Made by a program: the position numbers and the translations under genes. A DNA stretch of 59,507 nucleotides from a virus, in the IMG/VR virus record IMGVR_UViG_3300025098_000043, positions 1 to 59,507 of that record; one strand, given 5' to 3'. How positions within the stretch are numbered: position 1 is the stretch's first letter; the number at the start of each line of letters is the position of its first letter. Under the pieces are notes generated by a model. That model had not been told where the DNA came from. It ran no database searches and saw nothing but the letters and a program-made list of their open reading frames with translations. Below, piece by piece: positions 1 to 59,507 of the stretch.

Positions 1-108
1 CGTTACTCTTAATCATCAAAGCGGTTACATCTGAGCCGCTGTAAGGAGATAAAGCCGTAAGAGTTAAGTTAGGCGCTGTAGGCGTACCTGTAAATACAGG
101 GCTAGCTA
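1..108. repeat. Sequence identical to 59265-59372 (fibre-gene repeat at the contig end)
   Basis: Bases 1-108 match 59265-59372 without a mismatch, then diverge. The match is one unit of the tandem repeat inside the fibre gene, not necessarily a physical genome end. The last six bases of the window (CGTTAC) equal the first six, so the ends close with a 6-bp overlap. The fibre frame is kept whether or not the six bases are counted twice. Confidence 0.85.
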
Positions 109-1147
109 TTGGTGCTTTTAAAGAAATACTAGTCGCTATGGTGGTGCTGAAATTAGCATCGTCACCCAACGCTTCTGCTAATTCGTTAAGTGTGTTTAAC
201 AGAGGCGGAGCCGAATCAACTAGTCCAGCAACAGCCGTCCCTACAAAAGCTGTAGTCGCGAGCTGAGTTGTGTTTGTCCCCGCTGTTGCTGTTGGGGCTG
301 CTGGAACCCCTGTAAAAGTAGGGCTAGCTATTGGGGCTTTTAAGGCTAAAAACTGGTTTGTTTCAAGCTCTGTATAGTAGCGACTGTCTAAATCCGTACT
401 CGTTGCTGTTAAATAGTTAGGGTTTGTCGAAGGAACCCACGACGGCGTTACATCGGCGTTTGTTGCTCCAGTATAACCGATATCAGCTAACAATAACGGC
501 CTAGTAGTGACCCCCGTTACACGACCCGACGTATCAGATGTGAACGTATCTAAGACGTGCGCCCCACTAGTATTGATATTCCGCGCTGTAAACGATGTCG
601 GCAGGACGTATTTGTTGGCGTCTGTAGCTCCGGTATACCCTAAGTCAGCCAGAGTCAGCGTCCTAGTCGTGATATTAGTTACATGGCCCGCAACATCAGA
701 GGTAAATTCATCTAATACAGACGCCCCACTAGTATTAATACTACGGGACGTGTAGGTAGGGTGGACGTATTTGTTGGCCTGAGCCGCTATCCCGTCCAGC
801 TTAGTGCCGTCTACAGAGAGATCTCGACCATCTACCGTCCCACTAACCGTTATGGCGGCGAAGGTCGGAGAGTCCGTCGTATTTAAACTCTGGTTAAAAG
901 GATTAGCCGACGAGGATGACCCCGTAGACTGGTCAATAGTTAGCAGTATATTGTTGTCCTGAACCGTTATCGACGGGTCTGCCGAGCTGGTAACGGTAAG
1001 CAGAGAAGTAGGTGTGTCACTAACCGTTAAAGTTAAATCACCGCTAGCAATGGTTAACGGGGCGCTAGTGCCACTGACAGTTAGACTGTGCGTGGGGGTT
1101 TCACTAACGGTTAATCCATACTCATTCTCATTTACTGTTAAAGACAT
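1..1147 (-). CDS. Tail fibre, N-terminal part (continues at 59507)
   Basis: This is the first 382 codons of a long tail fibre. ATG at 1147 overlaps the previous gene's TAA by one base (TAATG). The frame is open to position 1 and continues in frame at 59507, where the rest of the gene runs to 56152; the joined protein is about 1498-1500 aa. The N-terminus has short LTVS-type repeats. Next come two copies of a block ending LADxGYTGAT. After that is the common phage fibre pattern SPTFTGVPAAPTA followed by TQLATTAFV, then the first SPVFTGTPTAPN unit. These patterns are well known in T4/lambda-type and marine phage fibres. It probably binds the host surface; the receptor cannot be read. Confidence 0.85.
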   Translation of the reverse strand, partial: MSLTVNENEYGLTVSETPTHSLTVSGTSAPLTIASGDLTLTVSDTPTSLLTVTSSADPSITVQDNNILLTIDQSTGSSSSANPFNQSLNTTDSPTFAAITVSGTVDGRDLSVDGTKLDGIAAQANKYVHPTYTSRSINTSGASVLDEFTSDVAGHVTNITTRTLTLADLGYTGATDANKYVLPTSFTARNINTSGAHVLDTFTSDTSGRVTGVTTRPLLLADIGYTGATNADVTPSWVPSTNPNYLTATSTDLDSRYYTELETNQFLALKAPIASPTFTGVPAAPTATAGTNTTQLATTAFVGTAVAGLVDSAPPLLNTLNELAEALGDDANFSTTIATSISLKAPIASPVFTGTPTAPNLTLTALSPYSGSDVTALMIKSN

Positions 1148-1506
1148 TAGAAGTCGGTGATGTTATTCTCTACTTGAAGATCCCCATAGATTAGGCGGAC
1201 TGTGTCTCCTGTAGGGTCACCGCCAGCAGCACCATCTACAATACGGAATAAATCCCACTTATAGCGGGCGTTCCCATCTAATTTTAACGTCTCTACTTTT
1301 GGTAGCTTTACCAAAACAGTGGCGGGGTTTGTGGCGTTAGTAATACTTACTGCAAACGTCGCAACAAGAGGCTTCCCCGAATCACGGCGAACTTCTGCTT
1401 TAAAAGTGTCGCCTGTCAAATTTACAGCAGGCGTTCCTGCTATCGTTAACGTAAACGAAAAATCTTCGCCGCGACCTACTGTAATGTTATGTTTTGCTGC
1501 TGCCAT
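1147..1506 (-). CDS. Small structural protein next to the tail fibre
   Basis: This 119-aa protein has the alternating hydrophobic pattern of a beta-sandwich (FSFTLTI, ATVLVKLP, VRLIYGDLQVENN). It has no signal peptide or membrane segment. The stop overlaps the fibre start by one base, and the start overlaps the preceding gene by 20 bases, so the three are probably translated together. Similar small beta-rich proteins sit beside fibres in many marine phages, where they are thought to be virion or adaptor proteins. That role is inferred from position only. Confidence 0.6.
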   Translation of the reverse strand: MAAAKHNITVGRGEDFSFTLTIAGTPAVNLTGDTFKAEVRRDSGKPLVATFAVSITNATNPATVLVKLPKVETLKLDGNARYKWDLFRIVDGAAGGDPTGDTVRLIYGDLQVENNITDF

Positions 1507-1807
1507 CAGTCATAGCCTTCTCTACGGCGATGACGAATCCTACATTATCGGGATCTTTTTGTCCAGCGTCCGGTTTGGCGTCCCCGCCGTTGACGACGTA
1601 AGAATGAACCGTGTCCAGATAATCATTAGCCAGAGTCACTTTTGACTGAACCCACGCTTCTGAAAGCTTAGGCGAGCCACAACCACACTGTTGCAGGAGT
1701 GCTTCAACATTAGCTTGCACATTGGAAAGCTGCTGATGAATCATCTCCAGATCCTTCTCAGCATTTTCATGCTGAGGAGAATCTTCGGATTGATAAACTT
1801 CGTTCAT
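1487..1807 (-). CDS. Small helical protein of the virion operon
   Basis: The product is 106 aa, not recognised. The middle (ENAEKDLEMIHQQLSNVQAN) is a likely coiled coil, followed by a Cys pair in QQCGCGSPK. The start ATG shares one base with the TAA of the preceding gene, and the end overlaps the next gene by 20 bases. Its place between the 405-aa gene and the fibre module suggests a virion or assembly role, but nothing in the sequence identifies one. Confidence 0.6.
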   Translation of the reverse strand: MNEVYQSEDSPQHENAEKDLEMIHQQLSNVQANVEALLQQCGCGSPKLSEAWVQSKVTLANDYLDTVHSYVVNGGDAKPDAGQKDPDNVGFVIAVEKAMTDGSSKT

Positions 1808-3024
1808 TATTCGTCGCGGTAGACTTGGAGAGCAAACTGGTTAGCAGTCATATCTCCTAAACCACCTTGTTTAGCAAGTAGCTTTTTCATCTTTTCAAGC
1901 TTACCTTTATCCATGCTGGACTTAGGGTCAAACTCAGTAGCGTGGGTGTTCTTGAACAGGCCAATAGCTTCTTCAGTGTAGTCAGTTTCTGGTTCTTCTG
2001 CATCACCAGCTAAGTCGTAATCATCAGGATCATCTCCCGTAGTCCCCATCATGTCTTGCATGTCAGGATCTAGGTCGCCTCTTGTTACTGGTTTTTTAGC
2101 TTCCTCTGCCACACTAGCTTGACGCGCAGCTTCTGCTTTTAAAGCTCCTGCCATGCCTCCGTCAACCTCTGCTAGACCTTGATCAACAACTTCTTCTGCT
2201 GTAGGATCAGGGTCCCCAAAGGCCGAATCATATAATGCTTTGGCTTGCTCAGGACTTTGAATAGCTGCGTATTCCTTCAATAACTCAGGACTTTTAACAG
2301 CAGCTTTCTCAAGCTCCTTCATCTGCACGTCATTTAAACCATCACCTAAAGCGGACTCTCGTGCCTCACCTTTAGCTTGGTTCGCTGCACGTTGGGTCGC
2401 AAGACGTTCCTTCATTTGCCCTGCATCATACAAGGCTTGTTGCCCCGCCCCCATACTAGATATGGCGTCAGAAAATGCGGAACCTGCACCAAATATAGTG
2501 TCAGTAGGGCTGAGTAAACTTTTTCCAGCACGCATGAGGATATTGTCATCCTCCATATCAGCAACATAGTCTTTGGCTTCCTGACGTTTTTCTTCGTCTA
2601 GAATAAGTTTAGCCACATTAATACCTTCGCTAATAGCAGCTACTGGAGCCACATATTTACTAGCCGCTTTTCCAGCCCCCTTTAAAGCCGCGCCAGCTTT
2701 TTTCTCGAGAACTTTAGAAGCCCTACCTGCCTTAGACGCCGCAGAGGGGGTTTTAGCGGGTGTTGCTGCTGGCGTCGATGCGGGTGCTTTAGGAAGATCC
2801 GCCGCGCTTCTCACTTTAGACCCTAAACCTAAACGAGACTCAACGGCTGACGCAAAGTCCTTAGGATTCATGTTCAAGGCTTGTTGCAGTAGCTTTTTTT
2901 GAGCGGGTCCAAGATCCTGTGGACGACCCGATTGGGCTATCTGAAGAGCAGATCTCAAAGGTTTGTTAGTCGCAGCTAGGCGTTTTAGCTCTGAAATTTG
3001 AGCTGCCGTTAATAATTTTGCCAT
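1807..3024 (-). CDS. Probable internal virion or head-associated protein (405 aa)
   Basis: Residues about 70-130 are low-complexity, Ala/Lys/Pro-rich (APASTPAATPAKTPSAAS, then GAALKGAGKAASKY). A helical middle and a very acidic stretch near residues 320-345 (DDPDDYDLAGDAEEPETDY) follow. The gene lies just downstream of the capsid gene and its terminator-like hairpin, in the order capsid, this gene, small proteins, fibre. Podovirus internal or tail-tube proteins often occupy this place, but no family was recognised. No promoter was found between the hairpin and this start, so it probably depends on read-through. Confidence 0.55.
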   Translation of the reverse strand: MAKLLTAAQISELKRLAATNKPLRSALQIAQSGRPQDLGPAQKKLLQQALNMNPKDFASAVESRLGLGSKVRSAADLPKAPASTPAATPAKTPSAASKAGRASKVLEKKAGAALKGAGKAASKYVAPVAAISEGINVAKLILDEEKRQEAKDYVADMEDDNILMRAGKSLLSPTDTIFGAGSAFSDAISSMGAGQQALYDAGQMKERLATQRAANQAKGEARESALGDGLNDVQMKELEKAAVKSPELLKEYAAIQSPEQAKALYDSAFGDPDPTAEEVVDQGLAEVDGGMAGALKAEAARQASVAEEAKKPVTRGDLDPDMQDMMGTTGDDPDDYDLAGDAEEPETDYTEEAIGLFKNTHATEFDPKSSMDKGKLEKMKKLLAKQGGLGDMTANQFALQVYRDE

Positions 3025-3039
3025 AATAATTGTTTCTGT

Positions 3040-3084
3040 AAAAAAGAACCCCGCTACCCGTTTTAGAGACAGGTAACGGGGTTC
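3040..3084 (-). terminator. Intrinsic terminator after the capsid gene
   Basis: On the minus strand GAACCCCGTTACC pairs with GGTAGCGGGGTTC (arms 3072-3084 and 3046-3058, one mismatch) and is followed by six T. It lies 20 bases past the capsid stop and before the 405-aa gene. It probably lowers expression of the downstream genes relative to capsid. Confidence 0.85.
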
Positions 3085-3104
3085 ATGTTAAGTGTTAGGC
3101 TATA

Positions 3105-4424
3105 TTAGGCACCTGCGGCTGCTCCGCGAAGATATACGATTACAAAACCAAACTCGGTCTTGATCGGCTTAGTAGCACTGGCGAGAACTCCACGGAAGAA
3201 ACCAATGGTTCCATCAGGGTTGGTGATCTCACTAACGATGTTCTTCCAGTCAAACTTACCACGGTAGTTAACAGGATCGAAGCTGAGTCCGTTAGAACCA
3301 CTCATTGGATTAGGAATGAGGGCTTCACAAACTTCAGGGTGAAGGACGAAAGCGGCTTCGTGAGTCGCGGTCTCATAAGCGGCATTTGGAGTAGCAACTC
3401 CAGCAGCAACAGTATAAGGCTCGACCCTCTCAAGTTTGTCAGTAGAACCATTGAAGTTATAGCGAGGAGCCATATCATCGATGAGGTGGTAGAACCCACG
3501 GAAGGACTTTTCAACACCAAGTGGTGCAATAAGATCACTTACCTTAGAGTTGTTATAGCGAATGTCATCACGGAATCCGGCTTCAGTCTGGAGCGCGTAG
3601 GACGCTTCAGAAGAAAGGACAACCGAAAATACTGGACGACCGTTCTCACGACCGTAAGCATTTGCACCAGCTCCGCCACGAACTTGCTTAAAGTAAACTT
3701 TATCCAAGATTGCGTTAGAGATGTTACCAGTGATGTCGCTACCGTCACTCCCTGCATCCACATCAAGATCGGTCAATGTAAGACCTTCTCTAGCCCCAGT
3801 AATAACTGTTCCAGCGGTCTTACAAAGGACGAGGTTGTCGGAAATAAGCTCAAACTCATCACGGTAGCGGTTCTCCCAAGTGTTACGGGTGACCTCAGTC
3901 ATGATGTTCATGATAGCGCGGAGCTGGTCCTGACGATGAGCAGCAAATCGGAGGTCTTCCAAAGAAATCTTAGGAGACTCGATAACAGCACGCTTCAATG
4001 AGTAAGGCTTCAGCTTCTTTCCGAACTGGACAAAAGAGCGGCGGTCGGTTCCGGTGGGGTTGTTGTCAGAGGCATCTTGCCCATCACCACGACCACCTTG
4101 GAAATCTTCAGCAGTACCTGCTTCTTTTGCAGCAGCTAGGTTTCCAGCAGTTTGGCCACTTCCACCAAACAAGCCGCCGAGATCAGACCAGTTTACTCCA
4201 GCAGTTCCACCACCAGCGGTAGTAGTAGCGATAGCGCGATCATATACCAAAGTCTGTTGGGTGTAACCTTGACCATCAGGGAAAGCTCCCTGCTTAGTTA
4301 GGTCCAACCAAGGAGAGGTGTGGAGGGTGCGTGAGTAGATGTCCTTGCCGATGCGGTTAGCTTCTTCAGCGAGGATTGTATTGACAGATGCGAGGCCCGT
4401 AGACCCCAAATTAAATGTAGACAT
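3105..4424 (-). CDS. Major capsid protein
   Basis: This 439-aa protein starts at ATG 4424 (MSTFNLGSTG); an upstream in-frame non-ATG start at 4460 is less likely. It is called capsid from its position after portal and scaffold, its own strong promoter and structured leader, a terminator directly after it, and its size. A Gly-rich segment (GGGTAGVNWSDLGGLFGGSG) lies near residues 80-100. It has no signal peptide or membrane segment. The fold would be expected to be HK97-like, but this was not demonstrated from the sequence. A run of AT follows the promoter leader and no Shine-Dalgarno sequence is seen before the ATG. Confidence 0.85.
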   Translation of the reverse strand: MSTFNLGSTGLASVNTILAEEANRIGKDIYSRTLHTSPWLDLTKQGAFPDGQGYTQQTLVYDRAIATTTAGGGTAGVNWSDLGGLFGGSGQTAGNLAAAKEAGTAEDFQGGRGDGQDASDNNPTGTDRRSFVQFGKKLKPYSLKRAVIESPKISLEDLRFAAHRQDQLRAIMNIMTEVTRNTWENRYRDEFELISDNLVLCKTAGTVITGAREGLTLTDLDVDAGSDGSDITGNISNAILDKVYFKQVRGGAGANAYGRENGRPVFSVVLSSEASYALQTEAGFRDDIRYNNSKVSDLIAPLGVEKSFRGFYHLIDDMAPRYNFNGSTDKLERVEPYTVAAGVATPNAAYETATHEAAFVLHPEVCEALIPNPMSGSNGLSFDPVNYRGKFDWKNIVSEITNPDGTIGFFRGVLASATKPIKTEFGFVIVYLRGAAAGA

Positions 4425-4586
4425 TGTAATAAATAAATAAGAGTTTGCGCTTCCGGCCAACGTGGTCGGAAACTAAAGAGTTTTAGGGCGAACCTCTTAG
4501 AACTATGCAATGGCTAGAGCAACCTGAGTTTCTATGTGCTTTACCAGTCGTTTAGAACTATTTAAGGCTAGAGCAACCCAACTGAT
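4425..4586 (-). promoter_or_regulatory. Structured 5' leader of the capsid mRNA with a repeated motif
   Basis: Between the capsid promoter and the capsid ATG is a leader of about 160 nt. It contains two copies of a motif that reads, on the transcript strand, GGTTGCTCTAGCC, 5-6 nt, then TAGTTCTAA (4552-4578 and 4497-4524). The flanks of copy 1 can pair (CAGTTG with CGACTG), and those of copy 2 can pair differently (AACTC with GAGGTT). A third hairpin (TTCCG/CGGAA arms, 4451-4471) lies 27 bases before the start codon. It could stabilise the mRNA or control translation. No known riboswitch or tRNA was recognised. Confidence 0.5.
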
Positions 4587-4592
4587 AAGCGC

Positions 4593-4620
4593 ATATTAAC
4601 ATTGTCTGGCAATCTGTCAA
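4593..4620 (-). promoter_or_regulatory. Sigma70-like promoter for the capsid gene
   Basis: On the minus strand TTGACA (4620-4615), 16 bp, then TAATAT (4598-4593). It lies just past the scaffold stop and gives a predicted start near 4586. It is the only virion promoter here with a long leader before its gene. Confidence 0.7.
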
Positions 4621-4625
4621 CGGGG

Positions 4626-5858
4626 TCACACGGCACCCAAAGCAGCCGCTACTCTTTCTTCAAAGGTACCATTTTCAGGGACGCCGGAGCTTGCTGCTGG
4701 TGCTTTCGTCTGACCAGACATCGCTGGCTCTGCATCTTCATACTCAGCAAGGCGATCAGTCAATGACTCAACTTCTTTTCTCATCTCAAGATACTGTCGA
4801 ACAACCGTTGGGAACACTTGGGCTGAGACCGCATTGTAGGCGTGGTCAACAGGATGGAGGACAGTAGGGTCAGTATCCGACGCCTTCTGCTGGATAGCGG
4901 ACATGTCAAGACCTTCGATTCCTTTAAGGAAGGGTAACTTTTGCTGGACTCTTTCGACGACATTCCTTGTAATATTCTGCCGCAATTGAGCCTGCTCTGC
5001 CGCTACGGCTGCTTGTTGTTGCTCTTCAAGGTTCTTAGCTTCCGCCAACGCCGCGTCAGCATTTTCATAAAGTTTCTCACGCCTCTTCAGGATCGGATCA
5101 ATATCTTCCATGATTCGGAAGATCCTCGCTTTATCTCGATCACTCGCATCCGGCAATAACTCACCAAGTTGTTCTTCCTGTTCTTCAGGATCGTCCAACG
5201 CTAATACATCAATCAAAGAATCAGAATCGACTTCATACTTATCCGCAATCTGGTCAGCCTGCTCGACTAGCGCCTCCAACGGCTCTGATACTATTTGTTT
5301 GTAGGCAGGAGTCTGCTCCAGATTAGTTAGAGCTTGCTGCTGTTCATATTCAGCAAGCCTTTCTTGTAGCTGCTCAACATCTCTACTCTCAGCGAGTCCG
5401 GTCAGTTCCTGAATCTTTGACTCGTATTCCTTAGACTGTTGGCGTAACTGCTCCAACTCTGACCGATTCGTCTTTAACTCAGTCTTGAGTTCTTTAAAAC
5501 GATTAGCCGCTTTAGGAGTCCACTCATCTCCGATGTCCTCAGTCAATTTTTCAATTGGGTCATTTGAGTCCTGTATCTCTGTATCCTGAACCTCTTCCGA
5601 CAATTCCTCAACAACTGGATCTTCGGCAACTGGCTCTTCAGCAACTGGCTCTTCAGCAACTGGCTCTTCAGCAACTGGATCTTCGGCAACTGGATCTTCA
5701 ATAACTGGCTCTGCGGGTTCTTGATCAAGGTTAGCGAACGCCGCTTCCAATGAGGCTTCAAAGGACGGGGGTTCAGTGGCATCAGGTAAAGCATCGATGT
5801 TAGTTGGTGCTTCTACGGCTTCAGTGGCCTCTACGGCTGATTCTACAGGTGCGTCCAT
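4626..5858 (-). CDS. Scaffolding protein
   Basis: A very acidic 410-aa protein lies between portal and capsid, the usual place of a podovirus scaffold. The N-terminal 110 residues are acidic and contain a run of (V-A-E-E/D-P) repeats. Residues about 110-290 are Glu/Gln/Leu-rich and likely coiled coil (EELRQQSKEYESKIQEL-type text). The short C-terminal region (TFEERVAAALGAV) could be the capsid-binding helix, as in other scaffolds. The start at 5858 lies 16 bases inside the preceding gene, with an AACCAACCA leader and no Shine-Dalgarno sequence. Confidence 0.75.
   Translation of the reverse strand: MDAPVESAVEATEAVEAPTNIDALPDATEPPSFEASLEAAFANLDQEPAEPVIEDPVAEDPVAEEPVAEEPVAEEPVAEDPVVEELSEEVQDTEIQDSNDPIEKLTEDIGDEWTPKAANRFKELKTELKTNRSELEQLRQQSKEYESKIQELTGLAESRDVEQLQERLAEYEQQQALTNLEQTPAYKQIVSEPLEALVEQADQIADKYEVDSDSLIDVLALDDPEEQEEQLGELLPDASDRDKARIFRIMEDIDPILKRREKLYENADAALAEAKNLEEQQQAAVAAEQAQLRQNITRNVVERVQQKLPFLKGIEGLDMSAIQQKASDTDPTVLHPVDHAYNAVSAQVFPTVVRQYLEMRKEVESLTDRLAEYEDAEPAMSGQTKAPAASSGVPENGTFEERVAAALGAV
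5612..5711. repeat. 15-bp in-frame tandem repeat in the scaffold gene
   Basis: Six to seven units of 15 bp encode V-A-E-E-P or V-A-E-D-P. The unit is a multiple of three, so gain or loss of copies keeps the frame. Confidence 0.85.
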
Positions 5859-6139
5859 TCGTCTGGTTGGTTAGTTTTGGTAGTGGAGGGCTGATGAGTC
5901 AGCTTCTCCAGATCATTAAAGGCGTCTCTGTAGCCCGCATACCAAGCCAGTTTATGGCTGTTTGCTTGCGGGTCTGCGTCCAACGACGTAACCGTTGGGC
6001 CAGATGCCTCTTTTAAAATTGCGATAGCTTGCTGCAAGGCAGGGTCGTCAATAATTTCCCGTAGCCTCGTAACAGACTTCAAATCGTTGAACCAACGCTC
6101 CAACTTAATTGGAACTGTGGCTTTCTTTTTAACTGGCAT
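5843..6139 (-). CDS. Small protein between portal and scaffold
   Basis: The product is 98 aa, not recognised. The N-terminus is basic (MPVKKKATVPIKLERW), and the middle is helical and polar. The start ATG at 6139 shares a base with the portal stop, and the end overlaps the scaffold gene by 16 bases, so it is translated between these two assembly proteins. A head-assembly or decoration role is possible from context alone. Confidence 0.65.
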   Translation of the reverse strand: MPVKKKATVPIKLERWFNDLKSVTRLREIIDDPALQQAIAILKEASGPTVTSLDADPQANSHKLAWYAGYRDAFNDLEKLTHQPSTTKTNQPDEWTHL

Positions 6140-8361
6140 TATTCTTGTTCGCGAAACTTCAAGGCGGCTTCGGCATCGCGGATCGCTTGCTCTTGGTCGA
6201 ACTTCTTCTGCTTAATAGCCATCTCAAGTTCAGCCTTCTGCTGCGTAATCTGCATATCGACTTGCGCCTTCTGTAGCTTCATATCTACCTCAGACGCTTG
6301 GGGTTGTCCACCCCCTTCTTGAGAAATTTGCTGCTGCTCTCTCTGGATCTTCTCCAACGCCTTCATGGTGTTGTTGATCGCTTCTTCAGCGTATTGGAGA
6401 ATCTGTTTCGCGTTGGACACTACGGCCTGTAGTGCCGGATCGCCAGCGGCATATTGGGCGGTCTCAGAAATATGCTGATAAAGTGCCTGCAATGCCGGAA
6501 GAACCTGTTGTGGATCAGCTTGCCCTTCGTTGATCGATTGCATGAACTGCTGCAACAACGGAACGTGTAGCTGCAAGTGCTGCCCATGCATCTCGCTAGA
6601 GACAACTGGAACTTGCTGCCCTTGCTGCAACTGCTGGTTCTCAAGATAAGCAATCTTGGTATCTACCGTTTTCCGGTCGTCTTCTTGCGCCGGAACGTAG
6701 CGATCCGCGAGGTCGTGACCGACACGAGTGCTAACGATGTCACGAGTAAGGTTGCGGCGACCAACGTCGTCGAATTGGCCACTAATTCCTTGAAGCTCGC
6801 GAAGCGAGACGAGTCTGTTTGCGTGCGATCCATTACCAATGGAACGAACTGCTTTGGTCTGTGCGACATCTAATTTCTTAATAAATTCTTTTTCCACGCC
6901 TCGCTTCTCACAACGGTCGAAGAAATCTTTAATCGCCGCATCAGGCCGCTTGACCTGAACAATACGGCGGACCATCTCGCGCATAAGGCGAGTCCAACTT
7001 GAGTAGAAGAGGTTTAGCGTTGAACCACTAATCCGTGTAGCCACATCCATGTCCGCTACAACCTGCATCTTATTCTTGTATGGCGAAGTCTGATTCGGCC
7101 CATACGGAGACATCGTGTCGGTGTTTAGATTTAACTGTTGCGTCAAATCCTGTAAGGCTGGTTGGACAGCTGTTCCTAAGTTCGGAATAGCCTTCTCAAC
7201 AATCTTTACGTTAGGTGACATTACGGCATACGCGCCATAGAAAGTAAAGCTGAGTTCATCCAACGAACGCTGGTTCTCAGGCTGTATCATCACAGCCGAC
7301 GCCAACATCGCGCCGTCGATCTGCTGACAACGAAGCCTGTTACTAGTCTGAATATGAGCAAAGATCCGCTGGCCGAGTCCTCTGATCGAATGATAAGTGC
7401 CGTTACTACCCACTCCATAAGTGAAGAAGATATACGCCTGTTCAGGTGTATCGTAGCGACTGACCTTCTTGTAGAGGAAATCTTTAGGACTAGACTCAGC
7501 GGAGATATAGTGACTTACACTACCATCGATCTCGCGCACCCAGTAGTGCAGCACGTCAACGGTGGGATTCTGAATGCCAGTGTAGAGATCATTGTTTTTT
7601 ATCTCTGCCTGCAACGATTCATAATCAGAGTAGTTATTGCCAGACGTATAAGAACGCCCCGAAGTCTTGACGTTCTCCATCATGACTCTTTTTACTTCCT
7701 CTACGTTCCAGCCGACCGCCTTAGCGGCCTTCTCGTTCTTAATGAAGTGATATAACTCGTGTAGTTGATACTGGCGGCGACCGACAGCTATATCGATACC
7801 ATTTTCTGAAGCAGTTGATTGACGTGGAATAAGTATGTCCGCGAAACCGCCGACACGGAACTTCCAGTCTTCCGGCGAGTCGAAGTAAGCAATACCAACT
7901 CCGTGCTTAATAAACTGTGTGCAAAGGCGAAGGTAACTGCTGTGAAACTCTGGCCAGCGGCGAAAGAGGTTTGTAAGCTCCTCCGCTACGATGTCCTCCT
8001 TTGGCCCCTGCTCGCTTCTCTCGCCCGTTGCAGCCTTTACCTCCACCAGCTTCTCCAAAGAGCTGTATAGGTCAACGTAGGCCGAAAGAGAGATGTCTAA
8101 CAAACGCTGCGCCTCGCCGAAGTTCAAGTTGGTCTTGAGTCCCTGACCACTAGAAGCTAATTGTGATTGACTGTAAGGCGCAACACCGTCGAACATACTG
8201 TCGATCCGAGAACGGTTAACAGCAGACTTTTCATCAGCGCGGAGCAAAGTTGCAAAGATACCAACAGCAGCTTTTACATCCTTGAGACGTGTTTCAACAG
8301 GTTTACCCTTTTCATCAAGGCTCCCTAAGTCGAGGCCGTCTAAGTCAATTAAGTTTGACAT
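6139..8361 (-). CDS. Portal (head-to-tail connector) protein
   Basis: This 740-aa protein starts at ATG 8361 (MSNLIDLDGL). The middle (YIFFTYGVGSNGTYHSIRG, then GSTLNLFYSSWTRLMREMVR) resembles large podovirus portals, and it is followed by a Gln/Glu-rich helical C-terminus of about 150 residues (LQKAQVDMQITQQKAELEM). It is the first gene of the portal, 98-aa, scaffold operon. A TTGACA/TATACT promoter ends 8 nt before the ATG, so its mRNA may be leaderless. An upstream TTG at 8397 would overlap the -35 box and is rejected. Confidence 0.85.
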   Translation of the reverse strand: MSNLIDLDGLDLGSLDEKGKPVETRLKDVKAAVGIFATLLRADEKSAVNRSRIDSMFDGVAPYSQSQLASSGQGLKTNLNFGEAQRLLDISLSAYVDLYSSLEKLVEVKAATGERSEQGPKEDIVAEELTNLFRRWPEFHSSYLRLCTQFIKHGVGIAYFDSPEDWKFRVGGFADILIPRQSTASENGIDIAVGRRQYQLHELYHFIKNEKAAKAVGWNVEEVKRVMMENVKTSGRSYTSGNNYSDYESLQAEIKNNDLYTGIQNPTVDVLHYWVREIDGSVSHYISAESSPKDFLYKKVSRYDTPEQAYIFFTYGVGSNGTYHSIRGLGQRIFAHIQTSNRLRCQQIDGAMLASAVMIQPENQRSLDELSFTFYGAYAVMSPNVKIVEKAIPNLGTAVQPALQDLTQQLNLNTDTMSPYGPNQTSPYKNKMQVVADMDVATRISGSTLNLFYSSWTRLMREMVRRIVQVKRPDAAIKDFFDRCEKRGVEKEFIKKLDVAQTKAVRSIGNGSHANRLVSLRELQGISGQFDDVGRRNLTRDIVSTRVGHDLADRYVPAQEDDRKTVDTKIAYLENQQLQQGQQVPVVSSEMHGQHLQLHVPLLQQFMQSINEGQADPQQVLPALQALYQHISETAQYAAGDPALQAVVSNAKQILQYAEEAINNTMKALEKIQREQQQISQEGGGQPQASEVDMKLQKAQVDMQITQQKAELEMAIKQKKFDQEQAIRDAEAALKFREQE

Positions 8362-8369
8362 ACTTGGCG

Positions 8370-8397
8370 AGTATATTGAATTGACAGGCAATGTCAA
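8370..8397 (-). promoter_or_regulatory. Sigma70-like promoter for portal, predicted leaderless
   Basis: Minus strand TTGACA (8397-8392), 16 bp, TATACT (8375-8370). Eight bases separate the -10 box from the portal ATG at 8361, so transcription should start at or within two bases of the start codon. The -35 box overlaps the stop of the preceding gene. Confidence 0.75.
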
Positions 8398-15268: not shown

Positions 15269-15308
15269 CCGCCATGGGCTATGGTCTTCGGGCCATAGCC
15301 TTAGGCGG
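15269..15308 (+). terminator. Two-tier hairpin after the DUF932 pair
   Basis: Inner stem GGCTATGG/CCATAGCC (15277-15284, 15293-15300) and outer stem CCGCC/GGCGG (15269-15273, 15304-15308). No T-run follows. It is probably a weak terminator or an mRNA-end stabiliser. Confidence 0.55.
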
Positions 15309-15344
15309 TGTTGGAATGAACTAACACCTAGTAGAAATAAACCA

Positions 15345-15626
15345 ATGAAAGAAACTGATATGACAAATGATAATGCAGGCGTGCCTGTAATCCACATGAA
15401 CGGCTCGTCTAAGAATAGCCTCGTGAAAGAGTGGGTCGCCTTTAACAGTGCGTTAGAGGAAGCCTGTAACAAGTTCCCATTTGAGAGCTTCCACCCTCGT
15501 AACCATTACGTGAAGGAAGGAGACGGTGAGGGAGAAGCAGAGGCATACAAGGCTGAGATGTGTGAGCATCTCCACGCTTTGAAGCGGTGTGTCCAAGAAA
15601 ACGTGGCGGGAATTTGCAAACAATAG
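15345..15626 (+). CDS. Small conserved phage protein with an HMNGSS motif (93 aa)
   Basis: The segment VIHMNGSSKNSLVKEW followed by a helix and then PRNHYVKEGDGEGEAEAYKA and HLHALKR resembles a small phage family with IHLNGTS near the start and an NGRDYY-like middle, present in many tailed phages. Its function is not known to me. The leader is GAAATAAACCA. The next gene starts five bases after its stop. Confidence 0.6.
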   Translation: MKETDMTNDNAGVPVIHMNGSSKNSLVKEWVAFNSALEEACNKFPFESFHPRNHYVKEGDGEGEAEAYKAEMCEHLHALKRCVQENVAGICKQ

Positions 15627-15630
15627 ACCG

Positions 15631-15933
15631 ATGAAAGCAGACGAGAAAAGAATACTGGCCCTCGCAGAGGGGACACAATCGGATGACGTAAGGGAGAGTG
15701 ACATCCCCCTCGTTCGGGCAGGACTACTGAGCCTGACTAGTTGTTACGTTGAAGACGGCGGACTAAAACGTAACTGGATGTGGGTGGACCCCCACCCTGA
15801 TGCGCTCCGCTATATGAACAAGCACAAGCGACTGACTCCTGCCCACCGTAGGACGTTACGTGCTACCGTTAAAGGTAAGATCCGCCAGTGTGATGTGGAC
15901 TACGCCCGTCAATGTATTGAACCAAAGTATTAG
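15631..15933 (+). CDS. Unrecognised protein (100 aa)
   Basis: ATG at 15631 (MKADEKRILALA) lies five bases after the previous stop. A longer frame from 15589 would overlap the previous gene and is less likely. The product is a mixed, weakly basic protein with a C-terminal RQCDVDYARQCIEPKY. No motif was recognised. Confidence 0.55.
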   Translation: MKADEKRILALAEGTQSDDVRESDIPLVRAGLLSLTSCYVEDGGLKRNWMWVDPHPDALRYMNKHKRLTPAHRRTLRATVKGKIRQCDVDYARQCIEPKY

Positions 15934-15934
15934 T

Positions 15935-16324
15935 ATGGAACAGGAGACCAGTATGAAACTATGCTCCGGCTGTAAGCAGGAGCTGCTTGAGAGCGACTTC
16001 AACATGGACGCTTGCAAGCCAGACGGATTGCAGACGCAGTGCCGAGACTGTAAGCGTGCCGCCCAACGTAGAGACTACAAAAAAAAGAAAGGCATCTACG
16101 CTGACAGGATGCGAGAAACAAGGAAGACTAAACCTGAGCAGAAGAAAGCGCATGAAGCTGTCCGCCGTGCTATAAGGAAGGGAGTTCTTGTGAGACCTAA
16201 AGCTTGCACCAAGTGTGGGGGATCACACATGCGAATCGAAGCACACCACCACAAAGGTTATGCCGAAGAGAACCGCTTGGACGTTATCTTTTTATGCACC
16301 TCCTGCCACCGAGCAAGCGAGTAA
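15935..16324 (+). CDS. Zinc-ribbon / HNH-like protein
   Basis: This protein of 129 aa (123 aa if the second ATG at 15953, which has AGGAG seven bases before it, is used) has an N-terminal zinc knuckle (CSGCKQELLESDF, then CRDCKRAAQRRDY). A basic linker and a C-terminal CTKCG-x6-EAHHHKGY-x11-FLCTSCH complete it. This order is typical of small phage HNH endonucleases and their inactive relatives; the HH pair and the final Cys/His match the usual fold. It may be a homing endonuclease or packaging-associated nuclease. It has one of the few Shine-Dalgarno-like sequences in the window. Confidence 0.7.
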   Translation: MEQETSMKLCSGCKQELLESDFNMDACKPDGLQTQCRDCKRAAQRRDYKKKKGIYADRMRETRKTKPEQKKAHEAVRRAIRKGVLVRPKACTKCGGSHMRIEAHHHKGYAEENRLDVIFLCTSCHRASE

Positions 16325-16351
16325 ACATTTAACCAAAGAACAAATAAACCA

Positions 16352-16384
16352 ATGACAATCAAACAATACGTAGACTCACAGTAA
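16352..16384 (+). CDS. Very short reading frame with the standard leader (10 aa)
   Basis: MTIKQYVDSQ follows AACCAAAGAACAAATAAACCA, as good a leader as those of real genes here. It may be a remnant of a deleted gene or a small peptide. The next start is one base after its stop. Confidence 0.25.
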   Translation: MTIKQYVDSQ

Positions 16385-16385
16385 C

Positions 16386-16529
16386 ATGGACTACCTACAA
16401 ATAATCGGTATCATATTGTTGATGCCCTTAACCGTTGTGATCCTCTACTTGAATGCGATCAAGACTGAAGACCGCCGCTTCCGTAAGATGAAAGAACGTG
16501 CAGATAAGAAAGCTAAACTAAACAGATGA
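16386..16529 (+). CDS. Small membrane protein (47 aa)
   Basis: One N-terminal hydrophobic span (LQIIGIILLMPLTVVILYL) is followed by a basic tail (RRFRKMKERADKKAKLNR), so the C-terminus should be cytoplasmic. Its TGA overlaps the ATG of the DnaA-like gene. It resembles the 52-aa protein at 10692 in layout. Its function is unknown. Confidence 0.6.
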   Translation: MDYLQIIGIILLMPLTVVILYLNAIKTEDRRFRKMKERADKKAKLNR

Positions 16530-16942
16530 GCGAGAAGAAATATTCCAAAAAGTATCTTGATGCCCTCTTCGAGACTAAGATCAAGAGGCTCAAAGGTCAG
16601 CCGACTTACGTTCGTGATCACGTTAGGGCCATCCTAAGTGAGACAGCGAAAGAGTATAACCTGACGCACCCCATTGAGTTGTTTACTAACTCTAGGGACA
16701 TGATGTATGTTGCGCCTCGGCGGATCTCAGTCGCCTTAGTGAGAGATAAGCTGGGCTTTTCTTATACTACTCTGAGTAATCTAATCGGATACAAGAACCA
16801 CACGGCTGTGATACACGCCGTTAAAATAGTGCAAGAGGAAATACAGAACAGCCCCGCCTTGTGCAGGACTGTTCGTAATATCCTTGACCGTGTCGATAAG
16901 ATACAGGCTGAGGCTGAAGAGGATCAGTCGTCTAGTCTGTGA
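16526..16942 (+). CDS. Orphan DnaA domain IV-like DNA-binding protein
   Basis: Residues about 65-125 of this 138-aa protein follow DnaA domain IV: RRISVALVRDKLGFSYTTLS, then IGYKNHTAVIHAVKIVQEEI, equivalent to the GGRDHTTVLHA signature and following helix. The AAA+ part of DnaA is absent. The first 60 residues are basic and helical. It could bind DnaA-box-like sites in the phage or host origin. The ATG overlaps the preceding membrane-protein gene, and the last 19 bases overlap the end of the giant gene on the other strand. No clear DnaA box was found nearby by eye. Confidence 0.75.
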   Translation: MSEKKYSKKYLDALFETKIKRLKGQPTYVRDHVRAILSETAKEYNLTHPIELFTNSRDMMYVAPRRISVALVRDKLGFSYTTLSNLIGYKNHTAVIHAVKIVQEEIQNSPALCRTVRNILDRVDKIQAEAEEDQSSSL

Positions 16943-19900
16943 TACCTAGCCCTCTTGTTCTTCTCTTCTAGCATAGGAGAGATACGATCAGCTAGCCCCC
17001 TCTGTTGGAGTCCTTCAAGGAACCCGACATTGGGGGTTAGTCTATCTGATATGCCGACTCTAAGGAGTCTTGCTTTATCCTTCCCGATTCCCGCACCTTT
17101 CATCACGTTGAACTGTTCCCTGTCCTCGATGCCTAGACCTTTGAATCCTTGCATCACGGTATACATTTCCTTGTTCAATGTGATTAGATCATCTGCTTCA
17201 TCGTTGTAGATGTCGCGGATGTCATCTTCACTGATGGGCTGGTCGCTATACATGCGATACTTTTTAGACTTCACTTCATTCACCCGATCCTTGTGGTCTC
17301 GGATGAACCTACGGAACTGAGCTTCCTCATCCACATCGTGGATTCTGAATGGTAAAGTGCCATCGAAGAACTCACCAACAGGAGAGTCGCTAACCTTATC
17401 CCAGTCTGTCCCCATAGCTTTGTATGCGTCCCATGCATCACTAATCAGGCGGGGATTGTAAGCTGTGTCCACGACGTAGCCTAACCTCTTAGCGAACGCG
17501 ACAGAGAACCCGTCCACCTTGTCGATGGAGATCGGCCTGTCTGTCTTGGCATCTCGGTTATCCATTGCATCTTGAACAGCACCTGCAAGGATCTGTTCAT
17601 CGAGGTATTGGTCGAAGAAGGCTCCCTTCAGGAATGCCCCTACGGCACCGTCGATATTGCCTCTTGTTAGTTCCTGAACGCCGCGTGCAACTGGATCAGC
17701 CATGATGCTGAATGGGTTGACGTAAGTCAGGTCGATTGATTTTAGTTCGCCAAACCACCTAAAGAAGAAGAACGAATGCCCCCTCAAGTAGGATGGCATC
17801 GACTTCCTAAGTGCTTCGTCTTCATCGTTACCAATCCCCAGCACAAGCAGGGCGAGCGCAGAAGGTACTCCTAATGATAACCCACCTACCATTGATGTCA
17901 TGGCGATACGTCTCCGCTTACCTCTAGCTTTTATCAATGGGTTATCGCTAGCCATTTCTTCCTTCGCCAGCTCGTATGTATTGAACACGATACGCGGAAT
18001 TTCAGTTTTGAATCGGATGAACGGAGCAAAGAGCATACCGTAGCTAGACTTCGATAGCTTGCTAATGATCGGTGGGGCTTGGCTCAGTGACTGGGCAGTC
18101 CGCTTAACCTTGTCAGCTGCCATGCGCTTGAGTTGCTCGTCTGTTGCATCTTTAAATTTCTTCGACCCTTTACCAAATATTCTCGTGTCGGGATACTTCT
18201 CTCTAGCCTCCATCAGGACACCCAACTCGTGCTTGTAGTATTGGATTTTGTATACCCCATCTACGTTAGAGGACAATCTCATGAGTGCTTCCTCTAGTGA
18301 TTTAAAACCCTTACCAGTCTTGGCGATAGCCCCCTTGGCTCCTGATGCTTTATCGTCAGGAACCTTGTCGAGGATGTTGTTGAGCTTATCGAGGAAGGTT
18401 TCATTCTTACCGTCGAGTAACTCCTTGATCATACCAGCACGAAGCTCGTCACCAAATACACCTAAAGCTGTCATCTCAGTAAGCTCCGCGTCTATCTGGT
18501 CGGGATTCATTACACCAATAATAGACTTCCAAGAATCCGCCGCAGTCCTGCCCATTGTTGAGAGCGACACACCTTGAGCAGGTCCGAAGAACAATACGTT
18601 TCCTAAGATGTTACGGACGTAGAAACCAACGGAGCCGAGTGTCTTGAACAGCATCGACTTACCCGTTAGGTTCTGCATCACTTTAGCCATACCCTCTACG
18701 GTCTTACCAGCAGATGAGGAATCAATTCCTATCGGCGAAGGTGTGAGCATATCCCGCAAGTCTTTAACTGTATCAGCTGCGGCATACATACCAGCCAGTG
18801 GATCACCTTTGACTGCTGTCTTAGGATCAAGTAAGAGAACATAGTCTCCAAATTTAGCTGGGTCTGCGTCTCTCTTTTCTTTACTGACGATTGAATTACT
18901 TTCATCACCCCACTTAACAATGTTACTTCTGAACTTCTGTTGTGCCGCTAGTGTGGACACGGTAGCAAAGGTTCTAAGCAGGAGGTTGGTGGCTGGCTCT
19001 CCTTTAGTAGACTCTTCTAAACCATACTCACCCATAAGATTTCTAAGTGCAATCGGTAGATCCTTCCGGCGTGAAAGGTTCTTCATGATCTTCTTATAAG
19101 ACTTAGTGAGGGGAGTCCCACTTCCTTGGAGTCCAGTGTCATACTGTTGCACGAACACCCTCATGGCTTCAGTAGCTTCATCCTTTGAGAGTCCCATCTG
19201 GTTCGTGAAGTATTCGATAGCGAACTCACGAGCGGTCTGGAAGTCAGGATCTTCCAGAACCTTCTGAGCGTATGTCGGATCGTTGAAGATCTTATACTGT
19301 CTCGTAAGATAGATACCACCAGTCCTGTCAATTCTAGCCCTAAGCTCTTTCGATAGACCTGAACCGTCTTCAGTCATGATCTTCTGAATAGGTCGGATAA
19401 GTTCCTCACGCATCAGAGTGATCTTAGCAGCGAGGTCTGGAGATATTTTTCTGATATCATCCAGTGCTTTGTCAACGGCCTGTTGATGTTCTGCGATGGC
19501 TTTTGTCTCAGCCTTCACTTGCAGCCGATCTCTACGGTCTCTGGATTCTTGTTTCTGTTCTTCCTTTTGAGCGTCGGTGAGCGAGTCATCATTCTTTAAC
19601 TGCCTTACTGTAAGGCGATGTTCTTCCTCAATCTCTCTGTAGGATTTTTCTTTAACGAGGCTGACGGGAGAATAACCTTGAGCTAGATTAATCTTATCAC
19701 TCAACTCCTGAGTCATCTCACCGAAATCTCTTTCGATGATCTTGTTGAATTCCGTGTGGAATGTTTTCAAGACACGAGTTGATGCTCTCTCAAACTCAGC
19801 GCGCTGCTCCATGATCCTTCTGATAGGTAGGTCAACGTCACCTTTGAAGTTCCTAGCGAACCAAGTCTTTGGAGATTTGTAAGTCTTGAACTCCACCATC

Positions 19901-22900
19901 GAAAGCTCAAGCAGCTTTGGAATATTAGAGAAGTCTACATCACTTGCGGAGGATGCCCCGACTTTAGCTTGAAGAGCTACTCCTTCTGGCTGTCCTGAAC
20001 CGATGTCTCGCTTCAATATCTCATTGAACTTATTTAAAGATTCTTCAGGGTCGTCAGTGTTGAACTCCGTCGAAGGATCGTAATGAACATAACCGTTCTG
20101 GATGAGGATGACCTCATCGTGAATACGGATAAGCATCTCGTCTAAAACACCTGAGCCTTTCTCAGCTCTCCTGCGGTTTGCCAATCGAGCGAACATCGAC
20201 CTGAAGTATCGTGCAATTATTCTAAGGAGAGAGGGGTCAGACGACCAGAACTCAGCATCCTCTTCAGTTGTTGTTCCAGACAGCACACGCTCCGAGTTCA
20301 TACGGAGATACTCCTCAGCGAGTTGCCTCTTGATGAGGGCAACTTCCTCCACGTTATCGCTTTCGAGTTTCGCCTTCGCTTCTGCGATTGCCTCATCGGT
20401 TCTGAAGTATGTCTCAGCAATAGAGGCGTAGTCACTATCTGAGATGGACTCCTCTAGCTTAGTAATCTCTTCGACGGTAAGAGCGTTATAGGAAGCAGAG
20501 TGGATCGTCTCATGCAGTAGAAGTTTCTCTGCGTAGACCTTAGCTCCAATCATATCCATTCCTCTAGTCGCGACCTCAAAAGCTTCAAAGTCAAACTCAA
20601 CTATCTGTATCCCGTCCGAATTAAAATTGCCTTGGTTCAACCGAGCAATACCTCCTTCATCCATTAGACTAGATTCCTGTAGAGACAGACCTCTTGGAGT
20701 CCTACTCCGCAAGTGGGCTTCGACTTCCTCGATCTTACGCCTATTCTCAGACTCGAAAGTGACTGGCTCATCAGAGGCGGTATCTTCTACAGTATCATCA
20801 ACCGCTTCCTCAGATGTCATGCGGCTCTCCCGCTGCTCCTGTTGTTCGATGATCTTCTCTTGAACTTTCGTAATAACTCTTCCTGTATCTTCAGCAACTC
20901 GTGCGGCTTCTTGTGTAAGAGGAGGGCGTTGTGCTAAGGTAGAAGACTTGGTTAGGTCGATGACATCCTGTAGAGCCTTACCATATTCAACAGCTTCAGT
21001 CTTTGATACCTTACGCTTTCGGAACATGGACAAGATAGAATCAATGATCCTCTTGAAGAAACCACGTTGATCAGCAGGAGCTTCCAGTAACTTGATGCTA
21101 GCTTGAAGCTTAGGTGACAATAAGAACTTAGCTAAGAACTCGTCGAAATCTACGAAGGCGTCTTCAAGCATAGGATCTTTAATACCACTGGCGCGATACT
21201 GTTTCTCTGCCAGCTTGTAGATCCGGTTGAGTCTTTCGACAGCGGCGTTCTGTTGATCAGATCTCTGATCGGTATTTGATTTAGTTACGTCAGACAAGAA
21301 TGCGTGGACATATTCCTCAAGCAGGACGTTCTCAAGTCCGAGCTTGTTGCCTGTATCGATATTGATTGCTACCCGATGAGTCCCATCATTACGATAAGCA
21401 TACTGTCCGGCGTAGTCCTCTGGGCTATCTACAATGTAGAAGTCTACAGTGCTGATGAAAGACTCATCTTCTAAAAGAAGGTCAGCTACTAACTTATGTG
21501 ATGGGTTATCTGACTCAGCGGATATAGTCTTGAGTGCAGCGATAACTGTCTCAGGACTATTATGCTCAAGCCCAAGTCTTTCGATCTCCGCTAGGTTATC
21601 TGCTCGCATCAACTGGCGCTCCATCGGAGTCGCCGCTTGTGACGCTGAGTTCTGTGAAGCGTGGTTGTTAGCCCGACCAACAATCATCATAGCTTCATCA
21701 CTTAGCTCCGCCCTTTCTAGAGGATCGGTAGTGCTTTCAAGATCCTCAACGATTTCAATGAGCGACTCTCTATCTTCAGGACTAAGTTTATCTAAGGTAG
21801 TTCCATAGATCTTTCTCTCATTGTCCTTCCTCTCAGCTTCATCCACCCCTTTAGCAACCTCCGTCTCAATTCTAGACGAGACATTTTTCTTTTCGGCTTT
21901 ACTGGCATCAGGGTCGATAAGCTTGGACCGGAGATTACGAACTACTGTCTGGTCTTCGGGACTTAACTTGTAGAACTTCTTGTTACCTTTAATCAGGTCA
22001 ATAGCTTCTTTAGTTAGGCCATCTACCGGAACAGTCTTTCCTTCTAAGAAAGCTTTTCGGACTGCTTTTGCAGGAGCCGACTTAGCTAAAAGCTCCTGTG
22101 CTTTTTCAGGAAGGGCAAGAGCAAGGCGGACAAATTCGTCTTCCTTCGCTATGTCTCTTTTCGCGACTATGATCTTACCTCTATCTGTGAGTTTCTGTTT
22201 CTCTTCTCTAGACGTTACGAAATCGAAAAGAGATACATCACTAGGGACACCACTTATGCGAGCGTCTTCTCTTCTACGGAAGTTGGCGAAAGCAATAGTA
22301 TTGCTAGTGACATCGCCCTTAGTAATCAGCTTACCTGTATTAAGAACTTTAGCGTCAGGGTAATAAACTGTTTCTAAGAGATCTTTGAGCTTTTCCGCAG
22401 AGGGTAGTAAGCTCTGTTCAATCTGCCTTTTGAATTCTAGTGCGTCGAGAGCCATCGGGCTGTCATAACCAGCCTGTCTAATCTTATGAGCAATCGAATC
22501 AATAAGAAACTCTGTAGGCAAATTCGGGACTTCGTCTATAGCTTCTTGGCTACTGTTGTTGCCAATGTCTATGTAGAGCTGTTCTAATTGCTGCCGGACT
22601 TCTGGATTAACTTCAACCTCAGTGACCGCTGCCTCCACTGTGTCTTTGAAAACTTCTGACATAGCATCTGAATCGAAAGACAGAAGTTCAGGTTCTTCCG
22701 CGCCAAGTATGGCGTCTAATCCATCAAGTGATCCAGTCGATGGATCGTAGCCTGCTTCCGTTATCTCTTCCAAAGAAACAGCTTGACTCGCGACCCTAGC
22801 ACTATCTCGGCTGATGCTTTGGCCAATGTATCTATCAATCGATTGGCGGATGAGCGTCATGAAGTCAGGCATCGAGCCTGTCTTTATAAATGCTTGGTTG

Positions 22901-25900
22901 TTAACCACATCATTCTTTAGAAAGTTTTTGACGTTCTGCTCTGGAGCATAGGCGTTGAAGTCTTTAAGACCAAACCCAGCTAACATGTCGGACAGTGCCT
23001 CTATGCGATCTCCTTTTTTAACACTTTCATCGAAGTCCACCCTACTGAGCAGAGCCTTTACCCCACGACTTACTTGGGCGGGAGTTAGATCTTCGATTTT
23101 CTTACCTTTAGATTGTTTATCATTATCGGTTAAAATATCCTGACGTATCTTGAATAAGTTAAGTAGAAGTTCGTATTCGTTTTCAGCCTCATTAACTACT
23201 GACGGGATACTAAAGTTGGTCTCGATATCAAGGCGATCAAAAGAAGATCTCTTAGAAGAGTAAAGTAGTCCTCTAATTGTTTTTACCGCCCTATCCATAG
23301 CTTTGGCATCTTTTGACGGTGGTGTGACTTTTTTAACGAAAGCTGCGACAGGACTTATGGCGTCTGCAAACTTCTGCTGAGTCTTATCAGACGCGGTGAT
23401 TGGTTTCCCTGTTTGTCTGTCGGTTACAGAAACACCTAAAGGTAGGATAAACTTTTCATCCGGTCTGATAAACTTGATTTGAGACAGCCTTCTAGCCCTA
23501 TCAAAGTTGTATGCAAGCTCCGTGTATCGGATCTCTTTTAATAGAGAAACATTTTGAGATGGGTATTTTTTGTGGGGAGCTACAATCGTGTGTAGTTTCC
23601 CTGTCTTTACATCGAATCCATCTCTGAAAGAAGGGTTCAACAATACACTATCTCTATACTCTTTTGGTATAGTGATGGGTATGTTCCTCGACAACATCTC
23701 CAACATAGTAACAGGATCGTTGTTGAAGACCCCAGCTCCGTCTCTAGTTAGTAACCCTTTAACAGCCAATGATGATCTCTTTCCTGTTTTAGGATTATAG
23801 TGCATCACCTTTTTACTCTTAGTAGAGAATGTCTCAAGCGAAGCTTTTGCCTTATCAGTAGGTTCAAGGACGGGGAAGCGGTCGTAGATTTTTCTAGCTA
23901 GAGCCTCGGATACGTCGCGCCTGTTATGGTTTGAAAGGTCAACGCCATACGTAGATTGAGTAGCAAAGGACACTGGAAAACCTCGGACAACGAGATCGAG
24001 AACTTGATCAGCTACTTCCCGTTCATTTGTAGACAGAGTGATCTTACCATCTTCGTCGGTAACATCTTCTGTTTTGATGTTCTTCGACAAGAAAGCTTTC
24101 TCATTGTAGAAGTCTACCGAAGACTTAGATTCGGGAGTGGTGTAGAATGGATCTCTAGCCTTCCGAACCTTCCGGTTCTGTAACTTAATTTTCTTAGCAG
24201 CTTTCTTAGTTGTCTTCTTAGCTGCTTTCTTAGCTGTCGCTGTCTTTATAGCAGCTTTCTTAGCTATCGCTGTCTTTCTAGCAGCTTTCTTAGCAGCTTT
24301 CTTAGCAGCTTTCTTAGCAGCTTTCTTAGCTATCGCTGTATTTCTAGCTGCTTCCTTAGCTTCTTGCTCCTTAGCAGGTTTCTCTTCAGGAGTTGCCTGA
24401 GCCGCTTCGGCTTCAGCTTCGATTTGAGCTGACTCTGCCTTAGCTAAGGCAGCTTCAATTTTTCTAAGTTCCTGAGCCTCTATCTTAGTCAGCTCAGCCT
24501 CTCGCTGTTGTTGACCTTCCTGAACGATTCTTTCTTCTATCGAGGGATAATCAACAACTTCGTCCGCATAAAAATCATCATCAAGTTCTTCTAGAACTAT
24601 TGAGTTTTCTGCAGCTCGCTCGTTGATAACATTGTTGCTCTCTCTCTTTGTTTGATCAGGATCGCTTAGTGTTTCTTCTACAAACTTACTATCACCTTCC
24701 ACTTCAGGTGCAGCTTCTGTAACTTCGGGTGCAGCTTCTGTAACTTCGGGTGCAGCTTCTGTAACTTCGGGTGCAGCTTCTGTAACTTCAGGCGCAGCTT
24801 CTGTAACTTCAGGCGCAGCTTCTGTAACTTCAGGCGCAGCTTCTGTAACTTCAGGCGCAGCTTCTGTAACTTCAGGCGCAGCTTCTGTAACTTCAGGCGC
24901 AGCTACCATCTCACGCATAGGAGTCCTGAAAATCCTTTCAAGTACAGCCGCTGAAACGGGGCTATTATTATCCTTTAGGTTTTTCGACGCACTCTGGGCA
25001 ACGTCAGAAACCATCCTATCAACCTGTGATAAGTTGACTCCTCTCTTCTGACGCAAAGACCTACCAAAACGCTGGACAGCAGGCGCACCTGCTCCCAACG
25101 CTCCACCTAACACAGCTGCGTGGAACGTCTGTCCCAATCTTTCAAACATTGGAGTGTCCTGATCCAATGCGGCATCTTCGACGAACGAGTTTACAAACTC
25201 GTCTAGACCTTCTTCGACAGCTTCGTTACCAGCGTCACGCCCTATTGCTTTAACAACATCTGCCGCTCTGGATATATTTCGTCTAGACCTCTTTGTTATA
25301 GCCGCTGAAGCCATGCCCGCTTTCTTAGCAGACTCTGCGATGCTCTTTTTAAGAGCCGCTTTAACATTTGCATCAAGGTTAGTTTTGTTCGTGACGTTCG
25401 ACATCTTGCCGACCACTGAAGTCATATCGCGGAAAGTCATCCCGCGAAGCAGGGCGTCATCAAGACCGCCCCTGCCGAGTGCTGAGAATCCACCAGTAAT
25501 AATTCCGGTGATGGCTCCACTCATCATGCCTGCTCCTAAAGCTTTGTCGCGAATCTCTTCGTCTGACATATCTGTATCAGACCTAAGAGCATTGGTGATC
25601 GCCCCATAGGTAGCAGCACTTGATCGAGTTGCCGCCGGAATAGCAGCAGCACTTGAAATACCTGCTTTACGGACGATTTCGCTGTTGAATGTTTTCAAGA
25701 CATCCATCGTCAGGTCACCGTGGCCTTCTTTAACTGCGATGTTAATCGCGTCAGAGAGTTTACCTTGATACTTAGCTCCTTTGATTCTGAATACAGACCT
25801 TGGAACACTCTTAACTACGTGGTTGACGTAAGATTTAGTGACTGTCTTAGCCACTGCAACGGAACCAGACTTCGCTGCAACGTAAGCAGCTCCTCCTGTC

Positions 25901-27477
25901 CCGAAAGTTCCGGCTGAAAGGAAGGCAGTAGCCGAGATATCCGTGACCATAGGAGCAAGAGTCTCACCAATCTCGCCAGCATATCCATACTCCTGCCCAA
26001 AGAGACGAGCAATCTGCTGCCTGTCAGAATTCTTCTGAGCAACGTCAGCTAAGTAGTCAGTAGCCATCTTGTTACCTGCTGCTGCTGGAATGGCTGCTGC
26101 CAAAGTCCCGATAGAGTTCACAAGGGACCACGCGATTCCTTTAGATCGTTGGGTAACGAGGCTGTAGTTGTCTTCGTCCTTCAAGAAGTCATTCAAGATC
26201 TCATGATTCTTCTTACCTTGGTTGGCTCCTTCGATTAATGCTTGGCTCCACTGGTCGTCAACAGCACTACGCTTAAACATCTCAGAGTAATCCTCAAAGC
26301 GGTCAGTAAGGACTGACGTGCGGGTCTGCCTAAGAAAATCTTTCTGGTTATCATCAAGAGTAGATCCTTTAACAGTATCGTTGAAGAGATCTTCGTTTGC
26401 GAGAACGTCGCTCGCCATGATTGGCATACCCGTCGAAGAGATGCGGAGGTTACGTCCAGCGTCTTCACCAGTATACTGGTCAAACATGTTTTGTGCTGTC
26501 GCACGTTCGAGGACCGCGTGGTCAAAAGCTGCCCCAATCTCTTGAGCAGTAAACTCTTCACCTTCCGGCAAAGCGTTTGAGCTGTTGACACGGAGCATCA
26601 TGTCTGCGACTGCTTCATCGCGTGTCACATCCTTCGCTCTAAACATCGCAGAGTTCTGCTCCCGTTTCTCAGAAGAGAAGATACCAACAAACGCATCACC
26701 AAACGCATTAACTACATTGGCTGCTTGGTCCATGAAGCCTTCATCCTCTTCGCCAGCACGAAGTTCTGCGTGTGCTTGTAAGAGGGTGTTGGTTTTCTCA
26801 TCACCCCTAATCAACTCAGACATAATAGCTGAAGCTTGATTATAACGAGAAGCCTTGAAGGCGGGAACCTTAGTTCCAAATGCAGGAGTCATCTGCTGTT
26901 GAGCAGCAAGCGCGTCGGATAAAGTGACCTCTCCCATCTTAGAAGCTTTCAAAGCATCACTGAGGTTAGATCCAATAGCCGCGTCGCCCGCTACAATCTC
27001 ACGGCTTCCGTCAAGGTTAGTAAAAGCAGCGAAGGCTAGCTCGCCGTTGCGAACCATCTGCCTCTTCATGGAGTCATACTCCCGATCAGCGATAAACCCT
27101 GCGTTGGTTTTTAACCTTTGGACTTCTTCCGGTGGTAGGCCATCAGCTTCCGCAGTCTTATAAGCAGTGATCGCCTGCCAGCTAGAGCTTTTCGGGTTGA
27201 TGCGAGACTGGATGATATCCATTTTAGCCTCTGAAGATATCGCTTGAGGAGTAGTGAGAGAACTAAACGCATCTATATCACCTTCTTCAATGTCTCCTGA
27301 CGAAACTAAACTACCGTAAAGCTCGTTCTGGATTGAGTTCTCGACCTCTAGAGAATAGTCGTCGGAGTCGAGGTGGGTTTTACGGAGGTAGTTTGAGTAG
27401 TCTACCTTGTTTTGGGTGCTATCTGTAGAGACAGGTCTTTGCTTTACCCAATCTGAGTAATCTTGGAATTCAGTCAT
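16924..27477 (-). CDS. Giant 3517-aa virion (ejection) protein of polyvalent type
   Basis: This is the largest gene, downstream of two helical proteins and terminase. Features in order: an Ala/Gly-rich helical N-terminal third; nine APEVTEA repeats plus a partial one (residues about 857-925); a Lys/Ala-rich histone H1-like stretch (about 1042-1097); an EEYVHAF segment near residue 2052; an HETIH (HExxH) motif near residue 2319; long charged helices; and a C-terminal part with a hydrophobic segment near 3190-3215. The C-terminal text YGMLFAPFIRFKTEIPRIVF resembles large polyvalent protein-associated domains (LPD38-like). Such giants in podoviruses are thought to be ejected with DNA. Peptidase activity is inferred from one motif. 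Phage N4 virion RNA polymerase has a similar length, but no RNA polymerase motifs were seen. Confidence 0.75.
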   Translation of the reverse strand: MTEFQDYSDWVKQRPVSTDSTQNKVDYSNYLRKTHLDSDDYSLEVENSIQNELYGSLVSSGDIEEGDIDAFSSLTTPQAISSEAKMDIIQSRINPKSSSWQAITAYKTAEADGLPPEEVQRLKTNAGFIADREYDSMKRQMVRNGELAFAAFTNLDGSREIVAGDAAIGSNLSDALKASKMGEVTLSDALAAQQQMTPAFGTKVPAFKASRYNQASAIMSELIRGDEKTNTLLQAHAELRAGEEDEGFMDQAANVVNAFGDAFVGIFSSEKREQNSAMFRAKDVTRDEAVADMMLRVNSSNALPEGEEFTAQEIGAAFDHAVLERATAQNMFDQYTGEDAGRNLRISSTGMPIMASDVLANEDLFNDTVKGSTLDDNQKDFLRQTRTSVLTDRFEDYSEMFKRSAVDDQWSQALIEGANQGKKNHEILNDFLKDEDNYSLVTQRSKGIAWSLVNSIGTLAAAIPAAAGNKMATDYLADVAQKNSDRQQIARLFGQEYGYAGEIGETLAPMVTDISATAFLSAGTFGTGGAAYVAAKSGSVAVAKTVTKSYVNHVVKSVPRSVFRIKGAKYQGKLSDAINIAVKEGHGDLTMDVLKTFNSEIVRKAGISSAAAIPAATRSSAATYGAITNALRSDTDMSDEEIRDKALGAGMMSGAITGIITGGFSALGRGGLDDALLRGMTFRDMTSVVGKMSNVTNKTNLDANVKAALKKSIAESAKKAGMASAAITKRSRRNISRAADVVKAIGRDAGNEAVEEGLDEFVNSFVEDAALDQDTPMFERLGQTFHAAVLGGALGAGAPAVQRFGRSLRQKRGVNLSQVDRMVSDVAQSASKNLKDNNSPVSAAVLERIFRTPMREMVAAPEVTEAAPEVTEAAPEVTEAAPEVTEAAPEVTEAAPEVTEAAPEVTEAAPEVTEAAPEVTEAAPEVEGDSKFVEETLSDPDQTKRESNNVINERAAENSIVLEELDDDFYADEVVDYPSIEERIVQEGQQQREAELTKIEAQELRKIEAALAKAESAQIEAEAEAAQATPEEKPAKEQEAKEAARNTAIAKKAAKKAAKKAAKKAARKTAIAKKAAIKTATAKKAAKKTTKKAAKKIKLQNRKVRKARDPFYTTPESKSSVDFYNEKAFLSKNIKTEDVTDEDGKITLSTNEREVADQVLDLVVRGFPVSFATQSTYGVDLSNHNRRDVSEALARKIYDRFPVLEPTDKAKASLETFSTKSKKVMHYNPKTGKRSSLAVKGLLTRDGAGVFNNDPVTMLEMLSRNIPITIPKEYRDSVLLNPSFRDGFDVKTGKLHTIVAPHKKYPSQNVSLLKEIRYTELAYNFDRARRLSQIKFIRPDEKFILPLGVSVTDRQTGKPITASDKTQQKFADAISPVAAFVKKVTPPSKDAKAMDRAVKTIRGLLYSSKRSSFDRLDIETNFSIPSVVNEAENEYELLLNLFKIRQDILTDNDKQSKGKKIEDLTPAQVSRGVKALLSRVDFDESVKKGDRIEALSDMLAGFGLKDFNAYAPEQNVKNFLKNDVVNNQAFIKTGSMPDFMTLIRQSIDRYIGQSISRDSARVASQAVSLEEITEAGYDPSTGSLDGLDAILGAEEPELLSFDSDAMSEVFKDTVEAAVTEVEVNPEVRQQLEQLYIDIGNNSSQEAIDEVPNLPTEFLIDSIAHKIRQAGYDSPMALDALEFKRQIEQSLLPSAEKLKDLLETVYYPDAKVLNTGKLITKGDVTSNTIAFANFRRREDARISGVPSDVSLFDFVTSREEKQKLTDRGKIIVAKRDIAKEDEFVRLALALPEKAQELLAKSAPAKAVRKAFLEGKTVPVDGLTKEAIDLIKGNKKFYKLSPEDQTVVRNLRSKLIDPDASKAEKKNVSSRIETEVAKGVDEAERKDNERKIYGTTLDKLSPEDRESLIEIVEDLESTTDPLERAELSDEAMMIVGRANNHASQNSASQAATPMERQLMRADNLAEIERLGLEHNSPETVIAALKTISAESDNPSHKLVADLLLEDESFISTVDFYIVDSPEDYAGQYAYRNDGTHRVAINIDTGNKLGLENVLLEEYVHAFLSDVTKSNTDQRSDQQNAAVERLNRIYKLAEKQYRASGIKDPMLEDAFVDFDEFLAKFLLSPKLQASIKLLEAPADQRGFFKRIIDSILSMFRKRKVSKTEAVEYGKALQDVIDLTKSSTLAQRPPLTQEAARVAEDTGRVITKVQEKIIEQQEQRESRMTSEEAVDDTVEDTASDEPVTFESENRRKIEEVEAHLRSRTPRGLSLQESSLMDEGGIARLNQGNFNSDGIQIVEFDFEAFEVATRGMDMIGAKVYAEKLLLHETIHSASYNALTVEEITKLEESISDSDYASIAETYFRTDEAIAEAKAKLESDNVEEVALIKRQLAEEYLRMNSERVLSGTTTEEDAEFWSSDPSLLRIIARYFRSMFARLANRRRAEKGSGVLDEMLIRIHDEVILIQNGYVHYDPSTEFNTDDPEESLNKFNEILKRDIGSGQPEGVALQAKVGASSASDVDFSNIPKLLELSMVEFKTYKSPKTWFARNFKGDVDLPIRRIMEQRAEFERASTRVLKTFHTEFNKIIERDFGEMTQELSDKINLAQGYSPVSLVKEKSYREIEEEHRLTVRQLKNDDSLTDAQKEEQKQESRDRRDRLQVKAETKAIAEHQQAVDKALDDIRKISPDLAAKITLMREELIRPIQKIMTEDGSGLSKELRARIDRTGGIYLTRQYKIFNDPTYAQKVLEDPDFQTAREFAIEYFTNQMGLSKDEATEAMRVFVQQYDTGLQGSGTPLTKSYKKIMKNLSRRKDLPIALRNLMGEYGLEESTKGEPATNLLLRTFATVSTLAAQQKFRSNIVKWGDESNSIVSKEKRDADPAKFGDYVLLLDPKTAVKGDPLAGMYAAADTVKDLRDMLTPSPIGIDSSSAGKTVEGMAKVMQNLTGKSMLFKTLGSVGFYVRNILGNVLFFGPAQGVSLSTMGRTAADSWKSIIGVMNPDQIDAELTEMTALGVFGDELRAGMIKELLDGKNETFLDKLNNILDKVPDDKASGAKGAIAKTGKGFKSLEEALMRLSSNVDGVYKIQYYKHELGVLMEAREKYPDTRIFGKGSKKFKDATDEQLKRMAADKVKRTAQSLSQAPPIISKLSKSSYGMLFAPFIRFKTEIPRIVFNTYELAKEEMASDNPLIKARGKRRRIAMTSMVGGLSLGVPSALALLVLGIGNDEDEALRKSMPSYLRGHSFFFFRWFGELKSIDLTYVNPFSIMADPVARGVQELTRGNIDGAVGAFLKGAFFDQYLDEQILAGAVQDAMDNRDAKTDRPISIDKVDGFSVAFAKRLGYVVDTAYNPRLISDAWDAYKAMGTDWDKVSDSPVGEFFDGTLPFRIHDVDEEAQFRRFIRDHKDRVNEVKSKKYRMYSDQPISEDDIRDIYNDEADDLITLNKEMYTVMQGFKGLGIEDREQFNVMKGAGIGKDKARLLRVGISDRLTPNVGFLEGLQQRGLADRISPMLEEKNKRARYHRLDD
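24184..24350. repeat. Lys/Ala-rich histone-like repeat in the giant gene
   Basis: Degenerate 9-12-bp repeats (plus strand AGCAGCTTTCTT-type) encode AKKAAKKAAKK text of histone H1 or AlgP type, about 55 residues. Confidence 0.85.
24702..24906. repeat. 21-bp tandem repeat encoding APEVTEA
   Basis: Nine near-identical units plus a partial tenth. There are two sequence sub-types (GGTGCAG and GGCGCAG versions) in separate blocks, which suggests expansion by unequal exchange. Confidence 0.9.
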
Positions 27478-27511
27478 AGCTGAGTTATTTTAGGGTGATG
27501 TAGTGTTGTGT

Positions 27512-28465
27512 TTAACGGCCCATAGAGCCTGAAATTTTGCTTGCTGCGCTTTCTGTGACAGCTGAGGTTCCTCCCATTGCTAATATAGCGGCCCTTAATG
27601 CTCTTCTCCTCGCTTCAAAAGGAGTATTGAACTGCGAAGGATCAATACCGTATTGGTTTTCTAGCATAGTGTTGATTGTCTGCCACTGAGAATCAGTTTT
27701 AGCCGCATCGGCGTAATCAATGTCATCGCCTTCACCAATCTCCATACTATCTAGCAGCTTCTTGTTCGCCATATTTACATCGAAGCGAGCTTTCTCTTCT
27801 TCTTCTCTCTGCTCTGCGGTCTTCTCAGCTTGTGCTAGTTGCGCCCTCTTCTTAGCGTCGCCCGCTATGCTGAGGTAAGCGTTACCTAGTTCAGAGGGTT
27901 GGCTAGTCAACATCTCTTCAAGTGCTTTGACATTACCAGACTTAGCGTAAGCCTCCATGATTTTTTGGTTTTCTGCCTCACGCTTATTGTCTTGAGCCAG
28001 TTGAAGTCTCTGCTGCTTCTCCTTCTGCTCGTTCTTGTATTTCTCTGAATTAAACTGAGCTTGGGCCATGCTATTAGCTGCTCCAAACACCGCAGTAACT
28101 GCGGGGTTAGTGAGGGCGGAGGGCGGTAGCTGCGCGTAGATTGCAGCGATACCTTGTGTTTTTTCAAACGCATCTTTAGAAGGATCATTCGCGAGACCTA
28201 GTTGAGCGTCCACGAAATCAGGAATCATTTGGTGAGCTTCGGCTTCGTTCTTAGCCTTACGACGAAGTTCTTCTAGCTGAAAATTCTGGGTCTCTTGCGA
28301 TATTCTTACACTCTCAGCCCGCATAGCTGCACTCGCCATCTTAGCGAGATGCTCTTGTTCGGGCATCTCAACTTCTCTTTGATACTGCATTTGCTGTGCA
28401 GCGTCTAAACCTCCCCTGAAGATGTCCTGCATCTTCAAAGCTTCCATTTCCTGAGCGATATCCAT
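27512..28465 (-). CDS. Helical internal virion protein candidate (317 aa)
   Basis: The protein is almost entirely helical, rich in Ala, Gln, Glu and Lys (KEKQQRLQLAQDNKREAENQ), with a Gly/Ser-rich C-terminus (GGTSAVTESAASKISGSMG). No domain was recognised. It lies between the 381-aa protein and the giant ejection protein, with 17- and 34-base gaps, so it probably belongs to the same internal or ejected set. This rests on context and composition. Confidence 0.6.
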   Translation of the reverse strand: MDIAQEMEALKMQDIFRGGLDAAQQMQYQREVEMPEQEHLAKMASAAMRAESVRISQETQNFQLEELRRKAKNEAEAHQMIPDFVDAQLGLANDPSKDAFEKTQGIAAIYAQLPPSALTNPAVTAVFGAANSMAQAQFNSEKYKNEQKEKQQRLQLAQDNKREAENQKIMEAYAKSGNVKALEEMLTSQPSELGNAYLSIAGDAKKRAQLAQAEKTAEQREEEEKARFDVNMANKKLLDSMEIGEGDDIDYADAAKTDSQWQTINTMLENQYGIDPSQFNTPFEARRRALRAAILAMGGTSAVTESAASKISGSMGR

Positions 28466-28482
28466 TGTCTAAAGTATTTAGG

Positions 28483-29628
28483 TTAAACGTTCCCGTATTG
28501 TTTCACTTGCTCATAAGGTTTAGGAGACTTTTTGTATGACCGTAGGATGTCGTCCAAGAGAGACCGAGTCTTTTCAGCACGTTCGGCTGAAGCCATAGAC
28601 TGTAGAACGTCTCGTTGTCTGTCGGATTGAGAAGTAATTGAAGGTCGATTCTTACCCATCTGGCCTGCTTGTGCTAGTAATGGATTTACAAGAGCATCAA
28701 CTTTAAGCCCCTTACGTTTAGCTAGCCGAGCCATTCGGGCAGCTTTATTAATCATAAGAGTTTCAGGGCTAGTGATTGATCGGCTTTCACCTGCTGCTCC
28801 AGTCAAAGAATTACGTGCTACGAAAGGTTTCCCAGCTGCTCTATCTTGCTGGGCGAGTCTAACTTTCTGATCATAAGCACCTAACCCACCACCTAGTTTC
28901 CCTTCAAACCTCTGAAGGTAACCTAGTTCTTTCTCAGTTGCTCTATCTTTAATCAAATCTTCTCTTGAGAAAGCTTTCTTCATCTCATCTTTAGTGAGGT
29001 TAGCTTTGCCTGACTCACCTTTTTCAAAGAGTTTTTCTTGTGCGGCTTCATCTAGCATACCACCTTTAGATAGCTTTTTGGCTTCTTCCATCAAACCTAC
29101 CCTTGCCTGCTTCTTCTGCATTGCGGGTTGTTGTGCAATGTCACCGAGAAGTTTACTCTTTTCTTCTTGCGGCATTGAGGTATCAGCTATCGTTTGCTTA
29201 CGTAGCTGCCCTAGTTCCAAAAGATCTCTTTCGTAGTCTCCCTTTTTTTCTACGCCTGCTTGATCTAAAGCTTGGAAGCCTTTGTCGTAAGCGTCCATAA
29301 CAGGTTCTTCTGCGGGTGCGCCTACAGCACCAGTAGCTCCAATCGGGCCTACTTCACCTAAGCCACCAGAATCACCTAATCCTCCGGTTTCACCAAAGTT
29401 TTCGCTGCGCTTCTTCTCTTCCTCCGAATTTTGTAATCCTCCGGTTTTACCAAAGTTTTCTCTGCGATTCTTCTCTGCCTCCGAATTTTGTAATCCTCCG
29501 GTTTTACCAAAGTTTTCTCTGCGATTCTTCTCTTCCTCCGAATTTTGTAATCCTCCGGTCTGCCCTAATCCTTGAGGCTTTCCTTGAGCAAGGCGTTTAG
29601 CAGCCTCTTTTTTTTGTCTCTCAGTCAT
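28483..29628 (-). CDS. Helical protein with N-terminal repeats (381 aa)
   Basis: ATG at 29628 lies two bases after the preceding stop; a TTG at 29637 is less likely. Residues about 20-80 hold three copies of a 19-residue unit, TGGLQNSEEEKNRRENFGK-like, followed by a Gly/Pro-rich part (GPIGATGAVGAPAEEP). The remainder is charged and helical. It is probably an internal virion protein by its place between terminase and the giant gene. No enzymatic motif was found. Confidence 0.6.
   Translation of the reverse strand: MTERQKKEAAKRLAQGKPQGLGQTGGLQNSEEEKNRRENFGKTGGLQNSEAEKNRRENFGKTGGLQNSEEEKKRSENFGETGGLGDSGGLGEVGPIGATGAVGAPAEEPVMDAYDKGFQALDQAGVEKKGDYERDLLELGQLRKQTIADTSMPQEEKSKLLGDIAQQPAMQKKQARVGLMEEAKKLSKGGMLDEAAQEKLFEKGESGKANLTKDEMKKAFSREDLIKDRATEKELGYLQRFEGKLGGGLGAYDQKVRLAQQDRAAGKPFVARNSLTGAAGESRSITSPETLMINKAARMARLAKRKGLKVDALVNPLLAQAGQMGKNRPSITSQSDRQRDVLQSMASAERAEKTRSLLDDILRSYKKSPKPYEQVKQYGNV
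29389..29560. repeat. 57-bp tandem repeat in the 381-aa gene
   Basis: Three units of 57 bp encode a 19-residue Q-N-S-E-E-E-K motif. The first two are almost identical at the DNA level. Confidence 0.85.
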
Positions 29629-29630
29629 GG

Positions 29631-29924
29631 TTACCAAAGTTTCTTACAGGCCCAGTATCTAGCCGTTGTTTTGTCTTTTGCAGTTTTGCAGTTGTGCCTA
29701 GCGCGGAAATTAGCTCTACGCTTAGGGTTCTTATGTTTCGTGAAATCACTGTAGTCGCGGTGGCCGAAGCCAACTTTCTTTATTTTCTCGCCCTCTTTAC
29801 CTAAAACGACAAATTTTTTCTTCGATCCTTTAGGCGCGCGCTTAGGTTTATTAAAACCAGCATAAGTCTCGCCATGATACTGGATTCGCCCAGACGGCAA
29901 GCGTTTGAATCGTTTAGTCGCCAC
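29631..29924 (-). CDS. Small basic protein of a marine-phage family
   Basis: The likely start is GTG at 29924 (97 aa), since TTG at 29960 is the -35 box of a promoter. The C-terminal half (KNPKRRANFRARHNC, then AKDKTTARYWACKKLW) matches a small conserved family found in marine phages and algal viruses (DUF5754-like, from memory). Its function is unknown; Arg/Lys and paired Cys suggest nucleic-acid or metal binding. It starts the 381-, 317- and 3517-aa operon. Confidence 0.7.
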   Translation of the reverse strand: MATKRFKRLPSGRIQYHGETYAGFNKPKRAPKGSKKKFVVLGKEGEKIKKVGFGHRDYSDFTKHKNPKRRANFRARHNCKTAKDKTTARYWACKKLW

Positions 29925-29931
29925 GCGACAT

Positions 29932-29960
29932 AAACTACCAGAATTCAACGAAACTGTCAA
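29932..29960 (-). promoter_or_regulatory. Sigma70-like promoter for the ejection operon, predicted leaderless
   Basis: Minus strand TTGACA (29960-29955), 17 bp, TAGTTT (29937-29932), seven bases before GTG at 29924. Transcription should begin at the start codon. Confidence 0.65.
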
Positions 29961-29986
29961 CGGAGGGTCTGCTGCGGCACCCGCCT

Positions 29987-30063
29987 AAAAAACTTTTCTG
30001 TCTTACCCTTAGTTCTATAATATATATATTATAGAACTAACGGTCTAAGGAAAAAGTTTTTTA
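29987..30063 (-). repeat. 77-bp palindromic element, copy 3 (terminator-like)
   Basis: Perfect 32-bp palindrome at 30009-30040. On the transcribed strand the element begins at the terminase TAA stop and ends in a T-run, just before the ejection-operon promoter. It probably separates the terminase transcript from the next unit. Confidence 0.8.
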
Positions 30064-31848
30064 GGCGAGTAGCGACGAATCGGGATTATTAAGCGCACCA
30101 CTCAAACTCTTAATCGAAACCTGTTTCCTGAACCCTTTACCATCTTCGTCTTTCGGTGGATCAACAGCCACGAGTCCCATACGCTGGCGAGCGCAATCGA
30201 GCGCAAGAAATGCGGCATCAGCCAAGTCAGGACTACGACCGAACCTAGCTTTGAACTCTAATTTTGATTCGATCTTCACTTTAAGGGAACCAGTTTTCAC
30301 CATATCGTAGTTTCTGGCGCACATCTCTTTGGCTAAATCCGACGAGATTCCGTAGATCTGGCGCGTCCGCATTAGCTCCTTACCGACGAACCAGAGTTCT
30401 GACACTCTATTAGTGTAGAGTTCTTCACCTGTAAGTTGACTGTTCATACTGACTCGTTTGTCGGATGCTTTACCGCCAAAAGTAACGCGCATGAATGAAC
30501 TCTCCCACTCGCCAGCTAATACATCACAGAAAGGCGCACCTGCACCAGTGGAGTCAATAGCTAGATTACTAGCAGATATATCTCTCCGTTTGCAGTGGTC
30601 GATAATTTGATGAACAATCTGGTAGGTGCGCGGAACCGCTTTATTTGAGGCATCATCATTGAGGTGTATGGCCTCTCCCAATTTGCATACATACTGACCG
30701 TTTCGAGCGTAACCAACCTCAGCGGTGTATAAGATCGTACGGTCTCCGCCTGTCGTGAACGCGGGGTCACATCCTGCGATAATCGTCGGTTTTTCTACCC
30801 AATCTACGTCACCTAAAGCGCCACTTTTAGCCATCTCAGCCTCAGAGTAGATTCCGGTTGTCTCGTCGCTGTCGAAGAAAACGGCCCTGACCATTCGCAT
30901 GTAGCCTCTTGACTCTGGCCCTAACAATAGTCGGTCCTCTTCCAGCTTGGCAGCGGTCGGGAGCCAAGGATATTTTTCTTCTCCTAATAATATATTTGGG
31001 CTTCGCTCACCATCTAGTCTTATATACTTACCACCCCACTTAGTTTTCCACTCATCAGCAGTCTGCGTATCGATGGCTTCCCAGCCCTTCTTCGGCTCTG
31101 ACCACACGCCAAAAGCGTCGAATCGGCTATTCGGGTTAGACATTCCAATCATCTGGAAGAACGGGTTCTTAGAAAGGTTAGTCAGACCAGCCTGCAATAT
31201 ACTTTCAGAAAGTTCTGAAAGTTCATCACCAATCATAATTACCCGCTTCTGCTTAATTCCTATGAATCTGCCAACTGCCTCGCGTGTTTTGGATTTCTCC
31301 GCTGCAATCAAAGAAAGACCAGCCCGTTCGATAAGCGTGCCGTTCTCATCGACATACGCTGCGTTTCCGATTGAATCCCGAATCTTGATTGGCGCACCAT
31401 CGATCACGGACAACAAAGACATAACGGAACCCCATATCCTTTTTCGCGCTTCCCGTAACGTGGTAGAGGTCATCAGGACTAGTGTGTCACGAGGCTGGCA
31501 GAGCCATTGGACAATACCCCACGCGGCCATCGTGTGTGATTTACCACTACTGGCGGAGCCACCGATAGCCAGATATTTATCTTTTAGAGCAGCTCGAATC
31601 ATCTTTTCGGCCCAAGGATGGCGAACCATCATCGGCTCTGGTAGTTCTTCGCGATTCCAAAGTTCGTCGCATATCCGCCAGAAGTAGAACTCTTTAGCTT
31701 TATTATTAGGGTGATGAGCGAACCCATATAATAGAGCGGTCAGCGTGCTAGTAGGTTGAATCATTAGACCACCTACGTCCATCTGCTTAGATTGTGGGTC
31801 GATGCGCGGCTCTAGAACGCGCTTGCGTTTGTCTGCTTCTGACGGCAT
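30061..31848 (-). CDS. Terminase large subunit
   Basis: The packaging ATPase/nuclease, 595 aa from ATG 31848 (MPSEADKRKR). It has Walker A GGSASSGKS near residue 100, Walker B VIMIGDELSE near 206 and a coupling segment GMSNPNSRFDAF. The RNase H-like nuclease has acidic residues in GCDPAFTTGGD (near 358), IDSTGAG and SPDLADAAF (near 544). The gene is divergent from the HTH gene, with only 10 bases between the start codons. No convincing promoter lies just upstream, so transcription probably starts inside the HTH gene. The stop is the first triplet of palindromic element copy 3. Confidence 0.95.
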   Translation of the reverse strand: MPSEADKRKRVLEPRIDPQSKQMDVGGLMIQPTSTLTALLYGFAHHPNNKAKEFYFWRICDELWNREELPEPMMVRHPWAEKMIRAALKDKYLAIGGSASSGKSHTMAAWGIVQWLCQPRDTLVLMTSTTLREARKRIWGSVMSLLSVIDGAPIKIRDSIGNAAYVDENGTLIERAGLSLIAAEKSKTREAVGRFIGIKQKRVIMIGDELSELSESILQAGLTNLSKNPFFQMIGMSNPNSRFDAFGVWSEPKKGWEAIDTQTADEWKTKWGGKYIRLDGERSPNILLGEEKYPWLPTAAKLEEDRLLLGPESRGYMRMVRAVFFDSDETTGIYSEAEMAKSGALGDVDWVEKPTIIAGCDPAFTTGGDRTILYTAEVGYARNGQYVCKLGEAIHLNDDASNKAVPRTYQIVHQIIDHCKRRDISASNLAIDSTGAGAPFCDVLAGEWESSFMRVTFGGKASDKRVSMNSQLTGEELYTNRVSELWFVGKELMRTRQIYGISSDLAKEMCARNYDMVKTGSLKVKIESKLEFKARFGRSPDLADAAFLALDCARQRMGLVAVDPPKDEDGKGFRKQVSIKSLSGALNNPDSSLLA

Positions 31849-31851
31849 AAT
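31823..31851 (+). promoter_or_regulatory. Possible leaderless promoter for the replication block
   Basis: TTGCGT (31823-31828), 17 bp, CATAAT (31846-31851), seven bases before ATG 31859. The -35 box is poor (3 of 6), but the spacing repeats that of the other leaderless promoters. It lies inside the terminase coding start. Confidence 0.4.
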
Positions 31852-31858
31852 TAAATCG

Positions 31859-32473
31859 ATGTCTGAAAAACCTATACGAGAGTGCGAGGCTGAAGCCTTG
31901 CGCCTTAACAAAGAAGGTTACAGTAATAGTGCGATTGGTCAACACATTGGGGTCCACCGCAATACAATACGTAAGTGGTTAAAGAAACACGGAGTCGCCG
32001 CTAAGATGAACGGGGACACAGTAGAAGGTAAAGTGCTGGGAAATTTAATCCACGATAAAGGCCAAGATAAAGACCAACTAAAAGAAGATGTTGAAGAACA
32101 CTTCAATGACACCATAAGTTCAGCAATTGTAGAGGAGCGGTTTCGAGCATCTAAAGAAGAGGACGTGACCCTCAACGAAATCGCTGAAGCACAGAACTCG
32201 CCCGCTGATAAATACCAACACTACATCGCAGCTGCTGGAATTAAACTTCTACGTGACTCGATGAAGGGGTTACGCGGGCCTAGAACGATTAGGGAGATGT
32301 CAGAACTAGACCAGCTCATCAGGCGTAACTTAGGACTCAACGCTAAGACTGGTGGCGGTAGTAGTAAAATGCAGATCGACATATCTATACTGAACAACTC
32401 TAAAGCAGATAAAGGTGGAGGCGCGGTCAGGCAGAAAAAAACGATTGACGCGGAGACCGGAAACGAGATTTAA
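31859..32473 (+). CDS. HTH protein, candidate terminase small subunit
   Basis: This 204-aa protein has an N-terminal helix-turn-helix at residues about 12-40 (LNKEGYSNSAIGQHIGVHRN, then TIRKWLKKHG) and a C-terminal helical part (ELDQLIRRNLGLNAKTGGGS, then MQIDISILN). An HTH followed by an oligomerising helical part and a tail is the usual layout of small terminase subunits, and it adjoins the large subunit. However, it lies on the opposite strand and leads the replication block, so it could instead be a transcriptional regulator. An upstream alternative start at 31802 is less likely. Confidence 0.55.
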   Translation: MSEKPIRECEAEALRLNKEGYSNSAIGQHIGVHRNTIRKWLKKHGVAAKMNGDTVEGKVLGNLIHDKGQDKDQLKEDVEEHFNDTISSAIVEERFRASKEEDVTLNEIAEAQNSPADKYQHYIAAAGIKLLRDSMKGLRGPRTIREMSELDQLIRRNLGLNAKTGGGSSKMQIDISILNNSKADKGGGAVRQKKTIDAETGNEI

Positions 32474-32483
32474 TACCCTTACA

Positions 32484-32714
32484 ATGTTCCAAGATCGTGA
32501 GCCAGAGGTAGGGCCGAAGTTTATTACCCGAATTGACGAGGGGGCGGACTTCCGTTTCCCCGTCGATACCGCTGACGGCCTTTGGTATCGCGTGAAGCCT
32601 TCAACAGCCCGCGAAGTATTCTACTTGCAGTCTCTGCCGAAAGGGATCAGAGTCTTAGTTCCAGCTGAGGGCGACGGCCTTCTAGTCAGAGGAGATTCAA
32701 TCCCAGCAAAATAA
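32484..32714 (+). CDS. Unrecognised small protein (76 aa)
   Basis: ATG at 32484 (MFQDREPEVG) follows the HTH gene by 10 bases. The product looks like a small beta-rich protein (KFITRIDEGADFRFPVDTAD, then IRVLVPAEGDGLLVRGD). Its stop overlaps the next ATG (TAATG). Function unknown. Confidence 0.6.
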   Translation: MFQDREPEVGPKFITRIDEGADFRFPVDTADGLWYRVKPSTAREVFYLQSLPKGIRVLVPAEGDGLLVRGDSIPAK

Positions 32715-33097
32715 TGAAACCAGAAACCCTATTCCGTCTTCACGAATCGACGTGCAAGAAAACGCTCGAAATTATGCGAGCAAAAAACTCTGACTACTGC
32801 GGTGGTGAGAACACTGTCGATGCACTCGCCAATTTCAAGACTGCTAAATCACTTGGCCTCCATCCTGTCACCGGACTCTTGTTGAGAATGCAAGATAAGT
32901 TGATGCGGATTAAATCGTTCGTGAATGACGGTGAGTTAAAAGTAGCAGGTGAGTCAGTAGATGATGCCTGTGAAGATCTCGTGAACTATTCGATTCTCGC
33001 GAAAGCTTTACTAAGTGAGGAGCGTGAGTGCGGCACTTGCAGCAATCCAGTTTCTGGTGGGGAGTGTGACAATCTCTATTGTCCTGAAAAATCTTGA
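32714..33097 (+). CDS. Nucleotide-modification-associated (Nmad1-like) protein
   Basis: This 127-aa protein fits the Nmad1 (DUF1599) pattern: MRAKNSDYCGGENTVDALAN, LLLRMQDKLMRIKSFVNDG and ESVDDACEDLVNYSILAKAL. The family occurs in phages with and without modified DNA and is thought to act in nucleotide metabolism. The C-terminus has a short Cys cluster (ECGTCSNPVSGGECDNLYC) that could bind zinc and is an addition to the core. It is translationally linked to genes on both sides (one-base stop/start overlaps). Confidence 0.75.
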   Translation: MKPETLFRLHESTCKKTLEIMRAKNSDYCGGENTVDALANFKTAKSLGLHPVTGLLLRMQDKLMRIKSFVNDGELKVAGESVDDACEDLVNYSILAKALLSEERECGTCSNPVSGGECDNLYCPEKS

Positions 33098-33582
33098 TGA
33101 TCGTCGGGATCGACAACGGACTCGATGGCGGACTTTGCGCTATATCTAAATTTGATGGTGGCATCATCGACAAGATTCGTATGCCGACTCTTCAAATGTC
33201 GAAGAAGAAAGAAATTGACATCCGTTCCATCAACCAGTGGCTCCTCGATTTTAATACACCATTCGATCTCGCAATCGAAGAACCATTAGCCCATGCAAAA
33301 AGCAGCCAAGCTGTTAGATCAATGGCTATTAGCTTTGGTAAGCTAATAGGTATGGCTGAGTCACACGATTACTCAGTCCTACGTGTGAGCGTCCATAAGT
33401 GGCAGAAGCATATGCTTGGTCGGACTCCTAAAGGAAAAACCAAAGAAGCAGCTTTAGCATTGGCTGATTCACTCGCGCCAGAAGAGAACTGGCTTGCAAA
33501 CAAGAGGTGTAAAAAACCTCACGACGGTATGATCGACGCCTATCTTATTGCTCAGTATATTTGGGGTGGGAGAAAAAGTTGA
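33097..33582 (+). CDS. RuvC-like Holliday junction resolvase
   Basis: This 161-aa RNase H-fold nuclease has an N-terminal GIDNGLDGGL (first catalytic Asp near residue 5), a second acid in LAIEEPLAHAK (near 58) and a C-terminal PHDGMIDAYLIAQYI carrying the remaining acids. It would cut branched recombination or replication intermediates before packaging. ATG 33097 shares one base with the preceding TGA. Confidence 0.8.
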   Translation: MIVGIDNGLDGGLCAISKFDGGIIDKIRMPTLQMSKKKEIDIRSINQWLLDFNTPFDLAIEEPLAHAKSSQAVRSMAISFGKLIGMAESHDYSVLRVSVHKWQKHMLGRTPKGKTKEAALALADSLAPEENWLANKRCKKPHDGMIDAYLIAQYIWGGRKS

Positions 33583-33635
33583 ACTTTTTCTGGACATAGC
33601 TAGTTGCTTCAATTATTTGTCTGTCCATAGACAAT

Positions 33636-34928
33636 ATGAAGAAACTATATCCCAAGCAGCAAGAAGCTTTCGACTTCTTTTTAGCAAAGCATAAACTAGG
33701 ACTTAACTCGTTAGATACGAGTCACGTCGGAACTGGCAAGACCATCGTAGCTTGCCACCTTGCCAAAATTCTCAAGAAGCCAGTCGCAGTCATCTGCCCG
33801 AAGGCAGTGATCCCATCTTGGGAACGCGAACTCGCTGAGTGCGGTATGAAGCCTCTGTTCGTTCTTAACTACGAGAAGATCAGGACCGGAAAGACAGAGT
33901 GGATGTCTAAGCGCGGGAAGAAGATTATGTCTTGGTATCTGCCTGAAGATACACTAGTGCTAGTCGATGAGGTCCATAAGTGCAAAGGACCATATACTCA
34001 AAACGCGCAGCTACTTATTTCTCTCGTCACTCAAGGCTACTCTGTCCACGCCATGAGTGCGACCGCTGCCGAAGACCCTACTGAGATGCGACCGATAGGT
34101 TACGCATTGGGCCTACATAGCTTAAACAAACCTGAAGGGGAACTTAAAAGCTGGTTTAGCTGGATGATGAAATTCGGTTGCACTCAAAATCAATGGAATG
34201 CGTGGGAGTTGCGCCGTAAAACAAAACTTAATGACCTTAATAAGGTCATGTATGGGAAGAATGTTAAACGTCTTACGGTGGACGATTTCCCAGATTCTTT
34301 TAAAGATAACCGAGTGTTCATCGAGCCTGTTGCCTTTGGGTCTGCCGCTAAGATTGCTAAGGCTTATAAAGATCTGGACATCACACCGGAGATCGTGACT
34401 AATCTTTTAGAGAATGGAACCGTCGAAGATAGTGATTGGGTTCTCGTTAATCTGTTACGCGCACGTCAATTAGCGGAGTCGCTCAAAGCTAAAGACATGG
34501 CTGATATGGCTAAAGATTACGTTGAGCAAGGCCATAGTGTTGTTCTCTTCGTTAATTTTTCCGAAACAGCTTCAACACTCCAACAACTACTTGAATGCCC
34601 AGCTATTTTAGGAGGACAGACTACCGCAGAAAGGCAGCAGGTAATTGACGACTTCCAAGAAGATAAAGAACACGTCATTGTAGTTAACATCGCAGCAGGA
34701 GGAACGGGCATCTCGTTGCACGATATCAACGGCAACCGCCAACGGATCTCGTTGATATCACCGACCTTCAATGTCAAGGATCACTTACAAGCATTAGGGC
34801 GCATACACCGCAACGGAGCTAAATCTGACGCCATCCAGAAAATTCTGGTTGCTAGTGACTCAATTGAAGAACACGTTATGAGAGTCATAGATCAGAAGTC
34901 AGAAAATCTAGAAACACTTCACCAATAA
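33636..34928 (+). CDS. SNF2/SF2-type DNA helicase
   Basis: This 430-aa helicase has a Q-motif-like YPKQQEAFDFFL, Walker A SHVGTGKT (near residue 33), motif II LVDEVHKC (near 110), motif III MSATAAEDP, and in domain 2 IAAGGTGISLHD and QALGRIHRNGA (motifs V and VI). The spacing matches short SNF2-like helicases of phages. It probably acts in replication or recombination next to the resolvase and nuclease. The 53-base gap upstream contains a small inverted repeat but no clear promoter. Confidence 0.85.
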   Translation: MKKLYPKQQEAFDFFLAKHKLGLNSLDTSHVGTGKTIVACHLAKILKKPVAVICPKAVIPSWERELAECGMKPLFVLNYEKIRTGKTEWMSKRGKKIMSWYLPEDTLVLVDEVHKCKGPYTQNAQLLISLVTQGYSVHAMSATAAEDPTEMRPIGYALGLHSLNKPEGELKSWFSWMMKFGCTQNQWNAWELRRKTKLNDLNKVMYGKNVKRLTVDDFPDSFKDNRVFIEPVAFGSAAKIAKAYKDLDITPEIVTNLLENGTVEDSDWVLVNLLRARQLAESLKAKDMADMAKDYVEQGHSVVLFVNFSETASTLQQLLECPAILGGQTTAERQQVIDDFQEDKEHVIVVNIAAGGTGISLHDINGNRQRISLISPTFNVKDHLQALGRIHRNGAKSDAIQKILVASDSIEEHVMRVIDQKSENLETLHQ

Positions 34929-34934
34929 AACAAA

Positions 34935-35111
34935 ATGAACGAAAGCACTAAATACCTATCAGATGCAGAAAAGATTCGCCTCAAATTACTTGAGGATGAG
35001 ATCTACATGCTAAACCACAAAATTGACCGGACAATCAAGAAACGTGATTATATCCAGCGTGAGGTAACGCACATAAAAGAATCGACCCATGAGCGAACAA
35101 CCAAACCATAG
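34935..35111 (+). CDS. Small coiled-coil protein (58 aa)
   Basis: ATG at 34935 follows AATAAAACAAA. The protein is one charged helix (AEKIRLKLLEDEIYMLNHKI, then KRDYIQREVTHIKES). It overlaps the next gene by 23 bases. It resembles the 65-aa protein at 37206 in type. Confidence 0.5.
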   Translation: MNESTKYLSDAEKIRLKLLEDEIYMLNHKIDRTIKKRDYIQREVTHIKESTHERTTKP

Positions 35112-35409
35112 CGATAGGGGCCACGCGGAGTTCTCACCATCGAGCCTGAAATATGTAGCCGCCTGTGCTGGCTTTGATCCCGACGAGCATGAAATGCTGT
35201 TGATGGACGGATACGATGACTGCCTCGTCGGAGTTGTCGAAAGGTTTGGGCAAAACCCTATCCTGTGTTACAGCAAGGACAGAGTTCTTCGTAAACTAGA
35301 ATCCGATGAAATGAGTAGAGACGAAGCGGAGGAGTTTTTCTACTATAATCAAATTGGCGCGTGGTGGGGAGATGGCACTCCATGCTTTTTATCGTCGAAC
35401 GAAACTTAA
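35089..35409 (+). CDS. Chimeric protein: nuclease N-terminus fused to a phage orphan domain
   Basis: The first 28 residues (RGHAEFSPSSLKYVAACAG core) are a copy of the N-terminus of the nuclease gene that follows at 35431. The remainder (residues about 35-106: MDGYDDCLVGVVERFG, LCYSKDRVLRKL, EEFFYYNQIGAWWGDGTP) matches a phage family I recall as LVGVxERFG...GAWxGEGTP, of unknown function. The nuclease catalytic residues are absent. It therefore looks like an existing small gene whose 5' end was replaced or extended by duplicated nuclease sequence. Confidence 0.75.
   Translation: MSEQPNHSDRGHAEFSPSSLKYVAACAGFDPDEHEMLLMDGYDDCLVGVVERFGQNPILCYSKDRVLRKLESDEMSRDEAEEFFYYNQIGAWWGDGTPCFLSSNET
35098..35171 (+). 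repeat. Direct repeat shared by the chimeric and nuclease genes
   Basis: 35098-35171 matches 35437-35510 at an offset of 339 bp. The last 56 bases (35116 onward) differ at one position only, including synonymous sites, so the duplication is recent or maintained by gene conversion. Confidence 0.9.
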
Positions 35410-35430
35410 AAATAATTAAACAACAAAGCT

Positions 35431-36525
35431 ATGAACCAACCAGACCACCAAAGCAGGGGCCACGCGGAGTTCTCACCATCGAGCCTGAAATATGTAGCCG
35501 CTTGTGCTGGTTATCAAGGTCGCGACGGGACGTCAGCGGCAGCCGAAATGGGGACCAGAATCCACGAGGCCCTAGAAGTTTTTGACCCTTCTGCCCTCCA
35601 CACCGAACAGGAACATGATATCTATGAACAGATCGTTCAAATGGAGCAGGATTTCATGGATAACTTTGGGGACGTCTCTGAGGAGCTAAACGAGATTCAG
35701 GTTGAGGTTGCCCTAGATGGTACTGAGACATGGGGAACCTGTGATCGATTCCTTATCCTTAAAGGAGGTGACCGAGCAGTCATGGCCGATTATAAAACCG
35801 GAATCAGTATTATTGATCCGCCAGAGAAGAACTGGCAAGCCAAAGCCTATACGACTGGAGCCTTCCAGAAGTACCCAGACATTCAAGAGATCGTTTTCGC
35901 GTTTTACGTGCCGCAGCATAATGCGACCCTTCACCACACGTTTACGCGAGGCGATCTCCCTACTTTAGTCGAGGATCTTAGCCGTGTTATAACGGCAGGC
36001 GAAAAGATCCGACCTAAATGGGAGTCCGGCACACCGGAGCTGGAGGAATGCACTCCGACTCAGTATTGCCGATTCTGTAAGCACGAAGATACTTGTCCTG
36101 CATTAGGTGGACTCGTTATCAGCGTAGCTAAGAAACTTGATACCACGTTGCCGGACATTGATCCTACTGACGTGGACAATCCAGCTAGACTCTCTGAGCT
36201 ATTTAACATCGCGAAGATTGTTGAGAACTGGTCAGCGTCTATTAAACGTAAAACACTCGACGCTCTTAAAGACGGTGAGCAGCTTGATGGACTTAAACTA
36301 CGCTCGATGGGGCGGACCCGAAAAATCTCTGACAATGCTACTTTTGTAAAAATTGCAGAAAAACATGGAATAGATCTCGACACGTTACTAGATCAAGTTA
36401 ATATCCCGCTCGCCAAGGTTGCCAAGAAAGCGGGAGCCGATAGCAAACAACCTTTCCTCGACGAATGCGAAGATGCAGGAATCGTTGAAACATCCGACGA
36501 ACGACACAGTGTCGCGACTCAATAA
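35431..36525 (+). CDS. Cas4/RecB-like PD-(D/E)XK exonuclease
   Basis: This 364-aa protein carries the RecB nuclease motifs: GTRIHEALE, ETWGTCDRF, AVMADYKTG (the D-x-K core) and a downstream QAKAYTTG. A Cys in AACAGY near residue 27 and three in YCRFCKHEDTC (near 210-222) fit the Fe-S cluster ligands of Cas4/AddB-type nucleases. It probably processes DNA ends in recombination or replication (DUF2800-type phage nuclease). It lies directly before a candidate ssDNA-binding protein. Confidence 0.85.
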   Translation: MNQPDHQSRGHAEFSPSSLKYVAACAGYQGRDGTSAAAEMGTRIHEALEVFDPSALHTEQEHDIYEQIVQMEQDFMDNFGDVSEELNEIQVEVALDGTETWGTCDRFLILKGGDRAVMADYKTGISIIDPPEKNWQAKAYTTGAFQKYPDIQEIVFAFYVPQHNATLHHTFTRGDLPTLVEDLSRVITAGEKIRPKWESGTPELEECTPTQYCRFCKHEDTCPALGGLVISVAKKLDTTLPDIDPTDVDNPARLSELFNIAKIVENWSASIKRKTLDALKDGEQLDGLKLRSMGRTRKISDNATFVKIAEKHGIDLDTLLDQVNIPLAKVAKKAGADSKQPFLDECEDAGIVETSDERHSVATQ

Positions 36526-36546
36526 ACCAAAACAATAATTGATATT

Positions 36547-37203
36547 ATGGCTAAAACCAAAACCCAAGAAGTCGTTGCTGCCGAGACCAACACTGGTCTC
36601 TCCACCAACGTAAGCGGAATCGAAATCGACGTAGAGGACATCGAGATTCCACGTATTAATGTCTGTCAAAAGATGTCTCAGTCTGACGCTCCAGTTGGAT
36701 CGATTCTTTTCGACAAGACATACGAGGTCGCTCCACCGGACACTCCGGTTAAGACGATCACTGTCGCTGCCCAGAAGGGCTGGCGGGAGAACATCCCCTT
36801 CGATGAAGAGGACATCCCCCGTATCGCTTGGTCTAAATCTGAGTCTGACGCTATTGCAGCAGAGTCAGAGTGGGATATGACCGAGTTCGCCGAGATCACT
36901 CTCCTCATGCGTCAGCCTGAAGGTAGTGAAAACGACGAGGCGTTTCAGTTACCTATCGGCGACCACAACTATGCGTTGGGTAAGATTAATGTAGGTAAGA
37001 ACGCATACCGTTCAACCTACAAGCGTCTTGCGACATTCGCCGCTCTTCAGTCTGGAATTACTATCCATAGCAAAGTATGGAACTTCGTCTCTGAAGAACT
37101 TAGTAAGGGTAAATACACTTGGTTTAATCCGTCACTTACCGTGACTAAGGAAGAAGCCGATGAAGCTGTTACCGCATTTGTTAAAAACTTTCTCGGAGCT
37201 TAG
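36547..37203 (+). CDS. Candidate single-stranded DNA-binding protein (218 aa)
   Basis: The N-terminus (EIDVEDIEIPRINVCQKMSQ followed by PVGSILFDKTYEV) resembles phage proteins with IPRLxLxQ and a G-x-I/L-x-D pattern that sit beside Cas4-like nucleases and polymerases. The middle is beta-rich and the C-terminus is a short helix. By position between nuclease and DNA polymerase it may bind ssDNA or be a recombination partner. The family assignment is not secure. Confidence 0.5.
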   Translation: MAKTKTQEVVAAETNTGLSTNVSGIEIDVEDIEIPRINVCQKMSQSDAPVGSILFDKTYEVAPPDTPVKTITVAAQKGWRENIPFDEEDIPRIAWSKSESDAIAAESEWDMTEFAEITLLMRQPEGSENDEAFQLPIGDHNYALGKINVGKNAYRSTYKRLATFAALQSGITIHSKVWNFVSEELSKGKYTWFNPSLTVTKEEADEAVTAFVKNFLGA

Positions 37204-37205
37204 TT

Positions 37206-37403
37206 ATGACTGACGAAGAGAAAGAACAAAAAACCCGCGATCTCCTTCTCGAAGAGATCACGATGCTCGACGGCATGATCGCTGAAGTCGAGGATCAGCT
37301 CTCCCAAGTCGGAGCCAACTTGAGAAAGTTGAGGGTAGTTCGGGAAGCTCTCCAGCATGTTACTGGTGAGCAGACTGAATTAGATTTGGAATCGAAAGAA
37401 TAG
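37206..37403 (+). CDS. Small coiled-coil protein (65 aa)
   Basis: Two bases separate it from the preceding stop. It is almost entirely charged helix (LDGMIAEVEDQLSQVGANLR, then VREALQHVTGEQTELDL). It ends just before a terminator. Function unknown. Confidence 0.55.
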   Translation: MTDEEKEQKTRDLLLEEITMLDGMIAEVEDQLSQVGANLRKLRVVREALQHVTGEQTELDLESKE

Positions 37404-37416
37404 TCGTTAGAAAGCA

Positions 37417-37463
37417 AGCCCGCCGCAGAGTTTTCCAACATTTCCCTTTGCGGTGGGCTTTTT
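37417..37463 (+). terminator. Intrinsic terminator before DNA polymerase
   Basis: AGCCCGCCGCA (37417-37427) pairs with TGCGGTGGGCT (37449-37459; one G-T pair) and is followed by TTTTT. It lies 20 bases before the polymerase ATG, so polymerase may be expressed by read-through. Confidence 0.85.
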
Positions 37464-37483
37464 CTGCCCACAAATAAACTTAT

Positions 37484-39241
37484 ATGAATACATACGCCTT
37501 AGATTTTGAAACTTACTATGATAAGCACTGCTCTATCCGAAAGCTCGGACCGTTAGGATACTTTTCTCATTACGACTTCGACGCTTATATGGTGAGTGTC
37601 GTCGGAGATGATGGATACGAATGGGTTGGCCACCCTGAAGATTTTGACTGGCCAATGCTTAACGGCAATATTGTCCTGTCCCATAACGCATCATTTGATG
37701 AAACACTTTACCTCTACGGCATTAACTATGGTTGGTGGCCTAAAGTAGAACCCGCCGAATGGCACTGCACCGCAGACATGGCTGCTGCTGTGGGTCTGCC
37801 AAGATCATTGAAGAACTCAACGGCTGAAGCCTTCGACTTAGAGATCTCCAAATCTACCCGTGATAACATGTCCGGTAAGACGTGGACTGGTATGACTAAG
37901 GAGTTCCAGAAGGAAGTAGAAGAATACGCCATCAAAGATTCTGTTCTCTGTCTCCGTCTATGGAAGGCTTATGAGTGTAAGTGGTCTCAGTTTGAGCGGG
38001 ACATCAGCGTTATCAACCGACGTATCGTCCAGAGAGGGATACCAATCGATGTGGATGCTTTACGTAAGGCCAAGGAGACAATCAATGAACTCATCTTTGA
38101 AACTGAGAAGTCGATTCCTTGGGCTGACGAAAAACCTCTACTGAGCCGGAAAGCATTTGATGAACACTGCATTCAGCTCGGCATCGAGCCTCCTGCTTCT
38201 CTCGCTAAAACTGATGTTGATGCCCAGAGATGGATACTCGCGCACGGACACAAATACAAATGGATCGAGGCCGTAACGAACTGGCGACGCATCAACACGA
38301 TTAAGAAAAAGCTGGAAAGTTTTGATCACGCTACTATGCCAGACAACCGATACTACGGCGGCATTATGTATTTTGGAGGACACACTGGACGCTTTAGCGG
38401 GAGCGGCGGGAACCTGAACCTCCAGAATTTGCCTAGAGAGGGTATGTTCGGAGTCAACATGCGTAACTTGATTACTGCTCCTGAAGGTAAGAAGCTAGTC
38501 GTTGTTGACCTCTCGCAGATCGAAGTCCGTACGCTGTGCTGGCTGTCTGGTGACCGAGAGACAATGGACGCTATTGAAAAATCAGATGATATCTACGAAG
38601 CGTTCGCAATCCAGTTCGGCTTGTGGTCTGAAGATAGGGGAGTCCTGAAGAAGGAAGACGCCAAGCTGAGACACAAAGTTAAGGCTCTCGTATTAGGCTG
38701 CGGCTACGGTGCAGGGGCTAAACGGTTTGCTGAGATGTATGATATGCCTCAGCAAGAAGCTCAAGACGCGGTCGATCTATACCGGAAAAAGATTGCGAAG
38801 GTTCCCCGCTACTGGAAGAAACTAGACAAGGAAGTCGATAAAGCGTATAATGCTGGTCGCCTATCTCTGACGCTTCCGTCAGGAAGGTCTCTTAACTACG
38901 GTAATCTTCGCAAGACTCTGGCCCAAGGACGAATCCAGTTTGTCTCCAGTATTAACCGAAATGGCCAAAAACGCATCATGAAACTATGGGGTGGAGTCCT
39001 CGCTGAGAATCTCTCACAGGCTTTGGCCAGAGATATTTTCAGTTTCATGATGTTAGAGATCGACAAGGCTGACATAAATATTATCTTCCACGTTCATGAT
39101 GAAGTAATCTGCGAGTGTGATGAAGATAAAGCCGAAGAGACCTTACAAAAAATTACCCAAATTATGTCCACTCCTCCTGAGTGGATTAGCGATATTCCTC
39201 TGGATGCAGAGGGAGAAATTCTAACCCAATACCAAAAATAA
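37484..39241 (+). CDS. Family A DNA polymerase with 3'-5' exonuclease
   Basis: This 585-aa replicative polymerase has exonuclease motifs I (YALDFETYYD, residues 3-12), II (LSHNASFDETLYLYG, near 66) and III (YAIKDSVLCLRLW). The polymerase domain has motif A VVDLSQIEVRT (near 342), motif B KVKALVLGCGYGAGAKRF and motif C HVHDEVICE (near 538). The length is near that of T7-like or plasmid-type PolA without a 5' nuclease. A terminator lies just upstream. The stop overlaps the next ATG by one base. Confidence 0.95.
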   Translation: MNTYALDFETYYDKHCSIRKLGPLGYFSHYDFDAYMVSVVGDDGYEWVGHPEDFDWPMLNGNIVLSHNASFDETLYLYGINYGWWPKVEPAEWHCTADMAAAVGLPRSLKNSTAEAFDLEISKSTRDNMSGKTWTGMTKEFQKEVEEYAIKDSVLCLRLWKAYECKWSQFERDISVINRRIVQRGIPIDVDALRKAKETINELIFETEKSIPWADEKPLLSRKAFDEHCIQLGIEPPASLAKTDVDAQRWILAHGHKYKWIEAVTNWRRINTIKKKLESFDHATMPDNRYYGGIMYFGGHTGRFSGSGGNLNLQNLPREGMFGVNMRNLITAPEGKKLVVVDLSQIEVRTLCWLSGDRETMDAIEKSDDIYEAFAIQFGLWSEDRGVLKKEDAKLRHKVKALVLGCGYGAGAKRFAEMYDMPQQEAQDAVDLYRKKIAKVPRYWKKLDKEVDKAYNAGRLSLTLPSGRSLNYGNLRKTLAQGRIQFVSSINRNGQKRIMKLWGGVLAENLSQALARDIFSFMMLEIDKADINIIFHVHDEVICECDEDKAEETLQKITQIMSTPPEWISDIPLDAEGEILTQYQK

Positions 39242-41436
39242 TGACCTACAGATATTTGCGTAACCTACGCGACAGTAAAGCAGAGAAGACGAGTAAACTT
39301 CATAACCTGAAGCTACCCAAACCTAACTTTAAGAACAAAGCAGACTACCGCGAATGGTGTAGTAACAACACTACCGACCACGTTTTCTATTCTTGTGTTG
39401 AAGGACGTGCGCCTTCCAAACGAGTTAGTAATGACAATCCTGTTCATAAGATTCATGGAGTAGTAGCTGATTACGACTCCCCAATTGATTGGGTGAGTTT
39501 TGAAAGCAAGCTTGAGAAAGTGTGTCTGGCAAGCCCATTACCTACGTGGGCTAGTAGAACAGAAAGTGGATACCTTCGATTAGTGTGGGAGTTTGATACG
39601 CCGATGCCTATAGACCCATCTATGTATGAGTCGTTTATGAACTACATGAACAAGGCTATAAAAATGGATAAGCTTTTTGCGGGCTTTGATAAAACTTCAC
39701 TACGCCCTAATCAATATTTTGAGTTAGGAGAAGACTGGATAAAAACAGGAGAGCAGATCACTTCTCAAGTAACCCACGCTTGCCTGTCGAAGGCGGTATC
39801 GTCTAAGCCACCAGAGTCTTCTGACACATCAATTCCTTTAGATGTGGTCGCCTCTGAAGTTGAATCCCGATTCCCGAATCGGTGGTTCGGTGAATTTGAA
39901 GTAGGAGCCAGAGGACCACTGTTCTGGATTGACGACGGTATTGACCGTGACGGTTGTCAGGTTGTAGAAGATGGTATTGTCTGTTATTCAGACAGAGCTG
40001 GTAAAGGATTCATGAGTTGGTCAGAAATCTTTGGTAGTTCATTCGTCAAAGACTATGAGACCAAGAAGCTGGCTAACCTCCTCGACGAATACTGGTTTAA
40101 TGGTAAGACCTTTTTCAAGCTGCTCTACGGGAACGCAGTCTCGATTCCGAAGGAACAACTCCTTCTTGAGCTTAGGCAAGCTGGCTTCTCTGTAAGAGTT
40201 AGAAGAGGAAGGGCAATCAGTGAAGTAGAAGAAGCTCTCTTGACAGTTAGTAACAACAACCGGATTGACGAGATCGCTCCTGTCGTGTTCTCAAACGAGC
40301 GCATCGTATCTTACAACGCTAGCCGGATTCTCAACTGCTCTAACCTAGTTCCAGTTCACCCTGACGGTGACGGTGACCCGTCAAAGTGGCCGTTCCTCTA
40401 TCAATGGTTCAATCAGCTATTTGTAGATAGCTCAAAGAACCCAGCCCTAGATTATTTTTACTCTTGGATGCAGCGTTTTTACACTGCGGTCTTGGATAGG
40501 GTTCCTTTACAGGGACAAGCTCTGCTGCTGGTCGGGCCGACAGGTCGCGGCAAGTCGCTACTGTCGAACAAAATTATCAGCGGACTCGTCGGGGGTTTCT
40601 CTGATGCGTCTGATTATCTGTCAGGTCAGACGAAGTTTAACAAAGACTTAGGTCGTGTCGCCTCTTGGGTTATTGATGACACTACCTCAGCAGCTAGCTT
40701 TCAAGATCAGAGACGTGCGACTGAGTTGCTCAAGCGTGCGGTAGCTAATCCGAGAGTCGAATATATGGCCAAGTATGCAGACGCTATGTCGATTCCTTGG
40801 ACAGGCCGAGTTATCTTGTCTCTGAACATGGACGCTAACTCGTTGTCAGTGATTCCTTCTTTGGATACCAGTAACCGTGATAAGCTTATGGCCTTATTGA
40901 TTGCTGACTCCTCTACAACATCATTCCCACCTAACGCCCAGTTAGAAGCTACCATCGAACAAGAACTGCCGCACTTTGGTAAGTTCCTACTCGACTGGAA
41001 GATCCCTAAAGAAGTTGAAGACGTTGGGCGGTTCGGAGTTAAGTCATACATCGAGCCTACCATTGCCGATGCCGCTTATGATAACAGCAGCCGTAGTTCG
41101 ATTGCAGAGCTAGTCGAGTTCTTCGCCAAGCGTTGCCGTGAAGTTTACCCTGACTTGGACCTATGGAGTGGGACTCTCACTGAGTTTCAAGTGGCGCTCC
41201 ACGAATTGAATAATGGGCGTGACGTAGGTTCTTCTCGTAATCTGGAGTTTTGTCGAAGGGGGATGATAACTCTTGAAGAGGCGAGCCGAGTCAATAAAAA
41301 GATCCGACCCGTTATTTCTCAAGGACAAGGCGGAGGTAAATTGTGGAGCATTGACCTGAGTGAGATTTACGATATAGCTTATACAGCGGATGACAAACGA
41401 AGATCTTCAGATCAGGAGGCAAGAACTCTGCGGTGA
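39241..41436 (+). CDS. Primase-helicase (AEP-like primase, SF3 helicase)
   Basis: This 731-aa protein has an N-terminal primase-like part with VVADYDSPIDW (near residue 77), the DxD type active site of AEP primases, and a later RTESGYLRLVWEF. The C-terminal helicase has Walker A VGPTGRGKSLL (near 432), Walker B WVIDDTTSA and an arginine-rich sensor (RVILSLNMDANSL). It would prime and unwind the phage DNA and is transcribed with the polymerase. D5/DUF5906-type SF3 helicases have a similar layout. Confidence 0.8.
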   Translation: MTYRYLRNLRDSKAEKTSKLHNLKLPKPNFKNKADYREWCSNNTTDHVFYSCVEGRAPSKRVSNDNPVHKIHGVVADYDSPIDWVSFESKLEKVCLASPLPTWASRTESGYLRLVWEFDTPMPIDPSMYESFMNYMNKAIKMDKLFAGFDKTSLRPNQYFELGEDWIKTGEQITSQVTHACLSKAVSSKPPESSDTSIPLDVVASEVESRFPNRWFGEFEVGARGPLFWIDDGIDRDGCQVVEDGIVCYSDRAGKGFMSWSEIFGSSFVKDYETKKLANLLDEYWFNGKTFFKLLYGNAVSIPKEQLLLELRQAGFSVRVRRGRAISEVEEALLTVSNNNRIDEIAPVVFSNERIVSYNASRILNCSNLVPVHPDGDGDPSKWPFLYQWFNQLFVDSSKNPALDYFYSWMQRFYTAVLDRVPLQGQALLLVGPTGRGKSLLSNKIISGLVGGFSDASDYLSGQTKFNKDLGRVASWVIDDTTSAASFQDQRRATELLKRAVANPRVEYMAKYADAMSIPWTGRVILSLNMDANSLSVIPSLDTSNRDKLMALLIADSSTTSFPPNAQLEATIEQELPHFGKFLLDWKIPKEVEDVGRFGVKSYIEPTIADAAYDNSSRSSIAELVEFFAKRCREVYPDLDLWSGTLTEFQVALHELNNGRDVGSSRNLEFCRRGMITLEEASRVNKKIRPVISQGQGGGKLWSIDLSEIYDIAYTADDKRRSSDQEARTLR

Positions 41437-41617
41437 GTTTTGGATGGAACTCAGACAAATTCTAGAGCAAATTGGGGGTGACCCGTCTGTTATAGATGCT
41501 TACTTAGATGCTCCACTCAGTGAGTTTGTAGATTTTGTCGCTCCTAACGGTATAAGGCCCGTCTATAAAAAGACGGGTCACATCCACCATAACTGCCTAC
41601 CGCCGGAGGAGCAGTGA
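41390..41617 (+). CDS. Unrecognised small acidic protein (75 aa)
   Basis: It overlaps the end of the primase-helicase gene by 47 bases and the end of the leftward nuclease gene by 21 bases. The product is helical at the N-terminus and ends in GHIHHNCLPPEEQ. It closes the replication block. Confidence 0.45.
   Translation: MTNEDLQIRRQELCGEFWMELRQILEQIGGDPSVIDAYLDAPLSEFVDFVAPNGIRPVYKKTGHIHHNCLPPEEQ
41558..41577. terminator. Hairpin at the convergent end of two blocks
   Basis: CCCGTCT-ATAAAA-AGACGGG lies within the 75-aa gene. It has no T-run downstream on the plus strand. It may still act as a barrier between the convergent rightward and leftward transcripts. Confidence 0.4.
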
Positions 41618-42115
41618 CTCGAAAGCGTCTGGCCGACGAGTTCTCTTGATCTCGATATTGTAGCCATCAGCTTTGAATCTAAATCCGTCTGCGTCACGCT
41701 CACCTCTTTCGTTGAATCGTTTTTTGTGGATGATGGATTTCTTAGGGGACCACCCGCAAAGCCATACCTTTCGCAGACCTTTGTGGACGCGCATGAAGAA
41801 GTATACGTCGGCCTCAAACTTGCTGAACTTAGTCCTGACTACAGAGGCATTGTAATTTAACTTAGGGGGTGTGTTGCAGCTCTTAGCCTTAACGTCAACC
41901 TTGAGACCTTTGTATTCGTAGTCGTGAGTGTAAGACTTATCTCCTACGTAGTCGAACTGTTTAAAAGTTTTTTCAAAAGCGACCTCACCTAAGAAGCCAG
42001 TCATGTTTCCTTTACCGTTAGTGAACGATGTCCTGAGATTTCCTAAGGCGTCAGATCTCCGGCACGCTTCAGCGACATCTTCTGGTGTAGGTTTGTAGAG
42101 TATGAAACGACTCAT
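41597..42115 (-). CDS. PD-(D/E)XK-like nuclease (172 aa)
   Basis: The segment MTGFLGEVAFEKTF (the acidic helix) is followed by YEYKGLKVDVKAK, a D-x9-to-12-D-x-K pattern of restriction-endonuclease-fold nucleases, and aromatic strands (DVYFFMRVHKGLRKVWLCGW). The C-terminal tail is basic. The role is uncertain: recombination, host DNA degradation or repair. It is the last gene of the long leftward operon and starts within the stop codon of the 97-aa gene. Confidence 0.65.
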   Translation of the reverse strand: MSRFILYKPTPEDVAEACRRSDALGNLRTSFTNGKGNMTGFLGEVAFEKTFKQFDYVGDKSYTHDYEYKGLKVDVKAKSCNTPPKLNYNASVVRTKFSKFEADVYFFMRVHKGLRKVWLCGWSPKKSIIHKKRFNERGERDADGFRFKADGYNIEIKRTRRPDAFESLLLRR

Positions 42116-42405
42116 GATTTGCGCTTACGCGCTTTTTTCCGTGCCTTCTTCAAGAGCCTTTTTTTGCTCCGATACTTAGCAGTCTTCTCCGCAATCTTTT
42201 TAGGTTGCTTAACGTGCTGCTTGCCTTTACGCATACCTTTCCGCTTCTTCCGGCTAGTGCGGGCATATTCTTCGTCCGTCAAAGCTTCACGCGCGGCCTT
42301 CGGCAAATACCGCTCGCCTGTCTTCAAAGACGGCTTACCGGATTTGGTCCCCCATTTCTCCCGTGTCCAATTATCGAGAGATCTCTGTGAAGCTTTCTTA
42401 GGCAT
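42112..42405 (-). CDS. Very basic protein of a marine-phage family (DUF5872-like)
   Basis: The 97-aa product contains LDNWTREKWGTKSGKPS, GERYLPKAAREALTDEEY and KQHVKQPKKIAEKTAKY, then an Arg/Lys-rich tail. This matches, from memory, a small family common in marine phages and giant viruses (DUF5872-like). Nucleic-acid binding is likely from composition; the function is unknown. It overlaps the neighbours on both sides by one to four bases. Confidence 0.7.
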   Translation of the reverse strand: MPKKASQRSLDNWTREKWGTKSGKPSLKTGERYLPKAAREALTDEEYARTSRKKRKGMRKGKQHVKQPKKIAEKTAKYRSKKRLLKKARKKARKRKS

Positions 42406-42614
42406 TAGTAACCGGAGCGTCTGCGGATGATCTTCTTAGCCTTCTTCTTAGTAGAAGACTTAGTCGAGGGTTTACTCGCTGGCTTTGAGTGTCCGTATCC
42501 TTTTTGTTTCATGTTCATATGTTGTTCGTAGGTTTTCGCTTGGTAGGCTTTACCCGTTTTCGGGTCATACATAATGTGAGGCTTAAAGTCCTCTTTGGTG
42601 TGGGTTTTTTTCAT
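42405..42614 (-). CDS. Small basic protein of a marine-phage type (69 aa)
   Basis: The motif HIMYDPKTGKAYQAKTYEQH followed by MKQKGYGH is one I recall from cyanophages and other marine phages; no function is known to me. The C-terminus is Ser/Lys-rich (KPASKPSTKSSTKKKAKK). The stop is linked to the next start (TAATG). Confidence 0.65.
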   Translation of the reverse strand: MKKTHTKEDFKPHIMYDPKTGKAYQAKTYEQHMNMKQKGYGHSKPASKPSTKSSTKKKAKKIIRRRSGY

Positions 42615-42636
42615 AAATTTCTATTTTAAAGGTAGA

Positions 42637-42822
42637 TTAGTCTCTGTATCCCCCTCCGTTTTTCTTGTATCGTGCTGCTAGTAGTTGTGCTTTGCGGGCT
42701 GACCACTGGCCAGCTCTACCGCCTTTTGTTCCGGCTTTGATTGAATTAAACAAACGTTTCCGCATTGCGGGCTTCGTGTAGTTGCCCGCCTCGTTTACTC
42801 TTGATTTCTTCCTCTTCTTCAT
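42637..42822 (-). CDS. Small basic protein of a marine-phage type (61 aa)
   Basis: The pattern KSRVNEAGNYTKPAMRKRLF followed by GQWSARKAQLLAARYKKNGG is strongly conserved in many marine phages as I remember it. Function unknown; a DNA-binding virion protein is possible. The ATG overlaps the stop of the metallopeptidase gene (ATGA). Confidence 0.7.
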   Translation of the reverse strand: MKKRKKSRVNEAGNYTKPAMRKRLFNSIKAGTKGGRAGQWSARKAQLLAARYKKNGGGYRD

Positions 42823-43106
42823 TTCAAGCGTTTAAGGATTCGTTCGTATGCCGGAAAGAAAACCTCGTCGATGCAACGGATACATGCTTCTTCCTGAAAG
42901 CTCTCGCAGAACGAGATGCCGGAGATATGGAAGGCGGCGTGTAACATTTCATGGCGTAAGGTCGGTATAAGGTCTTTATCAGATAAGCTGGTATCGAGTT
43001 GAATTGTTTTTCTGTCGTGTAGGTATTGCCCGTAACAAGAATCTAGATCAGTCTTTTGAATTTTGATTCGCTGGCCTGCGATCATGACTGATTTTAATTT
43101 CTTCAC
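42819..43106 (-). CDS. Small zinc metallopeptidase (HEMLH)
   Basis: This 95-aa protein has LRHEMLHAAFH near residue 52, a gluzincin-type HExxH motif, and a later Glu in FQEEACIRCIDE that could be the third ligand. The size and layout resemble SprT/ImmA-like minimal phage peptidases. It is next to the amidase and could act in lysis or in another proteolytic step. GTG at 43106 is the likely start; an internal ATG at 43085 would remove seven residues. Confidence 0.65.
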   Translation of the reverse strand: MKKLKSVMIAGQRIKIQKTDLDSCYGQYLHDRKTIQLDTSLSDKDLIPTLRHEMLHAAFHISGISFCESFQEEACIRCIDEVFFPAYERILKRLK

Positions 43107-43121
43107 TTATCAGGTAATTTT

Positions 43122-43772
43122 TCATGCGTTAAAGTATTCGACAATCGCTTGTGCATATACGTCGGCTAGTAGTGAGTGCTTTGAGTCAAAGAGAATCCAT
43201 TCCTTCGGGGAACTTCCGAAGAAAGGCTCGCAGATCACGGCAGGTGGTGGGACGCTCCGCAAGAATCCAGCCCCACGTCCGCTCGACTCGATTGCTTTTA
43301 CGCCTCTATCTTTCTGCACCTTGAAAGTTTCCGATTGGGCTTTACTAAAACACTCGGCTAAACGGCGTCCGTTGTTGCTGGTGTGGTAGTAGAGATACTC
43401 GTAGCCCTCTGCTTTCGAGCTAGAGTAGCTGTTGAAGTGCAGCTCGATGGCGATGTCGCACTTTTCTTTTGCTACGCTCTGTGCAATCCAGTCCATAGCG
43501 CGGCTGTAGCTTTCTGACGGGTAGTCGTCAAAGACAACCGATTGTATTCCTTGGTGGCGTAGGTGGTTCTGCAACAGGTCTGCGACCTTCTTGTTGTAAG
43601 TCCACTCGTCCACACCGCCGACAGAGCTAGCTCCTTTATCACCGATCCGGCTGTGGCCGACACAAATAGCGACTTTTTTTAGCTTCTTTACTTTCTTTCG
43701 CCGCAAAGCTTTAGCCGCTTTGTAGGCGGCTATCAATTCAAGGATCTTGTCTAGTATTTCACTAGGCTTCAT
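43122..43772 (-). CDS. N-acetylmuramoyl-L-alanine amidase (endolysin)
   Basis: This 216-aa Amidase_3 protein has Zn ligands in VAICVGHSRIG (His near 39), DEWTYNKKVAD (Glu near 54) and IAIELHFNS (His near 111), and a catalytic Glu in ICEPFFGS. It would cut peptidoglycan at host lysis. The N-terminus is a short amphipathic, basic helix and not a clear signal peptide, so release would depend on the holins. The start overlaps the o-spanin candidate stop (ATGA). Confidence 0.85.
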   Translation of the reverse strand: MKPSEILDKILELIAAYKAAKALRRKKVKKLKKVAICVGHSRIGDKGASSVGGVDEWTYNKKVADLLQNHLRHQGIQSVVFDDYPSESYSRAMDWIAQSVAKEKCDIAIELHFNSYSSSKAEGYEYLYYHTSNNGRRLAECFSKAQSETFKVQKDRGVKAIESSGRGAGFLRSVPPPAVICEPFFGSSPKEWILFDSKHSLLADVYAQAIVEYFNA

Positions 43773-44005
43773 TTGCCGATAATAATTGCGCGACGATAAC
43801 TGTAATCACTGTGGAACTTCTGGCCATCACCGACGAAGATTCCCTCTTTAAACTGATACTCAGCACCTTCAATTAAGGTCACTGTTGGTGGATCGTAGAG
43901 CGCACTTCTGTTCAAAGCGGAGGCGTCGCGATAGCCTCTCGATACGCAGCTTGGCGTTAGGAGAACCATCAGCAGCGAGAGAATCGATTTCGTCTTCCAG
44001 TTCAT
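43769..44005 (-). CDS. Candidate o-spanin (lipoprotein, 78 aa)
   Basis: A basic start (MNWKTK), hydrophobic segment (SILSLLMVLL) and TPSC resemble a lipoprotein signal with an imperfect lipobox. The gene begins inside the 69-aa gene in another frame, the nested arrangement of Rz/Rz1 pairs. It would span the envelope at lysis. Confidence 0.55.
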   Translation of the reverse strand: MNWKTKSILSLLMVLLTPSCVSRGYRDASALNRSALYDPPTVTLIEGAEYQFKEGIFVGDGQKFHSDYSYRRAIIIGK

Positions 44006-44078
44006 AAATATGTCGCCTTCTTTTCCAGTTAAGCATAGCTACGTATGCCTTGATCAGCTCGGTGATCAGTTTAATCAC
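43869..44078 (-). CDS. Candidate i-spanin (69 aa)
   Basis: GTG start at 44078 overlaps the TGA of the upstream holin candidate (GTGA). The first 18 residues are hydrophobic/amphipathic (IKLITELIKAYVAML). A charged helix follows (RRHIYELEDEIDSLAADG). The membrane segment is weak, so the spanin call is tentative. It overlaps the lipoprotein gene by 137 bases in a different frame. Confidence 0.4.
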   Translation of the reverse strand: MIKLITELIKAYVAMLNWKRRRHIYELEDEIDSLAADGSPNAKLRIERLSRRLRFEQKCALRSTNSDLN

Positions 44079-44254
44079 TTGTCTTTAGCCTTGAACACAT
44101 TAAGCGCGAGCCAGTCGATAACTTTATACGCTTTGCCAACGAGCGTGTCGTCTGCTGGTGTAGGTGTAAGAGCAGCGATAGCTGACGCGGCTGCAATAAT
44201 GGCGGTAGCAATTCCAAAGATTTGCTCCTTGTTTTCAAAGATATAATTAATCAT
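44075..44254 (-). CDS. Holin candidate 1 (59 aa)
   Basis: MINYIFENKEQ is followed by a hydrophobic span (IFGIATAIIAAASAIAALTP) and the tail DDTLVGKAYKVIDWLALNVF. This span-plus-tail pattern is one I recall from small membrane proteins of marine podoviruses. Its ATG overlaps the TGA of the preceding small membrane protein. Lysis function is inferred from position before spanins and amidase. Confidence 0.65.
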   Translation of the reverse strand: MINYIFENKEQIFGIATAIIAAASAIAALTPTPADDTLVGKAYKVIDWLALNVFKAKDK

Positions 44255-44430
44255 TTCTTACGGTTTTTGAATTTTTCAACTGCTGTTATAGCAGAGAGGA
44301 CGGCGATAATCAAGCCGAGAAAAGTCGAGAGCAGTTTAATGCCCATATCTAGGTTTTCAGGTAGGGTTGACATGAAAGCAATAGCGGAACCAACGATGCC
44401 GGATATAGGGTGTGTGAGGTGTTGAAACAT
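44251..44430 (-). CDS. Holin candidate 2 (59 aa)
   Basis: Two hydrophobic segments (ISGIVGSAIAFMSTL and LLSTFLGLIIAVLSAITAV) and a basic tail (EKFKNRKK) fit a class II holin. It precedes holin candidate 1 with a four-base overlap. The pair could be holin and antiholin or a two-part pore. Confidence 0.65.
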   Translation of the reverse strand: MFQHLTHPISGIVGSAIAFMSTLPENLDMGIKLLSTFLGLIIAVLSAITAVEKFKNRKK

Positions 44431-44431
44431 T

Positions 44432-45394
44432 TTACATTATATTAGGGATGGTGGACCTAGATCCTGACGGATCTAGAGAAACTCGTGGTTTGGCGGCTCC
44501 TCTGGCGGCGTCTAGCTCCTCGTCCAGAAGCTTTTGGCAAATCGTCCAGTGATATTGAGCGCGTTCTAAATCGGCATTGTCCTCTGCTAGCATGCCCAAA
44601 AGGCCGTGTTTAATAGCGTTTAGGTTGCCTAGATAGATTAGATCGTCTTGAACAAGAACTGGCTCCCATGCCCGCTTGAGTAGAAGCTTTATATTCTTAA
44701 CCTCAGCGGAGGGATTACTAAACCGGAATCGACGGTAGCGGGCTACGCCGTCGCCTTTGACTACGGCTAGTGTGATCGTTACGGGATCAGCCCCCGCTGC
44801 TTGGTAGTCGTAACAGACCTTAACTGACTTTGGGACATCTTCAAAACTAATAGATTTGATACTAGAGACATCCGAACTAGGAGTAGTTAATTGCGCCCCA
44901 TTTAGATTAAATGTATGGGTCGCGACAGAGTCTTCCCCGAACACAGAGTCTGTGCTACGCCCGTAAACTATAGTAATAGACCCTTCTGTAGGCAGGCTTG
45001 TTGCAGGGTCAACATGGTTCACTACAATTCGATCCCCGTCAGATACAGTTTTGTAAATTATATCTTCTTTTGTGGGGTGGTAACCATCATCGACGACCCC
45101 AAAAATAGGTGAGGGACCAGCCTTCGCGTAGCCCCCAATCCGGTAATCATGCCACTGAGAACGAGCTTCTACCGGAGAATCTTGTAGCATAGCCCCTAAA
45201 AGGCTCTCAGAATGCTCTGGCAACGCAAAATAATCGTTCGTAGTCTCGATAGACCAGTCATAGAGTAGATCCTTCCACATCCCCATCGCGTAGAGGCGGG
45301 GCATGACTAGATTCAGCTTGGCTACAAGATCTTCGTCAGGCCGGACGTATTCAGATAAGGCTTTAGTTACGGCCTTTACGGTCAAAGCTGGCAT
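44432..45394 (-). CDS. Tail connector / tail-tube-like protein candidate (320 aa)
   Basis: The N-terminal helical part (YVRPDEDLVAKLNLVMPRLY, then GMWKDLLYDWSIET) and the C-terminal GLLGMLAEDNADLERAQYHW resemble marine podovirus head-tail adaptor or tubular proteins. The middle is beta-rich. It has its own promoter 6 nt upstream and precedes the lysis cassette. The assignment is by pattern and position. Confidence 0.5.
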   Translation of the reverse strand: MPALTVKAVTKALSEYVRPDEDLVAKLNLVMPRLYAMGMWKDLLYDWSIETTNDYFALPEHSESLLGAMLQDSPVEARSQWHDYRIGGYAKAGPSPIFGVVDDGYHPTKEDIIYKTVSDGDRIVVNHVDPATSLPTEGSITIVYGRSTDSVFGEDSVATHTFNLNGAQLTTPSSDVSSIKSISFEDVPKSVKVCYDYQAAGADPVTITLAVVKGDGVARYRRFRFSNPSAEVKNIKLLLKRAWEPVLVQDDLIYLGNLNAIKHGLLGMLAEDNADLERAQYHWTICQKLLDEELDAARGAAKPRVSLDPSGSRSTIPNIM

Positions 45395-45400
45395 GCGATA

Positions 45401-45429
45401 ACCTTACAATTAGGCTAAAGTAAAGTCAA
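45401..45429 (-). promoter_or_regulatory. Sigma70-like promoter, predicted leaderless
   Basis: Minus strand TTGACT (45429-45424), 17 bp, TAAGGT (45406-45401), six bases before the ATG at 45394. Confidence 0.6.
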
Positions 45430-45458
45430 TCACTGAGAAATAGGCTTATTTATCTACA

Positions 45459-46133
45459 CTACCGCCAATCCTTGCATATCCCTAAGAAATCAGCATACTC
45501 CGTCAGTTGCTCTTTACCGCCGCCGACGAAGTGTAATATATGGTTGTTGGCGATAGCCCATTGGCGGTCGCCTACGTTACGTTGATTGTATTCCTCCCCG
45601 ATCCAAGTAATGTCAATACCCGCCTCTGCCGTACGCATATTTAAGAAATCTTGGTCGTAGGCGTAAGAGTCGGGATACGGCGGGTCCAAGTTAAGGGAGC
45701 AGAGAGCGTCCAAACGAAACAGTAATACTCCTGCGTTGAAATAGGGGTCGTCGATGCTGGAGGCGTTCTCGGTGCTGTCAGGGTAGTGTTCGGCGATCCA
45801 CTTCTTATACCTATCGTCTTTCGTTGTCCACGCTTGATCTAGAGCGCACACTAGGTCGCCTCTCGTTTCAAACAGGTTAGGGCAGCTCGGAAGAATCAAG
45901 ACATCGCAGTCCAACACCAACACTTCCTTGTAATAATCCTGCTCTCGAAACCGCTTCAGGAAGTCAACGAAAGCCCAGACGGGGTTGCCGTTATACGGCT
46001 TGCTCGACTCTTCAGGGAACCACTTCACCTCATGAAAGTCTGCTCCCACTTTGCTCGCATAGTCCCGCATGGACGCTATGGAAGCCGACGCCCAAGGCAT
46101 ACCTCCAATAGCGAATGTAACAATAAGTCTCAT
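45459..46133 (-). CDS. Glycosyltransferase, GT8-like
   Basis: This 224-aa protein from ATG 46133 (MRLIVTFAIGG) has the DxD-type VLDCDVLIL, then YFNAGVLLFRLD, DQDFLN and a C-terminal HFVGGGKEQ, in the order of GT8-type (glycogenin/LPS) sugar transferases. It would move a sugar from a nucleotide sugar using a metal. A longer version to 46232 is less likely. It is downstream of a GT25-like gene and two poly-serine virion proteins. Confidence 0.75.
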   Translation of the reverse strand: MRLIVTFAIGGMPWASASIASMRDYASKVGADFHEVKWFPEESSKPYNGNPVWAFVDFLKRFREQDYYKEVLVLDCDVLILPSCPNLFETRGDLVCALDQAWTTKDDRYKKWIAEHYPDSTENASSIDDPYFNAGVLLFRLDALCSLNLDPPYPDSYAYDQDFLNMRTAEAGIDITWIGEEYNQRNVGDRQWAIANNHILHFVGGGKEQLTEYADFLGICKDWR

Positions 46134-46185
46134 CGTCTGGATGGCTTTACAAAAACAATTATAGTTTGTCCACTCTTCATTTACA

Positions 46186-46857
46186 CTACCAAAACTGTAT
46201 ACCGTTTGTCTTACCACTGATGTTTGACACACCCGCCCGTTGTCCTACAATCCACTCTTTTGGGCAGTAAACTGGCCAATCCTTGCGGCGATGGGCCATT
46301 TCAAGTTGATGGTCGATATGTTTAATCGTGTTACGGTAGTCCGTCGCATACGATATATGGCGGTAAAACGACGTGAAAGTAGGCTGGTTAACGGCGTAGG
46401 CGTGCGTCCTGTTTACAGAATTACCAAGAATCACATTAGGAGACTCAGTAGGTGTAGGGTCACGGCGATGTTGACCGCCTAAATATATCTGCCCCCAATC
46501 CTCCGGCACGTCTTCCATGAACTCGTTAAGCTTCTCTAACGAATCGTTTTTGAAGATCACGTCGTCTTCTAACACCAATACGTTGTTCAGAGAGATGCTG
46601 TAGCGGTCATCTCTGGTATGGAGGACATCCTCCAGAATCCTTTGGTGCGAACGCAAGCAACCCCACGCTCCTCTGCCAGACCCCCAATCAGCCGGACAGG
46701 TTGTCCAGCCGCCAATAATCGCCGGATAGTAAATGACTTTGTCGTTGTCTGCCATTCTAGTCTCGTCCAGATGCTTCTTCGTCTCATCAAGGCGCTCCGG
46801 TCTATGGGCGCAGTTGATCACGTAAACGCGGTCAAACCAGTCCGTTAGGTTCTTCAT
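46186..46857 (-). CDS. Glycosyltransferase, GT25-like
   Basis: The product is 223 aa: VYVINCAHRPERLDET near residue 11, GAWGCLRSHQRILED (near 62) and NNVLVLEDDVIF (near 92) match the GT25 family (LOS or collagen sugar transferases), where VLEDD is the metal site. It starts within the stop of the 149-aa poly-serine gene and lies 52 bases before the GT8-like gene, so the pair is co-expressed. Confidence 0.75.
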   Translation of the reverse strand: MKNLTDWFDRVYVINCAHRPERLDETKKHLDETRMADNDKVIYYPAIIGGWTTCPADWGSGRGAWGCLRSHQRILEDVLHTRDDRYSISLNNVLVLEDDVIFKNDSLEKLNEFMEDVPEDWGQIYLGGQHRRDPTPTESPNVILGNSVNRTHAYAVNQPTFTSFYRHISYATDYRNTIKHIDHQLEMAHRRKDWPVYCPKEWIVGQRAGVSNISGKTNGIQFW

Positions 46858-47303
46858 GGGTTTCCATCTCCTTCAGATACTGAGGATGAACTTTTTGATG
46901 ATCCTGAAGAACTAGAACTAGAAGAACTAGAACTAGAAGAACTAGAACTAGAAGAACTAGAACTAGAAGAGCTAGAACTAGAAGAGCTAGAACTAGAAGG
47001 ACTACAAGGGGAATCATGAACGGTAACCTCTATGGTTACAGTAGATGAGGAAGACGAAGACGAAGACGAATTACTGCTCGTGTAAGTTCCCGAAGCATCA
47101 TTTTCACTGGAACCTCCCTCCCATTGCTGGAAAAACACATCGAGTATTATCCATTCCGAACTACCGTTCCAATAAAGGGTATAAGATGCAGCAGCAGTAT
47201 AATATTGAACGCTGTCGTCCCAATACAAGTCGATGGGGTCTCCGCTCACCCCATCGTCAGTGACGACGAGCCGCGCCCTACACTTTCCGTTCGGTGCCGC
47301 CAT
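46854..47303 (-). CDS. Poly-serine virion protein 2 (149 aa)
   Basis: A beta-rich N-terminal part (CRARLVVTDDGVSGDPIDLY, then SSEWIILDVFFQQWEGG) is followed by two serine runs, one of about 30 Ser (residues about 104-132) encoded by a 15-bp repeat. No membrane segment is seen. It starts directly after the stop of the 357-aa poly-serine gene and is linked to the GT25 gene (ATGA). It is probably a tail or fibre accessory protein. Confidence 0.6.
   Translation of the reverse strand: MAAPNGKCRARLVVTDDGVSGDPIDLYWDDSVQYYTAAASYTLYWNGSSEWIILDVFFQQWEGGSSENDASGTYTSSNSSSSSSSSSTVTIEVTVHDSPCSPSSSSSSSSSSSSSSSSSSSSSSSSSSSSSSSGSSKSSSSVSEGDGNP
46906..46995. repeat. 15-bp tandem repeat encoding poly-serine
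   Basis: Six units of GAAGAACTAGAACTA (two with G for A) encode five Ser each on the minus strand. Confidence 0.95.
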
Positions 47304-48377
47304 TTATTCTCTAGGATAAGCTGAGTTAATAAACCTCTCGTTAGCGATGAACTGCTCTTTACTACGCTCAGGCATGTCAAACCCTCTAAATCCTTTACGG
47401 GTTCCGGTAAGTTTCAAAGTTACTTTAGAAGGCCGTAAAAAAGATAAAGGCCACGCCGAAAGAATTACGTTGTTCTTCTCGACCACCGCTCCGACTGATC
47501 CGGCCCTGTCGCCAGAGATTCCTGTAACAGTCATAGAGTCCGGCTCACATACCGCTAAGAACCTGTCATCAATTCGGGTTACTGTATTGGCTCCTTCTAA
47601 TGGTATGTCTCTCATCACAAATTCAAAGAGAACCTCATTAGACTCCATCGTGAATAACGCGCCGTATCCTTTGTCATGCCAATCCATAGGCACAATAGCG
47701 GTGGATTTGTCAGAGCCAGATGAAGACGAAGACGAAGACGAAGACGAAGACGAAGACGAAGACGAAGATGAAGATGAAGATGAAGATGATCCAATGTCGC
47801 TTTGATTGACGGCAAAAGCTGTTAGCCAATAAACATCAGTCGAAATGTTTTGGTCTAGTGTTGCGATATCATTATCGTCTACTTTTCCGACCTTAACATA
47901 GAACTTCCCGCCGTTGGAATTAGGTAAACTTTGCTGTTCTGGGGGTTCGTCATTCTCGTCATCTCCTTTCAGTTCACACAAAGTTACACTGCCCGATGAA
48001 TCAGTTTCCCAATAAAGATAAACATTTCCGCGCCAATCTAACTCATAAAACTTGAAGCGGTTCTTAGCCGCGGCGAGGTTAGAGGGGATTATCGTTTGTG
48101 GGCTGGATAAACCAGTTTGAGACACTAACCCATCCGTATCAAATACCATTCTATTAATCTGATGTACGAGAACACCGAAGTAGATATGGATCTTGTTGTT
48201 AGGAGCAGGGCGTAGAGCAAACGGAAACGGCTTATAGGCTGGAGGTTCTGGGACAACTGAACCAAAAGGGGTATCGTCCGCGTCCGTAAGAGACACTGTA
48301 TAGTCACTCAAACCTTCGTCAGGCATCTCATAAGAGATAGGTGCTTCTATATCCAAGCTATTGTCTTCAGAACTCAT
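47304..48377 (-). CDS. Poly-serine virion protein 1 (357 aa)
   Basis: The start is ATG 48377 (MSSEDNSLD), overlapping the preceding stop (ATGA). An N-terminal beta-rich domain of about 185 residues (NKIHIYFGVLVHQINRMVF, then YELDWRGNVYLYWE) is joined by a run of about 23 Ser to a C-terminal domain (ALFTMESNEVLFEFVMRDI). The serine run is encoded by a 6-bp repeat, different from that in the 149-aa gene. It is probably part of the tail; the linker may be a glycosylation target, as two transferase genes follow. Confidence 0.6.
   Translation of the reverse strand: MSSEDNSLDIEAPISYEMPDEGLSDYTVSLTDADDTPFGSVVPEPPAYKPFPFALRPAPNNKIHIYFGVLVHQINRMVFDTDGLVSQTGLSSPQTIIPSNLAAAKNRFKFYELDWRGNVYLYWETDSSGSVTLCELKGDDENDEPPEQQSLPNSNGGKFYVKVGKVDDNDIATLDQNISTDVYWLTAFAVNQSDIGSSSSSSSSSSSSSSSSSSSSSSSSGSDKSTAIVPMDWHDKGYGALFTMESNEVLFEFVMRDIPLEGANTVTRIDDRFLAVCEPDSMTVTGISGDRAGSVGAVVEKNNVILSAWPLSFLRPSKVTLKLTGTRKGFRGFDMPERSKEQFIANERFINSAYPRE
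47722..47788. repeat. 6-bp tandem repeat encoding poly-serine
   Basis: About eleven units, GAAGAC then GAAGAT, encode alternating Ser codons on the minus strand. Confidence 0.95.
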
Positions 48378-50584
48378 GACGGTGGGTAGACAGTAGTTGT
48401 CTGCATTAACCAACCTCCTCTAAAAGGTTTTACTTCAGAGGAAGCTATATGAGGCTCCCAACTCGTGACGTTCGTCGCTCCTTTGGTATATATTGCATTA
48501 GTCGGTTCCCACGTCTCATCATTAGACCCCGTGCTAACTGTAAAGTTAACAGGCCCATGTAGTGTTGGGGGGATGTTTAAAGTAAATAGAGGATTCGTAA
48601 TTGAAATAGTTTCAGGTTCCGGCTTCTCCGCTGCTGCTAAACCAAATGGCTGAGTCGTACTCCAACTGATATCTACTACCGCCCTACACGGGCCTTGAAA
48701 CTTTCCTTTCTCGTATTGCACTCTAGGATAAGTCCTTGCGCCTCCTGAACGTAACTCCCAAACATCAAATTCTACTCCCGCCAATATTGGGGGGAAGTAA
48801 TAAGTAATAACAGTTTCATAACGAAGACGCGCACACCCAATTCCCTGACTCTGCTCTTCAGGACGATAGCTCTTATAATCGAAGCTAAGATCTATGGTTT
48901 GGAGTTGATAATTGTCGCTGTAGTAGTCGGCCACGTCTGTTTTAGCTGCCGTAGCTGCTGCATACTCTGCATCAACTCTAGTAAGTAATTCATTCAGATC
49001 TTTGAAGTTTTTCGGTGAACCAATAAATGGTCCTTTGCCGTTTGATCTCGCGACGACACCGAGTAGCACACACTCATCCCCTACGACAATAGTCGCAATA
49101 CTTCCAGAGTCCCCACCCTCTAGGGTATCGCTCCAATCGGTGTGTAAGTAACTTGTATCATTTAAAGTAAATTCTGTATAACTTGAGTCAGGGTTGTTAT
49201 GATCAAAGCTACCAAATTCTAAAGTCTGGACCTTCCGAATATGCGCGTTTTCATATTGATCAGTTGTCATCGCCAATACTATTTCCCCGCTCGATGACGG
49301 AGATGTCCAAGTAGCAGCACCTGTAAATTCATCAGTTTGAAAATATTGATAGCCGTCTTTAGGCAAAACTTTTACGACTTCAATAGAAGAAGGTAGATCA
49401 GAATCTAGTAGACCAACAGCATAGTCCCAATTATGAGAAGGCGCTCCCGTAGCGTCTGCGTGTGCTTCTATAGACAAAATTCTACGAGAATAGATCTCAC
49501 CATTCTTTGAACAAAAATAAACTATATCTCCATGCTCAAAACTGGCTTGGGTATTTGCTCTTTCCAAACGTCCGTCATAATATTGAGCATGGTTTGTAAA
49601 CAGTATGTGGCGAGGAGTTATGGCAACTCCACCAAATTGTTTTTGCTGCGACGCAGTTGGCCTGTCGTTCCAAGCTACAAAACCAGTAACCCCTTTTAAG
49701 TTATGCGCCCAACAGTTCGTATTGCGGGCGAGACTAGACGGAGCCGCATACGAACTGAACAAATTTAAAACATTACTAGATGGAGATCCGTCAGTTTCTT
49801 TTTTACCTGAAATAGCTGAATCAATAGATTGCCTAGCTACGGTTTGTAAATCAGATCGCATCCCCTCAGAAGGACACTTAACAACTTCTTTCTCTGTTAC
49901 TGCATACCAGTTATCGGACAACTGCTGAACTGTGCGGACCGTGCCGGAGTTCATGCCCCAGTATGCGTTGTCTGGCGCACCAGCTAAAGCTTCGATGGTA
50001 GACCCTGCTACAGCTTCTCCCTTATGATAAAGAATTTGCTTAGTCTCGTTTGTCGTCTGGAAGAATTCGTCAAAGTCTAGACGAGACAACGGAATCTTCT
50101 TCACGTAGACCCGTTGCTCGATAACATACAAGCCGTTTAGAATCTTGTCGTTAATAGGAATCTGTTTCCGTTGGGCTAGAACGTGCGTGCCACTGAACTT
50201 GCCTGTTGGAGTATCAGGCATCGCCGCTCCCATTGCAGGAACGGTAGAGCTAAACTCGCTACGACGGATTACGTAGTCGCGAGAAACAGCGTCAAACTTA
50301 GTGCCGCCGATATCAGCCTCACTGTAAGACCAGTTGTCGTTGTCCTGCTCTAGCTGATCAGCCGCATAGTAGTAACGGTAATATCTACTCTGCTCGTCCA
50401 CTGATTGGACGCTAACCAGTCGATGGTTTGGCCACTTTTTGTAGTCGGGGTGGCTAGACCCGTATTTAGGAACATCAGGCCCAACCCTCTCCGCATCAAC
50501 GGTTTCAAAAAAGAGGATGTCGTTAACATTCGGTGTAGGGAATGTAACGACTGACTGTCGTTGCGGGGAGGGATTAAGGGCCAT
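48374..50584 (-). CDS. Tail protein with an embedded trypsin-like serine protease
   Basis: This 736-aa protein has an N-terminal structural part, then about residues 270-540 with a complete chymotrypsin-type triad: His332 in ITPRHILFTNHAQ, Asp387 in HNWDYAVGLLDSDLP and Ser493 in EGGDSGSIATIV (GDSG). The C-terminal 180 residues are beta-rich. The same ITPRHILF...WDxxVGLLDSDLP pattern is, from memory, common in Verrucomicrobiota and Planctomycetota proteins. It leads the poly-serine, glycosyltransferase genes. It may cleave itself, virion proteins or host-surface proteins. Confidence 0.75.
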   Translation of the reverse strand: MALNPSPQRQSVVTFPTPNVNDILFFETVDAERVGPDVPKYGSSHPDYKKWPNHRLVSVQSVDEQSRYYRYYYAADQLEQDNDNWSYSEADIGGTKFDAVSRDYVIRRSEFSSTVPAMGAAMPDTPTGKFSGTHVLAQRKQIPINDKILNGLYVIEQRVYVKKIPLSRLDFDEFFQTTNETKQILYHKGEAVAGSTIEALAGAPDNAYWGMNSGTVRTVQQLSDNWYAVTEKEVVKCPSEGMRSDLQTVARQSIDSAISGKKETDGSPSSNVLNLFSSYAAPSSLARNTNCWAHNLKGVTGFVAWNDRPTASQQKQFGGVAITPRHILFTNHAQYYDGRLERANTQASFEHGDIVYFCSKNGEIYSRRILSIEAHADATGAPSHNWDYAVGLLDSDLPSSIEVVKVLPKDGYQYFQTDEFTGAATWTSPSSSGEIVLAMTTDQYENAHIRKVQTLEFGSFDHNNPDSSYTEFTLNDTSYLHTDWSDTLEGGDSGSIATIVVGDECVLLGVVARSNGKGPFIGSPKNFKDLNELLTRVDAEYAAATAAKTDVADYYSDNYQLQTIDLSFDYKSYRPEEQSQGIGCARLRYETVITYYFPPILAGVEFDVWELRSGGARTYPRVQYEKGKFQGPCRAVVDISWSTTQPFGLAAAEKPEPETISITNPLFTLNIPPTLHGPVNFTVSTGSNDETWEPTNAIYTKGATNVTSWEPHIASSEVKPFRGGWLMQTTTVYPPS

Positions 50585-50598
50585 GATGTGATTAGGTT

Positions 50599-50799
50599 TT
50601 AGGCTTCTCCGCCTTCACCCTCACCTTCTTCAGCAGCAGCTTCTTCTTGCAGAGAGGCTCCAGCTTCTTGGAGCTTCTTAGTAAGGTGAACAGCGGCTTC
50701 AGCGACTTGAAGTCCTGCGGCTTTCGTCGCAAGATCGATCAACTTGATGAGTGCGTTGGCTTCGTTAGCGTTTAGAGTAAGTTCGATATTATCTTCCAT
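50599..50799 (-). CDS. Small acidic helical protein (66 aa)
   Basis: A helical N-terminus (NEANALIKLIDLATKAAGLQ) and an acidic tail (EEAAAEEGEGEGGEA). It lies between the 142-aa and protease genes with short gaps. Function unknown; possibly a fibre or tail assembly helper. Confidence 0.5.
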   Translation of the reverse strand: MEDNIELTLNANEANALIKLIDLATKAAGLQVAEAAVHLTKKLQEAGASLQEEAAAEEGEGEGGEA

Positions 50800-50817
50800 A
50801 CGGAAGAAAGATTTGCA

Positions 50818-51246
<429 letters not shown>

Positions 51247-51275
51247 AGTTTTGTTTGGTTTGGTTAAAAAATTGT

Positions 51276-54200
51276 TTAGCCCACTCTCCAGTTAGTCCCG
51301 TCAGAATACATTGGGCAGAAATTAGACCCTGACCCGACAGTAACTAATCCATGTGCTTGTGACACGCTATAGGAGGAGTCACTCACGAAGGCTCGTTGAC
51401 CCGCTGGCGAAGCTGACGGCAGCGTAGACACGGTGTAAACTTTGTGGGCGATAGTCCCTTCGACATGTAGTTTTGTAGCTGGACTCGTTGTCCCTATACC
51501 AACGTTTCCGTTAGCAGCTAAACGCATAGCTTCTGTGCTATCACCAGTAAGGAGCTTTAAGTAATTGCTAGCAGTTGTAGTACCAACAGACATAAAACTA
51601 TTATTAGGATCGTGCATTACAACTGCGCCAGTGGTGTCTCCTGTAGTTCCAAATACTAATTTTTGTTTCTGTGCGCTTCCACTACCTGTACCAATAAGTG
51701 ATATACCTCCTGCTACTGACGATTCAATAACCATTGTATCTGCTTCAGAATCAGGAGAGTATGAACCAGAAGTGCCATCTAGAACATTTAATTTGCCTTT
51801 TGGACTATCTGTTCCTATACCAACGTTGCCAGAAGTTTCCTGTATAAACAATCTAGTGTCATCTCCCGAATCACCTCCCACCGTTTCTTTTATGGAAAAC
51901 CCAACTCCCTTATTAACAAGTAAATCAAAAGCTAAATTGCTTGAGTCACTGTCTTCTAATCTTATCTTAGCTTCTCCAGTGTTTTTAACATGTAGCTGAA
52001 CCCCACTTGTCACAACATTAGATGTTGCGGAGTTTCCTATCATTTGCGCTCCAACAACTCTAAATTGACCGTTTACTTCAAGTTTACTTGCTGGACTAGT
52101 TGTTCCTATACCAACGTTACCGTTAGTAAGATCAATAGTTAGATTACTATTACTGTTAGCACTAGTGCTACCAATATACCCTCTTTGACTTTGAGTTCCA
52201 ACATACAAAGAATCAGCATTATCATTGATTCTAATATGAGCGTCAGAATCAGAAGACTCAAATCGTCCAACAGTATTTGATGATGTATAAGTATGAAGTA
52301 TATTTGTCGGACTAGTTGTTCCTATACCAACGTTGCCGCTCGAAGCGATACGCATTTTTTCAGAACCACCTGACTGAAATAGCATAATAGCTGTATTTCT
52401 AGCATTTAACGTCAGTGAACCACTACTAGATGAAATAGTTCCGTGTATTGATGAACCTGAATTAATATTTAAAGCTCCCCCAACATTTACACCACCTGTA
52501 AAACTTGAAGCTCCTGAGCCTGAGCATTGTATAACTCCCCCAACAGTTACGTTACCTACAAAATCAACTGATTTATTATGGCCATTAACGGTTTGATATG
52601 TACCTAATGTACCTCCATCTCTTACTCCAAAATTAACAATAGTGTTACTAGAATCACTTTCATTAATAATCCCAACATCTATTGCAAAACCTTCTCTCGC
52701 GCTAAAATTATGACCGTTTTCAGAGATACCCATTACAAACCTTACTTTTTCGTTTGTACCAGTACCTGAACCATAAGTCTTTTGGTTCATTAACCTAAGA
52801 GCTGTGAAATCACCATCTACAATCCCAGATGCTACCAATTTAGCATCTGGACTCGTCGTTCCTATACCAACGTTACCGTCAGTATTTACAAATAATTTTG
52901 TAGTCTCACCTCCAAAAGACGTTCCATAACCTAGCGACCAGTTTGCAGACTGATTTAAGCCTTGCCACCAGTAGTTAGAGCCTGTCGAGTAGTTGTTATA
53001 TTTAACAGCAACTTCTTCTGGAGTGCCTGTAGACGTTGATTCTAAAGTAAGGTAAACATCTGTAGTTTCAGCTAGATGAAGTTTTGTAGCTGGATAAATT
53101 GCTCCGATACCAACGTTACCAGCATTGGATACAGTTAAAGCTAATATATTATCAGTTAAATTTTGCCAATAGGTATTTGCATTATCTGAATGGAAGCCCC
53201 ATTTTTTTGCAGAAGCTCCTGTTCGTAGGTAAGCTATTGATACACTAGCTGCATTAGCTACTTCTAATGGATAAGAAGGACTAATTGTACCTATGCCAAC
53301 GTTACCGCCATTTAAATAAGAATTACCATTAGTATTTAAGTGAATTTTAGCTGTATTGCTAGTATTATAAGCAAGGTAATTAGCATTCCCGCTACTATCG
53401 TTATATAGTATATGTAATCTGTTTGTATTGTTATTAGCGTTAGCTTTACCTATTATAACACCTTGACCCGCACTTATGAAAAATGCATGTTCACCAGTCC
53501 AATCATTTTGAGCTTGTGTTCCGTGTCCACTAATAAAAATATCCCGTGTTGCAGTAGAGTAGACTTGGAGTTTAGCTGCTGGACTCGTTGTCCCTATACC
53601 AACGTTACCAGTGTTGGTTATTTTCATTTTCGGCAGACCAAAAGCTACTCCGAAATTTAATGAACCATCTCCATATCCATGACCTCCACCTGTTGAAGTT
53701 ATGTCCCAAGCAACTCCATTACTACCAGTATTATTAATTATAAGTGATGTATTTGCTCCACTACCAGTAATTCTAATACCGTCTGTGTTTCCTGAACCAG
53801 AATTAACTTCTAATTTTTTTGCTGGAGTCGTTGTTCCTATACCAACGTTGCCTGTGGTTAACACAGTCAGTAAACCTGCTTCTTCTACTTGGAAGGAAGC
53901 ATTTGTTGCAAGAGATGTTGTGCTAGGGACACCTATTGAAAATGGCCAATACCTTACACCTACTCTTCCCCCGTCCATAATGTAGAAAATTTCGTTATTA
54001 GAAAAGTCAGTTGTCTTAAAGGTCAGACCTGATGAGCCGCCAGCGCCCTTTAACCTTAACCTAGCGTCGGGATTAGTTCCCCCTACACCTATACCAACGT
54101 TACTGTTAGCATCAATAGTTAAACCTTCAATTCCGTTAGTAACTATTGAAAGTCTTGATGGCCCAGTAAATCCTTTATACCCATAATAATTACCCCCACC

Positions 54201-56141
54201 TGTATACAGATCATGGAATATAAATCCATCTTTAGCACCATTAGCCCCCGCTAGAACTCCACTGTCTTTAGCTAGTATATTGCCCGCAACTTCTAATTTT
54301 TCTGCTGGACTAACTGTTCCTATACCAACGTTACCACCGCTTAGGATGGTCATTTTCGTAGAATTATTAGCAACAATAGCTACTGATTGATTATCTAGAG
54401 TTCCAAATTGCCCAGTACCACTGGAAGCAGTTAAATATTTACCAAGATTGTTTTGTATTCTATTATTTGGAACATCAAACGTAATAGCAGTCGTTACCCC
54501 ATTTCTGAAATTCAAAACGCCGTTACCCCAAGAACCTCCTACTTGTATACCCGCCGTGTTGTTTGTAAAGTATAGACTTGAAGTCAATCCTATAGTACCA
54601 GAGACATGAAGTCTATACGCTGGACTCGTTGTTCCTATACCAACGTTGCCATCACCTTGAACTCTTAATATATTGTTATTACCACCCTCAGTGCCTATTG
54701 ATACAAAATCATTAGATGTTGCTGCTTGAATATATATTTCCCCATCGGTTCTTGATGAACGATAGGTTTCAGCATATATATGGTTAGACTTTATGTTACC
54801 TTGAACGTGTAATTTTTCGTCTACTGAGGTTGTTCCTATACCAACGTTGCCGCTATCTGAAAATATTACTGTTGGATTTGCGTTAGCACTATTGAAAAAA
54901 TTAAGGTCGCCATCAACACCAACTCCGATATCCCAACTTTCATTTGCTGAATCATTCTCTAAAATTCTTATAGCCCTATGTGAAGTATCTGAATTTATTG
55001 TTAATGGTCTATCAGGACTCGTTGTTCCTATACCAACGTTACCCGCAGAAGTAATCCGCATTTTTTCTGCCGCTGCGTTATTTAAAACAGGCGAGAAAGT
55101 AATCGCTACATCTTTATTGGCAGACGAAGAGAAATCTGCATTTTCTTTTACTGCTGAAATTGCTACTCCGTTTGCACGAAGATCTGGAGACATCCTTAAC
55201 GCAGAAGTCTGCGTGGTAGTATTACCTTGGTCGAGATTAAACAACTTAATTTCAGAAGCACCGCCTGTTTGCGTATCTCGTATATCTAGAATACTGGTTG
55301 GATTATTTGTTCCTATGCCAACGTTGCCAGAAGAATTGATGCTTAATCGTGTATTATTACCTACAACGTTATTGTCGCAAATTTCAAATGTGCTAGAATT
55401 AGTTCCTAAAGAAAAAGTATTTGATGATGAAGCGAATTGTATTTGAGGGTCACTGCCGCTTGAATTTATCTCTATCGATCCACTACCTCCAACATCACGG
55501 GTAAATTTGGCTAATGGACCTCCTTGACCTCCTCCAGTTACCAAAAGACCTGTCCCAAGAGAAGCGTTATCGTCGATATGAAGCTTCGCTTGAGGGTGTG
55601 TTGTTCCTATACCAACGTTACCTGCTAGAGCGGTGCTGCCTTTAATAAATATGCCACTTGTTCCCCCAGCATACCCCAAGTTTAAATCGGTATTGCCATA
55701 AACAAGACTTGTAACTACATAACCATTAAAAATTGCATTACCACCTGCTGACATATCGAGGGTAAGAGCTGTGAAGGAAGAACCACCATCATTACCTTTA
55801 AATTTTATGTCTTTGTCAGAAGCTCCGTTTGATATGTTTAAGTCGCCAGTACCGCTAATAACATTCCCGTTACTACCATCGTGTACAAACCTCAAACCAC
55901 TAGTACCAGACATATAAATATTTTTGCCTGTCCCTAAGTTTATATCACCAGTCATATTACCACCTGCTAGTGGTAAGTAGGATGTGCTGTTGAAGGCGTT
56001 AGTTCCTAAAGCTCTCTTGCCGACTACATCAGCACCAGCGATCATCAACGCCGTAACTTGTGAACCGCTATAAGTGGGTAAACTTGGTAGAGTTAAATTT
56101 GCGTTGACCTTAAGATCTGAATTTATGTTCCTTGTTGGCAT
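51276..56141 (-). CDS. Tail fibre with NVGIGT repeats (1621 aa)
   Basis: About sixteen copies of NVGIGTTSPxxKL punctuate the protein every 60-140 residues. They separate beta-rich segments, in the manner of trimeric fibre or intramolecular chaperone-type adhesins in marine bacteria and phages. The N-terminus (NSDLKVNANLTLPSLPTYSG, then SQVTALMI) repeats the SPYSGSDVTALMI theme of the first fibre, so the two fibres probably share an attachment mode. The C-terminus (ASPAGQRAFVSDSSYSVSQA) is a common fibre end. It starts 10 bases after the first fibre's stop. Confidence 0.85.
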   Translation of the reverse strand: MPTRNINSDLKVNANLTLPSLPTYSGSQVTALMIAGADVVGKRALGTNAFNSTSYLPLAGGNMTGDINLGTGKNIYMSGTSGLRFVHDGSNGNVISGTGDLNISNGASDKDIKFKGNDGGSSFTALTLDMSAGGNAIFNGYVVTSLVYGNTDLNLGYAGGTSGIFIKGSTALAGNVGIGTTHPQAKLHIDDNASLGTGLLVTGGGQGGPLAKFTRDVGGSGSIEINSSGSDPQIQFASSSNTFSLGTNSSTFEICDNNVVGNNTRLSINSSGNVGIGTNNPTSILDIRDTQTGGASEIKLFNLDQGNTTTQTSALRMSPDLRANGVAISAVKENADFSSSANKDVAITFSPVLNNAAAEKMRITSAGNVGIGTTSPDRPLTINSDTSHRAIRILENDSANESWDIGVGVDGDLNFFNSANANPTVIFSDSGNVGIGTTSVDEKLHVQGNIKSNHIYAETYRSSRTDGEIYIQAATSNDFVSIGTEGGNNNILRVQGDGNVGIGTTSPAYRLHVSGTIGLTSSLYFTNNTAGIQVGGSWGNGVLNFRNGVTTAITFDVPNNRIQNNLGKYLTASSGTGQFGTLDNQSVAIVANNSTKMTILSGGNVGIGTVSPAEKLEVAGNILAKDSGVLAGANGAKDGFIFHDLYTGGGNYYGYKGFTGPSRLSIVTNGIEGLTIDANSNVGIGVGGTNPDARLRLKGAGGSSGLTFKTTDFSNNEIFYIMDGGRVGVRYWPFSIGVPSTTSLATNASFQVEEAGLLTVLTTGNVGIGTTTPAKKLEVNSGSGNTDGIRITGSGANTSLIINNTGSNGVAWDITSTGGGHGYGDGSLNFGVAFGLPKMKITNTGNVGIGTTSPAAKLQVYSTATRDIFISGHGTQAQNDWTGEHAFFISAGQGVIIGKANANNNTNRLHILYNDSSGNANYLAYNTSNTAKIHLNTNGNSYLNGGNVGIGTISPSYPLEVANAASVSIAYLRTGASAKKWGFHSDNANTYWQNLTDNILALTVSNAGNVGIGAIYPATKLHLAETTDVYLTLESTSTGTPEEVAVKYNNYSTGSNYWWQGLNQSANWSLGYGTSFGGETTKLFVNTDGNVGIGTTSPDAKLVASGIVDGDFTALRLMNQKTYGSGTGTNEKVRFVMGISENGHNFSAREGFAIDVGIINESDSSNTIVNFGVRDGGTLGTYQTVNGHNKSVDFVGNVTVGGVIQCSGSGASSFTGGVNVGGALNINSGSSIHGTISSSSGSLTLNARNTAIMLFQSGGSEKMRIASSGNVGIGTTSPTNILHTYTSSNTVGRFESSDSDAHIRINDNADSLYVGTQSQRGYIGSTSANSNSNLTIDLTNGNVGIGTTSPASKLEVNGQFRVVGAQMIGNSATSNVVTSGVQLHVKNTGEAKIRLEDSDSSNLAFDLLVNKGVGFSIKETVGGDSGDDTRLFIQETSGNVGIGTDSPKGKLNVLDGTSGSYSPDSEADTMVIESSVAGGISLIGTGSGSAQKQKLVFGTTGDTTGAVVMHDPNNSFMSVGTTTASNYLKLLTGDSTEAMRLAANGNVGIGTTSPATKLHVEGTIAHKVYTVSTLPSASPAGQRAFVSDSSYSVSQAHGLVTVGSGSNFCPMYSDGTNWRVG

Positions 56142-56151
56142 CTTTAAAAAA

Positions 56152-59100
56152 TTAAGCGTAAGTGTTGTTGATGGAGCTTCCGAATGCTTCTACTGATACT
56201 CTTGGTGTGTAGCTCTTTGTCCCTGATCTAGATTTGAATGTAAAGGTTATGGTGGACCCGTTAGCTGATGCGGTTACATCAAAATCGTTTGTTCCTTCGT
56301 CGATTACCTTTTGGGTGTTCCATGTCCCACTAACATTGTAACAACTGTAAACAATCTTTTGGTAATCTCCAGTATGCCCGAAGCAGGTGAACGTGAAGCC
56401 AGCAGAAGCTCCATTACCCGCTGGGAAGCTAGTTAATCCAGCCACTGCATAGCCAGTCGTGGTGAGGGAACCAGCAGACTTATGGTATGTGACCTTACCA
56501 CCAGCGCGGATACCGCCGTTGACATCTAGTTTGTAAGACGGGCTACTTGATCCTACGCCAACTCTATCGTATGCGCTATCCACAAACAGCGTGTATGAAT
56601 CAAATTGAACGTCGCCTGTTATTGATAAAGTGCCTTGGTCATTTAAAAGCGAACCTCTAACTCGTAAGGCATTTTGGACATAAGCTCCTCCACCAGAACT
56701 AACATAAAAATAGCCTTGCGGAACTGTTACTACACCACTATCTGTAACTTGCAGAAGTTCAGTATTAGAACTATTCCTAACTCGTAGAGCCGCCCCACTT
56801 CCTGTCCCTGATCCAATGATTTCTAATTTGGCATCAGGGTCAGTTACTCCTATACCGACGTTGCCTCCCCCCTTTATTCTTAAACCCTCTATGGCTGTAT
56901 CTGCCGTTGCAGTTTTAAAAACTATATCTCCATTAGCATTATTCCAAGTGTTACTTATTATTAAGTTTCCTGTAGAAGCTGCGTCGTAATCAATAACACC
57001 TCTGTATGCAGCGGTATTGCCAATATAGATTGTCCCATTAGCACTGTTGTTTGATCCCACTCTATCACTCCACCCAGAGACTTGTAATTGAGCGCCAGTT
57101 GAATTTGTTACACTTAATTGACCACTATAAATAACTACTTCTCCAGTGGAACTAATACGCATTCTTTCTGTACCTGATGTAGAGAAACCTAAAGCATTTG
57201 CAGCGGCACGGAACATCCCGTTATCAGGATCTCCGTAAAAACTGTGTGTTGGTGCAGCCGCTGAACCGTTGGTCGTACCTATTACACCTTGAACATGTAA
57301 TAATGTGCTGGCATCAGGGTTAGTCGTTCCTATGCCTACTCTGCCGCCATCCCCATCAACCGTTAGTCTATCAGCCCCACCTGCGAAGACCCTGATGTCG
57401 TTGCCATTCCTATAAATGTATTCTCCTTCAGAAGTTGATGATCCAAAGACAAATCCAGCAGGGCCGCCAGAATAAACATTACCAGATGAGACTGTGCTGC
57501 CCGTTAGGGACACACCCCAAGTTTCTGTTTGCAGCTTCTTGGAATTGTCGAAGTAAAGTTCAACAGCACCATTAGCTATCGCTACAAGCATATTTTCGTT
57601 GGTACTCGAAAGTAAAGCTGTTGCACTATTAGATCTTATTCTTAAGTCACCAGCGCCTACCTCATCTATGTAACTATGTGAAGCATCATGGTAGATTGCT
57701 AAGTCATAACTTGCCCCCATCCGAATACGCCCATTATCAGGCATATCCAAATAACCATTCCCATACAACTGGATTCCGTCAATCGTGGTGGCGAACTTCT
57801 TATTACTGTCATAATATAAATCTACAGAACCTCCATCTTTAAACTCTGCTTGAAGGCTGCTCATATCAGCATCATAAATTCTTGTAGCAGAACCTGATAT
57901 TCTTAACTCGCCAGTTCCAACGTCTTTTATATAGCTATCTGAACCATCATGGTAGATTTGTAAATCGTTACCATGACCGAAAGTTATCCTTCCGAAACTA
58001 GTGCTAGACGAATCAAGTAGTTGAATATTACCAGCAACATAAATACCGCTAGATGTTGTCTCTAATTTTGCAGAACCATTATGGTATAAGTTTACCGCAC
58101 CACCTTGATGAGCGACCAACATAGCAGAAGAATCTGCTCCCAGTAATCTTAAGCTGTTGCTTTGTATATTTAAATTACCTGTCCCAGTATCTTGAATGTA
58201 GGAATTACTACCATCATGGAATATCTGGAGATCCTGACTTGCGCCAAGTTTGAGCTTGGCTGTGTCATTAGCAATTAAGAGATCTTTGTAGGCTTGAAGA
58301 GTCGTTGAGCCTCCATCTATTCTTAAGTATTCTGTTATGCCACCAAATCCATCATCTGATTTAAAAATAATATCAGCATCATTAGTAAACTGTCTTATTT
58401 CTATATTACCAGAAAAGTTATCGAAATAACTTATACCATTATGATAAATTCTAAAATCATGGCCGTTACCAAATACTAAATGCGACGAATCAGGAAATAC
58501 TGTAAACGGGAAAGCACCGCCAGCACCCCCCTGTAACTCAAAATAATTTTCATAACCACCAGAACCATTATCGTTTTGGAAGATAATACTCTTATCGTCA
58601 GCAAGGTTTCTAATGTAGATGTGTCCTGTAGTATTCTCTAAATATGAGTTTGTGCCGTCATGGAAGATTCCTAAATCCCCATTGTTTCCATATTTAGAAG
58701 CGACACCATCTACAAATCTAATTTCTCTTGATGCATACATTCTTGCATCGCCACCATCTAGTCGTAAGTATTCTGTTACACCACCTGAGCCGTCATCAGA
58801 TATAAATTGTATATCCCCGTCATCAGCGTTGTTATAAATCTGTAGGTTGCCTGTTGTGTTATTTAGAACACTATTAGAACCATCATGGTAAACCTGTAAG
58901 TCGTTGCTCGCACCGAAAAATAGAATACCTTGTCCGCTACCAGTCGCGTCAGGTAGTTTGATATTACCTGCAAAAGTCGCAGTGTTTGCAGCGTCTAATG
59001 TTAAAACATCACTTCCATTTGTTGCAAAAACAATTTTATCATTAGTGGAAGGAAATTGTATATAAGTATTTGTATCTCCAGTATGTATTAATTTTTCGGC

Positions 59101-59507
59101 AATACTTACATTACCTGTAAACGTAGGGCTAGCTAAGTTAGCTTTGAGATTCAAAAACCCATTCGTTTCAGTCTTTGTATAGTAATCTCCTAAAGCACTC
59201 GCAGCAGCGAAAGCACTCGTAGCACTAAAAGCGGCAGTACCTAAAACCCTTTTCCCAACTACGCCGTTACTCTTAATCATCAAAGCGGTTACATCTGAGC
59301 CGCTGTAAGGAGATAAAGCCGTAAGAGTTAAGTTAGGCGCTGTAGGCGTACCTGTAAATACAGGGCTAGCTAAGTTAGCTTTGAGATTCAAAAACCCATT
59401 CGTTTCAGTCTTTGTATAGTAATCTCCTAAAGCACTCGCAGCAGCGAAGTCTGAAGTAGCACTAAAAGCGGCAGACCCTAAAACCCTTTTCCCAACTACG
59501 CCGTTAC
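56152..59507 (-). CDS. Tail fibre, C-terminal part (begins at 1147)
   Basis: The frame is open from 59507; an apparent start at 59391 is an internal Leu codon. The part shown is 1117 codons. It repeats D-L-Q-I-Y-H-D-G-S-N-S-Y with a following G-N-L six times between residues about 150 and 600, then GVGIGTTNPDAS and NVGIGVTDPDAKL units, and ends in a globular region (GYAVAGLTSFPAGNGASAGF, CFGHTGDYQKIVYSCYN) that may be the receptor-binding or trimer-forming tip. The N-terminal part is at 1-1147. Confidence 0.85.
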   Translation of the reverse strand, partial: NGVVGKRVLGSAAFSATSDFAAASALGDYYTKTETNGFLNLKANLASPVFTGTPTAPNLTLTALSPYSGSDVTALMIKSNGVVGKRVLGTAAFSATSAFAAASALGDYYTKTETNGFLNLKANLASPTFTGNVSIAEKLIHTGDTNTYIQFPSTNDKIVFATNGSDVLTLDAANTATFAGNIKLPDATGSGQGILFFGASNDLQVYHDGSNSVLNNTTGNLQIYNNADDGDIQFISDDGSGGVTEYLRLDGGDARMYASREIRFVDGVASKYGNNGDLGIFHDGTNSYLENTTGHIYIRNLADDKSIIFQNDNGSGGYENYFELQGGAGGAFPFTVFPDSSHLVFGNGHDFRIYHNGISYFDNFSGNIEIRQFTNDADIIFKSDDGFGGITEYLRIDGGSTTLQAYKDLLIANDTAKLKLGASQDLQIFHDGSNSYIQDTGTGNLNIQSNSLRLLGADSSAMLVAHQGGAVNLYHNGSAKLETTSSGIYVAGNIQLLDSSSTSFGRITFGHGNDLQIYHDGSDSYIKDVGTGELRISGSATRIYDADMSSLQAEFKDGGSVDLYYDSNKKFATTIDGIQLYGNGYLDMPDNGRIRMGASYDLAIYHDASHSYIDEVGAGDLRIRSNSATALLSSTNENMLVAIANGAVELYFDNSKKLQTETWGVSLTGSTVSSGNVYSGGPAGFVFGSSTSEGEYIYRNGNDIRVFAGGADRLTVDGDGGRVGIGTTNPDASTLLHVQGVIGTTNGSAAAPTHSFYGDPDNGMFRAAANALGFSTSGTERMRISSTGEVVIYSGQLSVTNSTGAQLQVSGWSDRVGSNNSANGTIYIGNTAAYRGVIDYDAASTGNLIISNTWNNANGDIVFKTATADTAIEGLRIKGGGNVGIGVTDPDAKLEIIGSGTGSGAALRVRNSSNTELLQVTDSGVVTVPQGYFYVSSGGGAYVQNALRVRGSLLNDQGTLSITGDVQFDSYTLFVDSAYDRVGVGSSSPSYKLDVNGGIRAGGKVTYHKSAGSLTTTGYAVAGLTSFPAGNGASAGFTFTCFGHTGDYQKIVYSCYNVSGTWNTQKVIDEGTNDFDVTASANGSTITFTFKSRSGTKSYTPRVSVEAFGSSINNTYA
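59126..59507. repeat. 237-bp tandem duplication in the fibre gene
   Basis: 59126-59270 matches 59363-59507 at an offset of 237 bp with a few differences, and 59265-59372 matches 1-108. The assembly therefore begins and ends inside a repeated unit; the true copy number could be larger. Confidence 0.85.

Follow-up and report, generated by a model that had tools for sequence, protein, structure and literature searches.

Enzymes of phage tails are known mainly as cutters of sugar or cell wall, and the locus described here raises the question of what a complete trypsin-like domain does inside a protein whose gene adjoins those of tail fibres. The window – the whole stretch of DNA analysed, 59,507 nucleotides of IMG/VR record IMGVR_UViG_3300025098_000043 – encodes this protein, here referred to as carrier A, on its minus strand. 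An initial annotation recognized the domain, placed it in a podovirus tail protein, considered such a fold unusual in that setting, and suggested that it could mature the virion or cut surface-layer protein on the host. The features discussed are as follows.

48374..50584 (−), carrier A, a 736-aa protein with an internal trypsin-like module; complete homologues at L001-L005, L026 and L028
49877..50584 (−), N-terminal part of carrier A, residues 1-236, delimited by identity among module bearers and insert-less relatives
48875..49852 (−), inserted module, about residues 245-570, from an N-terminal helix segment to the end 'YQLQTIDLS'
48965..49759 (−), trypsin-like core, residues 276-540, from fold match and conservation
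49589..49591 (−), presumed catalytic His332, from family conservation
49424..49426 (−), presumed catalytic Asp387, from family conservation
49106..49108 (−), presumed catalytic Ser493, in GGDSGS, from family conservation
48377..48835 (−), C-terminal part of carrier A, residues 584-736, mostly beta by low-confidence prediction
51276..56141 (−), tail-fibre-like protein upstream of carrier A (PHROG tail fiber, E 1.2e-58)
56152..59391 (−), a second tail-fibre-like protein, beyond the first (PHROG matches to virion structural and tail fiber families, best E 2.5e-60)
47304..48413 (−), conserved 369-aa neighbour with a reading frame overlapping the end of carrier A

The carrier A frame begins with an ATG, and the start codon and first residues are common to all 12 rows of an alignment of relatives. 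The window protein has the catalytic triad in trypsin order – H332 within TNHA, D387 within WDYAVGLLD and S493 within GGDSGS – in just the contexts initially annotated, and these residues together with the predicted fold bear out the description of a complete trypsin-like domain. A second histidine, H326, is 95% conserved; as the catalytic residue it was rejected in favour of H332, the better conserved of the two and the one that falls on the histidine of the trypsin AAH motif in alignment.

Structure prediction and a fold search, which had been proposed for residues 270-540, were run on residues 263-544. The AlphaFold2 model, built from a nine-row alignment, is of middling confidence (mean pLDDT 65.7, pTM 0.71), and its comparison with known structures confirms, at the level of a predicted model, the double beta-barrel trypsin fold of clan PA. 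The first match by VIA-align is chymotrypsin (1dlk_B; Z 18.1, rmsd 3.1 Å over 193 residues). A Z of 8 or more was reached by 996 of 1000 chains; identity to proteases of the trypsin/chymotrypsin type across the fold of the predicted model is about 13-14%. Foldseek returned 839 PDB matches at E ≤ 0.001 (best E 2.3e-7), the best 50 of which are all trypsin-fold entries as judged by title. The top match in a viral library is a protein without characterisation from an uncultured Caudovirales phage (E 2.2e-9, 21% identity). The full-length model of carrier A is poor (pLDDT 48.6).

Name libraries do not recognize the protein. Scans of the window protein against Pfam and of carrier A against PHROGs gave no match, nor did NCBIfam for any of 10 proteins including the window protein, nor a PDB sequence search with the window protein alone; a PDB search with a narrow profile (A2) gave insignificant rows only, including the potyvirus NIa protease at E 0.56. 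Against PF00089 (Trypsin), one (L034) of 10 domains from cellular or prophage-like members scored, at 17.8 relative to a cut-off of 20.6. A profile of six cellular or prophage-like family members (A8) does reach PDB trypsins (E 9e-4), and the resulting alignment sets the family histidine and serine on their AAH and GDSG motifs. Searches of the open-access PMC literature listed no title or abstract on trypsin-like domains of phage tail proteins. The fold itself is old. Its occurrence in putative structural proteins of phages, as a module that can be exchanged and in a family to which the tests here gave no Pfam, NCBIfam or PHROG name, is undescribed in the open-access PMC literature searched. 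The initial view that the domain is unusual in phage tail proteins holds for named databases and fails for nature: a scan based on profile A8 and two peptide patterns, which miss other members, found at least 100 viral loci, some beside tail, virion or lysis genes.

The family carries a signature of its own, RN..CW ... (T/S)PRH.....H ... GDSG ... YQL..IDLS. Most of the viral members for which both ends are covered have it at the C-terminus of a protein about 330-450 aa long; in a minority the domain stands alone or is internal. Across 38 family domains the position of H332 is histidine in 37, that of D387 is aspartate in all 38, and that of S493 is serine in 37 of 37, one row being partial. 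Of the best 80 viral loci, 79 have the whole triad, and the remaining one (L151) is cut off ahead of the histidine. When 118 rows were thinned to 74, all below 80% identity, S493, D387 and H332 ranked first, second and third in conservation among 245 columns. From these conservation patterns the protease is probably active.

Some members depart from the consensus. In L003, NDSG replaces GDSG; in L004, glutamine replaces His332 and LDSG replaces GDSG, so at least this member looks inactive, which suits a role in binding. The main rival to a protease is indeed that the trypsin fold acts as an adhesion domain with its catalysis lost or incidental, and we regard this as unlikely, if the least so of the alternatives. 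The fast divergence of the module and its seeming exchange (below) are reminiscent of receptor-binding tips, chains of the Umb1 particle are among the PDB matches listed by Foldseek, and in UmbA1-6 of Streptomyces coelicolor a trypsin fold with an incomplete triad serves for binding, as described in PMC11062931. Across the whole family, however, no columns are better conserved than those of the triad, whereas the triad of UmbA is incomplete. Binding alone may be the role of L004.

The domain is also found in cells. Widening of the narrow family by a genome scan led to the Verrucomicrobiia MAG G002, the genome of L029, and of 387 genomes of its phylum, Verrucomicrobiota, 26 have a match to the domain at E 1e-6 or better. 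Some of these members are apparently exported proteins or lipoproteins; L029 (7896-8729, +), L049 and L054 have lipoprotein-like signals at the frame start and go unrecognised by Pfam. Five Verrucomicrobiota neighbourhoods were inspected, of which two (L069 and L070) look chromosomal and three are phage tail or virion modules, with a tape measure in L067, a tail-fibre-like gene in L068, and capsid, head protease and tape measure genes in L071. The L071 genes at 6269-7627 (+) and 7624-8820 (+) are adjacent in a prophage-like module, one encodes the trypsin-like protein, and both have secreted-type starts. The carrier A homologue L028 sits on an Opitutae MAG contig, which may be a binned phage. 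The presence of the domain in these genomes, in proteins that are in part apparently exported or lipoproteins, would suit a phage module that counters exported host proteins of the same family, or extracellular antiphage proteases, as decoy or competitor; a decoy has no need of the catalysis that is kept, and we consider this explanation highly improbable.

The setting of carrier A is that of a tail region. The upstream genes have PHROG tail fiber matches, and the PHROG matches of 28 window proteins include tail-fibre, terminase, endolysin and replication families. Tape-measure, sheath and tail-tube matches are lacking among these 28, with a single baseplate row at E 0.1, and the profile is compatible with a podovirus. 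The genes at 1147-1506 (−) and 56152-59391 (−) lie at opposite ends of this record and are adjacent in relatives, which makes it probable that a circular or permuted genome was cut between them. The 1621-aa fibre-like protein (51276-56141, −) has many GNVGIGTTSP-like repeats, and a 142-aa protein with a PEPEPEP run (50818-51246, −) sits between the fibre and protease genes; a similar run lies ahead of the protease domain in viral locus L112. Long poly-serine runs are found just downstream of the protease gene, in the proteins of 46854-47303 and 47304-48413 (−), and also ahead of the protease domain in viral locus L145. Two glycosyltransferase-like genes (45459-46232 and 46186-46857, −; Pfam family 8, at a score slightly under the cut-off, and family 25) stand inside the structural block, the second being kept in relatives with varying partners. 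Elsewhere in the window are a 3517-aa reading frame with one weak, unnamed PHROG match (16924-27477, −) and a 384-aa protein with repeated FGKTGGLQNSEEEK-like units (28483-29637, −).

Other members have comparable neighbours. In L021 the gene ahead of carrier A encodes a fibre protein that weakly matches collagen, and ahead of that lies a gene for a 123-aa protein resembling a fibre-assembly PHROG. In a survey covering 115 of 154 listed neighbours of representative viral members, the best 25 of 124 families included tail fiber, minor tail, tail assembly, virion structural, portal, adaptor, endolysin and amidase families, each in two to three members. The adjacency of some family members to endolysin or amidase genes, and the secreted-type start of the prophage-like L071 member, would suit an enzyme that is not part of the virion or is associated with lysis, and that is set free when infection ends. 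In the window the domain is instead embedded in a conserved protein that follows the fibre genes, and the endolysin (43122-43772) is several genes away; we judge a lysis role very unlikely.

The whole carrier A architecture is common to seven relatives (L001-L005, L026 and L028), with best-segment identities to the window protein of 59-87% for L001-L005 and 64% for L026. Five further relatives (L021-L025) have an insert-less carrier A of 413-423 aa, in which a short stretch stands in place of residues about 238-583; a search for this form in named phages found none. The N-terminal part (residues 1-236) has a mean identity of 74% between bearers and these five. Bearers and non-bearers are split by one change in trees of the carrier A parts, and the borders of the insert are those of free-standing family members, including the C-terminal YQL..IDLS peptide.

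The module diverges much faster than the protein that carries it, mean identity among eight bearers being 84% in the N-terminal part, 79% in the C-terminal part and 53% in the core. Substitution rates were computed for six pairs. In L003/L004 the carrier has dS of 0.32 (N-terminal part) and 0.45 (C-terminal part), and the module is saturated in dS with a dN of 0.62; L005/L028 show the reversed pattern, with dS of 0.13 in the module versus 0.71 in the N-terminal part. These contrasts, read from rates on few pairs, suggest that modules have been exchanged by recombination between related phages.

A second site of the domain was found in the same group. In G397, G399 and G400, in which carrier A is insert-less, a family domain lies at the C-terminus of a different 387-aa protein, carrier B, about 6-7 kb downstream; in G390, G392, G393 and G395, which have the insert in carrier A, carrier B is an open frame of 113-120 aa without the domain. 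Whole-record searches did not find carrier B in G000, G389, G391 or G394. The G394 record begins inside carrier A and G398 stops inside carrier B, and both are uninformative for domain presence. In the eight records with both carriers seen, the domain is on A only in four, on B only in three, on neither in one and on both in none, a reciprocal pattern that, given the relatedness of these records, is only suggestive. Of 24 carrier B loci in a wider set, five have the domain. The notion that relatives without the insert have no protease was dropped: three of the five carry a distant domain on carrier B, one record of 56 kb has none, and one record is incomplete. The record with none, G396 (56,248 bases), has both carriers, so the domain is dispensable.

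The carrier B domains are 24-26% identical to the window domain and are placed among other viral proteins in the tree. A single clade of carrier A and carrier B domains was weakly rejected (AU p 0.031, from a quick tree), and one uniting carrier A modules with the domain of MW202510 (described below) was not (AU p 0.134). The distance between the A and B domains and their separation in the tree make it most likely that the domain entered related phages on two or more occasions and in two different proteins.

These observations bear on virion maturation, in which the protease would act, as the particle assembles, on the protein that carries it or on structural proteins nearby. The domain does lie within a putative structural protein and beside other structural genes. 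Against this, carrier A exists without it in five relatives, the 56-kb record wholly lacks it, and the carrier varies between viruses, so a fixed structural substrate is unlikely; carrier A moreover matched no PHROG head maturation protease family, and the domain found weak, unnamed PHROGs only, at E up to 1. Of the two roles first suggested, maturation is thus disfavoured, and we think it quite improbable, because the carrier exists without the domain; the cutting of surface-layer protein would be the kind of role that fits best.

The explanation we prefer, with a modest lean in its favour, is that carrier A is a virion protein of the tail-fibre region with an accessory, exchangeable trypsin-like protease module that cuts host-surface protein at adsorption. 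Carrier A would be placed on the virion, judging by gene order alone, and the module would be folded on the outside of the particle. It would be catalytically active, as its conservation indicates, and would cut a protein of the host cell or its surroundings – a surface protein, a protein capsule or a host exported protein. The setting, the diversity of the module and the analogy with depolymerases would place this cutting during adsorption, and a target that varies from host to host would agree with the sequence diversity and with the presence on different carriers.

A broader proposal, tentative and at slightly under even chances, is that a large unnamed family of active trypsin-like proteases serves uncultivated phages, many of which probably infect Verrucomicrobiota, as a mobile module for display that has been fitted independently to different virion proteins, is exchanged between related phages, and digests a protein barrier or receptor at adsorption. 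A common trypsin of the tail region would indicate that in bacteria that have been little studied protein surfaces act as barriers or receptors, and would name about 100 viral proteins left blank by current libraries. Natural pairs with and without the domain at two carrier sites, together with the His-less L004 allele, make the role directly testable.

With trypsin and chymotrypsin (clan PA, S1-type) the family has in common the fold, predicted here, the His-Asp-Ser order and the GDSG motif; it differs in lying below Pfam and NCBIfam recognition, in its own signature, and in being inserted in a phage protein. UmbA of the Streptomyces umbrella toxin particles likewise has a trypsin fold displayed on a particle, whereas here the fold is predicted and display is proposed from gene order; as described in PMC11062931, UmbA has an incomplete triad and binds a partner, whereas the triad of the present family is near-invariant and complete in the window protein. 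The same domain with a complete triad is present in a 411-aa hypothetical protein (UOF78081.1) of Podoviridae sp. ct3Et533 from Manatee Spring (MW202510), for which a search of IMG/VR found no more relatives. Its gene adjoins a beta-helix-like 'lyase' gene in a structural module; unlike the window protein it is encoded by a stand-alone gene, and the two are 23% identical over the matched part. Tail depolymerases and tailspikes are virion appendages that enzymatically clear host-surface polysaccharide. The role proposed here is alike, and the module would, if the proposal is correct, be their protein counterpart: its fold is of the protein-cutting type, whereas theirs act on polysaccharide.
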